Made by a program: the position numbers and the translations under genes. Shown here in pieces: positions 1-64,000 of a stretch of 64,000 nucleotides of DNA. Positions within the stretch are counted from its first letter, which is position 1, and the number at the start of each line of letters is the position of its first letter. Below the pieces are notes generated by a model. The model saw only the letters and a program-made list of their open reading frames with translations. It was not told the origin of the DNA and did not search any database. The stretch is from assembly GCA_025451845.1 (NCBI GenBank), contig JANWJS010000017.1:1-64000 (forward strand), in the 5' to 3' direction. This DNA is from Steroidobacteraceae bacterium. Its GTDB lineage: Bacteria > Pseudomonadota > Gammaproteobacteria > Steroidobacterales > Steroidobacteraceae.

Positions 1-10
1 ACGGGGCTGC

Positions 11-33
11 GCAAATCGCCGGGGGCGATTTGC
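11..33. terminator. Perfect hairpin upstream of tRNA-Lys
   Basis: A 10-bp perfect inverted repeat, GCAAATCGCC/GGCGATTTGC, closes on a GGG loop. It lies 13 bp before the tRNA and probably ends an upstream transcript outside the window. No T-tract follows it, so termination is inferred from the hairpin alone. Confidence 0.4.
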
Positions 34-46
34 GCCAATAGCTTGA

Positions 47-119
47 GGGGCGTTAGCTCAGTCGGTAGAGCATCGGACTTTTAATCCGCTGGTCGTGGGT
101 TCAATTCCCACACGCCCCA
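47..119 (+). tRNA. tRNA-Lys (anticodon UUU)
   Basis: The cloverleaf is complete over 73 nt. The acceptor stem is GGGGCGT/ACGCCCC with discriminator A, the D-arm begins GCTC, the anticodon loop CTTTTAA carries TTT, and the T-arm contains GGTTCAATTCC. CCA is not encoded. The 3' half is the integration target of the island that follows, and its sequence is repeated at 4356-4400. Confidence 0.95.
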
Positions 120-120
120 A
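76..120 (+). repeat. attL: 3' half of tRNA-Lys (island boundary)
   Basis: This 45-bp segment, from the anticodon stem to just past the tRNA 3' end, recurs at 4356-4400 with one mismatch (T/C). Weaker similarity continues for about 25 bp downstream of both copies (AAAAC.CTTTAAA.TCAATG). Integration into a tRNA 3' end next to a tyrosine recombinase gene is the classic arrangement, so this is the left attachment site and it restores the functional tRNA. Confidence 0.85.
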
Positions 121-198
121 TTAAAACTCTTTAAAATCAATGAATTGCTTGCGGTTAGCCGGCGCAAGCTTCACTGTCGTCCTCGTTTCGTGCACACT

Positions 199-235
199 CA
201 GTGCAGTGGGCTTACTCACCGCTGCACGCAGTGCA
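199..235. repeat. Candidate integrase arm sites (CAGTGCA x2), left end
   Basis: CAGTGCA occurs at 199-205 and 229-235, just before the integrase start. The same heptamer occurs twice at 4203-4220, inside the right boundary. Paired heptamers near both ends suit arm-type binding sites for a tyrosine recombinase. The assignment rests on repeat pattern only. Confidence 0.35.
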
Positions 236-246
236 CCGAGGGACGT

Positions 247-1365
247 ATGGCTTCCATTCAACGCATCGTCAGTCCGCTGACCAACGCGGTGTCCTACCGT
301 GCGCAGGTGCGAGTAAAAGGGCGCCCGGCGCAGTCCGAGACCTTTCCGAACCGCAAGGAGGCGCAGCGGTGGGCCCAGTCAATCGAGACGGCGATCCGAG
401 AGGGCCGGCACTTCCCGCACGCGGCGGCGCGGCGCACGAGCTTCGATGCACTCGCGAAGGACTACACCGAGACGGTGCTCGCGGAATTCGACGAGAAGGA
501 GAGGGCGACGCGCACGCGCCAGCTCAAATGGTGGGCTGAGCAGTTTGCGGGTCTCGCCCTGGCTAAGATCACCGCCGATACCATCTCCCAGGCCCGCGAC
601 CGGCTCGCGGGCGGGACCTTCGCGCGCGGCAAGCCGCGCAAGGACAGGAAGACAGGCGAGACTATCGCGCCGAAAGCGTACAAGCGCAGCGGCGGCACGG
701 TGAACCGCTACATCGCCTGCCTCTCGCATGCGCTGTCGTTCGCGGTGAAGGAGCGTCGGCTCCTCGACCGCAATCCGGTGAGTGACATCAGCCGGAAGAA
801 GGAGCCGCGCGGGCGCACACGGTTCCTGACCGATGATGAGCGGGCAGTGTTGCTCGACGCCTGTGCCAAGTCCGCGTGGCCGGCGCTGCACACGCTCGTT
901 CTGCTCGCGATCACGACCGGCGCCAGAAAGGGAGAGCTGATTCGGCTCAAGTGGTCGGATGTTGACTTGAAGAAGGGCAGGGCGCTCGTCCGCGAGACGA
1001 AGAACGATGAGCAGCGCACGCTACCGCTCGCCGGCAAGGCGCTGGATGCGCTGCGGGAGCTCAGGCTGCAGAACTCCGCCCGGAGCGAGCACGTGTTCCC
1101 GCAGCCGTCGGGACTGCCTGGCCCATATGAGCATTTCGACGCGCATTGGTACGCGGCAATCGAAGCAGCGGGCATCAGCGACTTTCATTTCCACGACCTT
1201 CGCCATACTACGGCGTCCATGCTTGCAGCGCAGGGCGCCTCGCTACTCGAAATTGCCGATGTCCTTGGACACAAGACGCTAGCGATGGTGAAACGCTATT
1301 CCCACCTGGTGGTCGATCACAAAGCCAAAGTCATCGAGAAGATGATCGTGGCCAAGGGGTTGTGA
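247..1365 (+). CDS. Tyrosine-type site-specific integrase of the tRNA-Lys island
   Basis: This 372-aa phage-type integrase would catalyse recombination at the tRNA-Lys attachment site. The start is placed at ATG 247 (MASIQRI) because the longer frame from 145 runs through attachment-site repeats. The N-terminal ~60 residues look like the DUF4102/arm-binding type, the middle is a SAM-like core-binding domain (FDALAKDY onward), and the C-terminal half is catalytic. Visible catalytic motifs are TGARKGELIRL (first Arg), HDLRHTTAS (His-x-x-Arg) and LGHKTLAMVKRYSHL (His and nucleophile Tyr). All key residues are present, so it could be active. It lies directly downstream of attL and reads inward. 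Confidence 0.92.
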   Translation: MASIQRIVSPLTNAVSYRAQVRVKGRPAQSETFPNRKEAQRWAQSIETAIREGRHFPHAAARRTSFDALAKDYTETVLAEFDEKERATRTRQLKWWAEQFAGLALAKITADTISQARDRLAGGTFARGKPRKDRKTGETIAPKAYKRSGGTVNRYIACLSHALSFAVKERRLLDRNPVSDISRKKEPRGRTRFLTDDERAVLLDACAKSAWPALHTLVLLAITTGARKGELIRLKWSDVDLKKGRALVRETKNDEQRTLPLAGKALDALRELRLQNSARSEHVFPQPSGLPGPYEHFDAHWYAAIEAAGISDFHFHDLRHTTASMLAAQGASLLEIADVLGHKTLAMVKRYSHLVVDHKAKVIEKMIVAKGL

Positions 1366-1417
1366 GCTCTCTCGGTGTTTCGCCGGACCGCCAGGTAGCC
1401 ACACATTTTTTCAAGTC

Positions 1418-1687
1418 ATGACTCGCATCGTTGATGGCCTGGAAAAGGCGGGACTCGTGGAACGCAAACACTCCACGGTGGACCGACGCAAGATCGAGCT
1501 GCTTGCAACACCGAGAGGACGTCGGGTGCTAGAGGCGGGGAGAGCGCGCAGGGTAGCCATACTAGGTCGGGCGCTTCGGCAACTCTCAGACGTCGAATTT
1601 AGAGTCCTCGAGCGCGCAGTGCCCGTTCTGCAGAAGCTGTTTCCATCACAAGCGGCTGCTGAGCCGAGCGCTACTGGCGAATTGTAG
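1418..1687 (+). pseudogene. MarR-family regulator, N-terminally truncated remnant
   Basis: The 89 residues match the second half of a MarR regulator: recognition helix and wing (MTRIVDGLEKAGLVERK, then DRRKIELLATPRG) followed by the C-terminal dimerisation helices. A full MarR protein is 140-160 aa. The first ~60 residues, holding the dimer helix and first part of the winged helix, have no counterpart in the 52 bp between the integrase stop and this start. It is therefore a fragment left by rearrangement behind the integrase. If translated, it could not form a complete DNA-binding domain. Confidence 0.7.
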
Positions 1688-1878
1688 CCCTGTGAGCCTG
1701 GGATCTGCTCGTCTGGCACAGACGTCCCTGACAATAGGCTACCCCTTCCTCGGTCGTCCCCAATGTCGCCAATCCGGAAAACCGAGCGGGAATGCCGAAC
1801 GGCAGGTTGTGGCCGATCAGCGCCGGATCGGTGGTTCCCCACCTGATCGAACCCAGGCTGCCGCTCAACGGACGATCG

Positions 1879-2856
1879 TCAATTCCCGATGATGCCGATC
1901 CTACGTAGCCACGCGTCCGCCACCTTCGGCCAATGGGTTATCGGCGAGTTCGTCGGCCTGAGTCCAAACGCATGGCCGCCTCTGGCGTAGATGTGCAGCT
2001 CCGCGGGCACGCGAGCCTTCGCGAGCGCCATGTAGTAAACCAGTGATTGTTTCACCCCGTCCACGTAGTCGTCCTCCGCCTGTACCAGAAAGGTCGGCGG
2101 AGTCTCTCGCGAGATTGGAACGTTAGGGTTCAAAGCGTCGTTATCGCTTGCAAGGTCTCTGTTGATCGCAAGATGCCCTGGGTAGATGGCTACGGCGAAA
2201 TCGGGACGAGCACTTCCCCTGTCGGCCGCATCTACCGGTGTATACAGGCGACGCATGAAGTCCGTGCTGACTTCGGCCACGAGATAGCCGCCTGCCGAAA
2301 ACCCGAGCACGCCGATCTTGTTCGCGTTGATGTGCCACTTCGCGGCGTTCATGCGCACCAGTCGGATCGTGCGCTGCGCATCTTGCAACGAAGGCAGCGA
2401 TAGCTCGAAATCATTCGGGCGGCATTTGCAATGCCAGTCGTACGGCGCACTCGGAACGCGGTACTTCAATAGCACACAGGTGATTCCGATCGATGTGAGC
2501 CAGTTGCACGCGTCGGTGCCTTCGAGATCGATTGCCAGTCCTACGAACCCTCCGCCAGGAAATACCACCACCGCAGCGCCTGTGTTCTTCCCCGAGGGGG
2601 TGTAGACCGTCATCGTGGGCCGCGACACGTTGAATGCGGCCGTGACCGGTCTGCCGCCGATCAGTTTGTGGCCCGTCAAGGCGTATTCGGGTCCCGGCGT
2701 GGGCAGGGCATCGGGTGGCGTGCCCGGCCACACGGGGATCTGCGTGTGCCCGGCAGAAGGCTGCCAAACCTTCGCGTGCCCCGCCATGCAGCCGCACAAG
2801 GCCAGCAAGCACAAGACATAGGCGCGTAATTTCCAGGATCGGGTTCCCGGCGACAT
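1879..2856 (-). CDS. Secreted or lipoprotein alpha/beta-hydrolase (acetyl-esterase type)
   Basis: A 325-aa serine hydrolase, probably an esterase acting on acylated carbohydrate or short-chain esters. The N-terminus is a signal peptide (LRAYVLCLLALCGC) whose Leu-Cys-Gly-Cys stretch could be a lipobox, which would place it in the periplasm or on a membrane. An oxyanion-hole motif FPGGGF near residue 99 stands where HGGGF is usual. The nucleophile motif is GFSAGG, the acid lies in AEDDYVDG and the base in GGHAFG. Closest family is the BD-FAE/dienelactone-type esterases. It is cargo of the tRNA-Lys island, is transcribed toward the MarR remnant, and has no operon partner. Confidence 0.8.
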   Translation of the reverse strand: MSPGTRSWKLRAYVLCLLALCGCMAGHAKVWQPSAGHTQIPVWPGTPPDALPTPGPEYALTGHKLIGGRPVTAAFNVSRPTMTVYTPSGKNTGAAVVVFPGGGFVGLAIDLEGTDACNWLTSIGITCVLLKYRVPSAPYDWHCKCRPNDFELSLPSLQDAQRTIRLVRMNAAKWHINANKIGVLGFSAGGYLVAEVSTDFMRRLYTPVDAADRGSARPDFAVAIYPGHLAINRDLASDNDALNPNVPISRETPPTFLVQAEDDYVDGVKQSLVYYMALAKARVPAELHIYARGGHAFGLRPTNSPITHWPKVADAWLRRIGIIGN

Positions 2857-3430
2857 TAGTTTCGAATCCTACACCCAAATGTCCGCTTCCGGCGTTGTTG
2901 GTGCAGGATAGCCGATCGGCGGCTGTTTGATGCAATTTAGTTCCGAGCAAGTCATCGCGTTTCGCAGGCGAGGACGCGACCAACCGGTCCGCCGGATTAC
3001 TGTCCCGTTAGCTGCGATGCACGGTTGCTTTTGGGCGCTCGCATGTGCCGATTCAAGCGCCCGCCGACGTTTTTCGGCTGCGTCGCCCTTTCATGCAGTC
3101 AAACAGCGTCTGTGTCTGTCTGCCGGTTAATAATTTGCAGCGCGTGAATTCTTGGTTTCAAATGTGCCGATGGTCGGTAGAACGCACCTGTCAACTTGGA
3201 TCAGCAACGACACGAAGGCGGTAAACGGCCTCTCGGCCGCTGTCTTCGATTCTCCCTGCGGAGAGTTACTGATTCACGAACCGTCCTTCCTCGCCTGGCT
3301 CCTTGGCTTGAGCGGCCGCGCCACGCCGCGCGCCACGCGCAGGGAGCGGGCCGGCTGATCGGGGTGACAGGGGCGACGAGGATCGTTGCACGGCCCCCTG
3401 GGAGCCGCTACGCCAGCTTCAATCTCACTG
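2857..3430. other. Non-coding stretch between esterase and higBA
   Basis: About 570 bp with no convincing gene. The short frames here lack codon bias, recognisable motifs or good ribosome sites. It must hold the esterase promoter on the minus strand near 2860-2950. No repeat or RNA structure stood out. Confidence 0.5.
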
Positions 3431-3457
3431 CTGGAATCGCCGGAGCGTCGATTCCAG
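3431..3457. promoter_or_regulatory. Inverted repeat upstream of higB
   Basis: CTGGAATC (3431-3438) and GATTCCAG (3450-3457) form an 8-bp perfect inverted repeat with an 11-nt spacer. It lies 8 bp before a second palindrome. It may be an extra HigA operator or a small hairpin. Confidence 0.35.
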
Positions 3458-3464
3458 CGACTCT

Positions 3465-3483
3465 TGTTCCCAAAATGGGAACA
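3465..3483. promoter_or_regulatory. Probable HigA operator in the higBA promoter
   Basis: TGTTCCC-AAAAT-GGGAACA is a perfect 7-bp inverted repeat with a 5-nt spacer, ending 15 bp before the higB start. Toxin-antitoxin operons of this type are autorepressed by the HTH antitoxin at a promoter palindrome, so this is the expected site. Confidence 0.6.
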
Positions 3484-3498
3484 TGCTAGCATTTCGTC

Positions 3499-3840
3499 AT
3501 GAGGATCATTGCCCGCAGTACGCTCAAGCGGTTCCTCGAGTCGCAGAGCGGGCGCAGCGGGCAGGGGGCTCTCAAGGGGGCTCTGGATGCCTGGTTCGAC
3601 GAAGTCCGGCGGGCCGAATGGACGAACATGGCGGCGGTGAAACAGCTGTACCGGTCTGCGAGCGTGGTATCGGCAGACCGCGTTGTGTTCAATATCAAGG
3701 GAAATGATCATCGGCTCGTGACCGCCATGGATTTCGAAAAACGCATCGTTTGGATCAAGTGGATTGGTACCCACTCCGAATACGACCGCATTGACGTAAA
3801 GACAGTAGCTTATGAAAGACCTAAGACCGATCCGAAGTGA
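3499..3840 (+). CDS. higB: HigB-type mRNA interferase toxin
   Basis: A 113-aa basic protein of the RelE/HigB fold. It would cleave mRNA at the ribosome when not bound by its antitoxin. The family pattern is visible: MRIIARSTLKRFLE at the start, the alternating strand segment VVFNIKGNDHRLVTAMDF and the conserved IVWIKWIGTHSEYDRID near the C-terminus. The toxin gene precedes the antitoxin gene and overlaps it by 29 bp, the usual higBA order. The pair probably stabilises the tRNA-Lys island. The palindrome at 3465-3483 is the likely control site. Confidence 0.9.
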   Translation: MRIIARSTLKRFLESQSGRSGQGALKGALDAWFDEVRRAEWTNMAAVKQLYRSASVVSADRVVFNIKGNDHRLVTAMDFEKRIVWIKWIGTHSEYDRIDVKTVAYERPKTDPK

Positions 3841-4189
3841 AAAGGACTACGAGCACGCGCTCGCCGAGGTCGAAGAGCTCTGGGGCGCAAAGGCCGGCAC
3901 GCCCAAAGGCGACCGCCTCGACATCCTCGCGACTCTCATCGAGGCCTACGAGACCGAGCACTATCCGATGGACCCGCCTGACCCGATCGAGGCGATCAAG
4001 TTTCGGATGGAGCAGCAGGGGCTCACACGGAAGGACCTGGAAGAGATCCTTGGCACCCGGACCCGTGTCTCGGAGGTGCTCAATCGCAAGCGCGGCCTGT
4101 CCATCAACATGATCCGCGCGCTGCATGACAAGCTTGGAATCTCCGCGGAGATTCTCATTCGGTCAATTCGCACGCCCAAGACCGCCTGA
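3812..4189 (+). CDS. higA: HigA-type antitoxin with XRE helix-turn-helix
   Basis: A 125-aa antitoxin that should neutralise HigB and repress the operon. Residues 1-50 (RSEKDYEHALAEVEELW onward) are the acidic N-terminal part common in this subgroup. Residues ~60-115 form the helix-turn-helix (IKFRMEQQGLTRKDLEEILG, then VSEVLNRKRGLSINMIRALH). The start lies inside higB, so translation is coupled. Together with HigB it gives a complete, apparently intact module in a 4.3-kb island that otherwise carries fragments. Confidence 0.9.
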   Translation: MKDLRPIRSEKDYEHALAEVEELWGAKAGTPKGDRLDILATLIEAYETEHYPMDPPDPIEAIKFRMEQQGLTRKDLEEILGTRTRVSEVLNRKRGLSINMIRALHDKLGISAEILIRSIRTPKTA

Positions 4190-4202
4190 GCTTGCCTGCG
4201 CT

Positions 4203-4220
4203 CAGTGCAACTTCAGTGCA
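4203..4220. repeat. Candidate integrase arm sites (CAGTGCA x2), right end
   Basis: CAGTGCA occurs at 4203-4209 and 4214-4220, between higA and attR, matching the two copies near attL. The pairing supports a role in excision or integration. No excisionase gene is visible in the island. Confidence 0.35.
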
Positions 4221-4292
4221 CTGAGGTACTCTTCTGCACTCGCCGGCGCACTGCTTGACGCCTTCAGCGCGAGTCTCGGCCGCAACAAATCA

Positions 4293-4308
4293 AGTACTTG
4301 AGTACTTG
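4293..4308. repeat. Tandem octamer AGTACTTG x2 near attR
   Basis: Two adjacent copies of AGTACTTG lie 48 bp before attR. With the preceding CA, the first also forms the palindrome CAAGTACTTG. Position suggests binding by a recombination accessory factor, but nothing else supports this. Confidence 0.3.
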
Positions 4309-4355
4309 CGAGATGGCCCCTGTTGCGCGTTGGAGTCGCGACGAGCATCGCCCAC

Positions 4356-4400
4356 GACTTTTAATCCGCTGGCCGTGGGTTCAATTCCCACACGCCCCAA
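4356..4400 (+). repeat. attR: duplicated tRNA-Lys 3' end
   Basis: The sequence matches 76-120 except for one T-to-C change in the variable-loop region. It holds only the anticodon-to-3'-end half of a tRNA, so it is not a second tRNA gene. It marks the right edge of a 4.3-kb integrated element. Confidence 0.85.
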
Positions 4401-4818
4401 TCAAAACACTTTAAATCAATGTATTGCGCGAGGTTGGGCGGCGCGCCCGCTCAGTGCGCCGCGGTGCCATTCGGGTTCTCCATCGCGGGCGAGAGTGAGA
4501 CTCTCATCAAGTGGTGCAAAGGCGCGTGGGAGCTCTACCCGCAGATCGATTCGGACTACATCGTCGAGAAGCTCGTCCAAACCTACGAAGGGCTCTGCAA
4601 GTTTGCCGCTCAGGTCGCGGAGTGCTCCAGCCCCACCCACTACTCCAGGAGCCCGGAGACCCGGGCAGCGCGGCTTCCGGGAGTGGACATAACGGGAACT
4701 TCGCTCCAAGCTGGTCAATGAGGCGTGGCGACCGATCCTGGAGCTGGTTCACATGAGAATTCGCAAACAAGCCTCGTAAGAGACTCCCCAGATGCCCAAC
4801 TCAACCATGTAGGATGGT
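4401..4818. other. Gene-poor stretch right of attR, possible coding debris
   Basis: About 420 bp without a clear intact gene. A plus-strand frame at 4419-4721 translates to a protein-like segment (ETLIKWCKGAWELYPQ, then VEKLVQTYEGLCKFA) but has poor ends and no recognised family. A second plus-strand segment around 4700-4770 (KLVNEAWRPILELVH) is also protein-like. These may be the broken remains of one gene next to the island boundary. Confidence 0.4.
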
Positions 4819-4821
4819 GTG

Positions 4822-5274
4822 ATGACGAACGCAGACCGATACTCCAACATGCTCGCAATCGCCATGGAGGAGGCGAAGATTGGCTTTCGGGAGGGAGGGA
4901 TACCCATCGGAGCCGCACTCTTTCATCAGGACGGCCGGCTCCTCGGGAGAGGGCGGAACCGACGAATGCAGGAGGGCGACCCGTCCGTGCACGGCGAGAC
5001 GGACGCCTTTCGAAAGGCGGGAAGACAGTCTTCCTACAGGGAGACAACCATGGTGACGACAATGGCGCCCTGTTGGTACTGCAGCGGCCTCGTCGTGCAG
5101 TTCGGAATCGGCACGGTAGTGATCGGCGAGTCTCGGACCTTTCGTGGCGGAATCGACTGGTTGCGGGAGCGCGGCATTCCGGTCATCGACCTCGATTCGC
5201 CCGAATGCGCTCGTATGCACCGGGAGTTTATCGACGCGAACCCTGCTCTCTGGAGCGAGGACATCGGGAAGTAA
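4822..5274 (+). CDS. Cytosine deaminase, fungal FCY1-like (CDA superfamily)
   Basis: A 150-aa zinc deaminase predicted to convert cytosine to uracil for pyrimidine salvage. The zinc site is HGE (Glu as proton shuttle) plus PCWYC. Resemblance to yeast FCY1, from memory, extends along the chain: EEGGVPIG-like FREGGIPIGAAL near residue 24, LLGRGRNRRMQ, and the C-terminal tail FIDANPALWSEDIGK, which corresponds to FCY1's FID..P..W.EDIGE. This differs from the amidohydrolase-type CodA usual in bacteria. ATG 4822 is chosen because AGGA at 4811 is well spaced; GTG 4819 is possible. The NCS1 permease at 30.4 kb could supply substrate but is far away. Confidence 0.85.
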   Translation: MTNADRYSNMLAIAMEEAKIGFREGGIPIGAALFHQDGRLLGRGRNRRMQEGDPSVHGETDAFRKAGRQSSYRETTMVTTMAPCWYCSGLVVQFGIGTVVIGESRTFRGGIDWLRERGIPVIDLDSPECARMHREFIDANPALWSEDIGK

Positions 5275-5394
5275 ATGATCCGTAGTGCGCGAGACAGGGA
5301 CGCGGGCCTCTCGCCAGCAAGCGAGCTGCCGTTGTGATGAGTTCGATCCAATCCGCCATGCTCAACGGGCACGACCCATACTGTTACCTCAAAG

Positions 5395-6294
5395 ATGTGC
5401 TCGAGCGTCTGCCGACTCAACCCCGCAAGCCGTCTCGAGGAGGTTCTGCCCCACCGGCGGCAGGCGCCAGCGTTCCCAGCTCAGCAAGGTAAGCACAGCG
5501 AGAAAGTCGGCAGCAGCAGAATGTGCCTGGGGTTAAGAGGCCTGTACGTTCGTTCGTCCCACGCCGAAGTTCAGAGCGCGGCAAATCCCGCACGGCCGGT
5601 GACGCAACGACGTGCTCACGAGGAGCAATTGCGGCGCAGCGAAGAGCGCTTTCGCCTGCTGGTCGAAAACGCTCCCGAATATGCCATTTTCATGCTCGAT
5701 CCCAATGGCAGAGTATCAACCTGGAACGGCGGAGCTCAAAGGATCAAGGGGTCTACGGCCGAAGAAATCATTGGGAAGCACTTTTCGATCTTTTATCCGC
5801 AGGACGCAAAAGAGGGCGGATGGACCGATCACGAGCTGCAGGTAGCTACCGAAGAAGGCCGCTTTGTCGATACCGGCTGGCGCGTGCGCAAAGACGGTAC
5901 GACATTCTGGGCCCATGTGATCATCACTGCTCTACGCGACGCACGAGCTGCGCACGCCGTTCAGCGCAATTTGGGCTGGACTCAGGTCCTGCTACGAGGC
6001 GAGTCACCCAAAGGACCTGAAGCTGGGCTCGGGTTAGGGCTGGCGCTCTGTAAGCAGCTCGTGGAACAGCACGGCGGCTCAATTCGGGCTGCGAGTCAGG
6101 GCGAAGACAAGGGTGCCACCTTTTCCGTAGTCCTGCCGGTCTCAATTGCCCAGCTGCAGGAAGAGGGTACGCCGCGTATCAGGTCGCGCAGGCGATTGGC
6201 CTCGTCGTCTTTGCGCAAGTCCGGCCGGCATGCTCCGCCTACCATCAGGGAAGGGAAGCCGAGCCCTTTCTTGGCCGTACCCACGGGAACGAGC
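5395..6294 (+). pseudogene. Remnant of a PAS-sensor histidine kinase, in frame with the next gene
   Basis: From about 5602 the frame encodes a PAS domain (EERFRLLVENAPEYAIFML, then GTTFWAHVIITALRD). At about 5940 it jumps to the last part of a histidine-kinase ATPase domain (GLGLGLALCKQLVEQHGG, the G2 box, then GATFSVVLPV). The phosphoacceptor His region, N box and G1 box are missing, so it cannot be a working kinase. No stop separates it from the Rieske gene at 6295, so an internal deletion kept the frame open. Translation from upstream would give a 714-residue fusion. The region is best read as decayed sequence through which the Rieske transcript may pass. Confidence 0.75.
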
Positions 6295-7539
6295 ATGAGC
6301 ACGATCAGCAATCGGGTGCTGCGCAGCCTGCGCGAACGCGCGCCCGGCGCGGGCCTGACACGCGATTTCTATACCGACGCGGAAATCTTCGCTCTCGATC
6401 TGGAGGAGATCTTCTACCAGGATTGGCTGTTCGTTGCGCACAGCACCGAGTTGCCGGACGCCGGCAGCTATCTGACCTTGCAGGTTGGCGAATATCCCAT
6501 CGTGCTCACCCGCACGGCAGACGGAGTCGTCCGCGCCTTCATCAATTCGTGCCGGCATCGCGGCGCACGCGTCTGTCCGGAAGCGGCAGGCAAGGCCGCC
6601 AAGCTCGTTTGCCCGTACCATCAGTGGACCTACAACCTCGATGGACGGCTCTTCGCCGCGCGGCAAATGGGGCCGGGGTTCGATCGCTCGCAGCTCGGCC
6701 TGAAGCCGGTGTGCTGCGAAACGGTCGCGGGCTACATCTTTGTCTGCCTCGCGGCCGAAGCGCCGGATTTCGGGCCCACGCGCCGGCAGCTCGAGCCCTA
6801 TCTGCTGCCCCACCGCCTGTCGGAGGCGCGGGTGGCGTTTCGGTCGACCCTCATCGAGGAAGGTAACTGGAAGCTCGTCTGGGAGAACAACCGCGAGTGT
6901 TACCACTGCGCTGCCAATCATCCGGAGTTGGCGCGCACCTTCTCCGACAGGCCCACGGTCACGAGCGTGAGTGGCGCCGAGGATGATCCGCTGATTGCTG
7001 AGCATTGGCGCCGCTGCGAGTCAGCGGCTCTCGCGAGTCAGTTCCAGCTATCGCCCGACGGGCAGATGCGCACCGCCCGCATGCCGCTGGTGGGCCCGGC
7101 GGTCAGCTATACGCTGACGGGGCATGCTGCCGTCAAACGGCCGCTCAGCGACTCCATACCGAGCAACCTGAACATCGGCGCGCTGCTACTCTTTCACTAT
7201 CCGACCACCTGGAACCACGGCCTCGCCGATCACGCGGTTTCCTTCCGGGTATTGCCCTTGGGTCCAACGCGCACCGAGCTGACCACCAAGTGGCTGGTGC
7301 ACCGCAATGCCGTCGAGGGAGTAGACTACGATCTCAACGAGCTCACACAGGTATGGCTGGCCACAAACGAGCAGGATCGGCGAATCGTCCGTGAGATTCA
7401 GATCGGGATGAGCTGCCCCGCCTATGAGCCGGGTCCTCTGTCGAACGTGACCGAGGGCGGCGTGAAACAGTTCATCGACTGGTACTGCACTCGTCTCGAG
7501 CAACGGCTGTCGCCCGATGCCCTGCGCAAGGTCTGTTAG
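6295..7539 (+). CDS. Rieske non-heme iron oxygenase alpha subunit, GbcA/CntA-like
   Basis: A 414-aa oxygenase starting at MSTISNRVLR. The Rieske [2Fe-2S] ligands are Cys86-x-His88 and Cys106-x2-His109. The mononuclear iron site is in the NNRECYHC..NHPEL segment with His204 and His209 and an upstream Glu201, a pattern characteristic of quaternary-amine oxygenases such as glycine betaine monooxygenase GbcA. It most likely hydroxylates an N-methyl group, releasing formaldehyde. Its reductase partner (GbcB type) is not in the window. Sarcosine oxidase and GFA genes nearby would process the products. Choline or stachydrine demethylation are alternatives. The frame is open upstream into a kinase remnant, so the exact start is inferred. 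Confidence 0.85.
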   Translation: MSTISNRVLRSLRERAPGAGLTRDFYTDAEIFALDLEEIFYQDWLFVAHSTELPDAGSYLTLQVGEYPIVLTRTADGVVRAFINSCRHRGARVCPEAAGKAAKLVCPYHQWTYNLDGRLFAARQMGPGFDRSQLGLKPVCCETVAGYIFVCLAAEAPDFGPTRRQLEPYLLPHRLSEARVAFRSTLIEEGNWKLVWENNRECYHCAANHPELARTFSDRPTVTSVSGAEDDPLIAEHWRRCESAALASQFQLSPDGQMRTARMPLVGPAVSYTLTGHAAVKRPLSDSIPSNLNIGALLLFHYPTTWNHGLADHAVSFRVLPLGPTRTELTTKWLVHRNAVEGVDYDLNELTQVWLATNEQDRRIVREIQIGMSCPAYEPGPLSNVTEGGVKQFIDWYCTRLEQRLSPDALRKVC

Positions 7540-7579
7540 CCGGCTCTGATTCCAACGAGGCCACGCGAAAGCAGCGCTG

Positions 7580-8428
7580 ATGACTCTCGAAGCCAGTGCG
7601 TTGTGGAGTCTCCCCGAGACCTTCCTTTTTGAGGGTCAGGCAGTTCGTTTCGGCAGTCTCGGCCGAGCAGACCGCCCGCCGCTGGTGCTCGTGCACGGGA
7701 CGCCGTTCTCTTCGGTCGTGTGGCGCCGCATTGCTCCGCACCTGACCGAGCACCGTCAGGTGTTCTACTACGATCTTCTGGGCTATGGCCGCTCCGAAAT
7801 GCGCCCCGACCAGGATGTCTCGCTGGCAGCCCAGGGACGGTTGTTCACAGCGTTGCTGCGCCATTGGCGGCTCTTGAACCCCGATGTCGTTGCACACGAC
7901 TTCGGCGGGTGCACGGCGCTGCGCGCCCACCTGCTTCATGGGTGTGACTATGGCTCCCTCACCTTGATCGATCCCGTGGCGTTGGCGCCCTGGGGGTCAC
8001 CTTTCGTGCGCCACGTTCGCGACCACGAAGCGGCTTTTGCCGGGCTTCCGTCCTATATCCACGCTGCCATCCTGCCGGCCTACATTGGCGGCGCCGCATT
8101 CCGACCTCTCCCTGCATCGACCCTGCGGCTCTATGTTGACCCCTGGCTAGAGGGGGCAGGCCAAGCCGCCTTTTATCGGCAGATCGCGCAAATGGAGCAG
8201 CGCTACACCGACGAGATCGAGCTGCGGTACGGAGAAATGCGCTGTCCCGTGAGAATCATCTGGGGTGAGCAAGATAGCTGGATCCCGGTCGAGCGAGGGC
8301 GCGAGTTGACGAGGCGAATCGCAGGGTCAACCCTGCGCATCGTGCCTGAAGCCGGGCATCTGGTTCAGGAGGATGCGCCGGAAGCCGTCCTCGCCGCGTT
8401 GCTGGGCGACCTCGTCCTACGGAAGTAG
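7580..8428 (+). CDS. Alpha/beta-hydrolase with aspartate nucleophile (epoxide hydrolase/dehalogenase type)
   Basis: A 282-aa hydrolase with the oxyanion motif HGTPFSSVVW near residue 39. The nucleophile elbow is AHDFGG with Asp107 at the nucleophile position, as in epoxide hydrolases and haloalkane/fluoroacetate dehalogenases rather than serine esterases. GEQDSWIP holds a candidate acid and AGHLVQEDAPE the base His. It follows the Rieske gene by 41 bp on the same strand and may share its transcript. The substrate is not evident from sequence. The 25-bp gap to the convergent MttB gene leaves no room for a long terminator. Confidence 0.75.
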   Translation: MTLEASALWSLPETFLFEGQAVRFGSLGRADRPPLVLVHGTPFSSVVWRRIAPHLTEHRQVFYYDLLGYGRSEMRPDQDVSLAAQGRLFTALLRHWRLLNPDVVAHDFGGCTALRAHLLHGCDYGSLTLIDPVALAPWGSPFVRHVRDHEAAFAGLPSYIHAAILPAYIGGAAFRPLPASTLRLYVDPWLEGAGQAAFYRQIAQMEQRYTDEIELRYGEMRCPVRIIWGEQDSWIPVERGRELTRRIAGSTLRIVPEAGHLVQEDAPEAVLAALLGDLVLRK

Positions 8429-8453
8429 CAGGCAGCGCCTGAGGCGAACTCCC

Positions 8454-9989
8454 TCAAGGCTCGCCGTCACCGATGTCCGCGCGGCGGCGCACCACGTAAT
8501 CATCCAGCGCTGCGGCGATCGCGGGATCGAGAGGCGGCTCCTCGTACTCGGCGAGCGCCCGCTTCCAGATCCCGGTCGCGCGCTCGGTGGCGTCGTGGCC
8601 CCCGGCAATCTGCCAGTTCTCATAACTCTGCCAGTTGGACACGAGCGGCTCGTAGAACGCGTGCTCGTAGCGCTCGAGAGTATGGGGCTCGCCGAAGAAA
8701 TGGCCGCCGGTCTTGACGCCGCGGATCGCTTCGAAGCCGAGCTCGGCCTCGTCGACCCGCACCGGCTCGAGGAATTGCATCATGAGCTGGAGCATCTCGA
8801 CATCGAGGATGAGCTTCTCGAACGATGCGGTCAGGCCGCCTTCCTGCCAGCCGGCCGCGTGATAGACGAGATTCGCGTGGCCGAGAATGGCACCCCATAG
8901 AGACATCTGGGTCTCGTACGCTCCCTGGGCGTCGGCTGCGTTGGAAGCGCTGGCATTGGAAGTCCGATACGGCAGCCCGTAGCGCCGCGCCAGTTGACCG
9001 CTGGCGACATTTGCCTTTGCATTCTCCGGTGTGCCGAAGGCAGGCGCGCCGGAACGCAGATCGACGTTCGACGTAAAGGCGCCATACATGACGGGCGTTC
9101 CGGGGCGCACGGCTTGCGCCAGGACCACTCCGAAGAGTGCCTCGGCGTTTTGCTGCGCCAGCGCCGCGGCCAGCGACACCGGCGCCATGGCCCCCATGAG
9201 GGTGAAGGGCGTGATGACGACCGGCTGCCCGTGGGCAGCCATCGCAAGCAACCCTTCGCTCATTCCCTCATCGAACCGGCGCGGGCTGTTGACCGAAATG
9301 ATGGTGATGACACCTGGGCTGACAGCGATCTCCTCGAGCGTGATCCCGCGCCCGATCGCCATCATCCTAATCCCATCCAGAGCGCGTCCGGCGCCGATCG
9401 CGCTGACGTGATAGGCCAGATCCGAGTAGCGGATGTTCGCGCGGTAGGTATCGAGGTGGCGTGAGCCCGCGGGCAACTCGATCGGCGCGCAGACCTGGTT
9501 GCCGAGCAGATGGATGGCGTTGAAGTAGTGCGCCAGCCGGATGAAATCGCAGTAATCCGCAAAGTTCCCCGAGCGGCGGCCGCGCTCGCGGTCGTGGACA
9601 TTGGGCGGTCCGGCCACGAGCCCGAAGTTGACGTGATTGGCGCCGAACGTCACCTGTCGGGCCGGATTGCGCGGGGTTAGCGTGAAGGACCGCGGCGCCG
9701 TCGCGAGCGCCTGCTCCACGAGACCGCGATCGATACACACCATACCGCTGGCATCGTCGACCTTTGCGCCCGCGGCTCGCATGATTTCGCACGCCCGCGG
9801 CGACCGCAATTCGATGCCGAGCTCCTCGAGGATGCGTAGCGAGGTGAGATGAATGCCCTCCAGTTGGTCGGCCGTGAGCACTTCCATGGGCGCGAACGGG
9901 TTCCTGACCGTGCGCCAGGGGAGCTGGCGCAGGTGGGTCGGAGCCGCGCGGCGGCCTCTGCCGCCTCCAGGTCGTCGCCGTGATTCCAT
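8454..9989 (-). CDS. MttB/MtgB-superfamily methyltransferase (non-pyrrolysine)
   Basis: A 511-aa member of the trimethylamine methyltransferase superfamily, whose characterised pyrrolysine-free members move a methyl group from glycine betaine or related amines to a corrinoid protein. Family features run through the chain: TADQLEGIHLTSLRILEELG near the N-terminus, FTLTPRNPARQV, RYSDLAYHVS, and the late block ANLVYHAAGWQEGGLTASFEK. There is no in-frame amber codon, so it is not a pyrrolysine enzyme. No corrinoid protein or corrinoid:THF methyltransferase is in the window. ATG 9989 is preferred to an upstream extension that enters a repeat. It diverges from the amine dehydrogenase operon at 10256. 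Confidence 0.85.
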   Translation of the reverse strand: MESRRRPGGGRGRRAAPTHLRQLPWRTVRNPFAPMEVLTADQLEGIHLTSLRILEELGIELRSPRACEIMRAAGAKVDDASGMVCIDRGLVEQALATAPRSFTLTPRNPARQVTFGANHVNFGLVAGPPNVHDRERGRRSGNFADYCDFIRLAHYFNAIHLLGNQVCAPIELPAGSRHLDTYRANIRYSDLAYHVSAIGAGRALDGIRMMAIGRGITLEEIAVSPGVITIISVNSPRRFDEGMSEGLLAMAAHGQPVVITPFTLMGAMAPVSLAAALAQQNAEALFGVVLAQAVRPGTPVMYGAFTSNVDLRSGAPAFGTPENAKANVASGQLARRYGLPYRTSNASASNAADAQGAYETQMSLWGAILGHANLVYHAAGWQEGGLTASFEKLILDVEMLQLMMQFLEPVRVDEAELGFEAIRGVKTGGHFFGEPHTLERYEHAFYEPLVSNWQSYENWQIAGGHDATERATGIWKRALAEYEEPPLDPAIAAALDDYVVRRRADIGDGEP

Positions 9990-10068
9990 TTTTAAATCAT
10001 TGCGGACGACGTCTGCGCGGATTTGCGCAAAGCCGACATCGCCGGTGCACCCTTGCGACGTAGTGGAT

Positions 10069-10169
10069 GCGCTGACTGCGGGCTCCTGCCCGAGCCAGCG
10101 TGCCGCGAGCCAAGAGCGAGGTTTTGGCACGCGGCTCCCCCACCTGCGGCGGCTGGATACTTCCCTAGC
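10069..10169 (+). repeat. Diverged copy of the ~105-bp hairpin repeat
   Basis: The modules seen at 35.3, 45.8, 54.3 and 62.7 kb appear here in the same order but degraded: GGGCTCCTGCCCGAGCCAGCG, a stem around GCGAGCC...GGTTTTGGC, then CACCTGCGGCGGC. This copy lies between divergent genes, unlike the others, and its central stem is imperfect, so it may be a relic. Confidence 0.6.
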
Positions 10170-10255
10170 CCGGGGGCGTGAGTCGGGATTTTGTGCCGTC
10201 GGGATTCTGCAAGGGATCGTCGCGAATACGATATTCGGTCAACAGGGCGCCTGCC

Positions 10256-11914
10256 ATGCTCGCGCAGCACATGAAATCGCAAACGCCCCTCGGGCGGGAC
10301 CGCGCGTCAGTCGCGGGCAAGCAGCCGCCCATCGATGAGTCGACTGACGTGCTCATCGTTGGCGCGGGGCCGGCGGGGATCTCGGCTGCGCTCACAGCCG
10401 CGGCCGGCGGTGTGCGCGTCACGTTGGTCGACGAGAATCCCGTGCCTCTGCAGACCATGGGTGAGGACGTGCCGCTGCATTTCGGCGGCCGCATGGCCCC
10501 GACCGTGGCGAATCGTAATGCGGTACTCGAATCGATCCTCCGGGCCCGACCGCGGCTCGCGGACGCGATCGACGCCGGCGTGGATGTCCGCCTCGGCACG
10601 GCTGCCTGGGGACTCTTTCCGCAACGGCGCACGGCCGGCTGGATCGATGGCCACGTAGCGGGGCTTGCGGACGAGGACCACGCATACCTGCTGCGCTTCC
10701 GGCAGGTGATCGTCGCGGCGGGCTGCCGCGATATGGGTGTCGCATTCGACGGTTGGCAGCGTCCGGGGGTAATGGGCGCAAGCGCGGCATACAGGCTGGC
10801 AACAACCTATGAGGCGTTGGATTCCAGGACGGCGGTGCTCGTCGGCAGCGGTACGGAAGGGCTGCAGATCGGCAACGCTCTGCTGGACGCCGGTATTCGG
10901 ATCGCAGCGATCGTCGAGCAGGGGGAGGCGGTCACAGGCCCGAAGGAGCTGTTGGTACGCTTGCTCGAGAGCGGCACGCGCCTCTTCACGCGTCACGTGA
11001 TACGGGAGACCATTGGTGACTCGCACGGCGTCGCTGCCGCCAGGCTTGCCGGCGTCGATGCGGACGGAACCCGCCTTTCAGGCCAGCTGCAGCGGATCGA
11101 GTGCGACACCGTCGTGCTGGCGATGGCTGCGATTCCGGCCATCGAGCTGATCGAGGCGGTCGGCTGCACCGTGAGCTTTCAGGCTGCGCGCGGCGGTCAC
11201 GTGGCCGTCGTCGATGGGTCGCAAAGAACATCACTCCCGTTTCTCTATGCTGCGGGAGACTGCGCCGGCATCTGGGCGTCGAAGACGCTTTCCGATAACA
11301 CCGCTCGCCGCGAGGGAAGAATTGCCGCCGTCGCAGCCCTTCGATCTCTCGGCGTGGGGGCCGACGGCGCCGAGGAGGCGCCCGTATCGCCAGAGGCCCC
11401 CGAGAGGGATATCGCGCTCGAGCGCCTGGAGTGGGTGCGGGCAATGACTTTGAAATCAGCGGGCTCCCCATTTCTGTGCCAGTGCGAGGAGGTGACGGCG
11501 GCGGAGGTTCTCGGGCTGCACCCGCCCCGCTATCTGAAGTGGAGGCCAGAGGCGGCCGAAGCGCGGCGACTGGGCTCTGTGGAACCGGGGGGGACACCCC
11601 ATCCCGATGTGGTGAAACGGCTCACCCGCGCCGGCATGGGGCCGTGTCAGGGACGACGCTGTCGCGAGCAGATCGCGGCGCTCATGGCCTTGGATTCAGG
11701 CCGCGCGCTTACCGACATTCCGCTCGCGACGTACCGACCGCCGGTGCGGCCCCTGCGTCTCGCCCAAATGGCAGCACTGCCTGAGGCGGCGAGCATGGGC
11801 GAGGGTTGGGAAAGTTGGTTCGGCATACCGTCGCAATGGATCCCTTTCTGGCGCCTGCCGCCCGCCTGTTCGGGGGCGGATTCCGGCGCTGAAGAGCCGG
11901 TGGCGGGCGAATGA
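10256..11914 (+). CDS. FAD amine dehydrogenase subunit A with BFD-like [2Fe-2S] domain (HcnB/OoxA-like)
   Basis: A 552-aa flavoprotein of the HcnB/opine oxidase subunit A/SoxA-like family. The dinucleotide fold begins VLIVGAGPAGISAAL near residue 38, a second nucleotide fold carries VLVGSGTEGLQIG, and YAAGDCAGIW is the FAD-contacting C-terminal motif. From about residue 405 comes the BFD-like iron-sulphur domain, with CQCEEVT and GMGPCQGRRC giving four cysteines. The next gene, which overlaps by 4 bp, encodes the small FAD subunit, so the two form a membrane- or electron-carrier-linked amine dehydrogenase. A substituted amino acid such as an opine, dimethylglycine or proline betaine product is plausible. 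ATG 10256 is chosen over ATG 10271 without strong evidence. Confidence 0.82.
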   Translation: MLAQHMKSQTPLGRDRASVAGKQPPIDESTDVLIVGAGPAGISAALTAAAGGVRVTLVDENPVPLQTMGEDVPLHFGGRMAPTVANRNAVLESILRARPRLADAIDAGVDVRLGTAAWGLFPQRRTAGWIDGHVAGLADEDHAYLLRFRQVIVAAGCRDMGVAFDGWQRPGVMGASAAYRLATTYEALDSRTAVLVGSGTEGLQIGNALLDAGIRIAAIVEQGEAVTGPKELLVRLLESGTRLFTRHVIRETIGDSHGVAAARLAGVDADGTRLSGQLQRIECDTVVLAMAAIPAIELIEAVGCTVSFQAARGGHVAVVDGSQRTSLPFLYAAGDCAGIWASKTLSDNTARREGRIAAVAALRSLGVGADGAEEAPVSPEAPERDIALERLEWVRAMTLKSAGSPFLCQCEEVTAAEVLGLHPPRYLKWRPEAAEARRLGSVEPGGTPHPDVVKRLTRAGMGPCQGRRCREQIAALMALDSGRALTDIPLATYRPPVRPLRLAQMAALPEAASMGEGWESWFGIPSQWIPFWRLPPACSGADSGAEEPVAGE

Positions 11915-13089
11915 GCTCACGCTGCGGGCGCGGCGAGGGCCAAGGCGCCGCGGTGGTCATCATTGGCGGGGGCGTGACGGGTCTGAGCGCCGGCTGGTGG
12001 CTCGCCCGGGAGGGCGTCGATACTCTGGTATTGGACGCGGCTGCCGCGGGCTGGGGCGCCTCGGGGCGTAATGGCGGCGGCTGCTCACATCATCATAGTC
12101 CGCTCTTCCGGGAAGAGCAGCGTCTGTGGCCACTGATGGACGAGATGCTCGGCTACCCGACCGAGTTCCAGCGGAATCGGATCCGCATTGCACTCGATGA
12201 GCGGCAGTTCGACCTGTATCGGCGTGCGAGCGACAACGGCACCCGCCAAGGTTTCCGCTCGGAGGTGTTGGATCCCAAGCAGGTCCGCGAGCTCGTGCCA
12301 CTCGCGGGAGACAACGTCTTCGGCGGCTATTTCTACCATTTCGGCGGACATGCGAACCCGCACCGCACGCTTCAGGCTTACGCTTGGGCCTTGCGCGATT
12401 GCGGAGGGCGGCTTCTGCAGCACACTCGCGCGTTGGGTTTCGATACCCGCGGCAATCGTGTAGTGAGCGTAAAGACAAGCCGCGGCACATTGGCCTGCGA
12501 CCACGTCGTCATCGCCGCAGGACCTGCAACCGGAGAGATCGCCGCACTCCTCGGAGTGACGGTGCCCCTGATGAGCGCTCGCGCCGAGATGATCGTGACG
12601 GAGCCGCTGCCGCCAATGACGTTGGGTGGCGTGGACGGCAACGGGCTGTACGGCCGGCAAACCTTGCGTGGCAACCTCGCATACGGCGGCGGCCCTCATG
12701 AATGGATCGATCTCGCGGACGCGGAGCACACGCGTCCGTACTCCACACCGTTGCAAGCTAGTATCGCCCGCCGGCTCTGCGAGCTCCTGCCGAAGGCCGC
12801 TCATGCCCGTGTGATCCGCAGCTGGGCGGGATTCATCGAGAATACTCCCGACGGACGGCCCATCATCGACCGTCCCGCCGCAGTGCAGAATCTGACGATC
12901 GCAACGCTTTCGAGCGTGGGATTCGGACTCTCGCCGGCCTCCGGGCGGGCCATCCGCGATCTGGTGGTCACCGGGACCTGCGGCTTTACCGACGTGTCGA
13001 CACTAACATTGAGCCGGTTTACGAGTCTGCAGCCGGACTGGACGGCGCTGCAGGGCTGGCTGCCCAGCCTCGTTCGCGGCGGCGAATGA
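11911..13089 (+). CDS. FAD amine dehydrogenase subunit B (HcnC/OoxB/DadA-like)
   Basis: A 392-aa DAO-superfamily flavoprotein. VVIIGGGVTGLSAGWWLARE is the Rossmann motif at residues ~15-34, GWGASGRNGGG contacts FAD, and the C-terminal SWAGFIENTPDGRPIID and GFGLSPASGRAI segments are typical of glycine/sarcosine/D-amino-acid oxidising subunits. It overlaps the A subunit by ATGA and is surely co-translated. A convergent AraC gene overlaps its last 87 bp on the other strand. The catalytic reaction is oxidation of a secondary or tertiary amine; the substrate is not fixed by sequence. Confidence 0.82.
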   Translation: MSSRCGRGEGQGAAVVIIGGGVTGLSAGWWLAREGVDTLVLDAAAAGWGASGRNGGGCSHHHSPLFREEQRLWPLMDEMLGYPTEFQRNRIRIALDERQFDLYRRASDNGTRQGFRSEVLDPKQVRELVPLAGDNVFGGYFYHFGGHANPHRTLQAYAWALRDCGGRLLQHTRALGFDTRGNRVVSVKTSRGTLACDHVVIAAGPATGEIAALLGVTVPLMSARAEMIVTEPLPPMTLGGVDGNGLYGRQTLRGNLAYGGGPHEWIDLADAEHTRPYSTPLQASIARRLCELLPKAAHARVIRSWAGFIENTPDGRPIIDRPAAVQNLTIATLSSVGFGLSPASGRAIRDLVVTGTCGFTDVSTLTLSRFTSLQPDWTALQGWLPSLVRGGE

Positions 13090-14046
13090 GCGGCGCTCGT
13101 GCGTAGGGGGAATGCCGTACCGGCGCTTATAGGCATGACAGAAATGAGAGGGCGAGCCGAAGCCGCACTCGAGCGCGATGGTGCGCAGCGAATCCAACGT
13201 CCGGCGCAGCAGCGTGCGCGCCTTGGCGAGGCGCAGATCGAGATAGAAGGTTTTCGGCGAGGAGCGGATGTGCTCGCGGAAGAGTCGCTCGACCTGCCGG
13301 ACCGAGATGTTGGCGCGGCGCGCCAGCTCTCGCAGCTCCAGCGGCTCATCGAGCGCCCCTTCCATGAGAGAGATCACCTGGATCAGCTTCGGGTTCTCGA
13401 TGCGATAGCGGGCATGCAGATCGAGACGCTGCTGCTCCTCCTGAGTCCGCACCTGCGGGTGAATGAACTGCTCGGCGACCGCCAGGGCGAGCTGGCTGCC
13501 ACCCACCTGACTGATGAAATGCACCATCATGTCGAGCGCAGCGGTTCCGCCGGAGCAGGTGAAGACATTGCGATCGATGACGTAGAGATCCTCTGTGACG
13601 TCGAGCTGCGGATAGCGCGTGCGAAAGGCCTCGAGGTATTCCCAATGGACCGTGCAGCGCCGTCCGGTCAGCACTCCGGCTTCGGCGAGGAGAAAGGAGC
13701 CGCTGCTGATCGCGCCAATGACCGTGCCGTGACGCGCGAGCCGGCGCAGCTGGTGGTGCACCTGGGTGTTGCGCTCCACCTCGGGCGCCTCGAGGCCGGC
13801 GCACACGATGATCGTGTCGACCTTGCCGAGATCAGCCAGCGAGCCCCGAGCTGCGACGGAGATTCCGTTGCTGGCTTCCACGGGGGTGCCATCGGCCGAG
13901 ACCAGTTGCCATTCGAAAAGCGGCGAGCCGCTCAAACGGTTGGCGGCGCGCAGCGGCTCGACGCCGGCTGCAAACGCCATCATCGAGAAGCGGGGAACGA
14001 GCAGGAATGCTACTCGAACCGGCTTACTGGTGGATCCGAGCGCCAT
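13003..14046 (-). CDS. GlxA/GbdR-type AraC regulator with DJ-1/PfpI-like sensor domain
   Basis: A 347-aa regulator. Residues ~10-190 are a glutamine-amidotransferase-like domain (VRVAFLLVPRFSMMAFAAG, then AISSGSFLLAEAG), with no Cys at the elbow, so it is a ligand sensor rather than an enzyme. Residues ~235-330 carry two AraC helix-turn-helix units (LELRELARRANISVRQVERLF and IALECGFGSPSHFCHAYK). GbdR, CdhR and SouR, which sense glycine betaine, carnitine and sarcosine in pseudomonads, have this architecture. The start has GGAGG 6-7 bp upstream. It diverges from soxB by 100 bp and probably activates soxBDAG. Its C-terminal tail overlaps the flavoprotein gene end. Confidence 0.88.
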   Translation of the reverse strand: MALGSTSKPVRVAFLLVPRFSMMAFAAGVEPLRAANRLSGSPLFEWQLVSADGTPVEASNGISVAARGSLADLGKVDTIIVCAGLEAPEVERNTQVHHQLRRLARHGTVIGAISSGSFLLAEAGVLTGRRCTVHWEYLEAFRTRYPQLDVTEDLYVIDRNVFTCSGGTAALDMMVHFISQVGGSQLALAVAEQFIHPQVRTQEEQQRLDLHARYRIENPKLIQVISLMEGALDEPLELRELARRANISVRQVERLFREHIRSSPKTFYLDLRLAKARTLLRRTLDSLRTIALECGFGSPSHFCHAYKRRYGIPPTHERRSFAAANEAGQPALQRRPVRLQTRKPAQC

Positions 14047-14146
14047 CGCGCCTCCTTCCCGGCAGGTGCGATGCCGGGCCGCGGGGCTACTGTAGCATGC
14101 AGCGCGCGCGGCGGAGGGGGGCTCGGGCCGAGTAAGATGAGGTCTC

Positions 14147-15397
14147 ATGCGCTATTCGATCTTTAGCCTCCTGCGCCAGGCCTTGGTGGGGCACAGGGGA
14201 TGGGAACCCGCCTGGCGCGACGCTGAACCCAAGCCTGCCTACGACGTGATCCTCGTCGGAGGGGGCGGCCACGGCCTGTCGACGGCGCACTATCTGGCGA
14301 AAGTGCACGGCATCACCGACGTGGCGGTTCTCGAAAAGGGGTGGATCGGACTCGGCAATGTGGGACGCAACACCACCATCATCCGCTCGAATTACCTGCT
14401 GGCCGGGAACAATCCCTTCTATGAGCTCTCCATGAAGCTCTGGGAGGGGCTCGAGCAGGATCTGAATTTCAACGCGATGGTCAGTCAGCGTGGCGTGTTG
14501 AACCTGTATCATTCGGACTCGCAACGAGACGCCTATGCACGCCGGGGCAACGCGATGCGCATGCACGGCGTCGATGCCGAATTGCTGGACGCCGGCGCCG
14601 TCAGGAGCATGCTGCCCTTTCTCGATTTCGAGAACGCGCGCTTTCCCATCCAGGGAGGACTGCTGCAGCGCCGCGGCGGCACCGCCAGGCATGACGCGGT
14701 GGCCTGGGGTTATGCGCGCGCAGCGAGTGAGCGTGGTGTCGACATCGTGCAGAACTGCGAAGTCACCGGGTTCATCAGCGAAGGCGAGCGGATTGTCGGC
14801 GTGCGAACCTCGCGCGGTGACATCCGCGCGCGCAAAATCGGCATGGCGGTTGCCGGCAACACCTCGAATGTGGCGCGCATGGCCGGGTTGCGCCTGCCGA
14901 TCGAGAGCCACGTGCTGCAGGCGTTCGTTTCCGAAGCCGTCAAGCCGCTGGTTCCGTGTGTCGTGACTTACGGCGCGGGGCATTTCTACGTCAGCCAGTC
15001 CGACAAAGGGGGCCTGGTCTTTGGCGGCAACATCGACGGCTACAACTCTTACGCACAGCGCGGCAATCTGCCGACCGTCGAGGACGTGTGCGAGAGCGGC
15101 ATGGCGCTGATGCCCGCGATCGGGAGAGTGCGCATCGTGCGCTCGTGGGGAGGCATCATGGACATGTCGATGGATGGCTCGCCGATCATCGACCGCACGC
15201 CCATCGACGGACTCTACCTGAACGGCGGCTGGTGTTACGGCGGGTTCAAGGCAACTCCGGCATCGGGTTATTGTTTTGCTCACTTGCTGGCCCGGGACGA
15301 AGCCCACGAAGTGGCGCGAGCCTTCCGCCTCGATCGGTTCGCGGCCGGTCGCCTGCTCGATGAGAAGGGCCAGGGACCCCAACCGAATCTGCACTGA
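14147..15397 (+). CDS. soxB: Sarcosine oxidase subunit beta
   Basis: This 416-aa subunit of heterotetrameric sarcosine oxidase holds the site where sarcosine is oxidised. VILVGGGGHGLSTAHYLAK (residues ~33-51) binds FAD. RRGGTARHDAVAWGYARAA contains the His that carries the covalent FMN in characterised SoxB proteins. GNVGRNTTIIRSNYL and MSMDGSPIID are further family signatures. It opens the operon soxB-soxD-soxA-soxG-MFS and lies 100 bp from the divergent AraC regulator. The product pair is glycine and a one-carbon unit passed to SoxA. Confidence 0.95.
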   Translation: MRYSIFSLLRQALVGHRGWEPAWRDAEPKPAYDVILVGGGGHGLSTAHYLAKVHGITDVAVLEKGWIGLGNVGRNTTIIRSNYLLAGNNPFYELSMKLWEGLEQDLNFNAMVSQRGVLNLYHSDSQRDAYARRGNAMRMHGVDAELLDAGAVRSMLPFLDFENARFPIQGGLLQRRGGTARHDAVAWGYARAASERGVDIVQNCEVTGFISEGERIVGVRTSRGDIRARKIGMAVAGNTSNVARMAGLRLPIESHVLQAFVSEAVKPLVPCVVTYGAGHFYVSQSDKGGLVFGGNIDGYNSYAQRGNLPTVEDVCESGMALMPAIGRVRIVRSWGGIMDMSMDGSPIIDRTPIDGLYLNGGWCYGGFKATPASGYCFAHLLARDEAHEVARAFRLDRFAAGRLLDEKGQGPQPNLH

Positions 15398-15404
15398 AGT
15401 CGCC

Positions 15405-15674
15405 ATGCGCATCGAATGTCCTTTCTGCGGCGAGCGGGATGTCAGCGAGTTCACCTATCTCGGCGACGCCGATTTCCGCCGCCCGCCCGCCGACGCGGAG
15501 GGCCGCGCTGAGCGCTTCTACGAAGCGGTCTACTTGCGCGACAATCCGGCGGGACCCCACCGGGAGTGGTGGTATCACGCGAGCGGCTGCCTCTCCTGGC
15601 TGCAGGTCATTCGCAACACGCGCACGCACGAGATTCTTGCCGTGGAGCTCGCAACAGAGAGGCCGCGTTCATGA
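15405..15674 (+). CDS. soxD: Sarcosine oxidase subunit delta
   Basis: An 89-aa zinc-binding small subunit. MRIECPFCGERDVSEF supplies a CxxC pair, and the later YLRDNPAGPHREWWYHASGC gives a His and Cys that complete the site in SoxD structures. The start at 15405 is 8 bp after soxB. It overlaps soxA by ATGA. Length and position fit soxBDAG operons exactly. Confidence 0.95.
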   Translation: MRIECPFCGERDVSEFTYLGDADFRRPPADAEGRAERFYEAVYLRDNPAGPHREWWYHASGCLSWLQVIRNTRTHEILAVELATERPRS

Positions 15675-18646
15675 GTCCATGCCGCCTGGGGGGAGGGGAT
15701 GGCGCCATCCAGCGCGACCGGACCCTCTCCTTCACGTTCGATGGCAAGCGGTACGCAGGCCATCCGGGCGATACGCTCGCTTCCGCGCTGCTCGCAGCGG
15801 GAGTCAGGCTGGTCGCCCGCTCGTTCAAATATCACAGGCCACGGGGAATCGTCACGGCGGGCTCGGAGGAGCCGAACGCGCTGGTGGAACTGCGGACTGG
15901 AGCGCGCCGCGAGCCGAATACGCGCGCGACGGTCGTGGAGCTCTTCGATGGCCTCGAGGCCTGCAGCCAGAATCGCTGGCCGTCGCTCGCCCTCGACCTC
16001 GGGGCGATCAACTCCCTGTTCTCCGCGGTTTTCATCGCCGGCTTCTACTACAAGACGTTCATGTGGCCGGCCGCGTTCTGGGAGAAGGTTTACGAGCCGG
16101 CCATCCGGCGGGCCGCGGGGCTGGGCCGCGCCAGCCTGGAGGCTGATCCGGACACGTACGAGAAGGCGCACGCCTTTTGCGACCTGTTGGTCATCGGCGG
16201 TGGCCCGGGGGGTCTCGCCGCCGCGCTGGCCGCCGGCAGGGCCGGCGCCCGGGTCATCCTCTGCGATGAGGACTTCCTACTCGGCGGGCGCCTGAACGGC
16301 GATCGGCATCAGATCGAAGGCAAGGACGGCGCGCTCTGGGCCACGCAAATCGCCGACGAGCTCACAGCGCTTCCCGAGGTGCGCGTGATGACCCGAACCA
16401 CGGTGTTCGGTGCTTATGACGGCAACACCTACGGAGCGCTGGAGCGCGTGGCGGACCATCTGCGCGAACCAGCCCCGCACCAGGCCCGGCAGCGGGTTTG
16501 GAAGATCGTGGCCCGTCGGACGGTGCTGGCCGCAGGGGCGCTGGAACGGCCGATCGTTTTCGGCGGGAACGATCGCCCCGGTGTCATGCTCGCCGCGGCC
16601 GCGCGTACCTACGTGAATCGCTTCAGAGTGACGCCGGGCCAGCGCATTGCGGTTTTCACTGCGTGCGACGATGGCTGGAAGACGGCTTTTGATCTCAATG
16701 ACGCGCAGGTCGAAGTTCCCGTGCTCGTCGATGCGCGGCGGCAAATTCCGCCGGCGCTCGAGAATCAAGCATCCCGCCGCGGTTTACGTGTCATGTTGGG
16801 CGCGCAGATCCTCGACGCGCATGGCGCCAAGGGAGTCAGCGGCGTCGATGTGCGCGACGAGCGCGGGCGCTCGATGCGAATCGCGGCGGACGCCGTCGCG
16901 GTGGCCGGAGGCTGGAATCCCAACACGGCATTGTCCACCCACCTCGGAGGGCGCCCGCGGTGGTCCGATGAGATCGCTGCGCACCTGCCCGCCGACTTGC
17001 CGCGCGGAATGATCGCCGTCGGCGCGGCGGCCGGCGATTTCTCATTGGCGGGCGCACTGCGTGCGGGCGCGGCGGCCGGCAGGGAGGCGGCAAGCGCCGC
17101 AGGATTCGAGGCGCCGGGGCAGAACTTCCCGCATGTGGATGACGAGGCGGCCAGCGGAGCGCCGCTTTGGTTCGTGCCCGGCTCGCGCGGCAAGGCGTTC
17201 GTGGATTTCCAGCACGACGTGACGACCCAGGACATCGCTCTCGCGGCGCGCGAAGGCTTTCACTCCGCCGAGCTGCTCAAGCGGTATACGACGTTGGGTA
17301 TGGGTACGGATCAGGGCAAGACATCGGCTCTCAACGGACATGCGCTCGTTGCCGCGCTCACGGGACGCGGGCCCGGCGACCTCGGCACCATCGCCTCCCG
17401 ACCCCCTTACACGCCGGTGGCAATCGGCGCTCTCGCGGGAGCGCACGTCGGTCCGCACTTCAGGCCCTGCCGATTCACGCCGAGCCATCGTTGGGCGCAG
17501 AGCCGCGGCGCGACCTTCGTGGATCTCGGTGAGTGGCGGCGGGCGAAAGCATTTCCGCTCAGGGGCGAGGCGGACTGGAAGCAAACGCTGACACGAGAAG
17601 TTCTCGGCGTACGGAGCGGTGTTGGCGTCTGCGATGTCTCGACTCTGGGCAAGATCGACGTCCAGGGCGCGCAAGCCGGCGCTTTCCTCGACCGGGTCTA
17701 CGCGAACATGATCTCGACCCTGTCCGTGGGAAGGACGCGGTACGGCATCATGCTGCGCGAGGACGGAATCGTATTCGATGATGGCACTGTGGCTCGTCTC
17801 GCGCCGGGTCACTTCGTGCTCTCGACGACCAGCGCCCATGCGGTCAAGGTACTGCAGCACCTCGAGCATGCGCGGCAGGTGCTTTGGCCCGAGCTCGACG
17901 TCCAGCTGGCCGCAGTGACGGAGCAATGGGCGCAGTTTGCGGTCGCCGGTCCGCGCTCCCGATCACTCCTGGAACGGCTTCTCGGCGGTGTCGTCGACGT
18001 CTCGAACGCTGCCTTTCCCTTCCTCGCCTGCGCAGAGTTTCGCTGGCAGAGCCGGCCCGCGCGGCTGTTCCGCATTTCCTTCTCCGGAGAGCTCGCCTAC
18101 GAGCTCGCAGTGCCCGCGCGCTGGGGGCATGCCACGATACATGCCATCATGACGGCCGGTGAGCACTTGGGGGTCGTGCCTTATGGCATGGAAACCCTGG
18201 GGACGATGCGCATCGAGAAAGGCCATGTCGCCGGCGCCGAGCTCAATGGCACGACGACGGCGCACGATCTGGGACTCGGGCGAATGATGTCTGCGCAGAA
18301 GGACTACATCGGCCGGGTGCTCGGGGGCAGACCGGGCCTCAACGCGCCCGATAGACCGGCTCTGGTCGGCGTGAAACCTTCGCGGCCGGACGCGAGACTG
18401 CGGGCCGGTGCGCATTTCCTGCGGCTCGGCGCGCAGCCGAGCCTGGCGAACGATCAGGGCTTCCTCAGCTCTGCGACCTTCTCCCCGACCTTGGGGCACT
18501 GGATCGGGCTCGGCTTCCTGAGCGGCGGCGAGAAGCGTATCGGCGAGCGGGTGCGGGCGCATGATCCGTTATCGGGGGGGGATCTCGAGATCGAAGTCAC
18601 GCATCCGGTGTTCTACGACCCGGACGGCAAGCTGCTGCGAGGCTGA
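15671..18646 (+). CDS. soxA: Sarcosine oxidase subunit alpha
   Basis: A 991-aa subunit. Residues ~20-110 form the Fer2-like N-terminal domain (LSFTFDGKRYAGHPGDTLASAL). Residues ~170-480 bind NAD and noncovalent FAD (LLVIGGGPGGLAAALAAG). The C-terminal ~390 residues are a GcvT-type tetrahydrofolate domain (GVGVCDVSTLGKIDVQGAQA, then EKGHVAGAEL). It accepts the imine from SoxB and makes methylene-THF when folate is bound, or releases formaldehyde. Overlap with soxD by 4 bp and a 2-bp gap to soxG show a tight operon. Confidence 0.95.
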   Translation: MSPCRLGGGDGAIQRDRTLSFTFDGKRYAGHPGDTLASALLAAGVRLVARSFKYHRPRGIVTAGSEEPNALVELRTGARREPNTRATVVELFDGLEACSQNRWPSLALDLGAINSLFSAVFIAGFYYKTFMWPAAFWEKVYEPAIRRAAGLGRASLEADPDTYEKAHAFCDLLVIGGGPGGLAAALAAGRAGARVILCDEDFLLGGRLNGDRHQIEGKDGALWATQIADELTALPEVRVMTRTTVFGAYDGNTYGALERVADHLREPAPHQARQRVWKIVARRTVLAAGALERPIVFGGNDRPGVMLAAAARTYVNRFRVTPGQRIAVFTACDDGWKTAFDLNDAQVEVPVLVDARRQIPPALENQASRRGLRVMLGAQILDAHGAKGVSGVDVRDERGRSMRIAADAVAVAGGWNPNTALSTHLGGRPRWSDEIAAHLPADLPRGMIAVGAAAGDFSLAGALRAGAAAGREAASAAGFEAPGQNFPHVDDEAASGAPLWFVPGSRGKAFVDFQHDVTTQDIALAAREGFHSAELLKRYTTLGMGTDQGKTSALNGHALVAALTGRGPGDLGTIASRPPYTPVAIGALAGAHVGPHFRPCRFTPSHRWAQSRGATFVDLGEWRRAKAFPLRGEADWKQTLTREVLGVRSGVGVCDVSTLGKIDVQGAQAGAFLDRVYANMISTLSVGRTRYGIMLREDGIVFDDGTVARLAPGHFVLSTTSAHAVKVLQHLEHARQVLWPELDVQLAAVTEQWAQFAVAGPRSRSLLERLLGGVVDVSNAAFPFLACAEFRWQSRPARLFRISFSGELAYELAVPARWGHATIHAIMTAGEHLGVVPYGMETLGTMRIEKGHVAGAELNGTTTAHDLGLGRMMSAQKDYIGRVLGGRPGLNAPDRPALVGVKPSRPDARLRAGAHFLRLGAQPSLANDQGFLSSATFSPTLGHWIGLGFLSGGEKRIGERVRAHDPLSGGDLEIEVTHPVFYDPDGKLLRG

Positions 18647-18648
18647 GC

Positions 18649-19257
18649 ATGCGCGCGGATCCAACAGACGTCACGAACGGCGCCTTCGCGGGACTGCCGA
18701 CGGCTGCCGGTAGCGGCCGCGGGGTCATTGCCACGGAGCGCGATGGACTCGGAATCGCCCGCATCGTGGCGCGCGGGGCGCACACCGCAAGCATGGCGGA
18801 GCGGGTGCGCACGCATTTCGGCCTGGAGCCAACGAATGCGCCGCGCCGTGCGTACCGTGCAAATGTTGCTGTTGCGGGTATCGGCCCGGGGTCTTGGCTC
18901 GCGATTCACGACCATGCGGGTAACGCGTTCGCGGAATCCTTGCGGTCATTGTTCGGCGAGGTCGCGTCCGTTTCCGATCAGAGCGATGCCTATGCCATCC
19001 TTCGGCTCACCGGTCCCAAGGTGCGCGAAACTCTGGCCAAGCTGATCCCCATCGACATTCACCCCCGGAGCTTTCAGGTGAATGACGTCGCGCAGACCGT
19101 GTGCGGCTATATGAACGTCATATTGTGGCGCGTGGAGGACACCGTCGAGAGCGATCCTGCATTCGAGATCTGGGCTGGACGCAGCCTCGCGCGCAGCCTG
19201 TATCAGGCGATCTCCCACGGCGCAGCGGAGTTTGGCTTCGTGAGGCAGACCGCTTGA
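18649..19257 (+). CDS. soxG: Sarcosine oxidase subunit gamma
   Basis: A 202-aa subunit of the heterotetramer, with the pattern typical of SoxG: GPGSWLAI in the middle, then SDQSDAYAILRLTGPKVRETLAKL and a final FEIWAGRSLARSLYQAI. It resembles a shortened GcvT fold and has a structural role. It ends overlapping the TTG start of the MFS gene. Confidence 0.93.
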   Translation: MRADPTDVTNGAFAGLPTAAGSGRGVIATERDGLGIARIVARGAHTASMAERVRTHFGLEPTNAPRRAYRANVAVAGIGPGSWLAIHDHAGNAFAESLRSLFGEVASVSDQSDAYAILRLTGPKVRETLAKLIPIDIHPRSFQVNDVAQTVCGYMNVILWRVEDTVESDPAFEIWAGRSLARSLYQAISHGAAEFGFVRQTA

Positions 19258-20621
19258 GCGACGTACAAGCCGGCACGGACCCTGCAGTCGCGCCGCGAGA
19301 CTACACGGGGCCCATCCAGACCGCTTCGCTGGCGGAACGGTGGTACGTCGCCGTCATGATGTGCCTCGTTTACACCTTGAGCATCTGTGATCGCTACTCG
19401 ATATCCACCGTGCTCGAGCCCATCCGACGGGAACTGCATCTCTCGGATGCGAACATTGCCTTCCTCACTGGCGTGTCGCTGGCCATCTTCTATGTCATTT
19501 TCGGCTTTCCGCTCTCGTGGCTGATCGACCGCCGCAGCCGCCGTAACATCATCGGGATTTGCCTCATCGCATGGTCCTTGTTGACCGTGGCCACGGGGCT
19601 CGCACGCAGTTACTGGCAGCTGCTCTGGGCACGGATCGGCGTGGGGGTCGGCGAAGCCGGCGGCACACCCGGCGCCAACTCCATGCTCTCGGATTTCTTT
19701 CCGGCAGCGCGCCGGCCCATGGCCTTGTCGGTCTTTGCCCTGGGGGCGCCGATCGGCGCTTGGCTCGGCTCGCAGGTGGCAGGGGCGATTGCCTACCGAC
19801 TCGGCTGGCGCACGATGTTCCTCGCCCTCGGAATACCGGGAGTCCTCGCGGGGCTGCTCGTACTGTTCAGCATTCGCGAGCCGCGGCGCGGATGCCTCGA
19901 TGACTGCGATGCGCGCGCCGCGGCGCCTTCCTTCCTCGAGACGATGCGTTTCCTCTTGCGCCAGCGCTCCGCCGTGCACTCCATACTCGCCCAGTCCCTG
20001 ACCGCGCTGTGGGGTTGGGGTCTCATGTGGTGGACGCCCGCGTTCCTGATGCGCAGCTACTCGCTCAATGTGGCGCAGGCCGGCGGTATTCTCGGCCCCA
20101 TCCATCTGATAGGCGGCAGCGCGGCGATGGTCGGCAGCACCTGGCTGCTTTCCCGCCGCTCGCTTGCCGATGAGCGGCGCGTCATGCGGCTGCTCGGCCT
20201 CAACATCGCTCTCGCCACCGTCGTGACGGCGGTCATCTACTCGAGCCACTCCCTGGTGCTCACGAAGGCACTCTTCTGGCTGTATATACCGTCCATCTAC
20301 GTATACCTCGGACCGGGTTTCGGGATCCTGAACAATCTCGCGCAGCCCAAGATGCGCGCCATGTACTGCGCGGTGCTGCTCTTCCTCGCCAACATCTGCA
20401 ATCTCGTCGTCGCGCCGCAGATGGTCGGGATCCTGAGCGACTGGTTCGCGCCCCATCACGTCGCCGACGCGGAGTCGCTGCGGCTCGCGATGCTCTGCCT
20501 CGTGCCTACGGGCTTCTGGGCCGCCTGGCATTACTGGCTGTCGGCACGCGACCTGTTGGAAGATGAGCAGCTCGCAATCCGTGCCGCGGCCGAAGGGCCG
20601 GTTGGCGCTCCGTCTGCTTGA
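19254..20621 (+). CDS. MFS transporter co-transcribed with sox genes
   Basis: A 455-aa, 12-helix carrier. The start is TTG 19254, overlapping the soxG stop, because the next in-frame ATG would remove most of helix 1. The loop 2-3 motif WLIDRRSRRNIIG and the helix-4 segment RIGVGVGEAGGTPGANSML match the spinster-like MFS proteins common in catabolic loci of sphingomonads and relatives. The operon position suggests uptake of an N-methylated amino acid or export of a breakdown product. Substrate cannot be read from sequence. Confidence 0.82.
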   Translation: MSDVQAGTDPAVAPRDYTGPIQTASLAERWYVAVMMCLVYTLSICDRYSISTVLEPIRRELHLSDANIAFLTGVSLAIFYVIFGFPLSWLIDRRSRRNIIGICLIAWSLLTVATGLARSYWQLLWARIGVGVGEAGGTPGANSMLSDFFPAARRPMALSVFALGAPIGAWLGSQVAGAIAYRLGWRTMFLALGIPGVLAGLLVLFSIREPRRGCLDDCDARAAAPSFLETMRFLLRQRSAVHSILAQSLTALWGWGLMWWTPAFLMRSYSLNVAQAGGILGPIHLIGGSAAMVGSTWLLSRRSLADERRVMRLLGLNIALATVVTAVIYSSHSLVLTKALFWLYIPSIYVYLGPGFGILNNLAQPKMRAMYCAVLLFLANICNLVVAPQMVGILSDWFAPHHVADAESLRLAMLCLVPTGFWAAWHYWLSARDLLEDEQLAIRAAAEGPVGAPSA

Positions 20622-20683
20622 GCATCGGTTGCGGGTGGTGAGCATGCTGGAGCGCAAACTGCTCTGACGGTAAGAGATCCGCA

Positions 20684-22396
20684 ATGCTGATCCGACGTCA
20701 ATCCGAGTTTCCTGCCGCGAACGAGTACTTTCGCCCACCTGCGGGCGCTCGCGCCGCACCGGAGTTCTCGGGACTGTTGCATATCAGGCAGGGACGGATC
20801 GAGACGGACCCGCGACTCGAGAATCCGAGAATCCAGGGGCGCGACGCACGGCTCTTCCCGCGCATCACGCTCGGCTTCGTCTCCAACGGGGATGTTCTGG
20901 TGCCTCTGCAACGCGGACAGATCGTCGCGGAGCACGGCCCGGCCGAGGTTCCGAGCTACTGGTCCGTCATCCCGCAATTCGGCCGGATCTGGCGCGATCC
21001 GAGTGAGGATGGCCCTTGGTCGCGCGCGGCGTTCCCGCTGATGCTGGTGTCGGATACGGAGAATCACGCGCATCAGGGCGTGGCCACCTTCAGGTACCAG
21101 GGACGCGAGGTCAGCGAGCTCCAATTCCAGTTCGCGCAACAGACCGCGCCCTATCTGCTGCAGCAGCATTTCATCGGGTGGGGCCGGGTACGAATGAAGT
21201 TTGCGCCGCTCGCCGGTCGCGAGGCGGCGCGGCACCGCGCCTCGGCGCAGGCGGAGCTGGCACGGCGGCTGCCGCACCGGCCGTGGGCGGATCTCCTTCG
21301 AGAGGCACCTGCGCACTCGCTGGATGGCTTCGGTGGGCCGGTGCTCGAGCGCTGGCGCGTCATCGCAGCTCTCGTCCGGGACGGCACGATCTACCACCAG
21401 GAGTCTTCGACATCCTACGGAGACTATCCCTATCCGCTCGAGATGCGCTTTGGGGTCCGCTCCGTCATGAAGAGCATCGGGGCACCGCTCGCGCTGCTGC
21501 GGCTCGCGCAAGTATACGGACCGTACGTCCTCACGCTGAAAATCGGCGACTACGTGGCCGGGCTCGATCCGAAGTATCGCGCAGTCCGCTTCATCGACGC
21601 GGCGAACATGGCCACCGGATTTGGCGGCACGGGAAGTTGGAGCACTCAGCCAAACGACCCGCTCGATGGTTATCTGGAAGGGGATTACGAGGCATGGTTC
21701 GCGGCGCCTTCCCACCGAGATAAAGTGCGGCAGATCAGGCGTTCGCTGCGCCCGTACCCTTGGGATCCGGGTACGGTGATGCGTTACCGCGACCAGGATT
21801 TCTATCTCCTCGGTGCAGCGATAGACCGCTTCGTCAAAACCGTGCGCGGCCCGCGGGCCGATGCCTGGGACTTGCTGCAGAGCGAGGTATTCGAGCCCAT
21901 CGGCATCGCGTACGCGCCCACCGTGCGAACACGAGAGTCCAGGAGCCGGCGCGGGCTGCCTTGGTTCAACGCAGGCTACTACCCGACCCTGGATGATCTC
22001 GCGAAAATCGCGATCCTGTACCAGAGCCGCGGCGCACATCGTGGCGAGCAGATCCTGCATCGCGGCCTCACCGAAGGGCTGCTGAGCGCGCGCGGCGCCC
22101 TGGCGAAGCAAGCCGATCTGTCTCTCGGAGGCGAGGGAAGCCCCGGCCCCACGGCAGCGAATGGCGAGCTCTACCAAATGGGATTCCACTTCAGGCCCTA
22201 CCTCGACACCCGAGGCAAGCCGTACCATGTACCCACGATGTGGGGCGCGGGCGAAAGCGAAGTGATCTTGTATCCGAACGGCATGATCTCGATCGTGATT
22301 GCGAAAGCCCTGGAGTTGGCTCCCGGGGAGACCGCCAGGTCGAATGCCGGTTCCGAAACGGTTCGGGCAGTGGAACGCTTCAAACCCTTCGATTGA
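20684..22396 (+). CDS. Serine hydrolase, beta-lactamase class C-like
   Basis: A 570-aa cytoplasmic-looking protein (no signal peptide) of the beta-lactamase/esterase superfamily. FGVRSVMKSIGAPLAL carries a Ser-x-x-Lys catalytic motif near residue 263, MRYRDQDFYLLGAAID provides the Tyr motif, and WGAGESEVILYPNG is near the usual third box. The first ~200 residues form an unassigned N-terminal domain, making it longer than typical class C enzymes (~380 aa). It follows the MFS gene by 62 bp. It may hydrolyse an ester or amide precursor of the amine catabolised here; that is inference from location. Confidence 0.72.
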   Translation: MLIRRQSEFPAANEYFRPPAGARAAPEFSGLLHIRQGRIETDPRLENPRIQGRDARLFPRITLGFVSNGDVLVPLQRGQIVAEHGPAEVPSYWSVIPQFGRIWRDPSEDGPWSRAAFPLMLVSDTENHAHQGVATFRYQGREVSELQFQFAQQTAPYLLQQHFIGWGRVRMKFAPLAGREAARHRASAQAELARRLPHRPWADLLREAPAHSLDGFGGPVLERWRVIAALVRDGTIYHQESSTSYGDYPYPLEMRFGVRSVMKSIGAPLALLRLAQVYGPYVLTLKIGDYVAGLDPKYRAVRFIDAANMATGFGGTGSWSTQPNDPLDGYLEGDYEAWFAAPSHRDKVRQIRRSLRPYPWDPGTVMRYRDQDFYLLGAAIDRFVKTVRGPRADAWDLLQSEVFEPIGIAYAPTVRTRESRSRRGLPWFNAGYYPTLDDLAKIAILYQSRGAHRGEQILHRGLTEGLLSARGALAKQADLSLGGEGSPGPTAANGELYQMGFHFRPYLDTRGKPYHVPTMWGAGESEVILYPNGMISIVIAKALELAPGETARSNAGSETVRAVERFKPFD

Positions 22397-22442
22397 GAAC
22401 GCGAAGCCGACGAATGTTTCGATCCAGCGGGATACGGCCGTG

Positions 22443-23462
22443 ATGCGCTCGATTCCGGTAGTCGATGTGACACCGCTCTTCGATGCGGCGCCGCTGGAGT
22501 GGGGGATCCCTGACCGGGCGCTGGCCGCGGCGGCTCGGGACATCGGCTTCGTGTGTATCCGGGGATTGCCGCGCGAGGCGGCGCCCGGCCCGGCCGAAAT
22601 CGGACGCCTGCTCGCCATTTTCAAGCTGCAAGAGGCCGCTAAACGCCGCCTGTATCGGCGCAAGTTCGCGCCTGGGAATCCCAATGTATATCGCGGCTGG
22701 TTTCCGTTGCAGCCGGGGAACCTGACCTCCAAGGAAGGGATCGACCTCGGCGCCGATCTGGTCCATGGATCGGCCCTCACCGCCCCCGGCGACCCCCTGC
22801 GCGAGCCCAGTCCGCTGCCGGATGACGGCAACTTGCCTGGCTGGCGCCAGGCCGCTGCCGCCTATTACGTGGCAATGGAGAAGGTGGCGCAGGTGTTGAT
22901 GCGCTCGCTCGCGCGCGGCTTCGGTTTGCGCGCGGACTACTTCGACGAGTCATTTCGCCGAGGACTCTCGACGTTGCGGCTGATCCGATATCCACCGCGC
23001 GATCCCGCGGAGCTCGCCACGGTGCAGGATCCTGCGGTGTGGGTGGAATTCGAGGGGATGCGGCGATATCTCGTCGGCGCGCCGCACACGGACTCGGGCT
23101 TCGTCACGCTTCTGGCACAAGACGGTGTTGCAGGACTTCAGGCGCGCTCGCGATGCGGAGATTGGGTCGACGTGCCGCCACTCGAGGGCACGCTGGTGGT
23201 CAACTTCGGTCAGGTGCTCGAGCAGTGGTCGGCGGGTCGGATACGCGCGACGGAGCACCGGGTGTTGGGCTCTGGGCTGGAGCGCTTCTCCATTCCCTTT
23301 TTCTATGAGGCCCGTGGGGATGCAACGATTGCGCCCTTGCCGATTGACCGGCGGGACCTCTTCATGCCGTTCGAGTACGGAGATTTTCTCTGGAAGCGCA
23401 TGACATCCTTCGTCGAGTTTCGCGGCATGGAGCGCGAGCGATCTGAGCAGCGTGCCCGCTGA
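22443..23462 (+). CDS. Isopenicillin-N-synthase-like Fe(II)/2-oxoglutarate oxygenase
   Basis: A 339-aa non-heme iron oxygenase. The N-terminal DIOX_N part runs IPVVDVTPLF to GFVCIRGLP. The iron triad is His and Asp in APHTDSGFVTLLAQD and a distal His in RATEHRVLG. RFSIPFFYEAR includes the Arg-x-Ser that binds 2-oxoglutarate. ATG 22443 is chosen for homology to IPNS-type N-termini; an upstream extension overlaps the preceding gene. It could hydroxylate or demethylate a substrate feeding the HD-domain protein two genes on. Enzymes of this class also make ethylene or oxidise nucleobases. Confidence 0.85.
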   Translation: MRSIPVVDVTPLFDAAPLEWGIPDRALAAAARDIGFVCIRGLPREAAPGPAEIGRLLAIFKLQEAAKRRLYRRKFAPGNPNVYRGWFPLQPGNLTSKEGIDLGADLVHGSALTAPGDPLREPSPLPDDGNLPGWRQAAAAYYVAMEKVAQVLMRSLARGFGLRADYFDESFRRGLSTLRLIRYPPRDPAELATVQDPAVWVEFEGMRRYLVGAPHTDSGFVTLLAQDGVAGLQARSRCGDWVDVPPLEGTLVVNFGQVLEQWSAGRIRATEHRVLGSGLERFSIPFFYEARGDATIAPLPIDRRDLFMPFEYGDFLWKRMTSFVEFRGMERERSEQRAR

Positions 23463-23486
23463 GCGAGTCAATGGAGAGAGATCGAT

Positions 23487-23924
23487 ATGCCCGAATCACC
23501 AGTCTGCGAGCTGTCCCAGGGCGCCGCCGCGCGCGGCCGTTGTCAGTGTGGAGGAGTGCGGTTCGAAGTCCACGGCCCCCTTCGCGCCGTCATCTACTGT
23601 CATTGCGCCATGTGCCGCCGTCTGAACGGCCATTTCGCCGCCGCTACCGCCTGCGCCCCGGCGCACTTGCGCCTGCTGTCAGCGCAGTCGCTGCGCTGGT
23701 ACGCCTCTTCGGAGACCGCTCGGCGGGGTTTTTGCGGTACCTGCGGCTCGCAGCTGTTCTGGGAGCCTGTCCACGGCGGGCATATCAGCATCTGGGCTGG
23801 ATCGCTGGATACGCCGACGGGGCTGAAGGCGTCGATGCACATCTTTGTCGCCGAAAAGGGTGACTACTACGGGATTGCGGATGGCCTGCCGCAATGGCAG
23901 GGAGCCTCCCCGCCGGACGATTGA
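23487..23924 (+). CDS. GFA-family (glutathione-dependent formaldehyde-activating-like) protein
   Basis: A 145-aa zinc protein of the Gfa/CENP-V family. Cys clusters appear as GRCQCGGVRFEV, YCHCAMCRR and CGTCGSQLFW, matching the two-zinc scaffold. The best-known member was described as aiding condensation of formaldehyde with glutathione, although this activity is disputed. Here the context is suggestive, because Rieske, Sox and possibly dioxygenase reactions nearby release formaldehyde from N-methyl groups. It is 24 bp downstream of the IPNS-like gene. Confidence 0.85.
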   Translation: MPESPVCELSQGAAARGRCQCGGVRFEVHGPLRAVIYCHCAMCRRLNGHFAAATACAPAHLRLLSAQSLRWYASSETARRGFCGTCGSQLFWEPVHGGHISIWAGSLDTPTGLKASMHIFVAEKGDYYGIADGLPQWQGASPPDD

Positions 23925-23927
23925 GCA

Positions 23928-23961
23928 GATTGTTGACAATTAACAATCGGCCTGCTTGAAT
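23928..23961 (+). promoter_or_regulatory. Promoter with overlapping operator, likely GntR-controlled
   Basis: GATTGTT (23928-23934) and AACAATC (23942-23948) form a perfect 7-bp inverted repeat. Nested in it, ATTGT-TG-ACAAT (23929-23940) is a second near-palindrome of the type FCD GntR regulators bind. A perfect -35 TTGACA (23933-23938) lies inside it, with TTGAAT (23956-23961) at 17-bp spacing as a -10. The next operon contains a GntR/FCD gene, so autoregulation is likely. Confidence 0.6.
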
Positions 23962-23986
23962 CCCTGGAAAGCGGTCCGGGGCAGCC

Positions 23987-24562
23987 ATGCACACAGTGAG
24001 CTTCCGGCAAATGAAGGAGGGTACCGAGGCCGAGTACCTGTTCCTGAATCGCCTGGAACGCGAATACATCCGGCGATTGCCGGATCGCATCCTGCACGCG
24101 CTGCGCGCCCTGGATGACGGATTGGACGGCTATCAGGTCACGCGGCTCGCCCATTGCCTGCAGACCGCCACCCGGGCCGAGGCGGACGGCGCCGACGAAG
24201 AGATGATCGTCGCCGCACTGGTGCACGACTTGGGCGACGGCCTCGCGCCGGAAAATCACTCCAACTATGCCGCGGAGATCATCCGGCCCTACGTCAGAGC
24301 CGAGGTCACCTGGGTCGTCGAGCACCACGGCGTATTCCAAAAGGTCTACTACGCGCATTTCTTCGGTGAAGATCCGGAGCTGCGCGCCACCTACCGGGAT
24401 CATCCCTACTACGCGAGTTGTGTCCGGTTCTGCGAGAGATGGGATCAGGCGTCTTTCGACCCCGACTATCCCACCCGCTCGCTCGAGCATTTCGAGCCGC
24501 TGGTGCGCAGGATCTTCTCGCGCCGGGCATTCGACCCTGAAGTCATCGGTCCCAACGTATGA
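23987..24562 (+). CDS. HD-domain protein of the PhnZ/MIOX-like mixed-valent diiron class
   Basis: A 191-aa HD protein. Candidate metal ligands are His56, His80-Asp81, His91, His113/114 and Asp153 (ERWDQASFDP), a set like that of the diiron oxygenases PhnZ and myo-inositol oxygenase. The substrate-gating Tyr/Glu pair of PhnZ is not conserved at the aligned positions, so the substrate probably differs. It is the first gene of an operon with a dehydrogenase, GntR regulator and two TmpA-like dioxygenases. In PhnY-PhnZ and TmpA-TmpB pathways, a 2OG oxygenase hydroxylates next to a leaving group and the HD enzyme then cleaves the C-P or C-C bond. A plain phosphohydrolase role is the alternative. 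Confidence 0.72.
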   Translation: MHTVSFRQMKEGTEAEYLFLNRLEREYIRRLPDRILHALRALDDGLDGYQVTRLAHCLQTATRAEADGADEEMIVAALVHDLGDGLAPENHSNYAAEIIRPYVRAEVTWVVEHHGVFQKVYYAHFFGEDPELRATYRDHPYYASCVRFCERWDQASFDPDYPTRSLEHFEPLVRRIFSRRAFDPEVIGPNV

Positions 24563-24572
24563 GGCGCACGTG

Positions 24573-25556
24573 ATGATCATCGGATTCATCGGCCTGGGGA
24601 ACCTGGGCTCCAAGCTGGCGGCCACTCTCCTGCGCAATGGACGCAAGCTGATCGTCCACGATCTCGACGAGGCCGCGGCGCGACCGCTGCTCGATCAGGG
24701 CGCGCACTGGGCCGCGACTCCCCAGGAGCTCGCGCTGCGGTCGGATCTCATCATCACGTGCCTGCCTTCGCCGGCCATCAGCGCGCAAGTCCTCGAGCAG
24801 CGCAATGGAGTACTGGAAGGCCTGTCGGCCAACAAGCTGTGGCTGGAAATGAGCACGACGGAGGAGGGCGAAGTCAGGCGCTTGGGTGAGCTGGTGAGGC
24901 GCACGGGCGCCAAAGCGCTCGATGCGCCTGTATCGGGCGGGTGCCATCGGGCCGCTACGGGCAACATCTCGATCTTCGTCGGCGGCGAGCGAGCTGCGTT
25001 CGAGCAGGCGTTGCCCGCGCTGCGCATCATGGGCCGCAGAATCATTCATATCGGGCCCCTCGGCAGCGCGTCGGTCCTCAAGGTGATCACCAACTATCTG
25101 GCGTTCGTCCATCTGGCCGCCCTGACCGAAGCATGGGCCGTGGCAAACAGGACGGGGATGGATCCCAAGACGACGTATGAGGCCATCAAGGCCTCATCCG
25201 GTAATTCGTTCGTGCATGAGACCGAGAGTCAGGTCATCCTCAACGGCAGCTACGACATCAATTTCACGGTCGACCTGGTGCTGAAGGACATCGGGCTGTT
25301 TCTCGAGCTGGCCCGAAAAAACGATGTGCCGACGGAGGTTGCCGACACCGTGACGGCGATGTTCCGCGATACGCAGTCGCGCTATGGCCCGCGCGCTCTG
25401 TCGCCGCGCATCATTCAGCGGCTGGAGGACGATTGCGGCATCCAGGTGCGGGCGCCCGGCTTTCCGCCCCAGCTCGTGGATCAGGAGCCCGAGGAGCCCG
25501 GTCAGGAAGTCGTTCCCGCCGCGACCCGCTATGTGTTCGCCACGGAGAGCCCGTGA
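24573..25556 (+). CDS. Beta-hydroxyacid dehydrogenase (3-hydroxyisobutyrate dehydrogenase family)
   Basis: A 327-aa NAD(P)-dependent dehydrogenase. IIGFIGLGNLGSKLAATLL is the N-terminal Rossmann motif. DAPVSGGCHRAATGNISIFVGG is the substrate-binding signature and KVITNYLAF includes the catalytic Lys. It likely oxidises a small beta-hydroxyacid or aldehyde equivalent made by the oxygenases around it. Start is ATG 24573 (GTG 24570 also possible). Its stop overlaps the GTG start of the GntR gene. Confidence 0.85.
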   Translation: MIIGFIGLGNLGSKLAATLLRNGRKLIVHDLDEAAARPLLDQGAHWAATPQELALRSDLIITCLPSPAISAQVLEQRNGVLEGLSANKLWLEMSTTEEGEVRRLGELVRRTGAKALDAPVSGGCHRAATGNISIFVGGERAAFEQALPALRIMGRRIIHIGPLGSASVLKVITNYLAFVHLAALTEAWAVANRTGMDPKTTYEAIKASSGNSFVHETESQVILNGSYDINFTVDLVLKDIGLFLELARKNDVPTEVADTVTAMFRDTQSRYGPRALSPRIIQRLEDDCGIQVRAPGFPPQLVDQEPEEPGQEVVPAATRYVFATESP

Positions 25557-26218
25557 GCGCCCTGGAGGGCAGGGTGACCGGGACGATCAACAGGCAGAGC
25601 CTCGAGGCCCAGGCGGCCGATCTGCTGCGCCGACAGATCCTGCGCGGCGACTTGCCGGCCGGTCAGCGATTGCTCGAAACTTCGATCGCCGAGCAATTTC
25701 GGCTGTCCCGCGGCACGATTCGCGCGGCGCTGCGCCGCTTGATCGAAGAGGGACTGGTCTGTCACGTCCCCTATACGGGCTACCAGGTCATCGAGCTCAG
25801 CGATCACGATCTGTGGGAGCTCTACACCCTGAGAGGAGCGCTCGAGAGCCTCGGCACCCGCCTGACGGCACTCAGGATCGATGGCCAGGGCATCGGGCAG
25901 CTGCGCGCGGCCTTCGCGCAATTGCTGGCGGCGGCGGAATCGGAGGACCACGAGGGAGCCGATCGGCTGGATCGCGAGCTGCACAAGCTCATCATCCGGC
26001 TGTCCGGCCACGAGCGGCTGCTGGATCACTACATGCGCGTGGAGAACCAGTTCAGAGTCTACATTGCGCTCTCGAACCGCGAAGTCGATGCCCGGGAGAT
26101 CGGCGAGTCGCATCGTGAGCTCGTGGAGAGCATCTGCGCGGGCGACGCCGAGCGTGCGGAGCAGCTGGCCCGCGCGAACATCGTCCCGCCGGAGCAGATT
26201 CTGGGCAGAGGGGTGTGA
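25553..26218 (+). CDS. GntR/FCD-family transcriptional regulator
   Basis: A 221-aa repressor. Residues ~10-75 form the winged helix (AADLLRRQILRGDLPAGQRL, then LSRGTIRAALRRLIEEGLV). The rest is an FCD ligand domain with the metal-binding helices (ELYTLRGALESLGTRL and HRELVESICAGDAERAEQL). It starts with GTG overlapping the previous stop and ends overlapping the next ATG, so it sits inside the operon it probably controls from the operator at 23928. FCD regulators usually sense carboxylic acids or phosphonate-like acids. Confidence 0.88.
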   Translation: MSALEGRVTGTINRQSLEAQAADLLRRQILRGDLPAGQRLLETSIAEQFRLSRGTIRAALRRLIEEGLVCHVPYTGYQVIELSDHDLWELYTLRGALESLGTRLTALRIDGQGIGQLRAAFAQLLAAAESEDHEGADRLDRELHKLIIRLSGHERLLDHYMRVENQFRVYIALSNREVDAREIGESHRELVESICAGDAERAEQLARANIVPPEQILGRGV

Positions 26219-27345
26219 TGCCCGGCGTGCGTTTCAAACTCGAGGCGGCGCCGCCGAGAATACTCGCGCAGAACGGCGAGACGCTCACGGAGCTGCCGGC
26301 GCTGTGGCTGCGGGAGCGCTGCCGCGACCCGCTCAGTCTGGATCCGCAGACCGAGCAGCGCCTCTTCGATCCGCACCGCTTGCCCGATGATCTGGCCCTG
26401 GTCGGCATCGAGGAGTGTGGTGAGAATCGGGCAAGGCTCGCCTTCAGCGATGGTTACGCCGGAGAGTATGAGTTGAGCAGACTCGCTGACGAGCTCGAGT
26501 GGGAGGATGGCCTGCCGCGCGAGATCCCGTGGCGCGCCGATCTGACTCTGGACACGGTCGGCGTGGATGGGCGTGCGCTGGACAGCGACGAAATCCGCCT
26601 GAGGGCGGTCGAGGTATTCCTGACCCATGGCCTCGTCATCATCCGTAACCTCGCCACCGATCCCGAATGCATTCTCGAGGTGGCGCGGCGCTTCGGCTAC
26701 GTGCGGGAGACGAACTTCGGGCGCCTGTTCGAGGTCTATTCGCGGCCCGGCTCCAATGACCTCGCCTATCGGCCGGTTCCCCTCGGAGCGCATACCGACA
26801 ACCCGTACCGCGAGCCGGTGCCGGGAATTCAGCTCCTCCATTGTCTGGTAAATGACACCCGGGGCGGCTGGTCCACACTGGTGGACAGCCTCTCTGTCGC
26901 GCAAGCACTGCAGGAGGAGGACCCGGAGGGCTTGCAGCTGTTGGCGACGACCCCGGTGCGGTTCCGGTTCATCGACGCGAATGAGGAGCTCGTGGAGCAC
27001 CGCCCGATCGTGCAGCGGGACGTCAGCGGCCGGATGACTGGCGTGCATTACAGTCCGAGACTGGACTATCTGCCGCTCCTCGATGCCGGCACCACCCGGC
27101 GGTTCCAGCGGGCGCGCCGGCGCTTGAGCGAGCTCTTCGCCGATCCGCGGTTCGAGTTGCGCTTCCCGCTCAGGGCGGGCGAGCTCATGATGTTCAATAA
27201 CAGCCGCGTCCTGCACGGACGGACCGCGTACGACCCGAACGAAGGGCATCGGCATCTGCAGGGCTGTTACATCGATCTCGATGCCCCCAAGAGCCTGTAT
27301 CGGACCCTCAGCAGGAGGCTCAAGCCCGCACCCAGCGGCAGATGA
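26218..27345 (+). CDS. TauD-like 2OG dioxygenase, gamma-butyrobetaine hydroxylase/TmpA type (copy 1)
   Basis: A 375-aa Fe(II)/2OG oxygenase with the two-domain layout of gamma-butyrobetaine hydroxylase (BBOX) and TmpA. Residues 1-80 are the DUF971-like domain (LPALWLRERCRD), which lacks most of the zinc-binding Cys of BBOX. Residues ~120-375 are the TauD fold with His-x-Asp in LGAHTDNPYREPVPG and distal His in SRVLHGRTAYD. It overlaps the GntR stop and the antiporter start. It would hydroxylate a trimethylammonium compound next to its acid group: gamma-butyrobetaine to carnitine, or trimethylaminoethylphosphonate to its 1-hydroxy form. Confidence 0.82.
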   Translation: MPGVRFKLEAAPPRILAQNGETLTELPALWLRERCRDPLSLDPQTEQRLFDPHRLPDDLALVGIEECGENRARLAFSDGYAGEYELSRLADELEWEDGLPREIPWRADLTLDTVGVDGRALDSDEIRLRAVEVFLTHGLVIIRNLATDPECILEVARRFGYVRETNFGRLFEVYSRPGSNDLAYRPVPLGAHTDNPYREPVPGIQLLHCLVNDTRGGWSTLVDSLSVAQALQEEDPEGLQLLATTPVRFRFIDANEELVEHRPIVQRDVSGRMTGVHYSPRLDYLPLLDAGTTRRFQRARRRLSELFADPRFELRFPLRAGELMMFNNSRVLHGRTAYDPNEGHRHLQGCYIDLDAPKSLYRTLSRRLKPAPSGR

Positions 27346-28703
27346 CGACGCCGACCGCAGACACAGCGGGGAGCATGCACAAGCTCAGGATCCGACAGGC
27401 GATCGTCATCTCGCTTCTCTTTGGCGGCTACGCATCGCTTTACTTCTGTCGCGCGGACCTTTCCGTGGCCGCGCCGCTGCTTGCCAAGGAGCTCGTCAGG
27501 CGCGGCCTCTCGTATGACGATGCGCTCGTGCGCATCGGTGCGATCACCTCGCTCGGCATTCTTGCCTACGCGCTCGGCAAGCCCTTCGTCGGCGGGCTGG
27601 GCGACTACTGGGGCGGTCGCATCAACTTCCTCATCGGCCTGGCCGGAGCCACTCTGTGCACGCTGCTCTTCGCCTTCTCCGGCGCGCTACCGATTTTCAC
27701 GATGGCTTGGTTCCTGAACCGACTGACCCAGTCCGGCGCATGGGCCGGCCTCCTCAAGGTATCCTCACGCTGGTTCGATTATTCCTCGCACGGAGCGATC
27801 ATCGGCGTGCTGAGCCTGAGCTATCTCATAGGAGACGCGGGCGCACGCGAATGGATGGGGCGGCTGATTGCGGAGGGCTACGGTTGGCGCAGCCTCTTCG
27901 TGCTCGCCGCCGCGGTTTCCGGCACCATGTTCATCGCCAATTTCGCATTGTTGCGCGAGTCGCGGGTGGCGGCCGGTCATGGCGACACCCTGGCGAATCC
28001 GCTCAATGTGTTCGGCCGCTCGAACGCGCCGCCCACGACCGTCAGGGAGCGGCTCGGCCCGCTCCTCAAGAGCCCGGCATTCCTCATGGTGTGCGTGTTA
28101 TCTCTCGTCTGCACGATCGTGCGCGAGACCTTCAACGATTGGACGCCAGTGTACATGAGAGATTTTCTCCACCTCAGCATGAGCGACGCCGCCGAGCTGA
28201 GCGCGATTTTTCCGGGCGTCGGCGCGATTTCCGTGCTCCTGACGGGCTGGCTCGGGGATCGGCTGGGAGCCAATGGGCGGCCGCTGCTCCTGTTCGTGGG
28301 CCTGACGGCGACGGCGGTGGCGCTGTCTTTTCTGACGATGATCCATCGGGGCGGTATGAGCGCGATGCTGCCGATCGCATTGATCGGCGCCGTCGCCTTC
28401 TGCCTGCTCGGGCCCTACGCGTATCTCGGTGGCGCGATGGCACTGGATTTCGGCGGCAAGGCTGCGGGTGCCGTGGCTTCCGGTATCATCGACGGCATCG
28501 GCTATCTCGGCGCAGTGTCTGCTGGTGTCGGTGGCGCCAAGCTTGCCGTGGCGTTGGGTTGGCGAGGCGTCTTCGCGACGCTCGCGCTCATCGGAGCGGT
28601 GGGTGCGATCGGCGCCGGGGTGCTATATGCCATCGAGCGGCGCGCGATCGCGGCACGCTCGACGGCGGTAGTGAGTGCGACGGCGGCCGGCGTGAGATCA
28701 TAA
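27342..28703 (+). CDS. OPA-type MFS transporter (GlpT/UhpT-like)
   Basis: A 453-aa, 12-helix carrier. The N-terminal FGGYASLYFCRADLSVAAPLL matches the organophosphate:phosphate antiporter signature GY...Y..R.N...A.P.L, and SGIIDGIGYLGAVSAGVGG resembles the helix-10 region of that family. GlpT-like proteins exchange glycerol-3-phosphate or other organophosphates for phosphate, and some carry phosphonates. Placement between two TmpA-like dioxygenases, with an HD oxygenase next in line, suggests it imports the phosphonate or similar anion these enzymes attack. It overlaps copy 1 by ATGA. Confidence 0.8.
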   Translation: MTTPTADTAGSMHKLRIRQAIVISLLFGGYASLYFCRADLSVAAPLLAKELVRRGLSYDDALVRIGAITSLGILAYALGKPFVGGLGDYWGGRINFLIGLAGATLCTLLFAFSGALPIFTMAWFLNRLTQSGAWAGLLKVSSRWFDYSSHGAIIGVLSLSYLIGDAGAREWMGRLIAEGYGWRSLFVLAAAVSGTMFIANFALLRESRVAAGHGDTLANPLNVFGRSNAPPTTVRERLGPLLKSPAFLMVCVLSLVCTIVRETFNDWTPVYMRDFLHLSMSDAAELSAIFPGVGAISVLLTGWLGDRLGANGRPLLLFVGLTATAVALSFLTMIHRGGMSAMLPIALIGAVAFCLLGPYAYLGGAMALDFGGKAAGAVASGIIDGIGYLGAVSAGVGGAKLAVALGWRGVFATLALIGAVGAIGAGVLYAIERRAIAARSTAVVSATAAGVRS

Positions 28704-28724
28704 GCAGGCGGGGAGGGCTCGAGC

Positions 28725-29864
28725 GTGAAAGCAATGCGCGCCATCACAGAGATACATTGGACGCCCTCGGCACTGATGCTGAAGTGGGGCGATGGCGATC
28801 GGGTCGAGCTTGCCAGCGTCTGGCTGCGGGACAATCTCCGGGAAGACCGCGACCCGGGAAACGATCAGCGCCTGAGTGACGTCGCGGATCTTCCAGTGAT
28901 ACCCCGGATCCGACACGCAGCCCTGCAGGAGTCGACGGTCCGCGTCGAGTGGGAGCAGGAGGCGGGCAGCGCGTCGTTCGACCTTGATTGGCTTGCAACC
29001 CAGACGGCGGCGATAGCCGGCACGCGCGTGCTGCCGCAGCCGCGTCTCTGGGCGGACGGCGGGCGGCTCGACGCGAGGCGCGACTTCGCCTGGGCAACGC
29101 TCGCCGCGGCGCGTGGAGACAGTGGCGTCAATGCGAGCTGGCTCCGGCGCCTCGTCACGGAGGGACTTGCGTTTCTGGCGGACGTTCCGGCTGAGCCAGG
29201 CGCCCTACTCGCGACGATGCCGCTCGTCGGGCAGGTCGCTGAGACCAATTACGGACTGTCGTTCGATGTGCGGGCGGTACCCGACCCCGAGAATCTCGCG
29301 TATTCCGATCGAGGGCTCGGGTTACATACCGACAACCCGTACCGCGAGCCCGTGCCGGGCTTCCAGGCGCTGCACGTGCTGGTCGCAGCGCCGGATGGCG
29401 GTGAGAGCCTGTTTGCGGACGGCTTCGCGATTGCGCAGCAGCTGCGCCAGGAGGATCCGGCGGCGTTCGAGGTTCTCGCGCGAACGCCGGTGCCTTTTGC
29501 CTATCACTCCAGGAACGCGAAGCTCAACGCCGAACGGCCGTTGGTCCAGTTGTCCTGCCGCGGCGAGGTCGTCGCCGTCCACTACAACAGCCGCTCCATC
29601 CAGCCTCTGCCGTTCGCGGCGGAAGCGGCGGAGCGCTACTACCGCGCCTATCGGAGGTTCGCGCTCCTGCTGCGGGAGCCGCGTTTCATGCTCCGGCTCA
29701 TGATGAGGGCCGGCGATCTGGTCGTATTCGACAACCAGCGGATTCTGCATGGCCGCACGGGCTTCGCATCGGCCCGGCATCCGCGCCACCTGCAGGGATG
29801 CTACCTCACGCGCGACAGCGTCTTCAGCCGCGCTGCGTTGCTCGCCGAGGGGAGCAGCAAGTGA
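28725..29864 (+). CDS. TauD-like 2OG dioxygenase, TmpA/BBOX type (copy 2)
   Basis: A 379-aa paralogue of the dioxygenase at 26218, sharing HTDNPYREPVPG word for word. GTG 28725 is the better start because GGGAGG lies 7 bp upstream. The N-terminal domain (LASVWLRDNLREDR) has no Cys at the BBOX zinc-site positions. His-x-Asp is in LGLHTDNPYREP and the distal His in QRILHGRTGFA. Its stop overlaps the GTG start of a PhnZ/TmpB-like gene, exactly the tmpA-tmpB arrangement, so this copy is the stronger TmpA candidate. Gamma-butyrobetaine remains a possible substrate because carnitine genes follow. Confidence 0.83.
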   Translation: MKAMRAITEIHWTPSALMLKWGDGDRVELASVWLRDNLREDRDPGNDQRLSDVADLPVIPRIRHAALQESTVRVEWEQEAGSASFDLDWLATQTAAIAGTRVLPQPRLWADGGRLDARRDFAWATLAAARGDSGVNASWLRRLVTEGLAFLADVPAEPGALLATMPLVGQVAETNYGLSFDVRAVPDPENLAYSDRGLGLHTDNPYREPVPGFQALHVLVAAPDGGESLFADGFAIAQQLRQEDPAAFEVLARTPVPFAYHSRNAKLNAERPLVQLSCRGEVVAVHYNSRSIQPLPFAAEAAERYYRAYRRFALLLREPRFMLRLMMRAGDLVVFDNQRILHGRTGFASARHPRHLQGCYLTRDSVFSRAALLAEGSSK

Positions 29865-30412
29865 GCGTCATCGACGAGATCTTCTCCCTCTATGCTACTC
29901 GGGGCTCCGCCGCCTACTTCGGCGAGGCCGTCTCGATGACCGAGCACGGATTGCAGGCCGCTCATTTTGCGCAGCTCGAGGGCGAACGGGAAACCGTCGT
30001 TGCCGCCGCGCTGCTGCACGACATCGGCCATCTGATCGCGACAGTGCCCGACGATATCGCCGACTGGCATGTTGACGCGCGCCACGAAGCTATCGGCGGC
30101 CGCTGGCTGAGTGAATGGTTCGGCGCCGATGTCGCCGAGCCCGTTCGCCTGCATGTGAGGGCGAAGCGATATCTGTGCACGGTCGACCCGGCCTATTTTT
30201 CGCAGCTCAGCGCCGCTTCCGTCCTGACGTTGAAACTGCAAGGCGGCCCGATGTCGGCTGACGAAGTCGCGGGCTTCGAGGCCGAGCCCGGCTACCGCGA
30301 CGCGATCGTCGTCCGCCGCTGCGATGATCGCGGCAAGCAGGCCGGGCTCACGACTCGGCGGCTGGAGGACTATTCCGAGCTCCTGCAGTCGCTCGCGACG
30401 CGCCGCTCCTGA
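29861..30412 (+). CDS. PhnZ/TmpB-like HD-domain diiron oxygenase
   Basis: A 183-aa protein starting at GTG 29861 within the tmpA-like stop. Metal ligands line up with those I recall for PhnZ: His29, His53-Asp54, His75, His98 and Asp155/156 against PhnZ His34, His58-Asp59, His80, His104, Asp161. Tyr19 and Glu22 in YFGEAVS match PhnZ Tyr24/Glu27, which sense substrate and guard the iron. It should oxidatively cleave a 1-hydroxyphosphonate to a carboxylate plus phosphate; for TmpB the products are glycine betaine and phosphate. That would feed the betaine demethylation genes elsewhere in the window. Confidence 0.85.
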   Translation: MSVIDEIFSLYATRGSAAYFGEAVSMTEHGLQAAHFAQLEGERETVVAAALLHDIGHLIATVPDDIADWHVDARHEAIGGRWLSEWFGADVAEPVRLHVRAKRYLCTVDPAYFSQLSAASVLTLKLQGGPMSADEVAGFEAEPGYRDAIVVRRCDDRGKQAGLTTRRLEDYSELLQSLATRRS

Positions 30413-30424
30413 GAGCCCGGCAGC

Positions 30425-31858
30425 TTGCTCGAGAAGCGCTCGATCGACTACGTGCCGCTCGCGGAGCGGCACGGGAAGGTATGGCATCTGTGGCCGGTTT
30501 GGTTCTCCGGCGACGCGCACCTCGCGACCCTCACGGTCGGCGTGCTCGGCATCGCTCTCGGCGGGAACCTTCTCTGGACGGGGATCGCGGTGGTGCTGGG
30601 CTGCGCCGTCGGCACCTTCTTCATGGCCTTCCATTCGGCACAGGGACCCCAGCTCGGCTTGCCACAGATGATCCAGTCACGGCCGCAGTTCGGCTATGTC
30701 GGCGCGCTGCTCGTCTGGGTGGTGGCCCTGGTCACCTATGTGGGTTACAACTCCTTCAACCAGGTCCTGGCGGCCCAGGCCCTCCACCAGCTCGCAGGCG
30801 GCATACCGGCGGACTCAGCGGCGGTGATGATCGGCTTCGCGGCCCTCGGCGCGGGTCTCGCGGTCGTCGGTTACGACTCCATCCACGTGGCGCAGCGGGG
30901 AGTCGCGTTCGTCATGATCGCCCTCCTCACCGTATTCTCGGCGGGCGCAGTATTGCTCCGGATCCCTGCGGCACAGTGGGATCTCGGGGGCTTTCGGACG
31001 GGGCCCTTCCTCACGGAGCTGCTCGGGGCGGCCTCCTATCAGTTGAGCTGGTCCATCTATGTCTCGGACTACTCCCGCTACCTGCCGCGTGAAGTGAGCG
31101 TCCGCGCATCCTTCTGGTGGACGTACCTGGGAGCGTTCATCGGTGGAGCGTGGATGATGCTGGTCGGAAGCATCGCAGCGGCGAGCGCGCCTCGGCTCGA
31201 TGTGGCCGCGGCTCTCGAAGTTGCTGCGGACCGGATCTTCCCCGGCTTCGGGCCGGTGCTGCTGACCGGCGCGCTCCTCGGGCTCGTCACCATCGCAGCG
31301 CTCAACTTCTATGGTGCCTCGCTCACGCTGCTCAGCGTCTGCGACACCTTCAAGAAGGTCAAAAACAGCGTAGGCAGGCGCATCATCACCCTGCTTCTCA
31401 CCGCAATCGCCTCGACCGTCATCGCGCTCGACTCCTCGAGCGACTTTCTCACGCGCTTCTCGGACTTGCTGTCGCTGCTCCTCTATCTGTTCACACCCTG
31501 GACGGCGGTGAACCTCGTGGATTTCTACGTGGTGCGCCGCGGGCATTATTCGGTGCGCGAGATCTTCAATCCGCGCGGCATGTACGGCCGCTGGCAATGG
31601 CGGGGCCTCATGGCCTACGGTGTCGGCTTCGCCGCCATGGTTCCGTTCTTCAGCGCCGAGTTCTACATCGGACCCGCCGCCCGCGCGCTCGGCGGCATCG
31701 ATGTGTCGATGTTTGTCGGCCTGCCGGTGGCCGCGGGAGCGTACCTGCTCGCCTGCCGCTCGATGGATCTCGGGGCCGATCGGGCGGCCGCGGCGACGGC
31801 CGACTGCGGGCTGGAGCCGCAGAACGGAGGCCGGGGGGTGCCGGGGCGCGGTGGGTGA
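30425..31858 (+). CDS. NCS1-family permease (cytosine/purine permease type)
   Basis: A 477-aa membrane protein with about 12 helices. NCS1 signatures are visible: PLAERHGKVWHLWPVWFSG at the N-terminus, QLGLPQMIQSRPQFGYVGA in the first repeat, and VNLVDFYVVRRGHYSVREIFNP near the end. Known members import cytosine, purines, hydantoins, allantoin or vitamins. The start is TTG 30425, 12 bp after the HD gene, so it is probably the last gene of the GntR operon. The substrate may be an unusual nitrogen compound. A link to the cytosine deaminase at 4.8 kb is possible but not supported by position. Confidence 0.85.
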   Translation: MLEKRSIDYVPLAERHGKVWHLWPVWFSGDAHLATLTVGVLGIALGGNLLWTGIAVVLGCAVGTFFMAFHSAQGPQLGLPQMIQSRPQFGYVGALLVWVVALVTYVGYNSFNQVLAAQALHQLAGGIPADSAAVMIGFAALGAGLAVVGYDSIHVAQRGVAFVMIALLTVFSAGAVLLRIPAAQWDLGGFRTGPFLTELLGAASYQLSWSIYVSDYSRYLPREVSVRASFWWTYLGAFIGGAWMMLVGSIAAASAPRLDVAAALEVAADRIFPGFGPVLLTGALLGLVTIAALNFYGASLTLLSVCDTFKKVKNSVGRRIITLLLTAIASTVIALDSSSDFLTRFSDLLSLLLYLFTPWTAVNLVDFYVVRRGHYSVREIFNPRGMYGRWQWRGLMAYGVGFAAMVPFFSAEFYIGPAARALGGIDVSMFVGLPVAAGAYLLACRSMDLGADRAAAATADCGLEPQNGGRGVPGRGG

Positions 31859-31898
31859 TCGTGGCGGCCGCCGAGTCGCGGGGCGCGGGCCGACATTG

Positions 31899-31923
31899 TT
31901 ATATTATTATGACTATGATATAA
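31899..31923. promoter_or_regulatory. AT-rich operator upstream of the carnitine dehydrogenase operon
   Basis: TTATAT (31899-31904) and ATATAA (31918-31923) form an inverted repeat around TATTATGACTATG. TATGAT at 31914-31919 could be the -10. A related element, TATTAT-GAACGTG-ATAATA, stands before the BKACE operon at 39694. A run this AT-rich is exceptional in the surrounding DNA. The BetI-like TetR at 33397 is the likely binder. Confidence 0.55.
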
Positions 31924-31930
31924 AAGACGA

Positions 31931-33388
31931 ATGCGACAGGTCAAAGTGCTGGGACTTCTGGGTACCGGCGTCATCGGCGGCGGCTGGGCCGCGCGCGCCC
32001 TGCATCTCGGGATCGACGTGGTGGCCATGGACGCGAAGCCGCAGATGGAATCATGGATCCGCGGCGCCGTCGAGAACGCGCGCGCCGCGCTGTCGCGCCT
32101 GACGCTCGCGCCGCTGCCGCCCGAAGGCAAGCTGACGTTCACTACCGACCTAGAGGTGATGGCCCGCCAGGTCGACTTCATTCAGGAGAACATCCCCGAG
32201 CAGATCGAGTTGAAACAGCGGGTGCTGGCGCAGGCGAGCCGTGTCGCCCCCGCCGACGTCGTGATCGCCTCCAGCACGTCGGGACTGCTGCCGAGCGATC
32301 TGCAGCGGGACATGCAGGCGCCGGAGCGCCTGCTCGTCGCTCACCCGTTCAATCCGGTGTACCTGCTGCCGCTCGTGGAGCTGGTCGGCGGGCGCGCCAC
32401 TTCCGCCGCCGCGCTCGATGCCGCCGCGCGCTTCTACACCGAGATCGGCATGCACCCCTTGCGCGTACGGCGTGAGGTGCCCGGACACCTGACCGATCGC
32501 CTGCAGGAAGCGCTGTGGCGGGAAATCCTGCACCTCGTCAATGACGGTGTGGCGAGCACCGGAGAGCTCGATGACGCCATCGTCTACGGCCCCGGCCTGC
32601 GATGGGCGGGAATGGGTACGAACCTGATCTATCACCTGGCGGGCGGCGAGGCCGGCATGCGCCACATGCTGCGGCAATTCGGTCCCTGCCTGAAGTGGCC
32701 GTGGACGAAGCTCGAGGCACCGGAGCTCACGGAAGCGCTGATCGATCGCATGGTCGAGGGCACGCAGGCGCAGGCCAAGGGCCGGTCGATCCGCGAACTC
32801 GAGCGCTTGCGCGACGAGTACCTCCTCGCCACCCAACAGGTGCTCAAGCAGTTCGACCTCGGCGCAGGCGCAACGCTGCGCGCTCTGGAAGAGAGACTCT
32901 ACGAGCGCAGCGGGCGCAGCGCCGTCCCCGGTCTCGATGCCGCCTCGGCCGGAGCCGGCGGTCCGGTGCGCATGTTGGACACGTACGTGCGCCCCGAGTG
33001 GATCGATTACAATGGCCATATGAGCGATTCGCGCTACCTGCAGGTATTCGGCGATGCCACGGACGCACTCTTTCGCTGGGCTGGCGTGGACGATGCCTAC
33101 AGGAAGACGGGCAGGGCGATGTACACGCTGGAATCGCACGTCCAGCATGTTGCCGAGGCCAAGGCGCTCGAGCCGATCTCCGTCGCGACCCAGGTCGTCG
33201 AGCTCGACGCGAAGCGGGTCCGTCTGCACCATTCCCTGCATCGCCGCCGGGACGAGGCGGTGATCGCCACTGGAACGCAGCTTTATATTCATGTGGATAC
33301 CCGGGGGGGCCATGCCGCGCCTTTCGAGCCGTCCGTACACGAGAGACTCGAGGGGCTGCGCGGCGCGCATGCGGCATCGCCGAGCTGA
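31931..33388 (+). CDS. cdhA: L-carnitine dehydrogenase fused to betainyl-CoA thioesterase
   Basis: A 485-aa bifunctional enzyme. Residues 1-~320 are the 3-hydroxyacyl-CoA-dehydrogenase-like L-carnitine dehydrogenase: LLGTGVIGGGWAARAL binds NAD, VIASSTSGLLPSDLQ and LLVAHPFNPVYLLPLVELV are family motifs. Residues ~340-485 are a hot-dog thioesterase (RPEWIDYNGHMSDSRYLQVFG). The dehydrogenase makes 3-dehydrocarnitine. The thioesterase hydrolyses betainyl-CoA made from it by the BKACE enzyme at 38771. Fused dehydrogenase-thioesterase forms are known in bacteria. A separate thioesterase at 38264 duplicates the second activity. A TetR gene follows by 8 bp. Confidence 0.92.
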   Translation: MRQVKVLGLLGTGVIGGGWAARALHLGIDVVAMDAKPQMESWIRGAVENARAALSRLTLAPLPPEGKLTFTTDLEVMARQVDFIQENIPEQIELKQRVLAQASRVAPADVVIASSTSGLLPSDLQRDMQAPERLLVAHPFNPVYLLPLVELVGGRATSAAALDAAARFYTEIGMHPLRVRREVPGHLTDRLQEALWREILHLVNDGVASTGELDDAIVYGPGLRWAGMGTNLIYHLAGGEAGMRHMLRQFGPCLKWPWTKLEAPELTEALIDRMVEGTQAQAKGRSIRELERLRDEYLLATQQVLKQFDLGAGATLRALEERLYERSGRSAVPGLDAASAGAGGPVRMLDTYVRPEWIDYNGHMSDSRYLQVFGDATDALFRWAGVDDAYRKTGRAMYTLESHVQHVAEAKALEPISVATQVVELDAKRVRLHHSLHRRRDEAVIATGTQLYIHVDTRGGHAAPFEPSVHERLEGLRGAHAASPS

Positions 33389-33396
33389 GATCTCCC

Positions 33397-34035
33397 ATGC
33401 CCAAGATCGTCGATCATGAGAAGCGCCGCGACGAGATCGCGCTGGTCGCCTGCCGCGTCGTCGCGGAGGGCGGCTTCGACCAGGCGACCATCGTGCGCAT
33501 CGCGCGCGAAGCCGGATACACCACCGGGATGGTGGCGCACTACTTCGACACCAAGCAGGACATCATCATCGCCGCCCTGCGCCTCATGCTGCGGCGCATC
33601 GATGAGCGGCTGCTGCGTAACAGCGAGGCGCAGCGGCCGGATCTGCTGGCATTGCTCACCGAGATGTTGCCCGTCGATGAGGAGCGCTACATCGAGTGCG
33701 CGTTCTGGATCGCCTTCTGGGGGCAGGTCACGGCCGACAAGCGCCTCAAGCGCATCAATGCGTGGGTGCATCAGGAGTACCAGCGGCTCTTCGAGCGCTG
33801 CCTGTCGCGCGCGTGGCCGGAGTGGTCGCGTGGGTCGGCGCAGACTCGTGATGGCGTCCTGCGCTCACTGAGCACGTTCATCAACGGCCTGACGGCGAGC
33901 ACCGTCGCGAGCCGCGGCGATTGGCCGGCGCAGAAGCAGGTGGAGCAGGTGCGCCTGCAGATTGCCATGCTGCGCGACTGGGCGGCCGCGGCGGCTCCGG
34001 CGAAGCTGCGCAAGGAGCGCTCCTCGGCCGCATGA
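33397..34035 (+). CDS. BetI-like TetR-family regulator
   Basis: A 212-aa repressor starting MPKIVDHEKRRDEIA. The helix-turn-helix is VRIAREAGYTTGMVAHYFDTKQDI (residues ~34-57). The ligand domain has the BetI-like FWIAFWGQVTADKRLKRIN. BetI represses choline/betaine genes in response to choline. Position just after cdhA suggests control of carnitine genes through the AT-rich palindromes at 31899 and 39694. It resembles the N-terminal part of the fusion protein at 44353. Confidence 0.88.
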   Translation: MPKIVDHEKRRDEIALVACRVVAEGGFDQATIVRIAREAGYTTGMVAHYFDTKQDIIIAALRLMLRRIDERLLRNSEAQRPDLLALLTEMLPVDEERYIECAFWIAFWGQVTADKRLKRINAWVHQEYQRLFERCLSRAWPEWSRGSAQTRDGVLRSLSTFINGLTASTVASRGDWPAQKQVEQVRLQIAMLRDWAAAAAPAKLRKERSSAA

Positions 34036-34094
34036 TGCGTCTCACGAAAATCGGATCGATCGGATGGCAGTGCACCGCGCCAATGAGTTAACGG

Positions 34095-35258
34095 ATGCAG
34101 TTCGCACTCACCGAAGAGCAGCAGCTCATCGTCAAGACCACGCGCGATTTCGTGCAGCGCGAGCTCATGCCGCACGAGCAGGAGGTGGAGGAGACGGGGC
34201 ACCTGCGCGTGGAGCTGCTGCGCGAGCTCAAGTCCAAAGCGATCGACGCCGGCCTCTATGCGGCGAACATGCCGACCGAGGTGGGCGGCGCCGGGCTCGA
34301 TCCCGTCACCTGGGTGCTCTACGAGAAGGAGCTCGGCCGCACGAGCTACGCGCTTCACTACTCGTGCGTAGCACGGCCCTCCAACATCCTGCTCGCCTGT
34401 GTGGGCGAGCAGCGCGAACGGTACCTGCTGCCGGCCGTGCGCGGCGAGCGGGTCGAGTGTCTCGCGATGACCGAGCCGCAGGCGGGCTCCGACCTGCGCG
34501 GCATGAAGACCAGCGCCGTGCTCCAGGACGGGGACTTCGTGATCAACGGCACCAAGCACTTCATCAGTCATGCCGATCACGCCGATTTCGCCATCCTGTT
34601 CGCCGTCTCGGGCGAGGAGAGCACTGCGCGCGGCGTGCGGCGTCTCATGACCGCCTTCCTGGTGGACAAGGGCGAGCGCGGCTTCGAAGTGCTGCCCGGA
34701 TACCGGAACGTCTCCCACCGTGGCTACACCAACAGCATCCTCCGCTTCACCGATTGCCGGCTGCCCAAGTCCGCGGTGCTGGGGGAAGTGCACCAGGGCT
34801 TCGAGGTCGCCAACACCTGGCTCGGCGCCACGCGTCTGCAGGTCGCAGCCAACTGCCTCGGGCGTGCCGAGCGGGCGCTCGAGCTGGCCAAGCAGTGGGC
34901 AGTCGACCGCACGCAATTCGGGCAGCAGATCGGCAAATTTCAGGGTGTGGCGTTCAAGCTGGCGGATATGGCGGTGGAGCTGCGCGCCGCGGAGCTGCTG
35001 ACGCTGGAGGCGGCGTGGAAACTAGGCGAGAACAGCGCCTCGGACATGGACATGGCGATCGCCAAACTCAAGGCCACGGAGATGCTGGCGATGGTGGCGG
35101 ATGAGGCGCTGCAGATCCATGGCGGCATGGGCCTCATGACGGAGCTGCCGCTCGAGCGTATCTGGCGCGACGCGCGCATCGAGCGCATCTGGGATGGCAC
35201 CAGCGAGGTGCAGCGCCACATCATCTCGCGGGCGCTGTTGCGGCCCCTGGGTGGGTAG
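34095..35258 (+). CDS. Acyl-CoA dehydrogenase, CaiA/gamma-butyrobetainyl-CoA dehydrogenase candidate
   Basis: A 387-aa flavoprotein. Signatures are AMTEPQAGSDLRGMKTSA (FAD and substrate loop), DRTQFGQQIGKFQGVAFKLADM and QIHGGMGLMTELPLER. The C-terminal catalytic-base region reads RIWDGTSEVQRH, with Asp where medium-chain enzymes have Glu, a change seen in several bacterial subfamilies. With the CaiD-like hydratase and acyl-CoA synthetase facing it on the other strand, the likely reaction is gamma-butyrobetainyl-CoA to crotonobetainyl-CoA. Another acyl-CoA substrate is possible. It follows the TetR gene by 59 bp and may be in the same transcript. Confidence 0.82.
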   Translation: MQFALTEEQQLIVKTTRDFVQRELMPHEQEVEETGHLRVELLRELKSKAIDAGLYAANMPTEVGGAGLDPVTWVLYEKELGRTSYALHYSCVARPSNILLACVGEQRERYLLPAVRGERVECLAMTEPQAGSDLRGMKTSAVLQDGDFVINGTKHFISHADHADFAILFAVSGEESTARGVRRLMTAFLVDKGERGFEVLPGYRNVSHRGYTNSILRFTDCRLPKSAVLGEVHQGFEVANTWLGATRLQVAANCLGRAERALELAKQWAVDRTQFGQQIGKFQGVAFKLADMAVELRAAELLTLEAAWKLGENSASDMDMAIAKLKATEMLAMVADEALQIHGGMGLMTELPLERIWRDARIERIWDGTSEVQRHIISRALLRPLGG

Positions 35259-35362
35259 CGCTGGATCCGGGCTCCTGCCCGGCCCAGCGCGCCTCGAGCA
35301 AAAAGCGCGGTTTTTTGCTCGAGGCTCCGCCACCTGCGGCGGCGGGGCACGTCCCTGTGCCT
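35258..35362 (+). repeat. ~105-bp hairpin repeat between convergent genes
   Basis: The element fills the gap between the acyl-CoA dehydrogenase stop and the convergent caiD stop, touching both. Its parts are GCGCTGGATCCGGG...CCCGGCCCAGCGC, a strong stem CCTCGAGCAAAA/TTTTTTGCTCGAGG, then CACCTGCGGCGGC and GTCCCTGTGCCT. A-rich and T-rich runs on opposite sides of the stem would let it terminate transcription in both directions. Confidence 0.8.
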
Positions 35363-36152
35363 AGCGACCCCGCCACTGCGGGTCACGCTTCTCGGTGAAT
35401 GCGCGCGCGCCTTCCTTGAGGTCTTCCGAGCGGATGACGCGCTGTACGGCCTCCAGGCTGTCGTGCACCTCGAAGGCCTGGTGCTCGGGGATCATTTCCG
35501 TCTGGCGCAGCAGCTGTTTGATCGCGGGAAAGAGGAGTGGCGGGCCGGCGGCGAGCTGGGCGGCAACCTCCCGAGCCTTCGCCAGGGCCTGACCCTGCGG
35601 CACGACATGGTTGGCGAGGCCCCAGTGCTTCGCCTCGGCCGCGTCCATCCAGCGCCCGGTCATGAGGAATTCCACCGCCACGTGGTAGGGAATGCGCCGC
35701 CGCAGCTTGATCGTGCCGGCGTCGGCCAGCACGCCGACGTGGATCTCGGGCAGGGCGAAGCGCGCGTGCTCCTCCATCACGATGATGTCGCAACCGAGCA
35801 CGAGCTCGAAGCCCCCGCCGCAGGCGATGCCGTTGACGGCCGCCACCAGCGGCTTGTCGAGATTGCGCGGGTGATTGAGGCCGGCGAATCCGCCGCTTCC
35901 CCAGTCTTCGTCCGAGCGCTCGCCGGCCGCCGCGGCTTTGAGATCCCAGCCGGGAGAGAAGAAGCGGTCGCCCGCACCGGTGACGATGCAGACGCGCAGC
36001 GCCGGGTCGTCGCGAAATGCGGCAAAGACTTCGTTCAGCCGCCGGCTCGCTGCCAGATCGATGGCGTTGGCCTTGGGCCGATCCAGGGTCACCTCGAGGA
36101 TGGCGCCGGTGGTGAGGGTACGGATTCCGGCACGCTCGTTGACTTCTGACAT
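35361..36152 (-). CDS. caiD: Crotonobetainyl-CoA hydratase-like enoyl-CoA hydratase
   Basis: A 263-aa crotonase closely patterned on E. coli CaiD. ILEVTLDRPKANAID, FFSPGWDLKAAAAGE, NLDKPLVAAVNG, GGGFELVLGCD and the final FTEKRDPQWRGR all have near-identical CaiD counterparts (from memory). It would hydrate crotonobetainyl-CoA to carnitinyl-CoA. It starts 2 bp after the acyl-CoA synthetase stop and is the last gene of the BKACE-thioesterase-synthetase-hydratase operon. Start M at 36152 restores the CaiD-like N-terminus. Confidence 0.9.
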   Translation of the reverse strand: MSEVNERAGIRTLTTGAILEVTLDRPKANAIDLAASRRLNEVFAAFRDDPALRVCIVTGAGDRFFSPGWDLKAAAAGERSDEDWGSGGFAGLNHPRNLDKPLVAAVNGIACGGGFELVLGCDIIVMEEHARFALPEIHVGVLADAGTIKLRRRIPYHVAVEFLMTGRWMDAAEAKHWGLANHVVPQGQALAKAREVAAQLAAGPPLLFPAIKQLLRQTEMIPEHQAFEVHDSLEAVQRVIRSEDLKEGARAFTEKRDPQWRGR

Positions 36153-36153
36153 T

Positions 36154-38259
36154 TCAATTCTCCTCGACAAGGCGAACCAGCGCATCGACGGCGACCGCGC
36201 CGAGGCCGGCCGGCCGGACGATCACGGGATTGAGGTCGAGCTCGAGCAAACGATCCACGTTGTCCTGCGCGTAGCGCGCGCAAGCCAACACTGCGCGCAC
36301 CAGCGCCGGCAGGTCCCCTGGCGGGCGGCCCCGGTAGCCGCCGAGCAGCCTGCCGACACTGAGCCGCCCGAGCCCCTCCTGGACGGCAGCCGACGTGAAG
36401 GGAGGCAACAGCGTGGCGGTGTCCTGCAGCAGCTCCGCCAGCACCCCACCCGCGCCCAACACGAGCAGAGCGCCGAACTGCGGATCGACGGTGACGCCGA
36501 CCAGGACTTCCGCGACCGCATCGGTCACCATCTCCTCGACGAGGACGGTGCGCGAGATCTGCGACAGCCGCTCGGCCGCGGCGACCGCATCGGCAACCGT
36601 GCGCACATCGAGGATGACGCCGCCGATGTCGGACTTGTGCTCGAATGCGCCGGCCGCTTTCATGACCACGGGAAAGCCGAGCGCACGGGCGGCGCTCGCC
36701 GCTTTGTCGGCCGTCACGATACGCGAGCGCGGAACCGGCACCCCGTACGCGCCGAGAGCCGCTTTGCCCTCGTGCTCTGGGAGGGTCCTGCCGCGGGCGC
36801 GGTTGGCTTCTGCCTCGGCTTCATGAGCGCTGTGCTGCCGCGGTCGGCAGAGCTCCACCGTCGCGCCTCTCGCCCAGGCGGCCGCAATCATCGCCGCGTG
36901 GTCGAGCGCTTCCAGGGCCTCCCGTTGTCCCTGCAGGGGCATGACTCCGGCGGCGAGGCATCGGGCGCGAGTGCCGGCGGAAACCGACTCCGGCAGCGAG
37001 CTGATGACCGCTGCGCGGGCCGGCGCGCCCGGATAGGCAGCGACGAACTCCTCGATGCAAGCCACATAGCTCGCCGGGTCCGCCTGATCCTCGGGTGGGC
37101 AGTCGACCATGAGGCCGACTGCGTCGTAGCCGGCGCCGTGCGCGATGGAGAAGAGCGAATGCAGGCGCGGCCGGTCGAACCAGATGTGGGTGTGGAAGTC
37201 GAAGGGGTTGGAGAGGGTCACCCGCTCGGAGAGGAGCTCTTCCAGAAGTGTGCTCGAGGCCGGTGCAAACGGCGGAAACTGGAGGGCGAGATGCCTCGCG
37301 GCATCGGCCGTCATCGCCATGTCGCCGCCGGAGGCGCCCATGATGAGCATGCGCCTGCCGCGCAGCGGTCCGCCGCTATGCAACACCTTGAGGGTTTCGC
37401 AGAGCGTTGCGAGCGAATCGCAGCGTGCGATCCCAGCCTGCCGGCAGAACGCATCGAACGCGCCGTCGGCGCCGGCAAGTGAGCCCGTATGACTGCGAGC
37501 CGTGCGCGCCGCGGCCTCGGTGCGGCCCGCCTTGATCACAGCGATGGGCTTGCCCGCGGCGCGCGCCTTGTCGGCTGCGCGTGCGAAGCTTGCGGTGTCT
37601 TTGATGCCCTCGATGTAAAGACCGAACGCACTCACTCGCGGGTCATCCACCAGCCTGTCGATCAGATCCGCGACGGCCAGCCGTGCCTGATTGCCGGTGG
37701 TGATGAGATACCCGATGGGGAGCGAGCGCTGGTTGAAGAGCAGATTGAGGGCGATGGTGCCGCTCTGGCAGATGAGCGCCACACCGCGCGTCGGGCGCGC
37801 GCCGACGATCTGGTCCGGCCAGAGCGCCGCGCCATCGAAGAGGTTGATGAAGCCGTAACAGTTGGGGCCGAAGTAGGGCAGTCCACCCGCAGCGCTCTCC
37901 AGAGCGGCGCCGAGGCGCCGACCCTCCGCGGTGCCGGTTTCCGCGAAGCCGGCGGCAAAGCAGACGAAGCCCCCCGCGCCGCGGCGTGCCAAAGCGGCGG
38001 CGATCGCCGGCGCCTCGTGGTTGGGAGCAGCGATGAACGCCGCGTCCGGCGCCTCCGGAAGCTCGTCGACGGAGCGAAAATAGTGCGTCTGGGCGCTCGA
38101 TGGGCGGCTCGGGTGGACGCGCCAGACTTCACCCTTGTAGCCGATGGCATCCGTGGCAGCAGCGGCGGCGTCCGCCCACTGCCCGCCGATGAGTGCGATG
38201 TGGCGTGGCGCCAGCAGGCGCTGTAAGGCTGCGGCGCCCTTCGCGTCATCTGCCGGCAT
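36154..38259 (-). CDS. ADP-forming acyl-CoA synthetase (fused alpha-beta), likely betaine-CoA ligase
   Basis: A 701-aa NDP-forming acyl-CoA synthetase. The N-terminal half is the CoA-binding/ligase part (APRHIALIGGQWADA, then YFGPNCYGFINLF), with the phosphorylated His in RSHTGSLAGADG. The C-terminal ~230 residues are the ATP-grasp domain (LPEHEGKAALGAYGVPVPRSR, then LGFPVVMKAAG). In this operon it probably takes the role CaiC or CaiB has elsewhere, activating carnitine, crotonobetaine or gamma-butyrobetaine with CoA. The gap to the thioesterase upstream is 4 bp. Confidence 0.85.
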   Translation of the reverse strand: MPADDAKGAAALQRLLAPRHIALIGGQWADAAAAATDAIGYKGEVWRVHPSRPSSAQTHYFRSVDELPEAPDAAFIAAPNHEAPAIAAALARRGAGGFVCFAAGFAETGTAEGRRLGAALESAAGGLPYFGPNCYGFINLFDGAALWPDQIVGARPTRGVALICQSGTIALNLLFNQRSLPIGYLITTGNQARLAVADLIDRLVDDPRVSAFGLYIEGIKDTASFARAADKARAAGKPIAVIKAGRTEAAARTARSHTGSLAGADGAFDAFCRQAGIARCDSLATLCETLKVLHSGGPLRGRRMLIMGASGGDMAMTADAARHLALQFPPFAPASSTLLEELLSERVTLSNPFDFHTHIWFDRPRLHSLFSIAHGAGYDAVGLMVDCPPEDQADPASYVACIEEFVAAYPGAPARAAVISSLPESVSAGTRARCLAAGVMPLQGQREALEALDHAAMIAAAWARGATVELCRPRQHSAHEAEAEANRARGRTLPEHEGKAALGAYGVPVPRSRIVTADKAASAARALGFPVVMKAAGAFEHKSDIGGVILDVRTVADAVAAAERLSQISRTVLVEEMVTDAVAEVLVGVTVDPQFGALLVLGAGGVLAELLQDTATLLPPFTSAAVQEGLGRLSVGRLLGGYRGRPPGDLPALVRAVLACARYAQDNVDRLLELDLNPVIVRPAGLGAVAVDALVRLVEEN

Positions 38260-38263
38260 ATGC

Positions 38264-38740
38264 TTATCGGCTGATCAATTCCATGCGGCGGGAAGGAGGT
38301 CCGGAGGGGGGCAGGGCCTCCGTCGCGCGCCGCAGGGCGGCGATCGCCGCCGCAACCTGTTCCGGGAAGGGAGTCGTGCGCACGGTTGGAGTCTGACGAA
38401 CGTGCACCAGCATCACCTCGCAGGTAGCAGCCGTCTCCTCGCGCCCATCACAAGCCAACTCCAGAGCGGCGTGGATCCGCTTCGGGTCGGCGCCGAGGAC
38501 TCTGACCCTCACCTCCACGGTGTCTTTGGCGCCGACTTCCCGCAGAAAATGCGTGTGCATCTCCACCGTATAGAGTGTGCAGCCCGACTGCTTTCGGTAC
38601 CGTGCGTCGAGCCCGATGCGGTCCATCAGGCTATCGACGGCGTAGCTCACGATGAGCCCGTAATACGCGTCCCGAACATGGCCGTTGTAGTCGATCCACT
38701 CCGGCTCGATGGCCGTGCGATAAATCGGCAGTCCGCTCAC
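38264..38740 (-). CDS. cdhB: Betainyl-CoA thioesterase (hot-dog fold)
   Basis: A 158-aa thioesterase beginning with GTG 38740. IEPEWIDYNGHVRDAYYGLIVS is the 4-hydroxybenzoyl-CoA-thioesterase-type motif and closely parallels the thioesterase half of the carnitine dehydrogenase fusion. Carnitine operons of pseudomonads contain such a gene (cdhB), now assigned to hydrolysis of betainyl-CoA to glycine betaine. It lies 30 bp after the BKACE gene. Confidence 0.83.
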   Translation of the reverse strand: MSGLPIYRTAIEPEWIDYNGHVRDAYYGLIVSYAVDSLMDRIGLDARYRKQSGCTLYTVEMHTHFLREVGAKDTVEVRVRVLGADPKRIHAALELACDGREETAATCEVMLVHVRQTPTVRTTPFPEQVAAAIAALRRATEALPPSGPPSRRMELISR

Positions 38741-38770
38741 CGGCCCCTCCCGTCGTTCTCTTCGCCCCGC

Positions 38771-39670
38771 TCAGCGCAGCTTCAGGCGCTCCCGGGCCTG
38801 CGCCGGCGTCAGTACGCCGGCCCCCATCGCCTCGATGATCGTACGCGACTTCTCCACGAGCTGTGCATTGCTCGCATAGACACCGCGACTCAGGTAGAGG
38901 TTGTCCTCCAGCCCGACACGCACGTTGCCGCCGAGCACGATCGACTGTGCGACCCACGGCATCTGCATGCGCCCGATGGCGAAAGACGTCCACACGCAGT
39001 CTGCGGGCAGCGTGTTCACCATGGCGAGCAGATGGCCGGTATCGGCCGGTACGCCGTAGGGTATCCCGGTGCACAGCTGGATGAGCGCCGGCGCCGGAAT
39101 GAGGTCTTCCTTGATGAGCTGCCGCACGAACCAGAGGTTGCCGGTATCGAACACTTCGAGCTCGGCTTTGACGCCGAGGTCGCGCAGGATGGCGGCGCCG
39201 CGGCGCAGGTAATTGGGCGTCGAGACATAGGCCCGGTTGCCGTCCCCGAAGTTGAGGCTGCCGCAGTCGAGCGTGGCGATGTCCGGGCGGTAGAGGCCCT
39301 CCTGGCAGAGCTCGATGACGTGCCGCATGCGCTCTTCCTGGCTCACGAAATCGGTGCCCGGCGCGGGAGTATCCTCGAGCCCATGCTCGCCCACGCAGAT
39401 GTAGCCGCCCATGCCGCAGGTAAGATTGACGATGACGTCGACGCCGCTTTCGCGGATGCGCTTGACGACCTCGCGATAGTGGCGGGTCGCCATGCTGAAG
39501 GCGCCCGTCTCCGGATCACGGACGTGGATGTGCACGATGGCGGCGCCGGCTCGTGCCGCTTCGAGCGCCGAGTCGGCGATCTGCGCCGGACTGATGGGGC
39601 AGTGGGGGTTGCGGGTGACCTTGGTATCATCCCCGGTGACCGCGCACGTGATGATGACGTCGGAATTCAT
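38771..39670 (-). CDS. BKACE-family 3-dehydrocarnitine cleavage enzyme
   Basis: A 299-aa beta-keto acid cleavage enzyme (DUF849). VIITCAVTGDDTKVTRNPHCPISP opens the TIM barrel; GAAIVHIHVRDPETG gives the His-x-His zinc ligands; RVGLEDNLYLSRGV supplies the C-terminal Glu ligand. With acetyl-CoA it would convert 3-dehydrocarnitine to betainyl-CoA and acetoacetate, the step after L-carnitine dehydrogenase. It leads the minus-strand operon. Start M 39670 is 24 bp from an AT-rich palindrome. Other beta-keto acids are possible substrates, but the gene context is specific. Confidence 0.9.
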   Translation of the reverse strand: MNSDVIITCAVTGDDTKVTRNPHCPISPAQIADSALEAARAGAAIVHIHVRDPETGAFSMATRHYREVVKRIRESGVDVIVNLTCGMGGYICVGEHGLEDTPAPGTDFVSQEERMRHVIELCQEGLYRPDIATLDCGSLNFGDGNRAYVSTPNYLRRGAAILRDLGVKAELEVFDTGNLWFVRQLIKEDLIPAPALIQLCTGIPYGVPADTGHLLAMVNTLPADCVWTSFAIGRMQMPWVAQSIVLGGNVRVGLEDNLYLSRGVYASNAQLVEKSRTIIEAMGAGVLTPAQARERLKLR

Positions 39671-39693
39671 GTGCCTGCTCGCGCGTGTTTTGA

Positions 39694-39712
39694 TATTATG
39701 AACGTGATAATA
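39694..39712. promoter_or_regulatory. Palindromic operator between BKACE operon and aldehyde dehydrogenase
   Basis: TATTAT-GAACGTG-ATAATA is a perfect 6-bp inverted repeat. Read toward the BKACE gene it contains CATAAT, a likely -10. It resembles the element at 31899-31923 (shared TATTATGA...TGATA). Placed between divergent genes, it could control both. Confidence 0.55.
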
Positions 39713-39787
39713 AAATAAGCCAGCGGCGGCCGCAAGCGGCTGCAGGCGTGCAGTGCCCGCGGCGGCCGCGACCCGGTGGAGGCGATC

Positions 39788-41212
39788 ATGCAGACGCAGA
39801 TGTTGATCGATGGGCGGCTCGTTGCGGGCCAAGGGCCGCAGGAAGACATTTTAGACCCTGCGACCGCGGCGAAGATTACCGCCGTGCCCGCGGCCTCCCC
39901 CGAGCAGGTGAACGCGGCGGTGGCCGCCGCCGAACGTGCCTTTGTGGGCTGGGCGGCGACCGCACCGAAGGATCGTGCCGCCGCGCTGTTGCGCATCGCG
40001 GACCACCTCGAAAGCGAGGGCGCCGGATACGCCGCCCTGGAATCGCAGAACACCGGCAAGCCGCTCACCGCCGTGCTGGCGGATGAGATCCCCGCGATCG
40101 CCGATGTGTTCCGCTTCTATGCCGGTGCGTGCCGCACACCCGTGGGACCGGTGGCCGGTGAATACCAGCCCGGCTGCACCAGCCTCATTCGCCGCGACCC
40201 CGTCGGCGTCGTTGCGTCCATCGCCCCCTGGAACTATCCCCTGATGATGGCGGCCTGGAAGATCGCGCCAGCCATCGCAGCGGGCAACACGGTGGTTCTC
40301 AAGCCCTCCGAACAGACGCCGCTCACGGCCCTGAAGCTCGCCGAGGCCCTGGCGCAGCTGCTGCCTCGAGGAGTCGTCAACGTGATCTGTGGCCGCGGCG
40401 AGCCCGTGGGCAAGGCGCTGGCCTCCCATCCGCGCGTACGCATGATCTCCCTGACCGGCGACGTCGCGACCGGCCAAAAAGTGCTGGCGCTCGCAGCCGG
40501 CAATCTCAAGCGCACCCACCTCGAGCTCGGCGGCAAAGCGCCCGTCCTGGTGTTCGATGATGCCGATCTCGAGAGCGTAGTCGCCGGCATTCGCACTTTC
40601 GGCTACTACAACGCAGGCCAGGATTGCACCGCCGCCTGCCGCCTGTACGTCGGCGCCGCCATCCATGACCGCCTGGTGGCCGATCTCACCAGCGCCGTAA
40701 CCCGCATCAAAGTCGGCCCCCAGCGCGATGCCGGAGTAGAAATGGGTCCCCTGATCTCCTCGTCGCAGCGCGACCGCGTGGCCGGCTTCGTCGCGCGGGC
40801 CGCAACCCTTCCCCACATCGAGATCACCACCGGCGGCCGCGCGCGCGCCGGCAGCGGCTTTTTCTACGAGCCCACCCTCATCGCCGGCGCCCGCCAGGAC
40901 GATGAGATCGTACAGCGAGAAGTGTTCGGCCCCGTCATCTCCGTCACGCGCTTCACCGACACGGAAGAAGCCATCCAATGGGCCAATGACTCCGAATACG
41001 GCCTGGCCTCCTCGATCTGGACACGCGACGTCGGCCGCGCCATGCAGGTAGCCGCCCGGCTGCAGTACGGTGTGACGTGGATCAACACTCACTTCTCAAC
41101 CATCAGCGAAATGCCGCACGGCGGCTTCAAGCGCTCCGGCTACGGCAAGGATCTGTCCATATTCGCGCTCGACGACTACACAGTCGCACGGCACATCATG
41201 ATAAAGCTGTAG
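39788..41212 (+). CDS. patD: Gamma-(trimethyl)aminobutyraldehyde dehydrogenase, PatD-like
   Basis: A 474-aa NAD aldehyde dehydrogenase. The catalytic Glu is in [11 protein letters not shown] and Cys in [11 protein letters not shown]. Long stretches match E. coli PatD, for example [30 protein letters not shown] and the end [16 protein letters not shown]. PatD oxidises 4-aminobutyraldehyde; homologues oxidise 4-trimethylaminobutyraldehyde to gamma-butyrobetaine, which would feed the carnitine route here. GGAGG just upstream of ATG 39788 fixes the start. The putrescine-type transporter gene potF follows, so putrescine catabolism is an alternative role. Confidence 0.88.
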
Positions 41213-41244
41213 AACGGCCGGTGACGACGCACAATCCCGCTCGA

Positions 41245-41430
41245 CGGGGACTCACGTGGAAAGGTATTTCCCGGGGCGTGAAAAACAGGATGTTTTTCCC
41301 GCAGCCTACAAGGACGGATTGCTCGGCTTTCGTCCCTGCGCCGAGCCCTCCGGGCCGGCATTCGCCGTCCAAAATCGCTCCTGCGATTTTGTCACGGTGG
41401 CCCGGGAAATACCTTTCCATGCGAGTCCCC
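41245..41430. repeat. Fold-back element with 30-bp inverted termini at the potF start
   Basis: The left arm (GGGGACTCACGTGGAAAGG, then TATTTCCCGGG) and the right arm, read in reverse complement (GGGGACTCGCATGGAAAGG, then TATTTCCCGGG), match at 28 of 30 positions. They enclose about 125 bp. The right arm includes the ATG and next three codons of potF. The interior contains further hairpins. This could be a MITE-like insertion or a regulatory structure able to hide the potF start. Confidence 0.65.
41371..41390. terminator. Perfect hairpin inside the fold-back element
   Basis: AAAATCGC-TCCT-GCGATTTT is an 8-bp stem with a 4-nt loop and A/T runs on both sides, resembling a compact bidirectional terminator. 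It lies between patD and potF and could separate their transcripts. Confidence 0.5.
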
Positions 41431-42528
41431 GCCGTCCTGATTGCCACAGTCTTCGTCTTCGCTTTGCCAGCCTGCGCCCCATCCGCCTCGAGCTCCTCTC
41501 ATCGCGAAAGGGTGCTCTATCTCTACAACTGGGCCGACTACATCGGCAAAGACACCGTAAAGAGCTTCGAAGCCCAAACCGGCATCCGAGTCGTCTACGA
41601 CACGTACGACTCCGATGAAGCCCTGGAAGCCAAGCTGCTGGCAGGTGACTCCGGCTACGACGCCGTCACCACCTCCTCCGATTTCTTCGCCCGCCAGATC
41701 CAAGCCGGTGTCTACCAGCCGCTGGACCGCAGCAAGCTCCCCAACTGGAAGAATCTCGACCCCCACGTGCTGGGCATGGTCGCGTGGGCCGACCCCGGCA
41801 ACCGCTACGCGGTCCCCTACATGCGCCACGTGAACGGCTTCGCCTACAACGTCGATGCCATCCGCGCGCGCATGCCCAATGCCCCAATCGACAGCCTGGA
41901 CATGATCTTCAAGCCGCAGGTGATCTCTCATTTTGCCGGCTGCGGCGTGTCGTTCCTGGACGATGCGGAGGACGTGCTGCAACTCGCGCTCAATTACCTG
42001 CACATTGACCCGAACACCACCCGTCCCGAAGACTATCAGAAGGCGCAGAAGCTGCTCCTTTCCGTGCGCCCCTACATCCGTGCCTTCGACTCGGAGGAGT
42101 ACATGAACGGGCTCATCAACGGAGACTTCTGCATCTCGATGTCGTGGTCCGCGGACTACGCCCAGGCGGAGGCACGGGCACGCGCGGCGGGCCAGCGCGT
42201 CGATCTGGCGTTCACCGTCCCGCGTGAGGGCGCCAATCTCTCGTTCGACGCCTGGCTGATACCGGCGGACGCGCCGCATCCGCAGGCGGCGCTCGAGTGG
42301 CTGAACTACCTGATGGATCCCAAGGTCATCGCGGCGATCACCAACCGGATCCACTACGGAAACGACAACCTCGCGGCCGATCCCTACGTCGAGCCCGATA
42401 TCCTTCACGACCCCAAGATCTATCCGACGCCGCAACTGCAGGCGAGGCTGTACGGCTCCAAGGAAGTCTCTGCGCAGCTCGAACGGCTGCGCACCCGCGT
42501 GTGGATGAAGGTCAAGACGGGAATCTGA
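41419..42528 (+). CDS. potF: Putrescine/spermidine-type ABC substrate-binding lipoprotein
   Basis: A 369-aa binding protein. The signal peptide MRVPAVLIATVFVFALPAC ends in a lipobox, so it is lipid-anchored. It tracks E. coli PotF along its length: LYNWADYIGKDTV, SKLPNWKNLDPHVL, CGVSFLDDAEDV and RTRVWMKVKTG. The ligand residues Trp and Asp (SWSAD) and the later Asp (SFDAWLIPAD) are kept, while PotF Ser38 is Ala (NWAD). The ligand is a cation such as putrescine or a related quaternary amine. Permease genes potI and potH are convergent; potG is at 53 kb. Confidence 0.9.
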   Translation: MRVPAVLIATVFVFALPACAPSASSSSHRERVLYLYNWADYIGKDTVKSFEAQTGIRVVYDTYDSDEALEAKLLAGDSGYDAVTTSSDFFARQIQAGVYQPLDRSKLPNWKNLDPHVLGMVAWADPGNRYAVPYMRHVNGFAYNVDAIRARMPNAPIDSLDMIFKPQVISHFAGCGVSFLDDAEDVLQLALNYLHIDPNTTRPEDYQKAQKLLLSVRPYIRAFDSEEYMNGLINGDFCISMSWSADYAQAEARARAAGQRVDLAFTVPREGANLSFDAWLIPADAPHPQAALEWLNYLMDPKVIAAITNRIHYGNDNLAADPYVEPDILHDPKIYPTPQLQARLYGSKEVSAQLERLRTRVWMKVKTGI

Positions 42529-43423
42529 GCGCCCGCGCCTCGGCGCGCGGCGGCCGCAGGGCGGCCGGCGCCGCGCCCAAGGAGCTTTCCTCCGACTGTT
42601 CCGCCATGCGCGTCTCGAGCTCGCGCCGCTGTTCGGTGCGGCGCATGAGCCAGCCGGCGAGGACGACACAACTTCCGACGATGCCGATGATCAGGCTGGC
42701 GAGCGCGTTGATGTCGGGGCTCACCCCGAGCTTGACCTTGGAGTAGATCAGCATCGGCAGCGTCGTGGCGCCCGGGCCGGTGACGAAGCTCGAGATGACG
42801 AGATCGTCGAGCGAGAGGGTGAAGGAGAGCAGCCAGCTCGAGACGATCGCCGGGGAGATGAGCGGCAGGGTGATCTCGAGGAACGCCCGCGCTGGGCCGG
42901 CGCCGAGATCCTGCGCCGCCTCCTCGAGCGAGCGGTCTGCACCCTGCAGGCGGGATTGGACGGTCACCGTCACGTAGGCGATGCAAAACGTGATGTGGGC
43001 GAGGACGATCGTCAGAAAGCCCCGGTGCGGCCAGGAGAAGGTCTGCAACAGCGAGACGAAGAGCAAAAGCTGCGTGGTGCCGGTGATCACCTCCGGCATC
43101 ACCAGCGGCGCGGTGACCATGCCGGTGAGCAGCAGCCGGCCGCGGAACCTGGCGAAGCGCACCAGCGCGATCGCCGCCAGCGTGCCGAGGACGACCGCGA
43201 CCGTCGAGGCGGTGACCGCCACTTCGAGCGAGAGGAGGGCCGCAGCGAGCAGCTCGCGGTTGTGTACGAGCTTCACGTACCAGGCGGTGGAGAGCCCGCC
43301 CCAGACACTGACGAGCGGTGAAGCGTTGAACGAGTAGGCGATGAGCACCAGGATGGGCAGGTAGAGCACCGCGAAGCCGATGCAGAGGACCGAGACGAGA
43401 AGCGGCGGATAGCGCTCTTCCAC
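42512..43423 (-). CDS. potI: Polyamine-type ABC permease PotI
   Basis: A 303-aa inner-membrane permease with about six helices. The coupling motif EEAAQDLGAGPARAFLEITLP (EAA loop) contacts the PotG ATPase. It follows potH by 3 bp and overlaps the convergent potF by 17 bp. A basic tail after the last helix (MRRTEQRRELETRM) is cytoplasmic. Confidence 0.88.
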   Translation of the reverse strand: MEERYPPLLVSVLCIGFAVLYLPILVLIAYSFNASPLVSVWGGLSTAWYVKLVHNRELLAAALLSLEVAVTASTVAVVLGTLAAIALVRFARFRGRLLLTGMVTAPLVMPEVITGTTQLLLFVSLLQTFSWPHRGFLTIVLAHITFCIAYVTVTVQSRLQGADRSLEEAAQDLGAGPARAFLEITLPLISPAIVSSWLLSFTLSLDDLVISSFVTGPGATTLPMLIYSKVKLGVSPDINALASLIIGIVGSCVVLAGWLMRRTEQRRELETRMAEQSEESSLGAAPAALRPPRAEARALRFPS

Positions 43424-43426
43424 GGC

Positions 43427-44332
43427 TCAGCCCTCGAGCTGCCGGCCGCTCACGTGCTGGTAGATCGCGATCGGACCCACGAGCAGCACGAGGAAGGCGA
43501 TCGCCACCGCCGCGGCGACCGGCCAGTCATGGTTGCCGAAGAACTCATCCCACATCACGCGGCCGATCATGAGGTTGCCGGGGCCGCCGAGGAGCGAGGG
43601 GATGACGAACTCGCCGACCGCCGGAATGAAGACCAGGAGTGACCCGGCGATGACGCCGGGCATGGAGAGCGGCACGGTGATCTCGAGAAACGCCCGCCAG
43701 GGCGGGCTGCCGAGGTCGGTGGCCGCCTCGATCAGACTGCGATCGAGCTTCTCCAGCGTGGCGAACAGGGGCAACACCATGAAGGGCAGGTACGAATAGA
43801 TGATGCCGATGTAGATCGCCAGATTGGTGCGCATGATGATGAGCGGATGGGAGATGAGCCCGAGGCGCAGCAACAGGGTGTTGAGCAGACCATCGTTGTC
43901 GATGATCGCTTCGAGCGCATACACGCGCAGGAGGAAGGACGTCCAGAATGGCAGGATGACGATGAGCAGCAGAATGTTCTGGGCCGAGCGCGGCGCGCGG
44001 GCAATGGCGTACGCGATCGGATAGCCGAGCAGCAGGCAGATCAGGGTGGAGAGGAACGCGGTGCGCAGCGAGAAGAGGTAGGCGAGCCCATAGAGCTCAT
44101 CGGTGAAGAGGTAGCGGAAGCTCGTCAGGCTCAAAGTGAGCCGTAGGTGGTGGTCCGCGGTGCGCGTCAGGACGTCGGTGAACGGCGGGATGCGGATCAC
44201 CGACTCGGCAAAGCTGATCTTCAGGGTGAAGAAGAACGGCACCAGGAAAAAGACCAGCAGGAAGAGCAGCGGCGGCAGGATGATGAGCCAGCGCCACGCA
44301 TTTCCCGACCGGTGCAGGATGGTCGTGCTAAT
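43427..44332 (-). CDS. potH: Polyamine-type ABC permease PotH (non-standard start codon)
   Basis: A permease of about 301 aa with six helices and the EAA loop IEAATDLGSPPWRAFLEITVP. The first in-frame GTG/ATG/TTG (GTG at 44242) would cut through helix 1. The reading frame continues upstream through RWLIILPPLLFLLVFFLVP, which is the expected first helix, back to a TAG. Between that stop and the helix the only start-like codons are ATT at 44332 and CTG at 44347. ATT has GAAGGGGG 5 bp upstream and is preferred. It diverges from the TetR-fusion gene with about 20 bp between starts, so the two promoters must overlap each other or the coding ends. Confidence 0.75.
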   Translation of the reverse strand: MSTTILHRSGNAWRWLIILPPLLFLLVFFLVPFFFTLKISFAESVIRIPPFTDVLTRTADHHLRLTLSLTSFRYLFTDELYGLAYLFSLRTAFLSTLICLLLGYPIAYAIARAPRSAQNILLLIVILPFWTSFLLRVYALEAIIDNDGLLNTLLLRLGLISHPLIIMRTNLAIYIGIIYSYLPFMVLPLFATLEKLDRSLIEAATDLGSPPWRAFLEITVPLSMPGVIAGSLLVFIPAVGEFVIPSLLGGPGNLMIGRVMWDEFFGNHDWPVAAAVAIAFLVLLVGPIAIYQHVSGRQLEG

Positions 44333-44352
44333 CGTCGCCCCCTTCAGGCATA

Positions 44353-45753
44353 GTGCAGGCTAAACTCGTCACCGTGTCAACCCAACGTCAATCCGCCACG
44401 CCAGCCGCCGGTGCCGGGCCGGGGGGCGGCCGTGCGCGCGGCTCCCGACAGCGACAGCGGCTGATCGATGCGTGTATCACCGCTCTGCACCTCTATGGGC
44501 CGTCGCGCACGACAGTCGAGAAAGTCGTCGCCATCGCCGATCTCTCGCCCGGAATCGTGCGCTTCTACTTCGACTCCAAGGACGCCATGCTGCTGGCGTC
44601 CCTCGGGTACCTCGCGGAAGAGTTCGAGAAAAAAGTTCTCGTGCCGGTGGGGCGCCTCGAGGACTCGCCGGTGCGCGCGCTGGAGCTGCTCGTGGACCTG
44701 TATCTCGATCCGCAGATCGCCAGCACCCGCAAGGTCTCGGTGTGGTACTCGTTCTGGGGCGAGGCGAGCTCGCGCCAGGAGTACCTCGACATCTGCGGCA
44801 AGAACGACGAGGACTTCGCGGTGCTGGTGCGCCAGCTCATGGAGGGGCTGATCGCCGAGACCGGCGCGCGGCACCTCGATGCCGATGGCATCGCGCTCGG
44901 GCTGATCGGCGTGCTGGAAGTGCTGTGGCAGGGGTTCGCCTTCCAGAGCGAGGAAAGCATCGACCGCGCCGCCGCGCGTGCGCGCTCGCTCGCGTATCTG
45001 CGGTCGGTGTTCCCCGGAAAATTTGCGGGGGGCGCTGCCTCGGGCGCGGATACGTCGCTGCCCATTTGGGCTTATGCGAGTGGACCTCTCCTCGCGCTGG
45101 AGCGCGAGCGTCTGCTGCGGCCGGCGTGGCAGGTGGTGGGTTACACGGAACTCGATGAGCGCAAAGGGCGAGTCGCCGGCAAGCTGCGCTACCTGGTGCA
45201 CGATCTGACCTATGCGCTCCGGGGCACGACCCCGGCCGACCTGACTTCGCTCGAGATGACGCGCGCGGGTCCGCTGTTGCTGGCGCGCTCGCCCCAGCCT
45301 GGCGGCGAGGCGCGCGCGAGCGATGCCGGCGGGTGGCCCGCAGAGTGGCCCGATCTGCGGCCGGGACGGGTGGAGGAATTCGCAGTGGCGGCCAACTGGA
45401 AGATCCTGGTCGAGCACTGGCTGGGAAGCGACTCGCCGCGGCGTCATTTTCTGCCGCCGAATCAACTCCTCGACCTCACCCCCGCAAGCGCGCAGATCCT
45501 GCAGGTCGTGCCCGAGGGGCCGGATCGCTCCCGCCTGCTGCGCTTCGAGCTGCGGGCGGCCCGCGGCGGAGTGGGGCGGGCGGCGTCCGCGCGAGGCGGC
45601 GCGAGCCCGCCGCTCGAGCGGCAGATTGCGCTGGCGGAGTCGACGCAGCAGGGTCTCAGCGGACCGCTTTCGCAGGCCGAGGAGGGCGCTATCGTCCCGC
45701 CTGCGCTGGCGCAGTTCAGGCGCTCGATCGCCACGCTGCTGCCACTTGTATAA
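44353..45753 (+). CDS. TetR (BetI-like) regulator fused to a cofactor-less Rieske-oxygenase domain
   Basis: A 466-aa protein, over twice the length of a TetR. Residues ~33-85 are the TetR helix-turn-helix (VEKVVAIADLSPGIVRFYF) and ~90-220 a BetI-like ligand domain (VWYSFWGEASSRQEY). From ~236 it follows the neighbouring Rieske oxygenase (46016): LPIWAYASGPLLALERERLL/LPAWAYQHAEMTRLEIERIL; NWKILVEHWL/DWKIAMDNYL; QILQVVPEGP/FFQVLPRGP; QQGLSGPLSQAEE/QRGLGSRSYEPGPLSQLE. The CxH...CxxH Rieske ligands, both iron-binding His and the Asp are absent, and the Rieske insert is shortened. The domain probably binds the oxygenase's substrate as a sensor. Start is GTG 44353, or GTG 44374. Confidence 0.85.
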   Translation: MQAKLVTVSTQRQSATPAAGAGPGGGRARGSRQRQRLIDACITALHLYGPSRTTVEKVVAIADLSPGIVRFYFDSKDAMLLASLGYLAEEFEKKVLVPVGRLEDSPVRALELLVDLYLDPQIASTRKVSVWYSFWGEASSRQEYLDICGKNDEDFAVLVRQLMEGLIAETGARHLDADGIALGLIGVLEVLWQGFAFQSEESIDRAAARARSLAYLRSVFPGKFAGGAASGADTSLPIWAYASGPLLALERERLLRPAWQVVGYTELDERKGRVAGKLRYLVHDLTYALRGTTPADLTSLEMTRAGPLLLARSPQPGGEARASDAGGWPAEWPDLRPGRVEEFAVAANWKILVEHWLGSDSPRRHFLPPNQLLDLTPASAQILQVVPEGPDRSRLLRFELRAARGGVGRAASARGGASPPLERQIALAESTQQGLSGPLSQAEEGAIVPPALAQFRRSIATLLPLV

Positions 45754-45859
45754 GCGCTGGATCCGGGCATCGTGCCCGGCCCAGCGCCGTCTCGGCCAAA
45801 AAGCGTGGTTTTTGTCCGAGACCCGGCCACCTGCGGCGGCCGGGCACGTCCCTGTGCCT
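45754..45859 (+). repeat. ~105-bp hairpin repeat, first of a perfect tandem pair
   Basis: The unit begins directly after the TetR-fusion stop and runs GCTGGATCCGGGCATCG to GTCCCTGTGCCT. The central stem is GTCTCGG.CAAAAA/TTTTTG.CCGAGAC. It lies between convergent genes. Confidence 0.8.
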
Positions 45860-45964
45860 CGCTGGATCCGGGCATCGTGCCCGGCCCAGCGCCGTCTCGG
45901 CCAAAAAGCGTGGTTTTTGTCCGAGACCCGGCCACCTGCGGCGGCCGGGCACGTCCCTGTGCCT
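45860..45964 (+). repeat. ~105-bp hairpin repeat, second of a perfect tandem pair
   Basis: All 105 bp are identical to 45755-45859, indicating recent duplication or gene conversion. It ends 51 bp before the 3' end of the convergent Rieske gene and would be a second bidirectional terminator. Confidence 0.8.
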
Positions 45965-46015
45965 GGGCTGTCGTGTTGCTTCACAGCTCGGAATCGGGCG
46001 CCTCTCGATGGGCAA

Positions 46016-47179
46016 CTATGCGAACTGCGCGGGCGCGTGCGGCTCGCGCGCCTCGGGAATCCGGCTGCGCAGCAGGTCGTGAAACTGCAGCATGCAGCTC
46101 TCGAGCTGCGACAGCGGGCCCGGCTCGTAGGAACGCGACCCGAGTCCGCGCTGCACGCGGGCACAGAGAAACTCGTCCTCTCGCTGGACCTGCCTGTTGA
46201 TCCGTGAGCCGAGATAGCGCAGCGCCCGCATCTCGCGCCGCGAGTCCGGATGCGCGAAACAGCCGCCGCGGATGGTGCACTTGCCGGGCCCGCGCGGCAG
46301 CACCTGGAAGAAGTCCATCTGCTCGGGAAAGATGTCGATCCCTAGGTTGGGCAGCATGCTGTAGAAGCTCCAGCGCCGCCGCTGCGCCTCCGGCAGCCCC
46401 GCGGTGGTCGGCACCACCAGGCCCTGGTAGAAGCGCTCGCTCCAGCGGCTCGAGGGCTGCTCGCGCAGGCGGCTGATGCCGCGCGCCACACCGCTCGGCA
46501 GCAGCACCTGATCCTCGTAATCCGGCGTGAACATGCGGAAGAGCCCCGGATGGCCGATGGGTACGTGGTAAGACTCCAGATAATTGTCCATCGCGATCTT
46601 CCAGTCGCAGTCCCAGTGCTCGATGTACATCGGGCCGAGGGGCTGCATATCCGCGATCCGATGCGGTGCCAGCTCGCGGGCGAGGTCGCCCCAAACTTCC
46701 TCCACTGGCGGCGGATCGCCTGCGAGACAGACGAACACGAAGCCGAGCGCCACGTGTGAGCGCACCGGCTTCAATCCCCACTGCGAGCGCTCGAGGCCAG
46801 GGAAGCTGTCGCGCTCGGTGACGGCGCGCAGCTCGCCGCTCAAGCGGTAGGACCAGCCGTGATACGGGCAGGTGATCGCGCCGGGACAATGACCCGTGCC
46901 GTCGAGAATCCGCGCGCCGCGGTGGCGGCAGACGTTGTGAAACGCCCGGATCTCGCCTTGTGAGTCGCGCAGCGCCACCACCCCGTTGCTGCCGAGATCG
47001 AGAGTCACGAAATCGCCCGGCTGCGGGATGGCATTGACGTGACAGACGATCTGCCAGCTCGGCGTGAGGATGCGTTCGATCTCGAGCCGGGTCATCTCAG
47101 CGTGCTGATAGGCCCAGGCGGGCAGTGCGCGGGGCAGCGTCGGTGGAGCGACTGGCCGGGCGGCGAGGGATGAGGTCAT
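46016..47179 (-). CDS. Rieske non-heme iron oxygenase alpha subunit
   Basis: A 387-aa oxygenase. The [2Fe-2S] ligands are Cys84-x-His86 and Cys104-x2-His107 (NVCRHRGA, CPYHGWSY). The iron site is DNYLESYHVPIGHPGL with His205 and His210, and the third ligand Asp is in QREDEFLCARVQRGL. It is cytoplasmic and probably removes an N-methyl group or hydroxylates a quaternary amine; a reductase gene is not in the window. It diverges from the aminotransferase operon with an AT-rich control region between. Its intact catalytic domain aligns with the cofactor-less domain of the convergent TetR fusion, suggesting that both bind the same compound. Confidence 0.87.
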   Translation of the reverse strand: MTSSLAARPVAPPTLPRALPAWAYQHAEMTRLEIERILTPSWQIVCHVNAIPQPGDFVTLDLGSNGVVALRDSQGEIRAFHNVCRHRGARILDGTGHCPGAITCPYHGWSYRLSGELRAVTERDSFPGLERSQWGLKPVRSHVALGFVFVCLAGDPPPVEEVWGDLARELAPHRIADMQPLGPMYIEHWDCDWKIAMDNYLESYHVPIGHPGLFRMFTPDYEDQVLLPSGVARGISRLREQPSSRWSERFYQGLVVPTTAGLPEAQRRRWSFYSMLPNLGIDIFPEQMDFFQVLPRGPGKCTIRGGCFAHPDSRREMRALRYLGSRINRQVQREDEFLCARVQRGLGSRSYEPGPLSQLESCMLQFHDLLRSRIPEAREPHAPAQFA

Positions 47180-47193
47180 GAGCGGCTCTCACG

Positions 47194-47206
47194 GTATAAT
47201 TTATAC
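47194..47206. promoter_or_regulatory. Palindrome GTATAA-T-TTATAC near Rieske start
   Basis: A perfect 6-bp inverted repeat 15 bp from the Rieske start codon. It includes TATAAT on the plus strand, so it may double as a -10. The corresponding place at 60057-60068 has the weaker GGTA-GTTA-TACC. Confidence 0.45.
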
Positions 47207-47214
47207 AGCCGTTC

Positions 47215-47249
47215 AATTCTACCTCAAAAATTTATATGAACATATAGAC
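47215..47249 (+). promoter_or_regulatory. 35-bp control block, copy 1 (shared with 60076)
   Basis: AATTCTAC-N8-TTTATAT-N3-CATATAGAC matches 60076-60110 at 29 of 35 positions with identical spacing. Its core TATATG-AA-CATATA is a perfect palindrome. The block ends 63 bp before the aminotransferase start, versus 61 bp before the TonB receptor start at the other site. It is probably the binding site of a shared regulator, with the TetR/pseudo-Rieske fusion the nearest candidate. Confidence 0.7.
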
Positions 47250-47312
47250 TCACGTGCAATCCGATGCTACCGTTGTGCTGCAGACGCTTTCACCATAGGC
47301 GCAGGAGGGGGT

Positions 47313-48641
47313 ATGACCCGAGTACTCGCGAAGAGCCAGGCTCACTATCGGCGGGCGCTGACCCGGATGCCGCTGGGGGTCGCCTCGAACTTCCGCTTCT
47401 GGGGCGAGGACCGCACGATCTACGTGAAGTACGGACGGGGCGCCCGGATCGTTGATCTGGACGACAACGAATACATCGACTATCGCATGGGCTACGGACC
47501 GGCGATCCTCGGCCACGCCGACCCGCGAGTGGATGACGCCGCCCGCGAGGGAATGAAAGTCGGTGGCGTGTTCGCGCTCTCGACGGAGCGGGAGTACCAC
47601 GTCGCGCAGCGCATCTCGAAGATGGTGCCCGCCGCGGAGCTCGTGCGCTTCTCCAACTCCGGGACGGAGGCCGTCATGGCGGCGCTGCGTCTCGCCCGTG
47701 CCTACACCGGCAAGGACGACTACCTCATCCTGGAGGGCAGTTACCACGGCCTCTTCGATGCCGCCATGTGGTACACGCCCATGGACAAGTGGACGCAGGT
47801 CGGCGACCCGCAGGTGTATCCCTACAGCGAGGGCATCCCGCTCAGCACGCGCAGCTTCGCGCATTTCGTGCAGGCCAACGATGCCAACCAGCTCGAGGAT
47901 GTGCTCAAGCGCCATGCGAGCCGGGTCGCGTGTCTGCTCATCGAGCCCATCATGGGCAACTGCTTAGGGATCGCGACCGATCCCGGTTACCTGCGCGCTG
48001 CCCGCGAGCTCTGCGACCGTCATGGCGTGTTGCTCGTGATCGATGAGGTGAAGACGGGGTTTCGCGTGGCGCGCGGCGGCGCGCAGGAATTGTACGGCGT
48101 CAACGCGGATCTGTGCACCTTCGCCAAGGCCATGGGCAACGGCTATCCGATCTCGGTGCTCGCCGGCCGCGAGGAGGTCATGCGCAAGATCGGGCGCGGT
48201 GTCGCCCACGGCGGCACGTATACCGCGCACTCCGTATCACTGGCCGCGGCGGAGCGCACGCTGCAGATTCTCGACGAGACCGACGCGCTGGAGAGAATCG
48301 CAGACTACGGGACGGCGCTGCGCCAGGGCATGAGCGCCATCCTGAAGTCACGCGGCATCGCGCACAGCTTCGTCGGCCACCCCTCGATGAGCGGGCTCTA
48401 CTTCGCGCACGACCCGCCGCGCAACTACCGCGACTGGAAGGGCAGCGACTATACGTTCTACGACGCTGCGGCGAAGGTGCTGCACGATGAGCGGGTGCTC
48501 TGTGAGCCGGACTCGCGCGAGCCCTGGTTCGTGTGCGCGGCACATGACGATGCCTGCCTCAAACAGACGCTTGCCGCGTTCGAGGTGGCGATCGAGAAGA
48601 CTCTGAGCACCCTCGGCGAGCGGCGCCAGGCCGGCGGGTGA
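47313..48641 (+). CDS. Class III aminotransferase, glutamate-1-semialdehyde-aminomutase-like
   Basis: A 442-aa PLP enzyme. VRFSNSGTEAVMAALRLAR binds PLP phosphate, VIDEVKTGFRVARGG holds the Asp that pairs with the ring nitrogen, and TFAKAMGNGYPISV contains the Schiff-base Lys. The HemL-like layout is found in many catabolic aminotransferases, so a role in haem synthesis is unlikely here. GGAGGGGG before ATG 47313 fixes the start. It opens an operon with two FAD oxidoreductases, a GcvT-like protein and PotG, and probably deaminates an omega-amino or beta-amino intermediate such as one from a polyamine. Confidence 0.83.
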   Translation: MTRVLAKSQAHYRRALTRMPLGVASNFRFWGEDRTIYVKYGRGARIVDLDDNEYIDYRMGYGPAILGHADPRVDDAAREGMKVGGVFALSTEREYHVAQRISKMVPAAELVRFSNSGTEAVMAALRLARAYTGKDDYLILEGSYHGLFDAAMWYTPMDKWTQVGDPQVYPYSEGIPLSTRSFAHFVQANDANQLEDVLKRHASRVACLLIEPIMGNCLGIATDPGYLRAARELCDRHGVLLVIDEVKTGFRVARGGAQELYGVNADLCTFAKAMGNGYPISVLAGREEVMRKIGRGVAHGGTYTAHSVSLAAAERTLQILDETDALERIADYGTALRQGMSAILKSRGIAHSFVGHPSMSGLYFAHDPPRNYRDWKGSDYTFYDAAAKVLHDERVLCEPDSREPWFVCAAHDDACLKQTLAAFEVAIEKTLSTLGERRQAGG

Positions 48642-50269
48642 GGGTGCTCGCGCCCTGGAAGCGAGCCGGCAACGGCCGCCGCGGCGGCGACCCGGCGGAT
48701 GTGGTCGTGGTCGGCGCCGGCCACAACGGGCTCGTCGCGGCCTGCTTTCTGGCGCGCGCGGGCCTGAAGGTGCAGGTGCTCGAGCGCAATCCCTACATCG
48801 GCGGGGCGGCCGTGAGCCGGCGGCTGTACGACGGTTTCACCTATTCCAACTGCTCGTACGTCTGCAGCCTGCTGCGCACGGAGATCATCCGCGCGCTCGA
48901 TCTGCCCGCCCACGGTTTGCAGATCATTCCCTACGAAGGCGGCTGCACGCTGATGCGCAACGGCGGGCATCTGGCGCTGTACGACAATCACGATGCGCTG
49001 CGGCGCGAGATCGCGCGGCACTCGCGGCGCGATGCGGAGGCCTATGACCGGTTCGCGCGCGACATGCTGCGCCATTGCAAGTTCATCAAGCCGCTGCTGC
49101 TGCGCGCGCCTCCCGATCCGACATCCTTCAAGCCCGGCGACCTGCGCGAGCTGCTGTACCTCGGCCGCCATTTCGGACGGGGCGGCGAGGAGCGGATGTA
49201 CGAGACGCTGCGCTTCTGGACACTCTCCTGCGCGGACCTTCTCGATGAGTACTTCGAGAGCGGGATCGTCAAGGCGCACCTCGCCGGCAGCTCGATCATC
49301 GGCACGGCGTTGGGTCCGCGCTCGCCAGGCACGGCCTACGTGCTGCTGCACCACTACATGGGCAGCATCGACGGTACGGTCGGGGCGTGGGGCTTCGCCC
49401 GCGGCGGCATGGGCGCCATCACCCAGGCGCTCGCCGCCGCTCTCCGGGCGAGCGGCGGGGCGATCCGCTGCGATGCGCCCGTCGAGCGTATCCTGACTCG
49501 CAATGGCCGCGCAGCCGGCGTCGTGTTGGCGAGCGGGGAGCAGATTCCGGCGAAGCTGGTCGTATCCAACATGGACGTGCGGCGCACCTTTCTCGAGGCC
49601 ATGGACCCGGCCGAGCTGCCGGAGGAGTTCGTCAGGCGCGTGCGGCACTTCAAGATCCGCGGCTCCTCCGGCAAGCTCAACCTCGCGCTCGATGGCCTGC
49701 CGCGCTTTCCGGCGATCCCGGCCGGCTCACCCTGTGTGCGCGGCGATCTGCACGTGACCGACTCGATCGACATGCTGGAGCGCGCCTATGACGACTGGAA
49801 GGAAGGCCGCTGGTCGCAACGCCCGTATCTCGACATCCTGATCCCGACGCAGATCGATCCCACCATGGCGCCGGCGGGCAAGCATTACATGTCCGTGTTC
49901 GTGCAGTACTGCCCGTACGCGCTGGCGGATGGACCCTGGACGGATGAGAAGCGCGCGAGCTTTGGCCGCACGGTGATCGATTCCATCGCCGAGCACAGCC
50001 CGGGGTTTCGCGATCTCATCCTGCACGCGGAGATCCGCACGCCGCACGACATCGAGCGCGAGGTGGGCCTCACCGAGGGCAACATCTTCCAGGGCGAGCT
50101 GACCTTCGACCAGTTGCTCTTCAACCGTCCGATTCCGGGCTATGCGCAGTACCGCTCGCCGATCAGAGGACTTTACCTGTGTGGCTCGAGCACCCATCCG
50201 GGCGGTGGAGTGATGGGCGCGCCCGGCGCCAACGCCGCGACCAAGATCCTCGGGGACCTGCGGCGGTGA
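48638..50269 (+). CDS. Phytoene-dehydrogenase-like FAD oxidoreductase (PYROXD2 type), copy 1
   Basis: A 543-aa flavoprotein. VVVVGAGHNGLVAACFLARAG is the FAD motif near residue 22 and CGSSTHPGGGVMGAPGANAA the C-terminal flavin signature. The start is GTG overlapping the aminotransferase stop. Proteins of this group are annotated as NAD(P)/FAD-dependent oxidoreductases of unknown substrate. They resemble carotenoid desaturases but occur outside carotenoid clusters. The next gene is a paralogue; the two may form a heterodimer. Confidence 0.8.
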   Translation: MRVLAPWKRAGNGRRGGDPADVVVVGAGHNGLVAACFLARAGLKVQVLERNPYIGGAAVSRRLYDGFTYSNCSYVCSLLRTEIIRALDLPAHGLQIIPYEGGCTLMRNGGHLALYDNHDALRREIARHSRRDAEAYDRFARDMLRHCKFIKPLLLRAPPDPTSFKPGDLRELLYLGRHFGRGGEERMYETLRFWTLSCADLLDEYFESGIVKAHLAGSSIIGTALGPRSPGTAYVLLHHYMGSIDGTVGAWGFARGGMGAITQALAAALRASGGAIRCDAPVERILTRNGRAAGVVLASGEQIPAKLVVSNMDVRRTFLEAMDPAELPEEFVRRVRHFKIRGSSGKLNLALDGLPRFPAIPAGSPCVRGDLHVTDSIDMLERAYDDWKEGRWSQRPYLDILIPTQIDPTMAPAGKHYMSVFVQYCPYALADGPWTDEKRASFGRTVIDSIAEHSPGFRDLILHAEIRTPHDIEREVGLTEGNIFQGELTFDQLLFNRPIPGYAQYRSPIRGLYLCGSSTHPGGGVMGAPGANAATKILGDLRR

Positions 50270-51828
50270 ATGCCTCGCGCTACGACTGCATCGTGATCGG
50301 CGCCGGGCACAACGGGCTCACCTGCGCGGCGTATCTCGCACGGGCCGGGCGGCGGGTGTTGGTGCTGGAAGCGGCCGAGCAGGCGGGCGGGACGGCAGGC
50401 ACGCGGGAGTTCGCGCCCGGGTTTCGGGCGTCGAGTTGCGCGCATCTGCTGCATCTGATGCCCGGGTGGTTGCTCGAGGAGTTGCGGCTCGCGCGCCATG
50501 GATTACGGATGGCGGCCGAGAACATGCCGACCTTCGCCTTGTCGGGCGCGGGCGCGCTGCGGATCCCGACGGACGTGGACTCGGCGGCGCATGACCTGGG
50601 TGAGGCTGACGCGCGTGCGTTTCGCGACTATGCGGCCAGGATGAGACGCCTCGCGGCGGCGCTGCGGCCGCTGCTCGAGGCGGTCCCGCCGCGGCTGGGC
50701 TCGCGAGCCTGGCGCGATCGGCTCACGCTTCTCGGCCTCGCGGCGAAGCTGCGGCTGTTGGGGCGCGCCGATATGCGCGAGCTGCTGCGCATCGCCGGAA
50801 TGTGCGTGCAGGACCTGCTCGATGAGCACTTCCAGAGCCCGCTCCTCAAGGGCGCGCTCGCTTTCGATGCGGTGCTCGGCACCAACCTCGGGCCGCGATC
50901 GCCGGGCAGCGTGTTCACGCTGTTGTACCGCCTCGCGGCGGGGAGCGGCGCGGCCGCCTCGCTGGCGCAACCCGTGGGCGGTCTCGGGGCGCTCACCGCG
51001 GCGCTCGCGCAAGCGGCGAAGGCCGCGGGAGCCGAGCTGCGCTTGGCGGCGCCGGTCGCGCGCGTCATCGTCACGGAGGACAGCGCGGCAGGCGTGCTTC
51101 TGGGATCGGGCGAAAGGCTCGAGGCGGGCTGCGTGGTCTCGAGCGCCGACCCGACGACGACCTTCCTGCGGCTGCTCGGCGCGGAGCATCTCGACGCGGG
51201 GTTTGTGCGGCGTGTCTCGCACCTGCGCACACAGGGGATGACCGCGAAGCTGCATCTGGCACTGCAGAGCATGCCGCGCTTCAGGGCGCTGGCGGGCGCC
51301 GAGCCTACCGGACGGATGGTGTTTGCTTCTTCCCTGCGGGCGGTGGAGCAGGCGTTCAACGATGCCAAATACGGCAGGTTCTCGGCGGCCCCCCTGCTGG
51401 AGGTCATCGTGCCGACCGCCGTCGATCCGGGCCTGGCGCCCGCCGGGCGGCATGTGCTTTCGGCCGTTGTGCAGTATGCTCCATACCGGATTGCTGGGGG
51501 ATGGGAAGGCCAGCGTGAGCAGTTCCTCGACACGATCCTGCAGACGCTCGAGGCGCATGCGCCGGGGTTACGCGACTCGGTCTGCGCGGCAGAATTGCTC
51601 ACGCCACAAGACATCGAGACGCAGTTTCGTGTCAGCGGCGGCCACTGGCATCACGCGGAGCTGGCGCTCGACCAGTTCTTCATGGTCCGCCCGGTCGCGG
51701 GCGCGGCGCAGTATCGCGCGCCGGTGCGCGGACTCTTCCTCTGCGGCGCGGGCTGTCATCCGGGCGGTGGCGTGATGGGGCTCGCCGGTCGCAACGCAGC
51801 GCGGCAGGTTCTGGCCCAGGCGGCCTGA
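50266..51828 (+). CDS. Phytoene-dehydrogenase-like FAD oxidoreductase (PYROXD2 type), copy 2
   Basis: A 520-aa paralogue of the preceding protein. CIVIGAGHNGLTCAAYLARAG and CGAGCHPGGGVMGLAGRNAA match the copy-1 motifs. GTG 50266 overlaps the copy-1 stop. The tandem pair with coupled translation suggests subunits of one complex or successive oxidations of the same substrate. No carotenoid genes are present, so a desaturase role in pigment synthesis is unlikely. Confidence 0.8.
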   Translation: MNASRYDCIVIGAGHNGLTCAAYLARAGRRVLVLEAAEQAGGTAGTREFAPGFRASSCAHLLHLMPGWLLEELRLARHGLRMAAENMPTFALSGAGALRIPTDVDSAAHDLGEADARAFRDYAARMRRLAAALRPLLEAVPPRLGSRAWRDRLTLLGLAAKLRLLGRADMRELLRIAGMCVQDLLDEHFQSPLLKGALAFDAVLGTNLGPRSPGSVFTLLYRLAAGSGAAASLAQPVGGLGALTAALAQAAKAAGAELRLAAPVARVIVTEDSAAGVLLGSGERLEAGCVVSSADPTTTFLRLLGAEHLDAGFVRRVSHLRTQGMTAKLHLALQSMPRFRALAGAEPTGRMVFASSLRAVEQAFNDAKYGRFSAAPLLEVIVPTAVDPGLAPAGRHVLSAVVQYAPYRIAGGWEGQREQFLDTILQTLEAHAPGLRDSVCAAELLTPQDIETQFRVSGGHWHHAELALDQFFMVRPVAGAAQYRAPVRGLFLCGAGCHPGGGVMGLAGRNAARQVLAQAA

Positions 51829-51829
51829 G

Positions 51830-53062
51830 ATGCTCATCGAGACCGAGCCGCACTATCGCCAGCCGCTGCTGCGCACGCCCTTCCATGAGCGCATGCGCGC
51901 CTTCAGCCAGGTCGACAGCTTCATCCCCTGGTCAGGCTACAGCACGGTCGATGTCTTCAGCTCCGTCGAGCAGGAGTATTTCGCGATCCGTAACGGCGCC
52001 TCCCTCTATGACCTGACGCCGATGGTGAAGTACCGGATCACGGGCCCGGACGCCACACGTTTCCTCGATCGGCTGGTCACGCGCAGCGTGGCGAAGCTCC
52101 GGCCCGGGAGGGTGGCCTACGCGCTCTGGTGCGACGATGACGGGCTTCTGATCGATGACGGCACGATTTTTCGCCTGGACGCGCAGGAATACCGGCTCTG
52201 CACGGGCGAGCGGCAGCTCGATTGGCTGCTCGACTCGAGTATCGGGTTCGATGTCGGAATCGATGAAGTCACCGCCGAGATCGCGGCGCTGGCGCTGCAG
52301 GGTCCGTGCTCCTGTTGGGTCCTGAAAGCGCTCGGGCTCGAGGGTATCGAGACGCTCGCTCCCTTCGAGCATCGCAGCGTCAAGCTCCCGGATCGCGTGG
52401 CCGCCGCCGGGGCGATGGCCGGAACCGCGATGACGGTTTCCCGCACGGGATTCACTGGCGATCTGGGCTACGAGCTGTGGGTTGATCCGGCGCAGGCCGA
52501 GTGCCTGTGGGATGGCCTGATGGAGGCCGGGCAGGTCCGCACCCTCAGGCCCGTGGGCTCGCGCGCACTCAACATCGCCCGCCTCGAGGCCGGCTTCGTC
52601 CTTCCGAACGTCGATTTCGTCTCGAGCGCACATACGCTGCGCAACGGGACGGCGCGCTCACCTCTGGAGTTGGCCCTCGGCTGGTGCGTCGATTTCGGCA
52701 AGGGACATTTCACCGGACGGCGCGCGCTGCTGGCGGAGCAGGGCCGCCCGCCTCGCCGGCGGCTCGTCGGGCTGGACATCGAAGGCACCAAGCCTGCGCA
52801 CAACGCGCTCCTCTATGGGGACCACAGGGGCCGCCGGGAGATCGGCAGTGTCACCTCGGCCGCGTGGTCGCCCACCTGCAAACGCAACATCGCGCTAGCC
52901 ATGCTGGACGCGCCGCACTTCGAGGTTGGCCGGCAGGTCTGGGCCGAGATCTATCTCAATCGGGAGCTCACCTGGGAGCGGCGGATGGTGCGGGCGCGTG
53001 TCGTCGAGCGGCCCTTCTTCGCCCCGGCGCGGCGCCGTGCGATGCCGCCCGGGGACTTCTAA
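51830..53062 (+). CDS. GcvT/DmdA-like folate-dependent aminomethyltransferase
   Basis: A 410-aa protein of the aminomethyltransferase fold. NGASLYDLTPMVKYRITGPDA is the first GcvT block, TVSRTGFTGDLGYELWVDP the second, and the C-terminal barrel contains GHFTGRRALLAEQGRPPRRR. It would transfer a methyl or methylene group from an N- or S-methylated substrate to tetrahydrofolate, as glycine cleavage T-protein, dimethylglycine dehydrogenase and DMSP demethylase do. In this operon it is a candidate demethylase or one-carbon acceptor for the FAD oxidoreductases. Confidence 0.83.
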   Translation: MLIETEPHYRQPLLRTPFHERMRAFSQVDSFIPWSGYSTVDVFSSVEQEYFAIRNGASLYDLTPMVKYRITGPDATRFLDRLVTRSVAKLRPGRVAYALWCDDDGLLIDDGTIFRLDAQEYRLCTGERQLDWLLDSSIGFDVGIDEVTAEIAALALQGPCSCWVLKALGLEGIETLAPFEHRSVKLPDRVAAAGAMAGTAMTVSRTGFTGDLGYELWVDPAQAECLWDGLMEAGQVRTLRPVGSRALNIARLEAGFVLPNVDFVSSAHTLRNGTARSPLELALGWCVDFGKGHFTGRRALLAEQGRPPRRRLVGLDIEGTKPAHNALLYGDHRGRREIGSVTSAAWSPTCKRNIALAMLDAPHFEVGRQVWAEIYLNRELTWERRMVRARVVERPFFAPARRRAMPPGDF

Positions 53063-53063
53063 A

Positions 53064-54209
<1,146 letters not shown>

Positions 54210-54239
54210 GGGGGCCGCGCTGGCGGCGATGGAGGAGCC

Positions 54240-54342
54240 AGGCACAGGGAGGTGCCGCCGCCGCAGGTGGCGGAGCCTCGAGCAAAAACCACGCTTTTTG
54301 CTCGAGGGGCGCTGGGCCGGGGCAGGAGCCCGGATCCAGCGC
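54240..54342 (-). repeat. ~105-bp hairpin repeat, reverse orientation
   Basis: In reverse complement it reads GCGCTGGATCCGGG, CTCGAGCAAAAA/TTTTTGCTCGAGG, then CACCTGCGGCGG and CCCTGTGCCT, like the copy at 35258. It fills the gap between potG and the convergent CocE-type gene. Confidence 0.8.
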
Positions 54343-54355
54343 TTCAAGAAGTGCT

Positions 54356-56413
54356 CTACTGCTGATCACGCGGGATGGTCTTTTTCCACGTTCTGGTAAC
54401 GACCGGCCTGCCGTCCCGCAGGAGCGTGCGCGTGTACTGATAATAGAACTCGTGCAGATCGCTGCGCACTGAGAGATGACCGCGCCAGGTCAACGTGTGG
54501 GCACCGACGTGCTGGACGTTGACGATGTCGCCGATGTCGCTGGTATCAGCCGGATGTGCGTCATCAATCTGATAAGTGAGCTTCTCCGCATCGTGAAAAG
54601 TGCCCCAGGCATAGTGGACATCGTAGCCACCCTGCCAGATGACGCGAGCGTGGCCATATTCATCGCGTTGCACCTTGTATGAGCCGGGCCAGTCGAAGCC
54701 TCCCCCGGTGATACCGGGCGGCCGTGCGACCGGCTGTGGCGGCGAGAGCAACGATGCGGGAGGAGCCGGTCCGTCGAGCGGCACGCGCGGCAGCTCGATC
54801 CACGATGCCGGCTTGCCGCCCAGCGCGACCGTGGTGTCCATCGCATAAGGGGTCGGCCAGAGTGTCGGCCACATGGCGTTGGAGAGCGCGAGTCGGATCC
54901 GATCTCCCGTGGGGAACACATAGGAGGCCAGGTGAAGATCGAAGGAGAATGGGTAGAACTTGCCTGGATCGAGCGGCTGCGGGGCGGCCATCGAGTCCCG
55001 CTGGGCCCCGTCGAGGTCCGCGCCGGTCACCAGAGTGACCCGACCGTCCGGGGCAACGTCCTCCAGACGTGCAACCCAATCTGCGAGCGGCGCAGTGGCC
55101 GACGCTTGGAACGTGACGTGAGGGTAACCGATGATGGCGGTGTCCTGCGTCAGCGGTTGAGTATCGTAGACGAGGCTGTACGCATCGAACGGACGCATGT
55201 CTGGATGGAGATCTCCCCACCAGAAGATGCCGTCTTCCGCACCTGCCGATGGCACATACCGCAACTCATCCTGACCGGATTTGCGGGCCGCGCCGCTGAG
55301 CGCGTGATCGGGCTGCAGGAACAGTCGTTCCGGGCTCGCGCCTCGCGGCGGCCAGCCGTCATAGGCGCGCCAGGCGCCGGGTAGGGTCTGATCCTGCGGG
55401 CCCGGCGGGTACGCGTGCTGCAGGTAGATCATCAGCTTGGGGTCGGCCATGACGCCGGTGTCCCGTCCCTTCAGCCAATAATCGAACCAACGCACGGCCT
55501 GCGCGCGCCATTCGTAAAGCGGCCCGTAGTCGCTGTCGTTCGGCCAAGCGTGGTTCCAGGGGCCGATCCATGCCTTCACCGGCGCGGAAACCTGGGTGAG
55601 CATGCGCGGGATGCTGTCGCGATAGCCATCACGCAGACCGCCGATGAGGAAGCAGGGCACATGAATGGATGACAGCGGCCGCTCGGGGCCGTCCCAGAAC
55701 GCGCCATCACGCTGGTGCTCGAGGTAAGTCAGCGACCAGGGCTTGGAGCTCATGCGGGGGCCGATGACATCGGGTGCGAGACTGAAATCGGGCGCGCCGC
55801 TGCGACCCTGACCGAGATCCATGGTCAGCTCGAATTCGTCGATGTGGGTGACGCCATCGATGTAATGCACGTCTTCCTTGAACAGCTTCTCGGTGGCGGC
55901 GACCGCGACGATCGCTTTGAGCGCCGGCGGATTGCGCATCGCCAGCTGGAGGGAGTTGAAGCCACCCCATGAGATACCCAGCATTCCCACCTTGCCGTTC
56001 GACCACGGCTGTCGGGCGAGCCAGGCGATGACCTGCTCACCATCGGCCTGCTCCTGCGCCGAGTATTCGCGGTCGGGCGGTGTGCCGCCGCTGTCGCCAA
56101 AGCCGCGGATGTCGACCGCCGCGCCCACGAACCCGCGGCGCGCGAAGTAGCTGAAGAGGCCATATTGCTCCTGGGCCTCGTCGTCGTCCTTGCGATACGG
56201 GAGGTAGTTGAGAAGCGCCGGAAAGCGGGCGCCCTGCGGCACCCCTTTCGGCATGTAGAGCGTTACGGCGAGCGTGACACCATCGGGCATGGGGATGGTG
56301 GCTCGCTCCAGGGTGAGCCCATACACCGGGGGCGATGGCCGTTCGAAGCCATGAGCCTGACCCAGGCTCGCCCATAACACCCAAAAGAGAACGGCAGCCG
56401 CCCATTTACGCAT
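54356..56413 (-). CDS. Secreted CocE/NonD-family hydrolase (X-Pro dipeptidyl-peptidase type)
   Basis: A 685-aa exported hydrolase with signal peptide MRKWAAAVLFWVLWASLGQA. The catalytic domain shows the nucleophile in GMLGISWGGFNS, an acid in GLRDGYRD and the base in IGPWNHAWP. The C-terminal ~200 residues are the jelly-roll domain (SATAPLADWVARL). The family includes cocaine esterase, glutaryl acylases and X-Pro peptidases. It probably releases the amine substrate from an ester or amide outside the inner membrane. It overlaps the upstream dehydrogenase gene by 8 bp. Confidence 0.85.
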   Translation of the reverse strand: MRKWAAAVLFWVLWASLGQAHGFERPSPPVYGLTLERATIPMPDGVTLAVTLYMPKGVPQGARFPALLNYLPYRKDDDEAQEQYGLFSYFARRGFVGAAVDIRGFGDSGGTPPDREYSAQEQADGEQVIAWLARQPWSNGKVGMLGISWGGFNSLQLAMRNPPALKAIVAVAATEKLFKEDVHYIDGVTHIDEFELTMDLGQGRSGAPDFSLAPDVIGPRMSSKPWSLTYLEHQRDGAFWDGPERPLSSIHVPCFLIGGLRDGYRDSIPRMLTQVSAPVKAWIGPWNHAWPNDSDYGPLYEWRAQAVRWFDYWLKGRDTGVMADPKLMIYLQHAYPPGPQDQTLPGAWRAYDGWPPRGASPERLFLQPDHALSGAARKSGQDELRYVPSAGAEDGIFWWGDLHPDMRPFDAYSLVYDTQPLTQDTAIIGYPHVTFQASATAPLADWVARLEDVAPDGRVTLVTGADLDGAQRDSMAAPQPLDPGKFYPFSFDLHLASYVFPTGDRIRLALSNAMWPTLWPTPYAMDTTVALGGKPASWIELPRVPLDGPAPPASLLSPPQPVARPPGITGGGFDWPGSYKVQRDEYGHARVIWQGGYDVHYAWGTFHDAEKLTYQIDDAHPADTSDIGDIVNVQHVGAHTLTWRGHLSVRSDLHEFYYQYTRTLLRDGRPVVTRTWKKTIPRDQQ

Positions 56414-58505
56414 GTCGCGCAGTCTCCGGGGCGCTCATGCTGCGCAGCGGCACGTCGCGCCTCACGATCCGCCCGGAATCGCCTGTCTCGAGTTCCCGCG
56501 CGTAGCGGTGACCACCGTAGACCGCGTGTGCGATGGCACCCGGGGCGAGCGCATCGCCGACGCGTGTGACGGAGACGATGCCGGCTGCAGTGCGCTCTTC
56601 GTGCTTCGCCGTCAGCATGTGATAGAGGGCATCATTCGGCAGGCGTGCGCCGACGATCACCAATGAGCGGCAGGCGAGCCGAGTCCGCGCGGAGGTGAAT
56701 GTATTCACGAGCGTCAACTCGCTGCTGCTGAAGGATTCGACCCGCGACAGCGTATGCAGCTCGACTCCTGCTGCGCTGAGCGCACGGTAAGTCTGCGGCT
56801 GCTCGTTGGTCATGACGGCCCAGGCGGAAACATATCCGGAGGGCGTCACGTACCTCACGATTCGGCCGCTCCTCGCCAGATGCTCCGCGACGGCCGAGCC
56901 CATGTAGTAGTTGTCGAAGTCGAACACCACTACGGGGTCCTCGAGCGCAACGCCGGCAGCCACGTCATCGGGCGTATAGACGTCGGGGCTGTCCAGGGTG
57001 CCCGCCGGCACCTCGAGCGGCGAATACAGCAATGGCATCCAGCGCGAGCCGGTGGCGAGCACCACATGCGCCGGCTGCAATTCGCAGATATCGTCGGCGC
57101 CGAGGCGATTGCCCCGATACACGGAGACGTTTGCCAGACGCTGCAATTGACTGCGCCGCCAGTCGAGGACGCGCGACCAGGCGGCGAGCCCCGGCAGGCG
57201 GGTCTCGAAGCGCAGCCGACCGCCGAGCTCATCCGCGGCTTCTGCGAGCGTGACCTCGTAGCCGCGGCGCCCGAGCGTCAGCGCGCACTCCAGGCCCGCC
57301 GGCCCGCCGCCCACCACGAGTACGGTGGTGCCGCCATGCGGCGCAGGCGGGACACGCTCCGGATGCCACTGCCGGCGCCATTCCTCGCCGATGGTGGGGT
57401 TCTGAGTGCAGCGCACCGGTACGCCGTCGTGCCAGCTCGAGATGCAGATGTTGCAGCCGATGCACTCGCGGATGTCCTCCTCCCGGCCTTCATCGATCTT
57501 GCGCGGCAGGAACGGGTCGGCGATCGACGGCCGCGCGGCGCCGATCAGATCCAGCACCCCGCGGCGAATCTGCCCGACCATGGCGTCGGGGGAGGTGAAG
57601 CGGCCGACGCCCACGACGGGCTTGTGCGTGAGCGATTTGACGAAGGCGATCACCGGCTCGTGACTCCCCTCGGGCGCGAAGCGCGAGGGCGCGCAATCGC
57701 TCGTCTCGGAATCCATCTTCACGTCCCAGAGGTCCGGCAGGTCGGCGAGCCGCTGCACGACCTCGTGCGCCTCCGAGGCAGCGTGCTCGCTCGGGCGGGC
57801 GCGTAACTCCTCCAGGCTGATGCGCAGTGCGACGGCACACTGGCCTCCGGCCGCCTCGTGGGTCACTTCGAGCAGTTCCCGGACGAAACGCACCCGGTTG
57901 GCGAGGCAGCCGCCGTAGGCGTCCGTGCGGTGATTCCACTCCGGCAGCAGGAACTCGTACGGCAGATACCCCATCCCCGCATAGACGTAGAGGATGTCGA
58001 ACCCGGCGCTGCGCGCGCGACGAGCGGCGTGCTTCTGCGCCTCGAGCACGTCGCGAATGTCCTCGTGCTGCATGACCCGTGGACGCTGATTGCCGATGTA
58101 ACTGACGTGCGTCGGCATCCATGCGGTTCCCGAGGGAGACACGGAGGGAGTCCGACTGAGCCGATTCATCACGCAGCCGCCGCCGTGCCAGAGCTCAATG
58201 CCGGCGAGGGCTCCATGCCGGTGGACCGCCTCCGTCATCAGGGCATGCGAGCGCACGTCATCGTCATCCCAAAGCGTGGCGTAGGGAAGGGGAGCGTCGT
58301 CCGAGCCAGGGTCGATGGACACGTAGCCGGTGCACACTACGCCCCAGCCCCCTTCGGCCTTCCCCTCGCGAAACGCCGCACGCATGCGCGGCATGGCGTT
58401 CGTCATGCCGCTCGCGTGCGGCACGGCATAGAAGCGGTTGCGAGCGGTCACGGGGCCGATCCTGACGGGGTCGAACAGAATGTCGTAGCGGGGATTGCGG
58501 GCCAT
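56406..58505 (-). CDS. Trimethylamine/dimethylamine dehydrogenase homologue (FMN, 4Fe-4S, ADP)
   Basis: A 699-aa protein that follows trimethylamine dehydrogenase from the first residues (ARNPRYDILFDPVRIGP, then RNRFYAVPH). The 4Fe-4S site is CIGCNICISSW...CTQNPT, and VLVVGGGPAGLECALTL binds ADP. Against TMADH (from memory), the covalent-flavin Cys30 is Ala (VPHASG). Of the substrate bowl, Tyr60 (TGYVSI) and Trp355 (ISSWHDG) are kept, but Trp264 is lost with a short deletion (DSETSDCAPSRF). FMN is thus probably noncovalent, and the substrate larger or different from trimethylamine. It lies in an operon with MttB upstream and CocE downstream. Confidence 0.87.
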   Translation of the reverse strand: MARNPRYDILFDPVRIGPVTARNRFYAVPHASGMTNAMPRMRAAFREGKAEGGWGVVCTGYVSIDPGSDDAPLPYATLWDDDDVRSHALMTEAVHRHGALAGIELWHGGGCVMNRLSRTPSVSPSGTAWMPTHVSYIGNQRPRVMQHEDIRDVLEAQKHAARRARSAGFDILYVYAGMGYLPYEFLLPEWNHRTDAYGGCLANRVRFVRELLEVTHEAAGGQCAVALRISLEELRARPSEHAASEAHEVVQRLADLPDLWDVKMDSETSDCAPSRFAPEGSHEPVIAFVKSLTHKPVVGVGRFTSPDAMVGQIRRGVLDLIGAARPSIADPFLPRKIDEGREEDIRECIGCNICISSWHDGVPVRCTQNPTIGEEWRRQWHPERVPPAPHGGTTVLVVGGGPAGLECALTLGRRGYEVTLAEAADELGGRLRFETRLPGLAAWSRVLDWRRSQLQRLANVSVYRGNRLGADDICELQPAHVVLATGSRWMPLLYSPLEVPAGTLDSPDVYTPDDVAAGVALEDPVVVFDFDNYYMGSAVAEHLARSGRIVRYVTPSGYVSAWAVMTNEQPQTYRALSAAGVELHTLSRVESFSSSELTLVNTFTSARTRLACRSLVIVGARLPNDALYHMLTAKHEERTAAGIVSVTRVGDALAPGAIAHAVYGGHRYARELETGDSGRIVRRDVPLRSMSAPETARHA

Positions 58506-58514
58506 GGGAGCGGC

Positions 58515-60053
58515 TTACTCGTCGGTGATGTCGTCCGTCAGCACGGCTTTGCGACGAGCGATGAAATCAAGCATGGCCTCGTCCCGCGCGGGGTCGATGC
58601 CGGGGTCCTGATACTCCGCCAGCATCCGCTTCCACACGCGGTTGGCACGCTGCTCCGCCGTGAGGCGTCCTTCCTCCGACCATTGCTCGTAGGAGCAGTA
58701 GTCGGCGATGGTCGACTGATAGAAGGCCGTCTCGAAGTTTTCCTGCGTGTGCGCGCAGCCGAGGAAGTGGTTTCCGGGACCGACCTCCCGGATCGCATCG
58801 AGTGCCTGGCCGCGCGCCGACATGTCCATGCCCTGCGCGAGGCTTTGCATCATGGCGCATTGATCGGCGTCCATCACGAACTTCTCGTAACTCGCGACCA
58901 GTCCGCCTTCCAGCCACCCTGCCGCATGCGTCACGAGATTCACGCCGGCGAGCAGGGTGGGCAACAGTGTGTGCGCGCTCTCGTAGCCTGCCTGCGCATC
59001 GGCAGTCTTCGCCGCGCACAGGGACCCGCCGCTGCGGCAGGGCACCCCGAGGCGCCGGGCAAGCTGCGCCGTGGCGAAGATCATCTGCGTCGCTTCCGGA
59101 GTGCCGAAGGTCGGCGCCCCCGTGCGCATGGAAATCGCGCCGACGAAAGAGCCGAGAATCACCGGCGCTCCCGGCCGCACGAGCTGGGTGAGCGCCATCC
59201 CGCACAGCGCCTCGGCGAGGAGCTCGGCCATGCATCCGGCCGGTGTCACCGGGCCCATGGCGCCGGCGAGCATGGCGGGTACGACGATCGTGCCCTGGTT
59301 GTGGCTGGCGAACTGCCGCAGTGCACCGAGCATCCTGCCGTCGAAGACGAGCGGCGAATTCGAGTTGATGTTGCCGAGGACCACAGGATGGGTCTCGAGG
59401 TACTCGGCGCCGAAGAGGACCTGCGCGAGGGCGACGGCATCGGAGGCGTGTCCGGCGGTCTCGGGCGTCGCCTCGCAGCCCTGATCCGAGTACCGGAAGA
59501 AGGCGTACTGCACATCGAGATGGCGCTTGTTGGGGGGTATCTCCATCGGCTCGCACATGCTGCCCCCGGAGAAGTGGATCGCGGGCGCCATCTGCGCGAG
59601 CTTGATGAAGTTTTGCAGATCCTCGAGGGTCCCATAGCGGCGGCCGCGGTCGATGTCGGAAACAAATGGTGGGCCACCGACCGGAGAGAATACGGTGGCA
59701 TCTCCACCGAAGAGGACGTTACGGGCGGGGTTGCGGGCGAAAAGGGTGAATTCGGACGGAGCGGTCGCGAGCAGCTGGCGCGCCAGGCCTCGGGGAATGC
59801 GCACTCTCTCGCCGCGCACGTCCGCCCCCGCACGCTGCCAGAGACACAGCGATTCCGGATCGCGCCGCAGCTCGATGCCGATCTCCTCGAGGATGGTTTC
59901 CGCGTTCGCCTCGATGATCTCGATCGCCTCGGTGCTCAGGAGCTCCACGGGCGGCAGCCGCCGCCGGATATAGGGGTACTTGGCGGGCGGGGTGCGCGCC
60001 CGCGCACGTCTGCTTTCGCGGGCACGGCGCGTCGGAATGGCGGGCTCGCTCAT
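58515..60053 (-). CDS. MttB/MtgB-superfamily methyltransferase (non-pyrrolysine), copy 2
   Basis: A 512-aa relative of the protein at 8454, sharing the order of motifs: ILEEIGIELRRDPESL, FTLFARNPARNVLFGG, RYSDQGCEA, LGNINSNSPLVFDGRML and the late LVTHAAGWLEGGLVASYEKFV. No amber codon interrupts it. It would demethylate a quaternary amine with a corrinoid acceptor that is not encoded here. It is first in the operon with the TMADH homologue (9-bp gap) and the CocE hydrolase. Start ATG 60053 follows the AT-rich control block shared with the 47-kb region. Confidence 0.85.
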   Translation of the reverse strand: MSEPAIPTRRARESRRARARTPPAKYPYIRRRLPPVELLSTEAIEIIEANAETILEEIGIELRRDPESLCLWQRAGADVRGERVRIPRGLARQLLATAPSEFTLFARNPARNVLFGGDATVFSPVGGPPFVSDIDRGRRYGTLEDLQNFIKLAQMAPAIHFSGGSMCEPMEIPPNKRHLDVQYAFFRYSDQGCEATPETAGHASDAVALAQVLFGAEYLETHPVVLGNINSNSPLVFDGRMLGALRQFASHNQGTIVVPAMLAGAMGPVTPAGCMAELLAEALCGMALTQLVRPGAPVILGSFVGAISMRTGAPTFGTPEATQMIFATAQLARRLGVPCRSGGSLCAAKTADAQAGYESAHTLLPTLLAGVNLVTHAAGWLEGGLVASYEKFVMDADQCAMMQSLAQGMDMSARGQALDAIREVGPGNHFLGCAHTQENFETAFYQSTIADYCSYEQWSEEGRLTAEQRANRVWKRMLAEYQDPGIDPARDEAMLDFIARRKAVLTDDITDE

Positions 60054-60075
60054 GGCGGTAGTTATACCGCTATTT

Positions 60076-60110
60076 AATTCTACGCCCAAAATTTATATAG
60101 TCATATAGAC
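60076..60110 (+). promoter_or_regulatory. 35-bp control block, copy 2 (shared with 47215)
   Basis: AATTCTAC-N8-TTTATAT-N3-CATATAGAC with the same spacing as the copy at 47215-47249. The core TATAT-AGTC-ATATA is an inverted repeat. It sits between the divergent MttB and TonB receptor genes, 61 bp before the receptor start, and could act on both. Confidence 0.7.
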
Positions 60111-60171
60111 AGGCGCCACTCGCCGATGTTATCGTCGAGCTGGCAAAAAGCAGGCACGAAATTGGGGGCGT

Positions 60172-62613
60172 ATGAACGGTGCTCGCTCGAAGATTGCTAT
60201 CGCCGTCGCAGCGGCCCTGTGTGGCGCGGCGGCAGGCCGCGCCCCGCTGGCGCTCGCCGCCGATCCCGCGGCCCCGGGCGATGCCGGCGCAGCCGCGGTT
60301 CTCCAGGAAGTCATCGTCACCGCCACCAAGCGCGCGGAGAACCTGCAGAACATCCCGGAGACCATCCAGGCCTTGAGTGCCAGTGATATCCAGAACCTGG
60401 GCATCACGCACTTCGAGGACATCGTGCGCGCCATGCCGACGGTCTCCTACCAGAGCATCGGCCCCACGGATCAGATGTTCTACATCCGTGGCGTGTCCGA
60501 CGGCAGCAGCGCCAACGCCTCGAACATCTCGACCACGGGATTCTTCCTCGACGACGCCTCCACGAGCTACTACGGGTACATTCCCGACCTGCACCTCTAC
60601 GACATCGAGCGGATCGAAGTGCTCGATGGCCCGCAGGGCACGCTCTTTGGCGCGGGCGCCATGTCGGGCGCCATCCGGACGATCACCAACAAGCCCGACG
60701 TGAACCGCTTCAGCGCCGGGACCGACGTGGATTACGGCAAAATACACCACGGCGGCAGGGACACCACCTGGGAGGCGTTCATCAACCTGCCCCTCAGCGG
60801 CAGCACCGCCGTGCGGCTGTCCGGCTATGTGGCCCAAGGGGGCGGTTACATTAACAACGTGCTCGCGACCAGGAACTGGGTGAACGGGGTCGTTTCGAGC
60901 AACGCGCCGTGGGCCCGCAACGACTACAACACGGAGAAACAGGCGGGCGGACGCGCGGCCATCTCACAGCAGATCGGCGATTCCTGGAAGGCCGTGCTGA
61001 CAGTGAACTATCAGCAGCAGAACACCGCGGGATCGTGGACGCAGGACCCGCAGCGCTACGGGCCGCGCGAGGTGGCGCATTTCGGGCCCGAGGGCATCTC
61101 CGATTCCTTCACCGATTACGATTTGAATGTCGAAGGGGACGTCGGCATCGGCGATCTGGTGTATGCGTCCACGTACTGGACGTATCCGTATCACTTCACC
61201 ACGGAATACTCCGAGTACGTTCAGTACAATCCGTTTCCGGAATACAGTCAGAATTCCCCGGCCCTGCTGCAGAGCCTCACCTGCCAGACCGGCCCCACGA
61301 TCCAGGGCGGAACCGACCCGTACGGCGGCTGCCAGGCGCCGAACATGTACTACACGTACGACCAGTGGACGAAGCAATGGTCGAACGAGCTGCGCCTGCA
61401 ATCGAAGCCCGGCGGCCGCTGGCGCTGGCTCGCGGGCCTGTACTGGCAGAAGACGAGCCAGACATGGGACACCTACTACCTCATGCCGGGATTGCAGCCG
61501 GACGGTGAGGCGTACCAGAGCGCGCTGTCGTACTACAGCTACTATTACACGGGAACCGCCGCGCCCCTGCCGCATGAGTGGTACAGCAGCCTCAACCGCA
61601 ACGACTCGCTCAGCACGGCGGAATTCGCCGATGTGAGCTTCGACCTCACGCCGCACTGGACCCTCGAGGGCGGGCTGCGGTATTTCAACTGGGATTTCAG
61701 CTCCAGCGACCAATGGGCAGGATTCTTCTATGTGCCGAAGACGCCGTCCGCACTGACCAGCGTGTCCGGGCACAAGCTGAGCGGCAAGGCGAGCATTTCC
61801 TACAAGCCGACCTCCGAGGTGCTTCTCTACGGCACCTTCAGCCAGGGGTACCGGCAGGGCGGGAGCAACGCGGGGGCGTCATCGTCCTGCTATCAGAACG
61901 GCGTGCCGCACACCTATGATCCGGATACGCTCAACAACTTCGAGGTGGGCTGGAAGACGGGCCTCCTCGAGGGACGCATGAGGTGGAACGGCGCGCTCTA
62001 TTACATGCGCTGGAGCGGCTACCAGGCGCCCATTTTCGACGATTCCATCTGTCCGACGACTTTCAACGCCAACTTCGGCACCGCCCGCATCTACGGCGCG
62101 GAGACCAACGTGGCCTATCGGGTCATCGAGGGCCTGACTCTGCAGGCCACGGCCAACTACAACGATTCGCGGCTCATCAGCGTGCAGCCGGATTTCTCCG
62201 GCGTGCTCACCCAGATGATCGTCCCGAACGAGACGCTGCCGTTCGTCCCCTATTTCAGCTACAGCGCGAACGTGCGTTACGAGAAATCACTCGGGGCGAC
62301 GCTGAGCGGCTTCCTCGAGTACGACATCTCGCACAAGGGCGACAGGTGGAGCGACCTGCGCGCGCTCGCCAATCCCGCGCTCGGCAGCAAGGCGGGCTCG
62401 GCGCGCGTGCTGGAGCCCGAATACAACATCTCGGATGTGCGCTTCGGCGTCGAGGGTCAGGACGGTGCCTGGACACTGGAGGGCTATGTCACCAACCTGT
62501 GGGATACCAACGCGATCGTCCTGGTCAATACGGGCAACTACGATCGCCGCGAGACGACGAACGAGCCGCGCGTGATCGGACTGCACGTCAGCTACAACTT
62601 CAAGGGGAAATGA
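60172..62613 (+). CDS. TonB-dependent outer-membrane receptor
   Basis: An 813-aa receptor. The signal peptide runs to about residue 29 (ALAAD). EVIVTATKRAENLQNIPETIQAL begins the plug, with DQMFYIRGVSDG and GPQGTLFGAGAMSGAIRTITN typical plug motifs. The beta-barrel follows and ends with GLHVSYNFKGK. It imports a substrate too large or scarce for porins, using TonB energy. The shared control block and the divergent MttB-TMADH-hydrolase operon suggest that it takes up their substrate rather than a siderophore. The neighbouring repeat element terminates it. Confidence 0.92.
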   Translation: MNGARSKIAIAVAAALCGAAAGRAPLALAADPAAPGDAGAAAVLQEVIVTATKRAENLQNIPETIQALSASDIQNLGITHFEDIVRAMPTVSYQSIGPTDQMFYIRGVSDGSSANASNISTTGFFLDDASTSYYGYIPDLHLYDIERIEVLDGPQGTLFGAGAMSGAIRTITNKPDVNRFSAGTDVDYGKIHHGGRDTTWEAFINLPLSGSTAVRLSGYVAQGGGYINNVLATRNWVNGVVSSNAPWARNDYNTEKQAGGRAAISQQIGDSWKAVLTVNYQQQNTAGSWTQDPQRYGPREVAHFGPEGISDSFTDYDLNVEGDVGIGDLVYASTYWTYPYHFTTEYSEYVQYNPFPEYSQNSPALLQSLTCQTGPTIQGGTDPYGGCQAPNMYYTYDQWTKQWSNELRLQSKPGGRWRWLAGLYWQKTSQTWDTYYLMPGLQPDGEAYQSALSYYSYYYTGTAAPLPHEWYSSLNRNDSLSTAEFADVSFDLTPHWTLEGGLRYFNWDFSSSDQWAGFFYVPKTPSALTSVSGHKLSGKASISYKPTSEVLLYGTFSQGYRQGGSNAGASSSCYQNGVPHTYDPDTLNNFEVGWKTGLLEGRMRWNGALYYMRWSGYQAPIFDDSICPTTFNANFGTARIYGAETNVAYRVIEGLTLQATANYNDSRLISVQPDFSGVLTQMIVPNETLPFVPYFSYSANVRYEKSLGATLSGFLEYDISHKGDRWSDLRALANPALGSKAGSARVLEPEYNISDVRFGVEGQDGAWTLEGYVTNLWDTNAIVLVNTGNYDRRETTNEPRVIGLHVSYNFKGK

Positions 62614-62628
62614 TGGAAACGGCGATCC

Positions 62629-62734
62629 AGGCACAAGGAAGTGCCCGGCCGGCGCAGGTGGCCGAGTCTCGGGCAAAAACCACGCTTTTTGCCCGAGACG
62701 GCGCTGGGCCGGGCAGGCTGCCCGGATCCAGCGC
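62629..62734 (-). repeat. ~105-bp hairpin repeat, reverse orientation
   Basis: In reverse complement it reads GCGCTGGATCCGGGCAGCC, GTCTCGGGCAAAAA/TTTTTGCCCGAGAC and CTTGTGCCT at the end. It fills the gap between the TonB receptor and the convergent sulfotransferase and abuts the latter's stop. Confidence 0.8.
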
Positions 62735-64000
62735 TATTGCGAGAAGCGCGCGAGGCAATCGCCGAGGGCGGCTCTGAGCGGCTCGAGCTCGCCGGCGAAG
62801 TGTTTCCAGTAGCCCACTCCGGAGGCGTAGAGGGGCTGGCGCACCTGCTCGCTGCTCGCCGTGCGCACGGGGCGGCGATTCTCGTGGAAGTTGAGGGTTG
62901 CAGCCTCGAACGGCAGTCCGCAAAAATCGAGAAGATGCCGGACGGTATCCTGCGGATCGCGGATCAGCTGCTCGTATTGCAGGTGCATCACCCTGCCGGG
63001 CAGCACCGTGTCCCAGTGGTCCATCAGGCAGAGATAGCAGCGGTAATAGCGCCCGAGATCCTCCAGGTCGTAGCTGAAGGACTGACCCTGGGCGAAGTAC
63101 TGCTTGTAGTTGCTGAGGCAGGCATCCATGGGGTGCCGGCGGACATCGACGATGGCGGCGTTCGGCAATATGGCGTGAATCAGGCCGACGTGGCTGAAGT
63201 TGTTGGGCATCTTGTCGATGAAGCGGGGCCGGCCCGCGCGTACGGCGCGGGTGTCCTCGATGTAGCGCCGCCCGAGCTCTTCGAGCTCGGCTGCCGAGAG
63301 GGCACGCACGGTTTCCGGGTAGCCGTCCCGGTCGGCGCCGCGATGGTCGAGCTCGCGCACCTGCGCCGGGATGTTGTGCAGCTCCATCGTGCCCTCGACC
63401 TGGGAATGACTGGCGAGGATCTGCTCGACGAGCGTCGAGCCGGATCGGGGCAGTCCCACGATGAAGATGGGCGCGGAATCCGGATGACCGCCCGGTGTTC
63501 GCGCCCGGAAGAATTCGGGGTCATAGCAGGCGGCGATGCGCCGGGATTTGTCCTCGAAGGTGGCGATCGAGAAGGGGGAGGTCCGCTTGCGCAGCGTATT
63601 GCCGGCGGCATAGTGGCTGAACGCTGCGCAGTAGCTGCCGCGCTGCTCCAGGGCACGCGCGATCGCAAAATGCAGCTGCGCCGGGTCGGTGCTGGCCGCC
63701 GGCGATGCCAGCAGATCCTGCATGGCCGCGAGCTCCGCATCGCTGAAGCGATAGTTCTTGAGATCCGCGAGGCTCCAGTACGCTTCCGCGTATTGCGGGT
63801 CCAGCCGCAGGCACTCCCGATAGGCGTCCTCACACTGCGCCCGCCGGCCCAGCGTCTTGTTGATGTGCCCGATGGCGAGTCGGAATGCCGCCTGCAAGGG
63901 ATCGAGGCGAGAGGCTTGCTCGTAGGCCGACAGCGCCTCTTGCTGACGCAACAGCCGAACGCATACCGACCCCAATGCCGCCCAGTTCTGCGGGTTCTCC
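62734..64000 (-). CDS. TPR-containing sulfotransferase (5' end outside window)
   Basis: The C-terminal ~420 residues of a larger protein. TPR units come first (EALSAYEQASRLDPLQAA, then CLRLDPQYAEAYWSLADL). The PAPS-dependent sulfotransferase domain follows, with the 5'-phosphosulfate loop VGLPRSGSTLVEQIL and the 3'-phosphate site VDVRRHPMDACLSNYK. The frame stays open to the window edge (ENPQNWAALG), so the start is beyond 64000. Such proteins are common beside TonB receptors in sphingomonad-like and steroid-degrading bacteria; their acceptors are unknown. Confidence 0.88.
   Translation of the reverse strand, partial: ENPQNWAALGSVCVRLLRQQEALSAYEQASRLDPLQAAFRLAIGHINKTLGRRAQCEDAYRECLRLDPQYAEAYWSLADLKNYRFSDAELAAMQDLLASPAASTDPAQLHFAIARALEQRGSYCAAFSHYAAGNTLRKRTSPFSIATFEDKSRRIAACYDPEFFRARTPGGHPDSAPIFIVGLPRSGSTLVEQILASHSQVEGTMELHNIPAQVRELDHRGADRDGYPETVRALSAAELEELGRRYIEDTRAVRAGRPRFIDKMPNNFSHVGLIHAILPNAAIVDVRRHPMDACLSNYKQYFAQGQSFSYDLEDLGRYYRCYLCLMDHWDTVLPGRVMHLQYEQLIRDPQDTVRHLLDFCGLPFEAATLNFHENRRPVRTASSEQVRQPLYASGVGYWKHFAGELEPLRAALGDCLARFSQ

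Follow-up and report, generated by a model that had tools for sequence, protein, structure and literature searches.

The window analyzed here is a stretch of 64,000 nucleotides, to which all coordinates refer. At 44353..45753 on the plus strand it encodes a protein of 466 amino acids in which a BetI-like TetR repressor is joined to a degenerate Rieske oxygenase (RO) domain. This arrangement raises the question of what a repressor does with the remains of an oxygenase: whether the additional domain reads the compound consumed by the target enzyme, reports something else or senses nothing. The reading that we consider fairly probable is that the protein represses genes for the catabolism of an N-methylated amine and that its RO-derived part is an accessory sensor, which across the family would respond to metal or redox state rather than to substrate.

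The open reading frame is unbroken, runs over 466 codons from a GTG start and has a coding-type composition (codon-position GC 0.74/0.51/0.83). Since the orthologs are also read in one frame, two separate genes or a frameshift in the window are ruled out. The first-pass annotation had called the N-terminal half BetI-like, and this was borne out by a TetR_N helix-turn-helix (residues 38-82, 44464..44598, plus strand; PF00440, 2.8e-5; 24.3 bits against a Pfam gathering score of 24) and a BetI-type TetR C-terminal dimer/ligand domain, TetR_C_6 (residues 107-220, 44671..45012, plus strand; PF13977, 4.1e-11; 43.5 bits against 27). The NCBIfam BetI model (TIGR03384) matched at 1.7e-18, its 67 bits lying under the equivalog cut-off of 201.3. 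The Pfam matches of the window protein included neither a wHTH nor a PLP aminotransferase fold, the features of MocR-like regulators.

The C-terminal half consists of two remnants. The first comprises the RO N-terminal helix and the Rieske domain (about residues 235-300, 45055..45252, plus strand), as indicated by alignment with other fusions and by BLASTP (44% over 32 amino acids); the second is a shortened catalytic (helix-grip) domain without the 2-His-1-carboxylate site (45340..45750, plus strand). The C-terminal blocks had been assigned to the catalytic domain at first; their RO order holds, but the first of them, LPIWAY...RPAWQVVG, corresponds to the RO N-terminus preceding the Rieske domain. 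Against the adjacent RO, BLASTP aligned residues 235-266 (2e-6) and residues 369-464 (0.003). The C half matched Pfam Ring_hydroxyl_A under the gathering score (0.0034) and no NCBIfam model, and the window protein had no Pfam Rieske match. With the window's C domain alone, hhalign covered only 28 residues of the RO family, and phmmer against PDB returned only chance matches (0.5 and up); such single-sequence tests are too weak to prove homology. The family provided a much clearer answer. A C-domain profile built from nine sequences matched the adjacent-RO family at 2.4e-30 over 264 columns with both domains in order, it found CntA in PDB at 2e-22, and eight of the nine members matched Pfam Rieske. 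Thus, the RO homology of the C domain is convincing because the family-level profiles match, whereas the window sequence alone is weak evidence and stays under the Pfam threshold.

Structure prediction agreed with the profiles. The AlphaFold2 model of the ortholog L022 (mean pLDDT 91.5, pTM 0.62) matched stachydrine demethylase (3e-15), which we take to be Stc2, and then CntA (4e-15) in Foldseek, and all of the 50 PDB matches listed, including 7yls, were Rieske-type oxygenases by name. The model of the window protein had a mean pLDDT of 84.7 and a pTM of 0.58; the catalytic fold is kept over residues 341-400 (pLDDT 92-97), and the Rieske remnant at residues 261-300 is of low confidence (48-64). 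Its best Foldseek match was 3e7q, a putative transcriptional regulator (2e-7), TetR-type regulators were matched, and CntA ranked seventh (1.1e-5). The earlier description of a TetR repressor with an RO-fold C-terminal domain was therefore upheld by the family profile and by the models.

In the window protein the three iron ligands have gone, as the first-pass annotation had stated, and the catalytic iron site is thus absent beside an intact RO gene. The loss of all Rieske cysteines and histidines was also reported there, which is correct for three of the four ligands; the second Rieske His is kept as residue 283. Tyr280 occupies the position of the second Rieske Cys, near 45150, 42 residues are missing in frame, among them the first Cys and the shifted His described below, and a further gap of five residues follows downstream. 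The ligand row of the alignment accordingly reads ---YH, and the CxH...CxxH set of a [2Fe-2S] site is not present. The 42-residue gap is unique to the window's member among 57 degenerate fusions, as might be expected if it were an assembly artifact. Such an error appears highly improbable, however: the gap is in frame and is accompanied by the separate 5-residue gap and the Cys-to-Tyr change, as under relaxed selection on the Rieske part.

Full fusions were present in 16 of 58 same-genus genomes (the window's own included, and one split over two contigs) and the TetR half alone in eight, several of the genomes being incomplete. We also scanned a one-genome-per-species collection with the fusion profile and with patterns from the TetR half, and examined 80 of 144 relatives; by record label these were mostly gammaproteobacterial or proteobacterial metagenome genomes, with some Steroidobacteraceae and some alphaproteobacterial ones. 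All sources, which overlap, were pooled, 10 loci repeating G-handle loci were left out, and 69 fusions with at least 100 residues past the TetR match were aligned. Among them, 57 were degenerate (the window's included), 10 had intact motifs and two (L108 and L109) were too degraded to place and are excluded from the counts. In these last two genes the TetR part is followed by about 130-165 residues in which BLAST sees no RO any more. Five of the 57 degenerate fusions are truncated where their contig ends, and in L079 a stop interrupts the RO domain.

The ten intact fusions (L038, L039, L040 and L113-L119) each join a TetR repressor to an RO with intact metal-site motifs, namely both Rieske pairs and E-x2-H-x4-H. 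In these a single chain may combine the repressor with an active enzyme. The two that were tested, L118 and L115, scored above all four Pfam cut-offs; L115-L117 and L119 are mutually 95-96% identical, and three intact fusions come from records labeled Inquilinus limosus. At least three were found in 369 genomes of the class (four best candidates per genome scored), and none among the three best candidates per genome in 398 genomes of the phylum, a scan that likewise missed the window's own fusion. Fusions may thus be missed in these scans, since few candidates per genome were scored and the window's fusion was unlisted. A single scan of viral contigs with P0001 gave no relative, and spread of the fusion by viruses was set aside on this basis. 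Regulators with an enzyme-derived domain are already known. The TetR-RO fusion is real and conserved, and no description of it was found in the literature searched (mostly without subscription papers), which to this extent bears out the initial remark that no regulator of such architecture had been described.

The metal sites of the family revealed where the constraint lies. Both catalytic histidines together occurred in none of the 57 degenerate fusions, three of which end before that point; the first was present in one of the 54 with sequence there and the second in none of 32, and the iron-site residues are variable or deleted. On the other hand, the Rieske loops of all 56 degenerate fusions besides the window's contain two Cys and either two (49 members) or three His (7 members). 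The canonical first Rieske His survives in only 8 of 57, and a His at C+5 is found in 56 of 57; the common state is therefore C-x4-H...C-x2-H. L085 and L098 have lost the last Rieske His and have a second His in loop 1. Ranked by conservation over the 313 domain columns without the window's row, C1, the shifted His and C2 took places 1-3, the last Rieske His place 12 and the canonical first His place 237. The hypergeometric figure for this site treats the columns as independent, and conservation is common for Cys and His in any case. It is the rewired Cys/His set of the Rieske loops, and not the catalytic iron site, that is best conserved in the degenerate domain. The absence of both metal sites thus describes the window's member only, an exception in its family and not its type, and the view that this absence is what the architecture is about is not supported.

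This distribution bears on what the domain could sense. The first-pass annotation had proposed that the dead RO pocket binds the compound consumed by the target enzyme and thereby induces the operon. In its favor, an RO fold does lie beside an intact RO, the fold matches the quaternary-amine oxygenases CntA and stachydrine demethylase, the catalytic-fold remnant is the well-modeled part of the window's C domain, and EnuR/GabR-type regulators are reported to sense pathway compounds via an enzyme-derived domain (PMC8739950, PMC6917764). However, the window's clade lacks a long part of the catalytic domain, the conserved site is that of the Rieske domain and not the varying former iron site, and a ligand domain of the BetI type is already available in the TetR half. 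Since the Cys/His set is best conserved and the iron site variable, a metal or redox sensor is favored over a substrate-pocket sensor in the family, and we regard the latter as rather unlikely. Ligand sensing by the C domain is possible and is least improbable for the window's own member.

Alternatively, the C domain might sense nothing and act as an oligomerization or docking module, for example for the RO or its reductase. The domain is absent in several relatives, and the site-less domain of the window still keeps 27 of its 32 remaining conserved columns (43 in all), or 0.84, both of which would suit such a role; yet the constant two Cys and two or three His amid a variable Rieske part would be left unaccounted for. 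The conserved Cys and His could themselves be structural rather than sensory. We regard a purely structural or assembly role, too, as rather unlikely.

With regard to the origin of the domain, we constructed a rooted tree of 55 RO-domain rows. The degenerate domains formed one clade (100/100) and the neighboring ROs another (100/100), and the degenerate domains joined five of the seven intact fusion domains (89/90), whose position an earlier quick RO tree had left unsettled. The His at C+5 is present in these five and absent from the 30 stand-alone ROs compared; it is also absent from the other two intact fusions, L040 and L114, which group with stand-alone ROs and therefore point either to another fusion event or to a swap of domains. 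Among the TetR halves, those of the degenerate and the intact fusions fell into one clade (93/92); an earlier quick TetR tree had placed other BetI-like proteins among the intact fusions. In AU tests, grouping the degenerate domains with all seven intact fusion domains as a single RO clade was rejected (p 8e-5), and p was 0.042 for a grouping with other stand-alone ROs and 0.077 for one with the neighboring ROs, so that a sister position to the latter is not firmly rejected. The possibility that the C domain is a duplicate of the adjacent RO is disfavored because the two form separate clades. On these trees, with moderate support and long branches, it is likeliest that the C domain stems from an intact TetR-RO fusion that lost catalysis and that L040 and L114 have a history separate from the other fusions.

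TetR-only forms nest inside the degenerate clade, and at least four label changes are forced. Three of the 15 TetR-only rows are doubtful (L111 at a contig end, L112 frame-shifted and L120 distant); after dropping these, three supported groups of clean TetR-only forms were left. The synteny count included 14 TetR-only loci, L111 and L112 among them. When eight C domains were used as tblastn queries, L112 alone still had a remnant at the expected position. In L093, L099, L105 and L107 the TetR-only protein extends 58-95 residues past the TetR match.

Selection was assessed by dN/dS, for which the 25 pairs listed are those with the lowest synonymous difference. Five of them have a C-domain dN below 0.23, and here dN/dS was 0.19-0.33 in the C domain and 0.13-0.27 in the TetR half. 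The other listed pairs had C-domain values up to 1.02, and the six listed pairs of the window 0.41-0.67, with dS close to saturation in genes so rich in GC. Close pairs thus show purifying selection on the C domain, but the branch of the window's member does not; in most listed pairs the C half evolves faster than the TetR half. One might regard the RO half as a decaying passenger since the fusion, with the window's copy decayed further. The domain losses, the in-frame deletions, the stop in L079, the frame shift in L112 and the faster C half are in line with this, as is the window's 0.84 retention of conserved columns, the tenth lowest among 51 members. Against it stand the dN/dS of the five least diverged listed pairs, the Cys/His set kept in 56 of 56 and the C-domain distances of the window's member, which only slightly exceed those of its neighbors L021 and L054. 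We consider a mere relic quite improbable.

The surroundings of the gene suggest what the repressor may control. A convergent, GbcA-like RO gene with intact motifs lies at 46016..47179 on the minus strand (Pfam Rieske 1.3e-19, Ring_hydroxyl_A 3.2e-39); it matched the GbcA model at 2e-46, yet under the cut-off. A class III aminotransferase gene at 47178..48641 (plus strand), whose true start is probably near 47313, is the first gene of the likely target operon, the rest of which, by synteny, comprises two FAD amine-oxidase-fold genes, a GcvT-like folate enzyme and a PotG-like ATPase (48638..54209, plus strand). Divergent from the fusion gene are genes for a PotF-like binding protein (plus strand) and PotI/PotH-like permeases (minus strand) at 41077..44242. 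Further away, an MTTB-family methyltransferase gene (58515..60089, minus strand; Pfam MTTB 1.5e-213), a possible second target, is followed by a gene for an OYE-type FMN oxidoreductase (56406-58505; Oxidored_FMN 1.9e-69). That orthologous fusions might stand beside Rieske genes had been suggested at the outset and was confirmed: among 56 degenerate-fusion loci, many of them cut short, 45 have an RO gene, 53 a PotH-like gene, 42 the aminotransferase gene and 43 both PotH and RO genes. Among 10 intact-fusion loci, five have a PotI-like gene and one a GcvT-like gene.

Two side observations concern this region and its genome. Another RO gene and a BetI-like TetR gene stand head-to-head (G000:C11 about 98161-100163; L140 2162-2896, 2824-4164), an unfused counterpart of the pair joined in the fusion. 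Between the fusion and RO genes, at 45755-45964, a 105-base unit occurs twice in perfect head-to-tail repetition; with 40 of 103 candidates scored, a 103-base query of it matched the genome at least 43 times, in 41 cases over at least 88 bases with 79-100% identity, and the unit is therefore a REP- or MITE-like dispersed element.

A conserved palindrome provided a candidate operator. With no more than one mismatch allowed, the sequence TATATGnnCATATA was found between the divergent RO and aminotransferase genes in 44 of 52 loci (exactly in 24; the remaining eight have 2-4 mismatches) and in 0 of 1040 mononucleotide shuffles, the consensus having been derived from these 52 loci themselves, TetR-only loci included. 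In the window the proposed operator is TATATGAACATATA at 47233..47246, and a second, weaker operator-like site with one mismatch lies between the MTTB-family and TonB receptor genes (60094..60107). When the pattern was lengthened slightly and up to one mismatch was tolerated, it matched the window's genome in two places, 47232 and 60093, and its reversed control in one; the RO site, being exact, is thus notable, and the site at 60093 is not by itself. Over the 58 genus genomes the exact form gave nine sites in eight genomes, the control none, and eight of these sites (seven genomes) are directly upstream of the RO gene. The ninth, in G054, is located between an OYE-type gene and an MTTB-like gene (52% identical to 56406-58505 and 26% identical to 58515-60089, respectively), which speaks for the MTTB region as a second target. 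In two genomes (window 56406-60108 and L128 6194-9915), MTTB-family and OYE-type genes have a copy of the palindrome beside them, and corrinoid-type and oxygenase-type demethylation may share one switch.

All eight genomes with an exact site carry the BetI-like TetR, and TetR-only loci have the exact site too; we therefore infer that it is probably the TetR half that recognizes and binds the palindrome, and the conservation of the latter in the RO/aminotransferase gap makes a local repressor likely. At most two mismatches allowed, the palindrome occurred in none of 74 fusion/PotH promoters, and the regulator thus does not obviously control itself or the PotH transporter operon. L032, which has a similar cluster and a TetR of 30% identity, lacked the palindrome at up to three mismatches, weak evidence given the 0.9 sites expected by chance.

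Taken together, we suggest that a BetI-like TetR represses a cluster of genes for the breakdown of an N-methylated or quaternary amine, a substrate class indicated by the presumed targets (RO, GcvT-like and perhaps MTTB) and by the fold relatives CntA and stachydrine demethylase. The TetR half would sit as a dimer on TATATGnnCATATA between the divergent RO and aminotransferase genes, perhaps also on the weaker copy near the MTTB gene, and block transcription until an inducer, probably read by the BetI-type domain, is present. Some relatives have the cluster and the palindrome and yet lack the C domain, which is therefore dispensable for repression. An RO would first have been fused intact to the repressor and then have lost catalysis, and in the family the resulting domain would be an accessory sensor around the rewired Cys/His site, which most likely holds a [2Fe-2S] cluster or zinc; it could inform the repressor about redox, oxygen or metal state, on which the repressed enzymes depend. 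In the window's species the site would have been deleted secondarily. Without it, the metal reading is inapplicable to the window protein, whose C domain would then be only a ligand-binding or structural module. A more specific version, which we put forward tentatively and think not very likely, is that the dead RO with its C-x4-H/C-x2-H [2Fe-2S] cluster acts as a gauge of electron flux on the TetR. It would draw on the same donor as the real oxygenase, so that an idle enzyme leaves the decoy reduced and repression in place and turnover leaves it oxidized; it would have arisen from the intact fusion that still exists, and the window's species would have lost it.

The family offers an enzyme-to-sensor series: stand-alone ROs, intact-motif fusions, dead fusions with shifted Cys/His, the site-less member of the window and TetR-only forms. 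In our judgement, the conversion of an enzyme to a regulatory domain can be traced in this way in few regulator families. If the site holds a cluster, the protein would be a one-component redox sensor made from an oxygenase, and the ligands in its Rieske fold would differ from the usual set. The proposed operator makes the regulon directly testable.

Among known systems, the choline-responsive TetR repressor BetI shares TetR_N, TetR_C_6 and the amine catabolism context with the fusion, which differs in its extra domain of about 230 residues, its gene cluster and its score (67 bits versus a cut-off of 201). CntA, stachydrine demethylase and GbcA match the C-terminal domain in fold and order of elements; in contrast to them, the fusion lacks the mononuclear iron, has a Rieske site that is rewired (relatives) or deleted (window) and is joined to a repressor. 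The MocR/GabR/EnuR regulators, which consist of a wHTH and an aminotransferase fold, likewise place an enzyme-derived effector domain beside their own pathway, as reported for EnuR (PMC8739950); GabR is a further precedent for an effector domain with an enzyme fold (PMC6917764). This is an analogy only: they are GntR-type, use a PLP enzyme fold and keep the cofactor, and no homology to the fusion was seen. Finally, in tetralin degradation the reduced form of the Rieske-type ferredoxin ThnA3 is reported to exert negative control via ThnY (PMC3771892). Transcription is here subject to feedback from the redox components of a dioxygenase system, a precedent for redox input, although ThnY and ThnA3 are separate proteins that act with a LysR activator and ThnY is a ferredoxin reductase, not an oxygenase.
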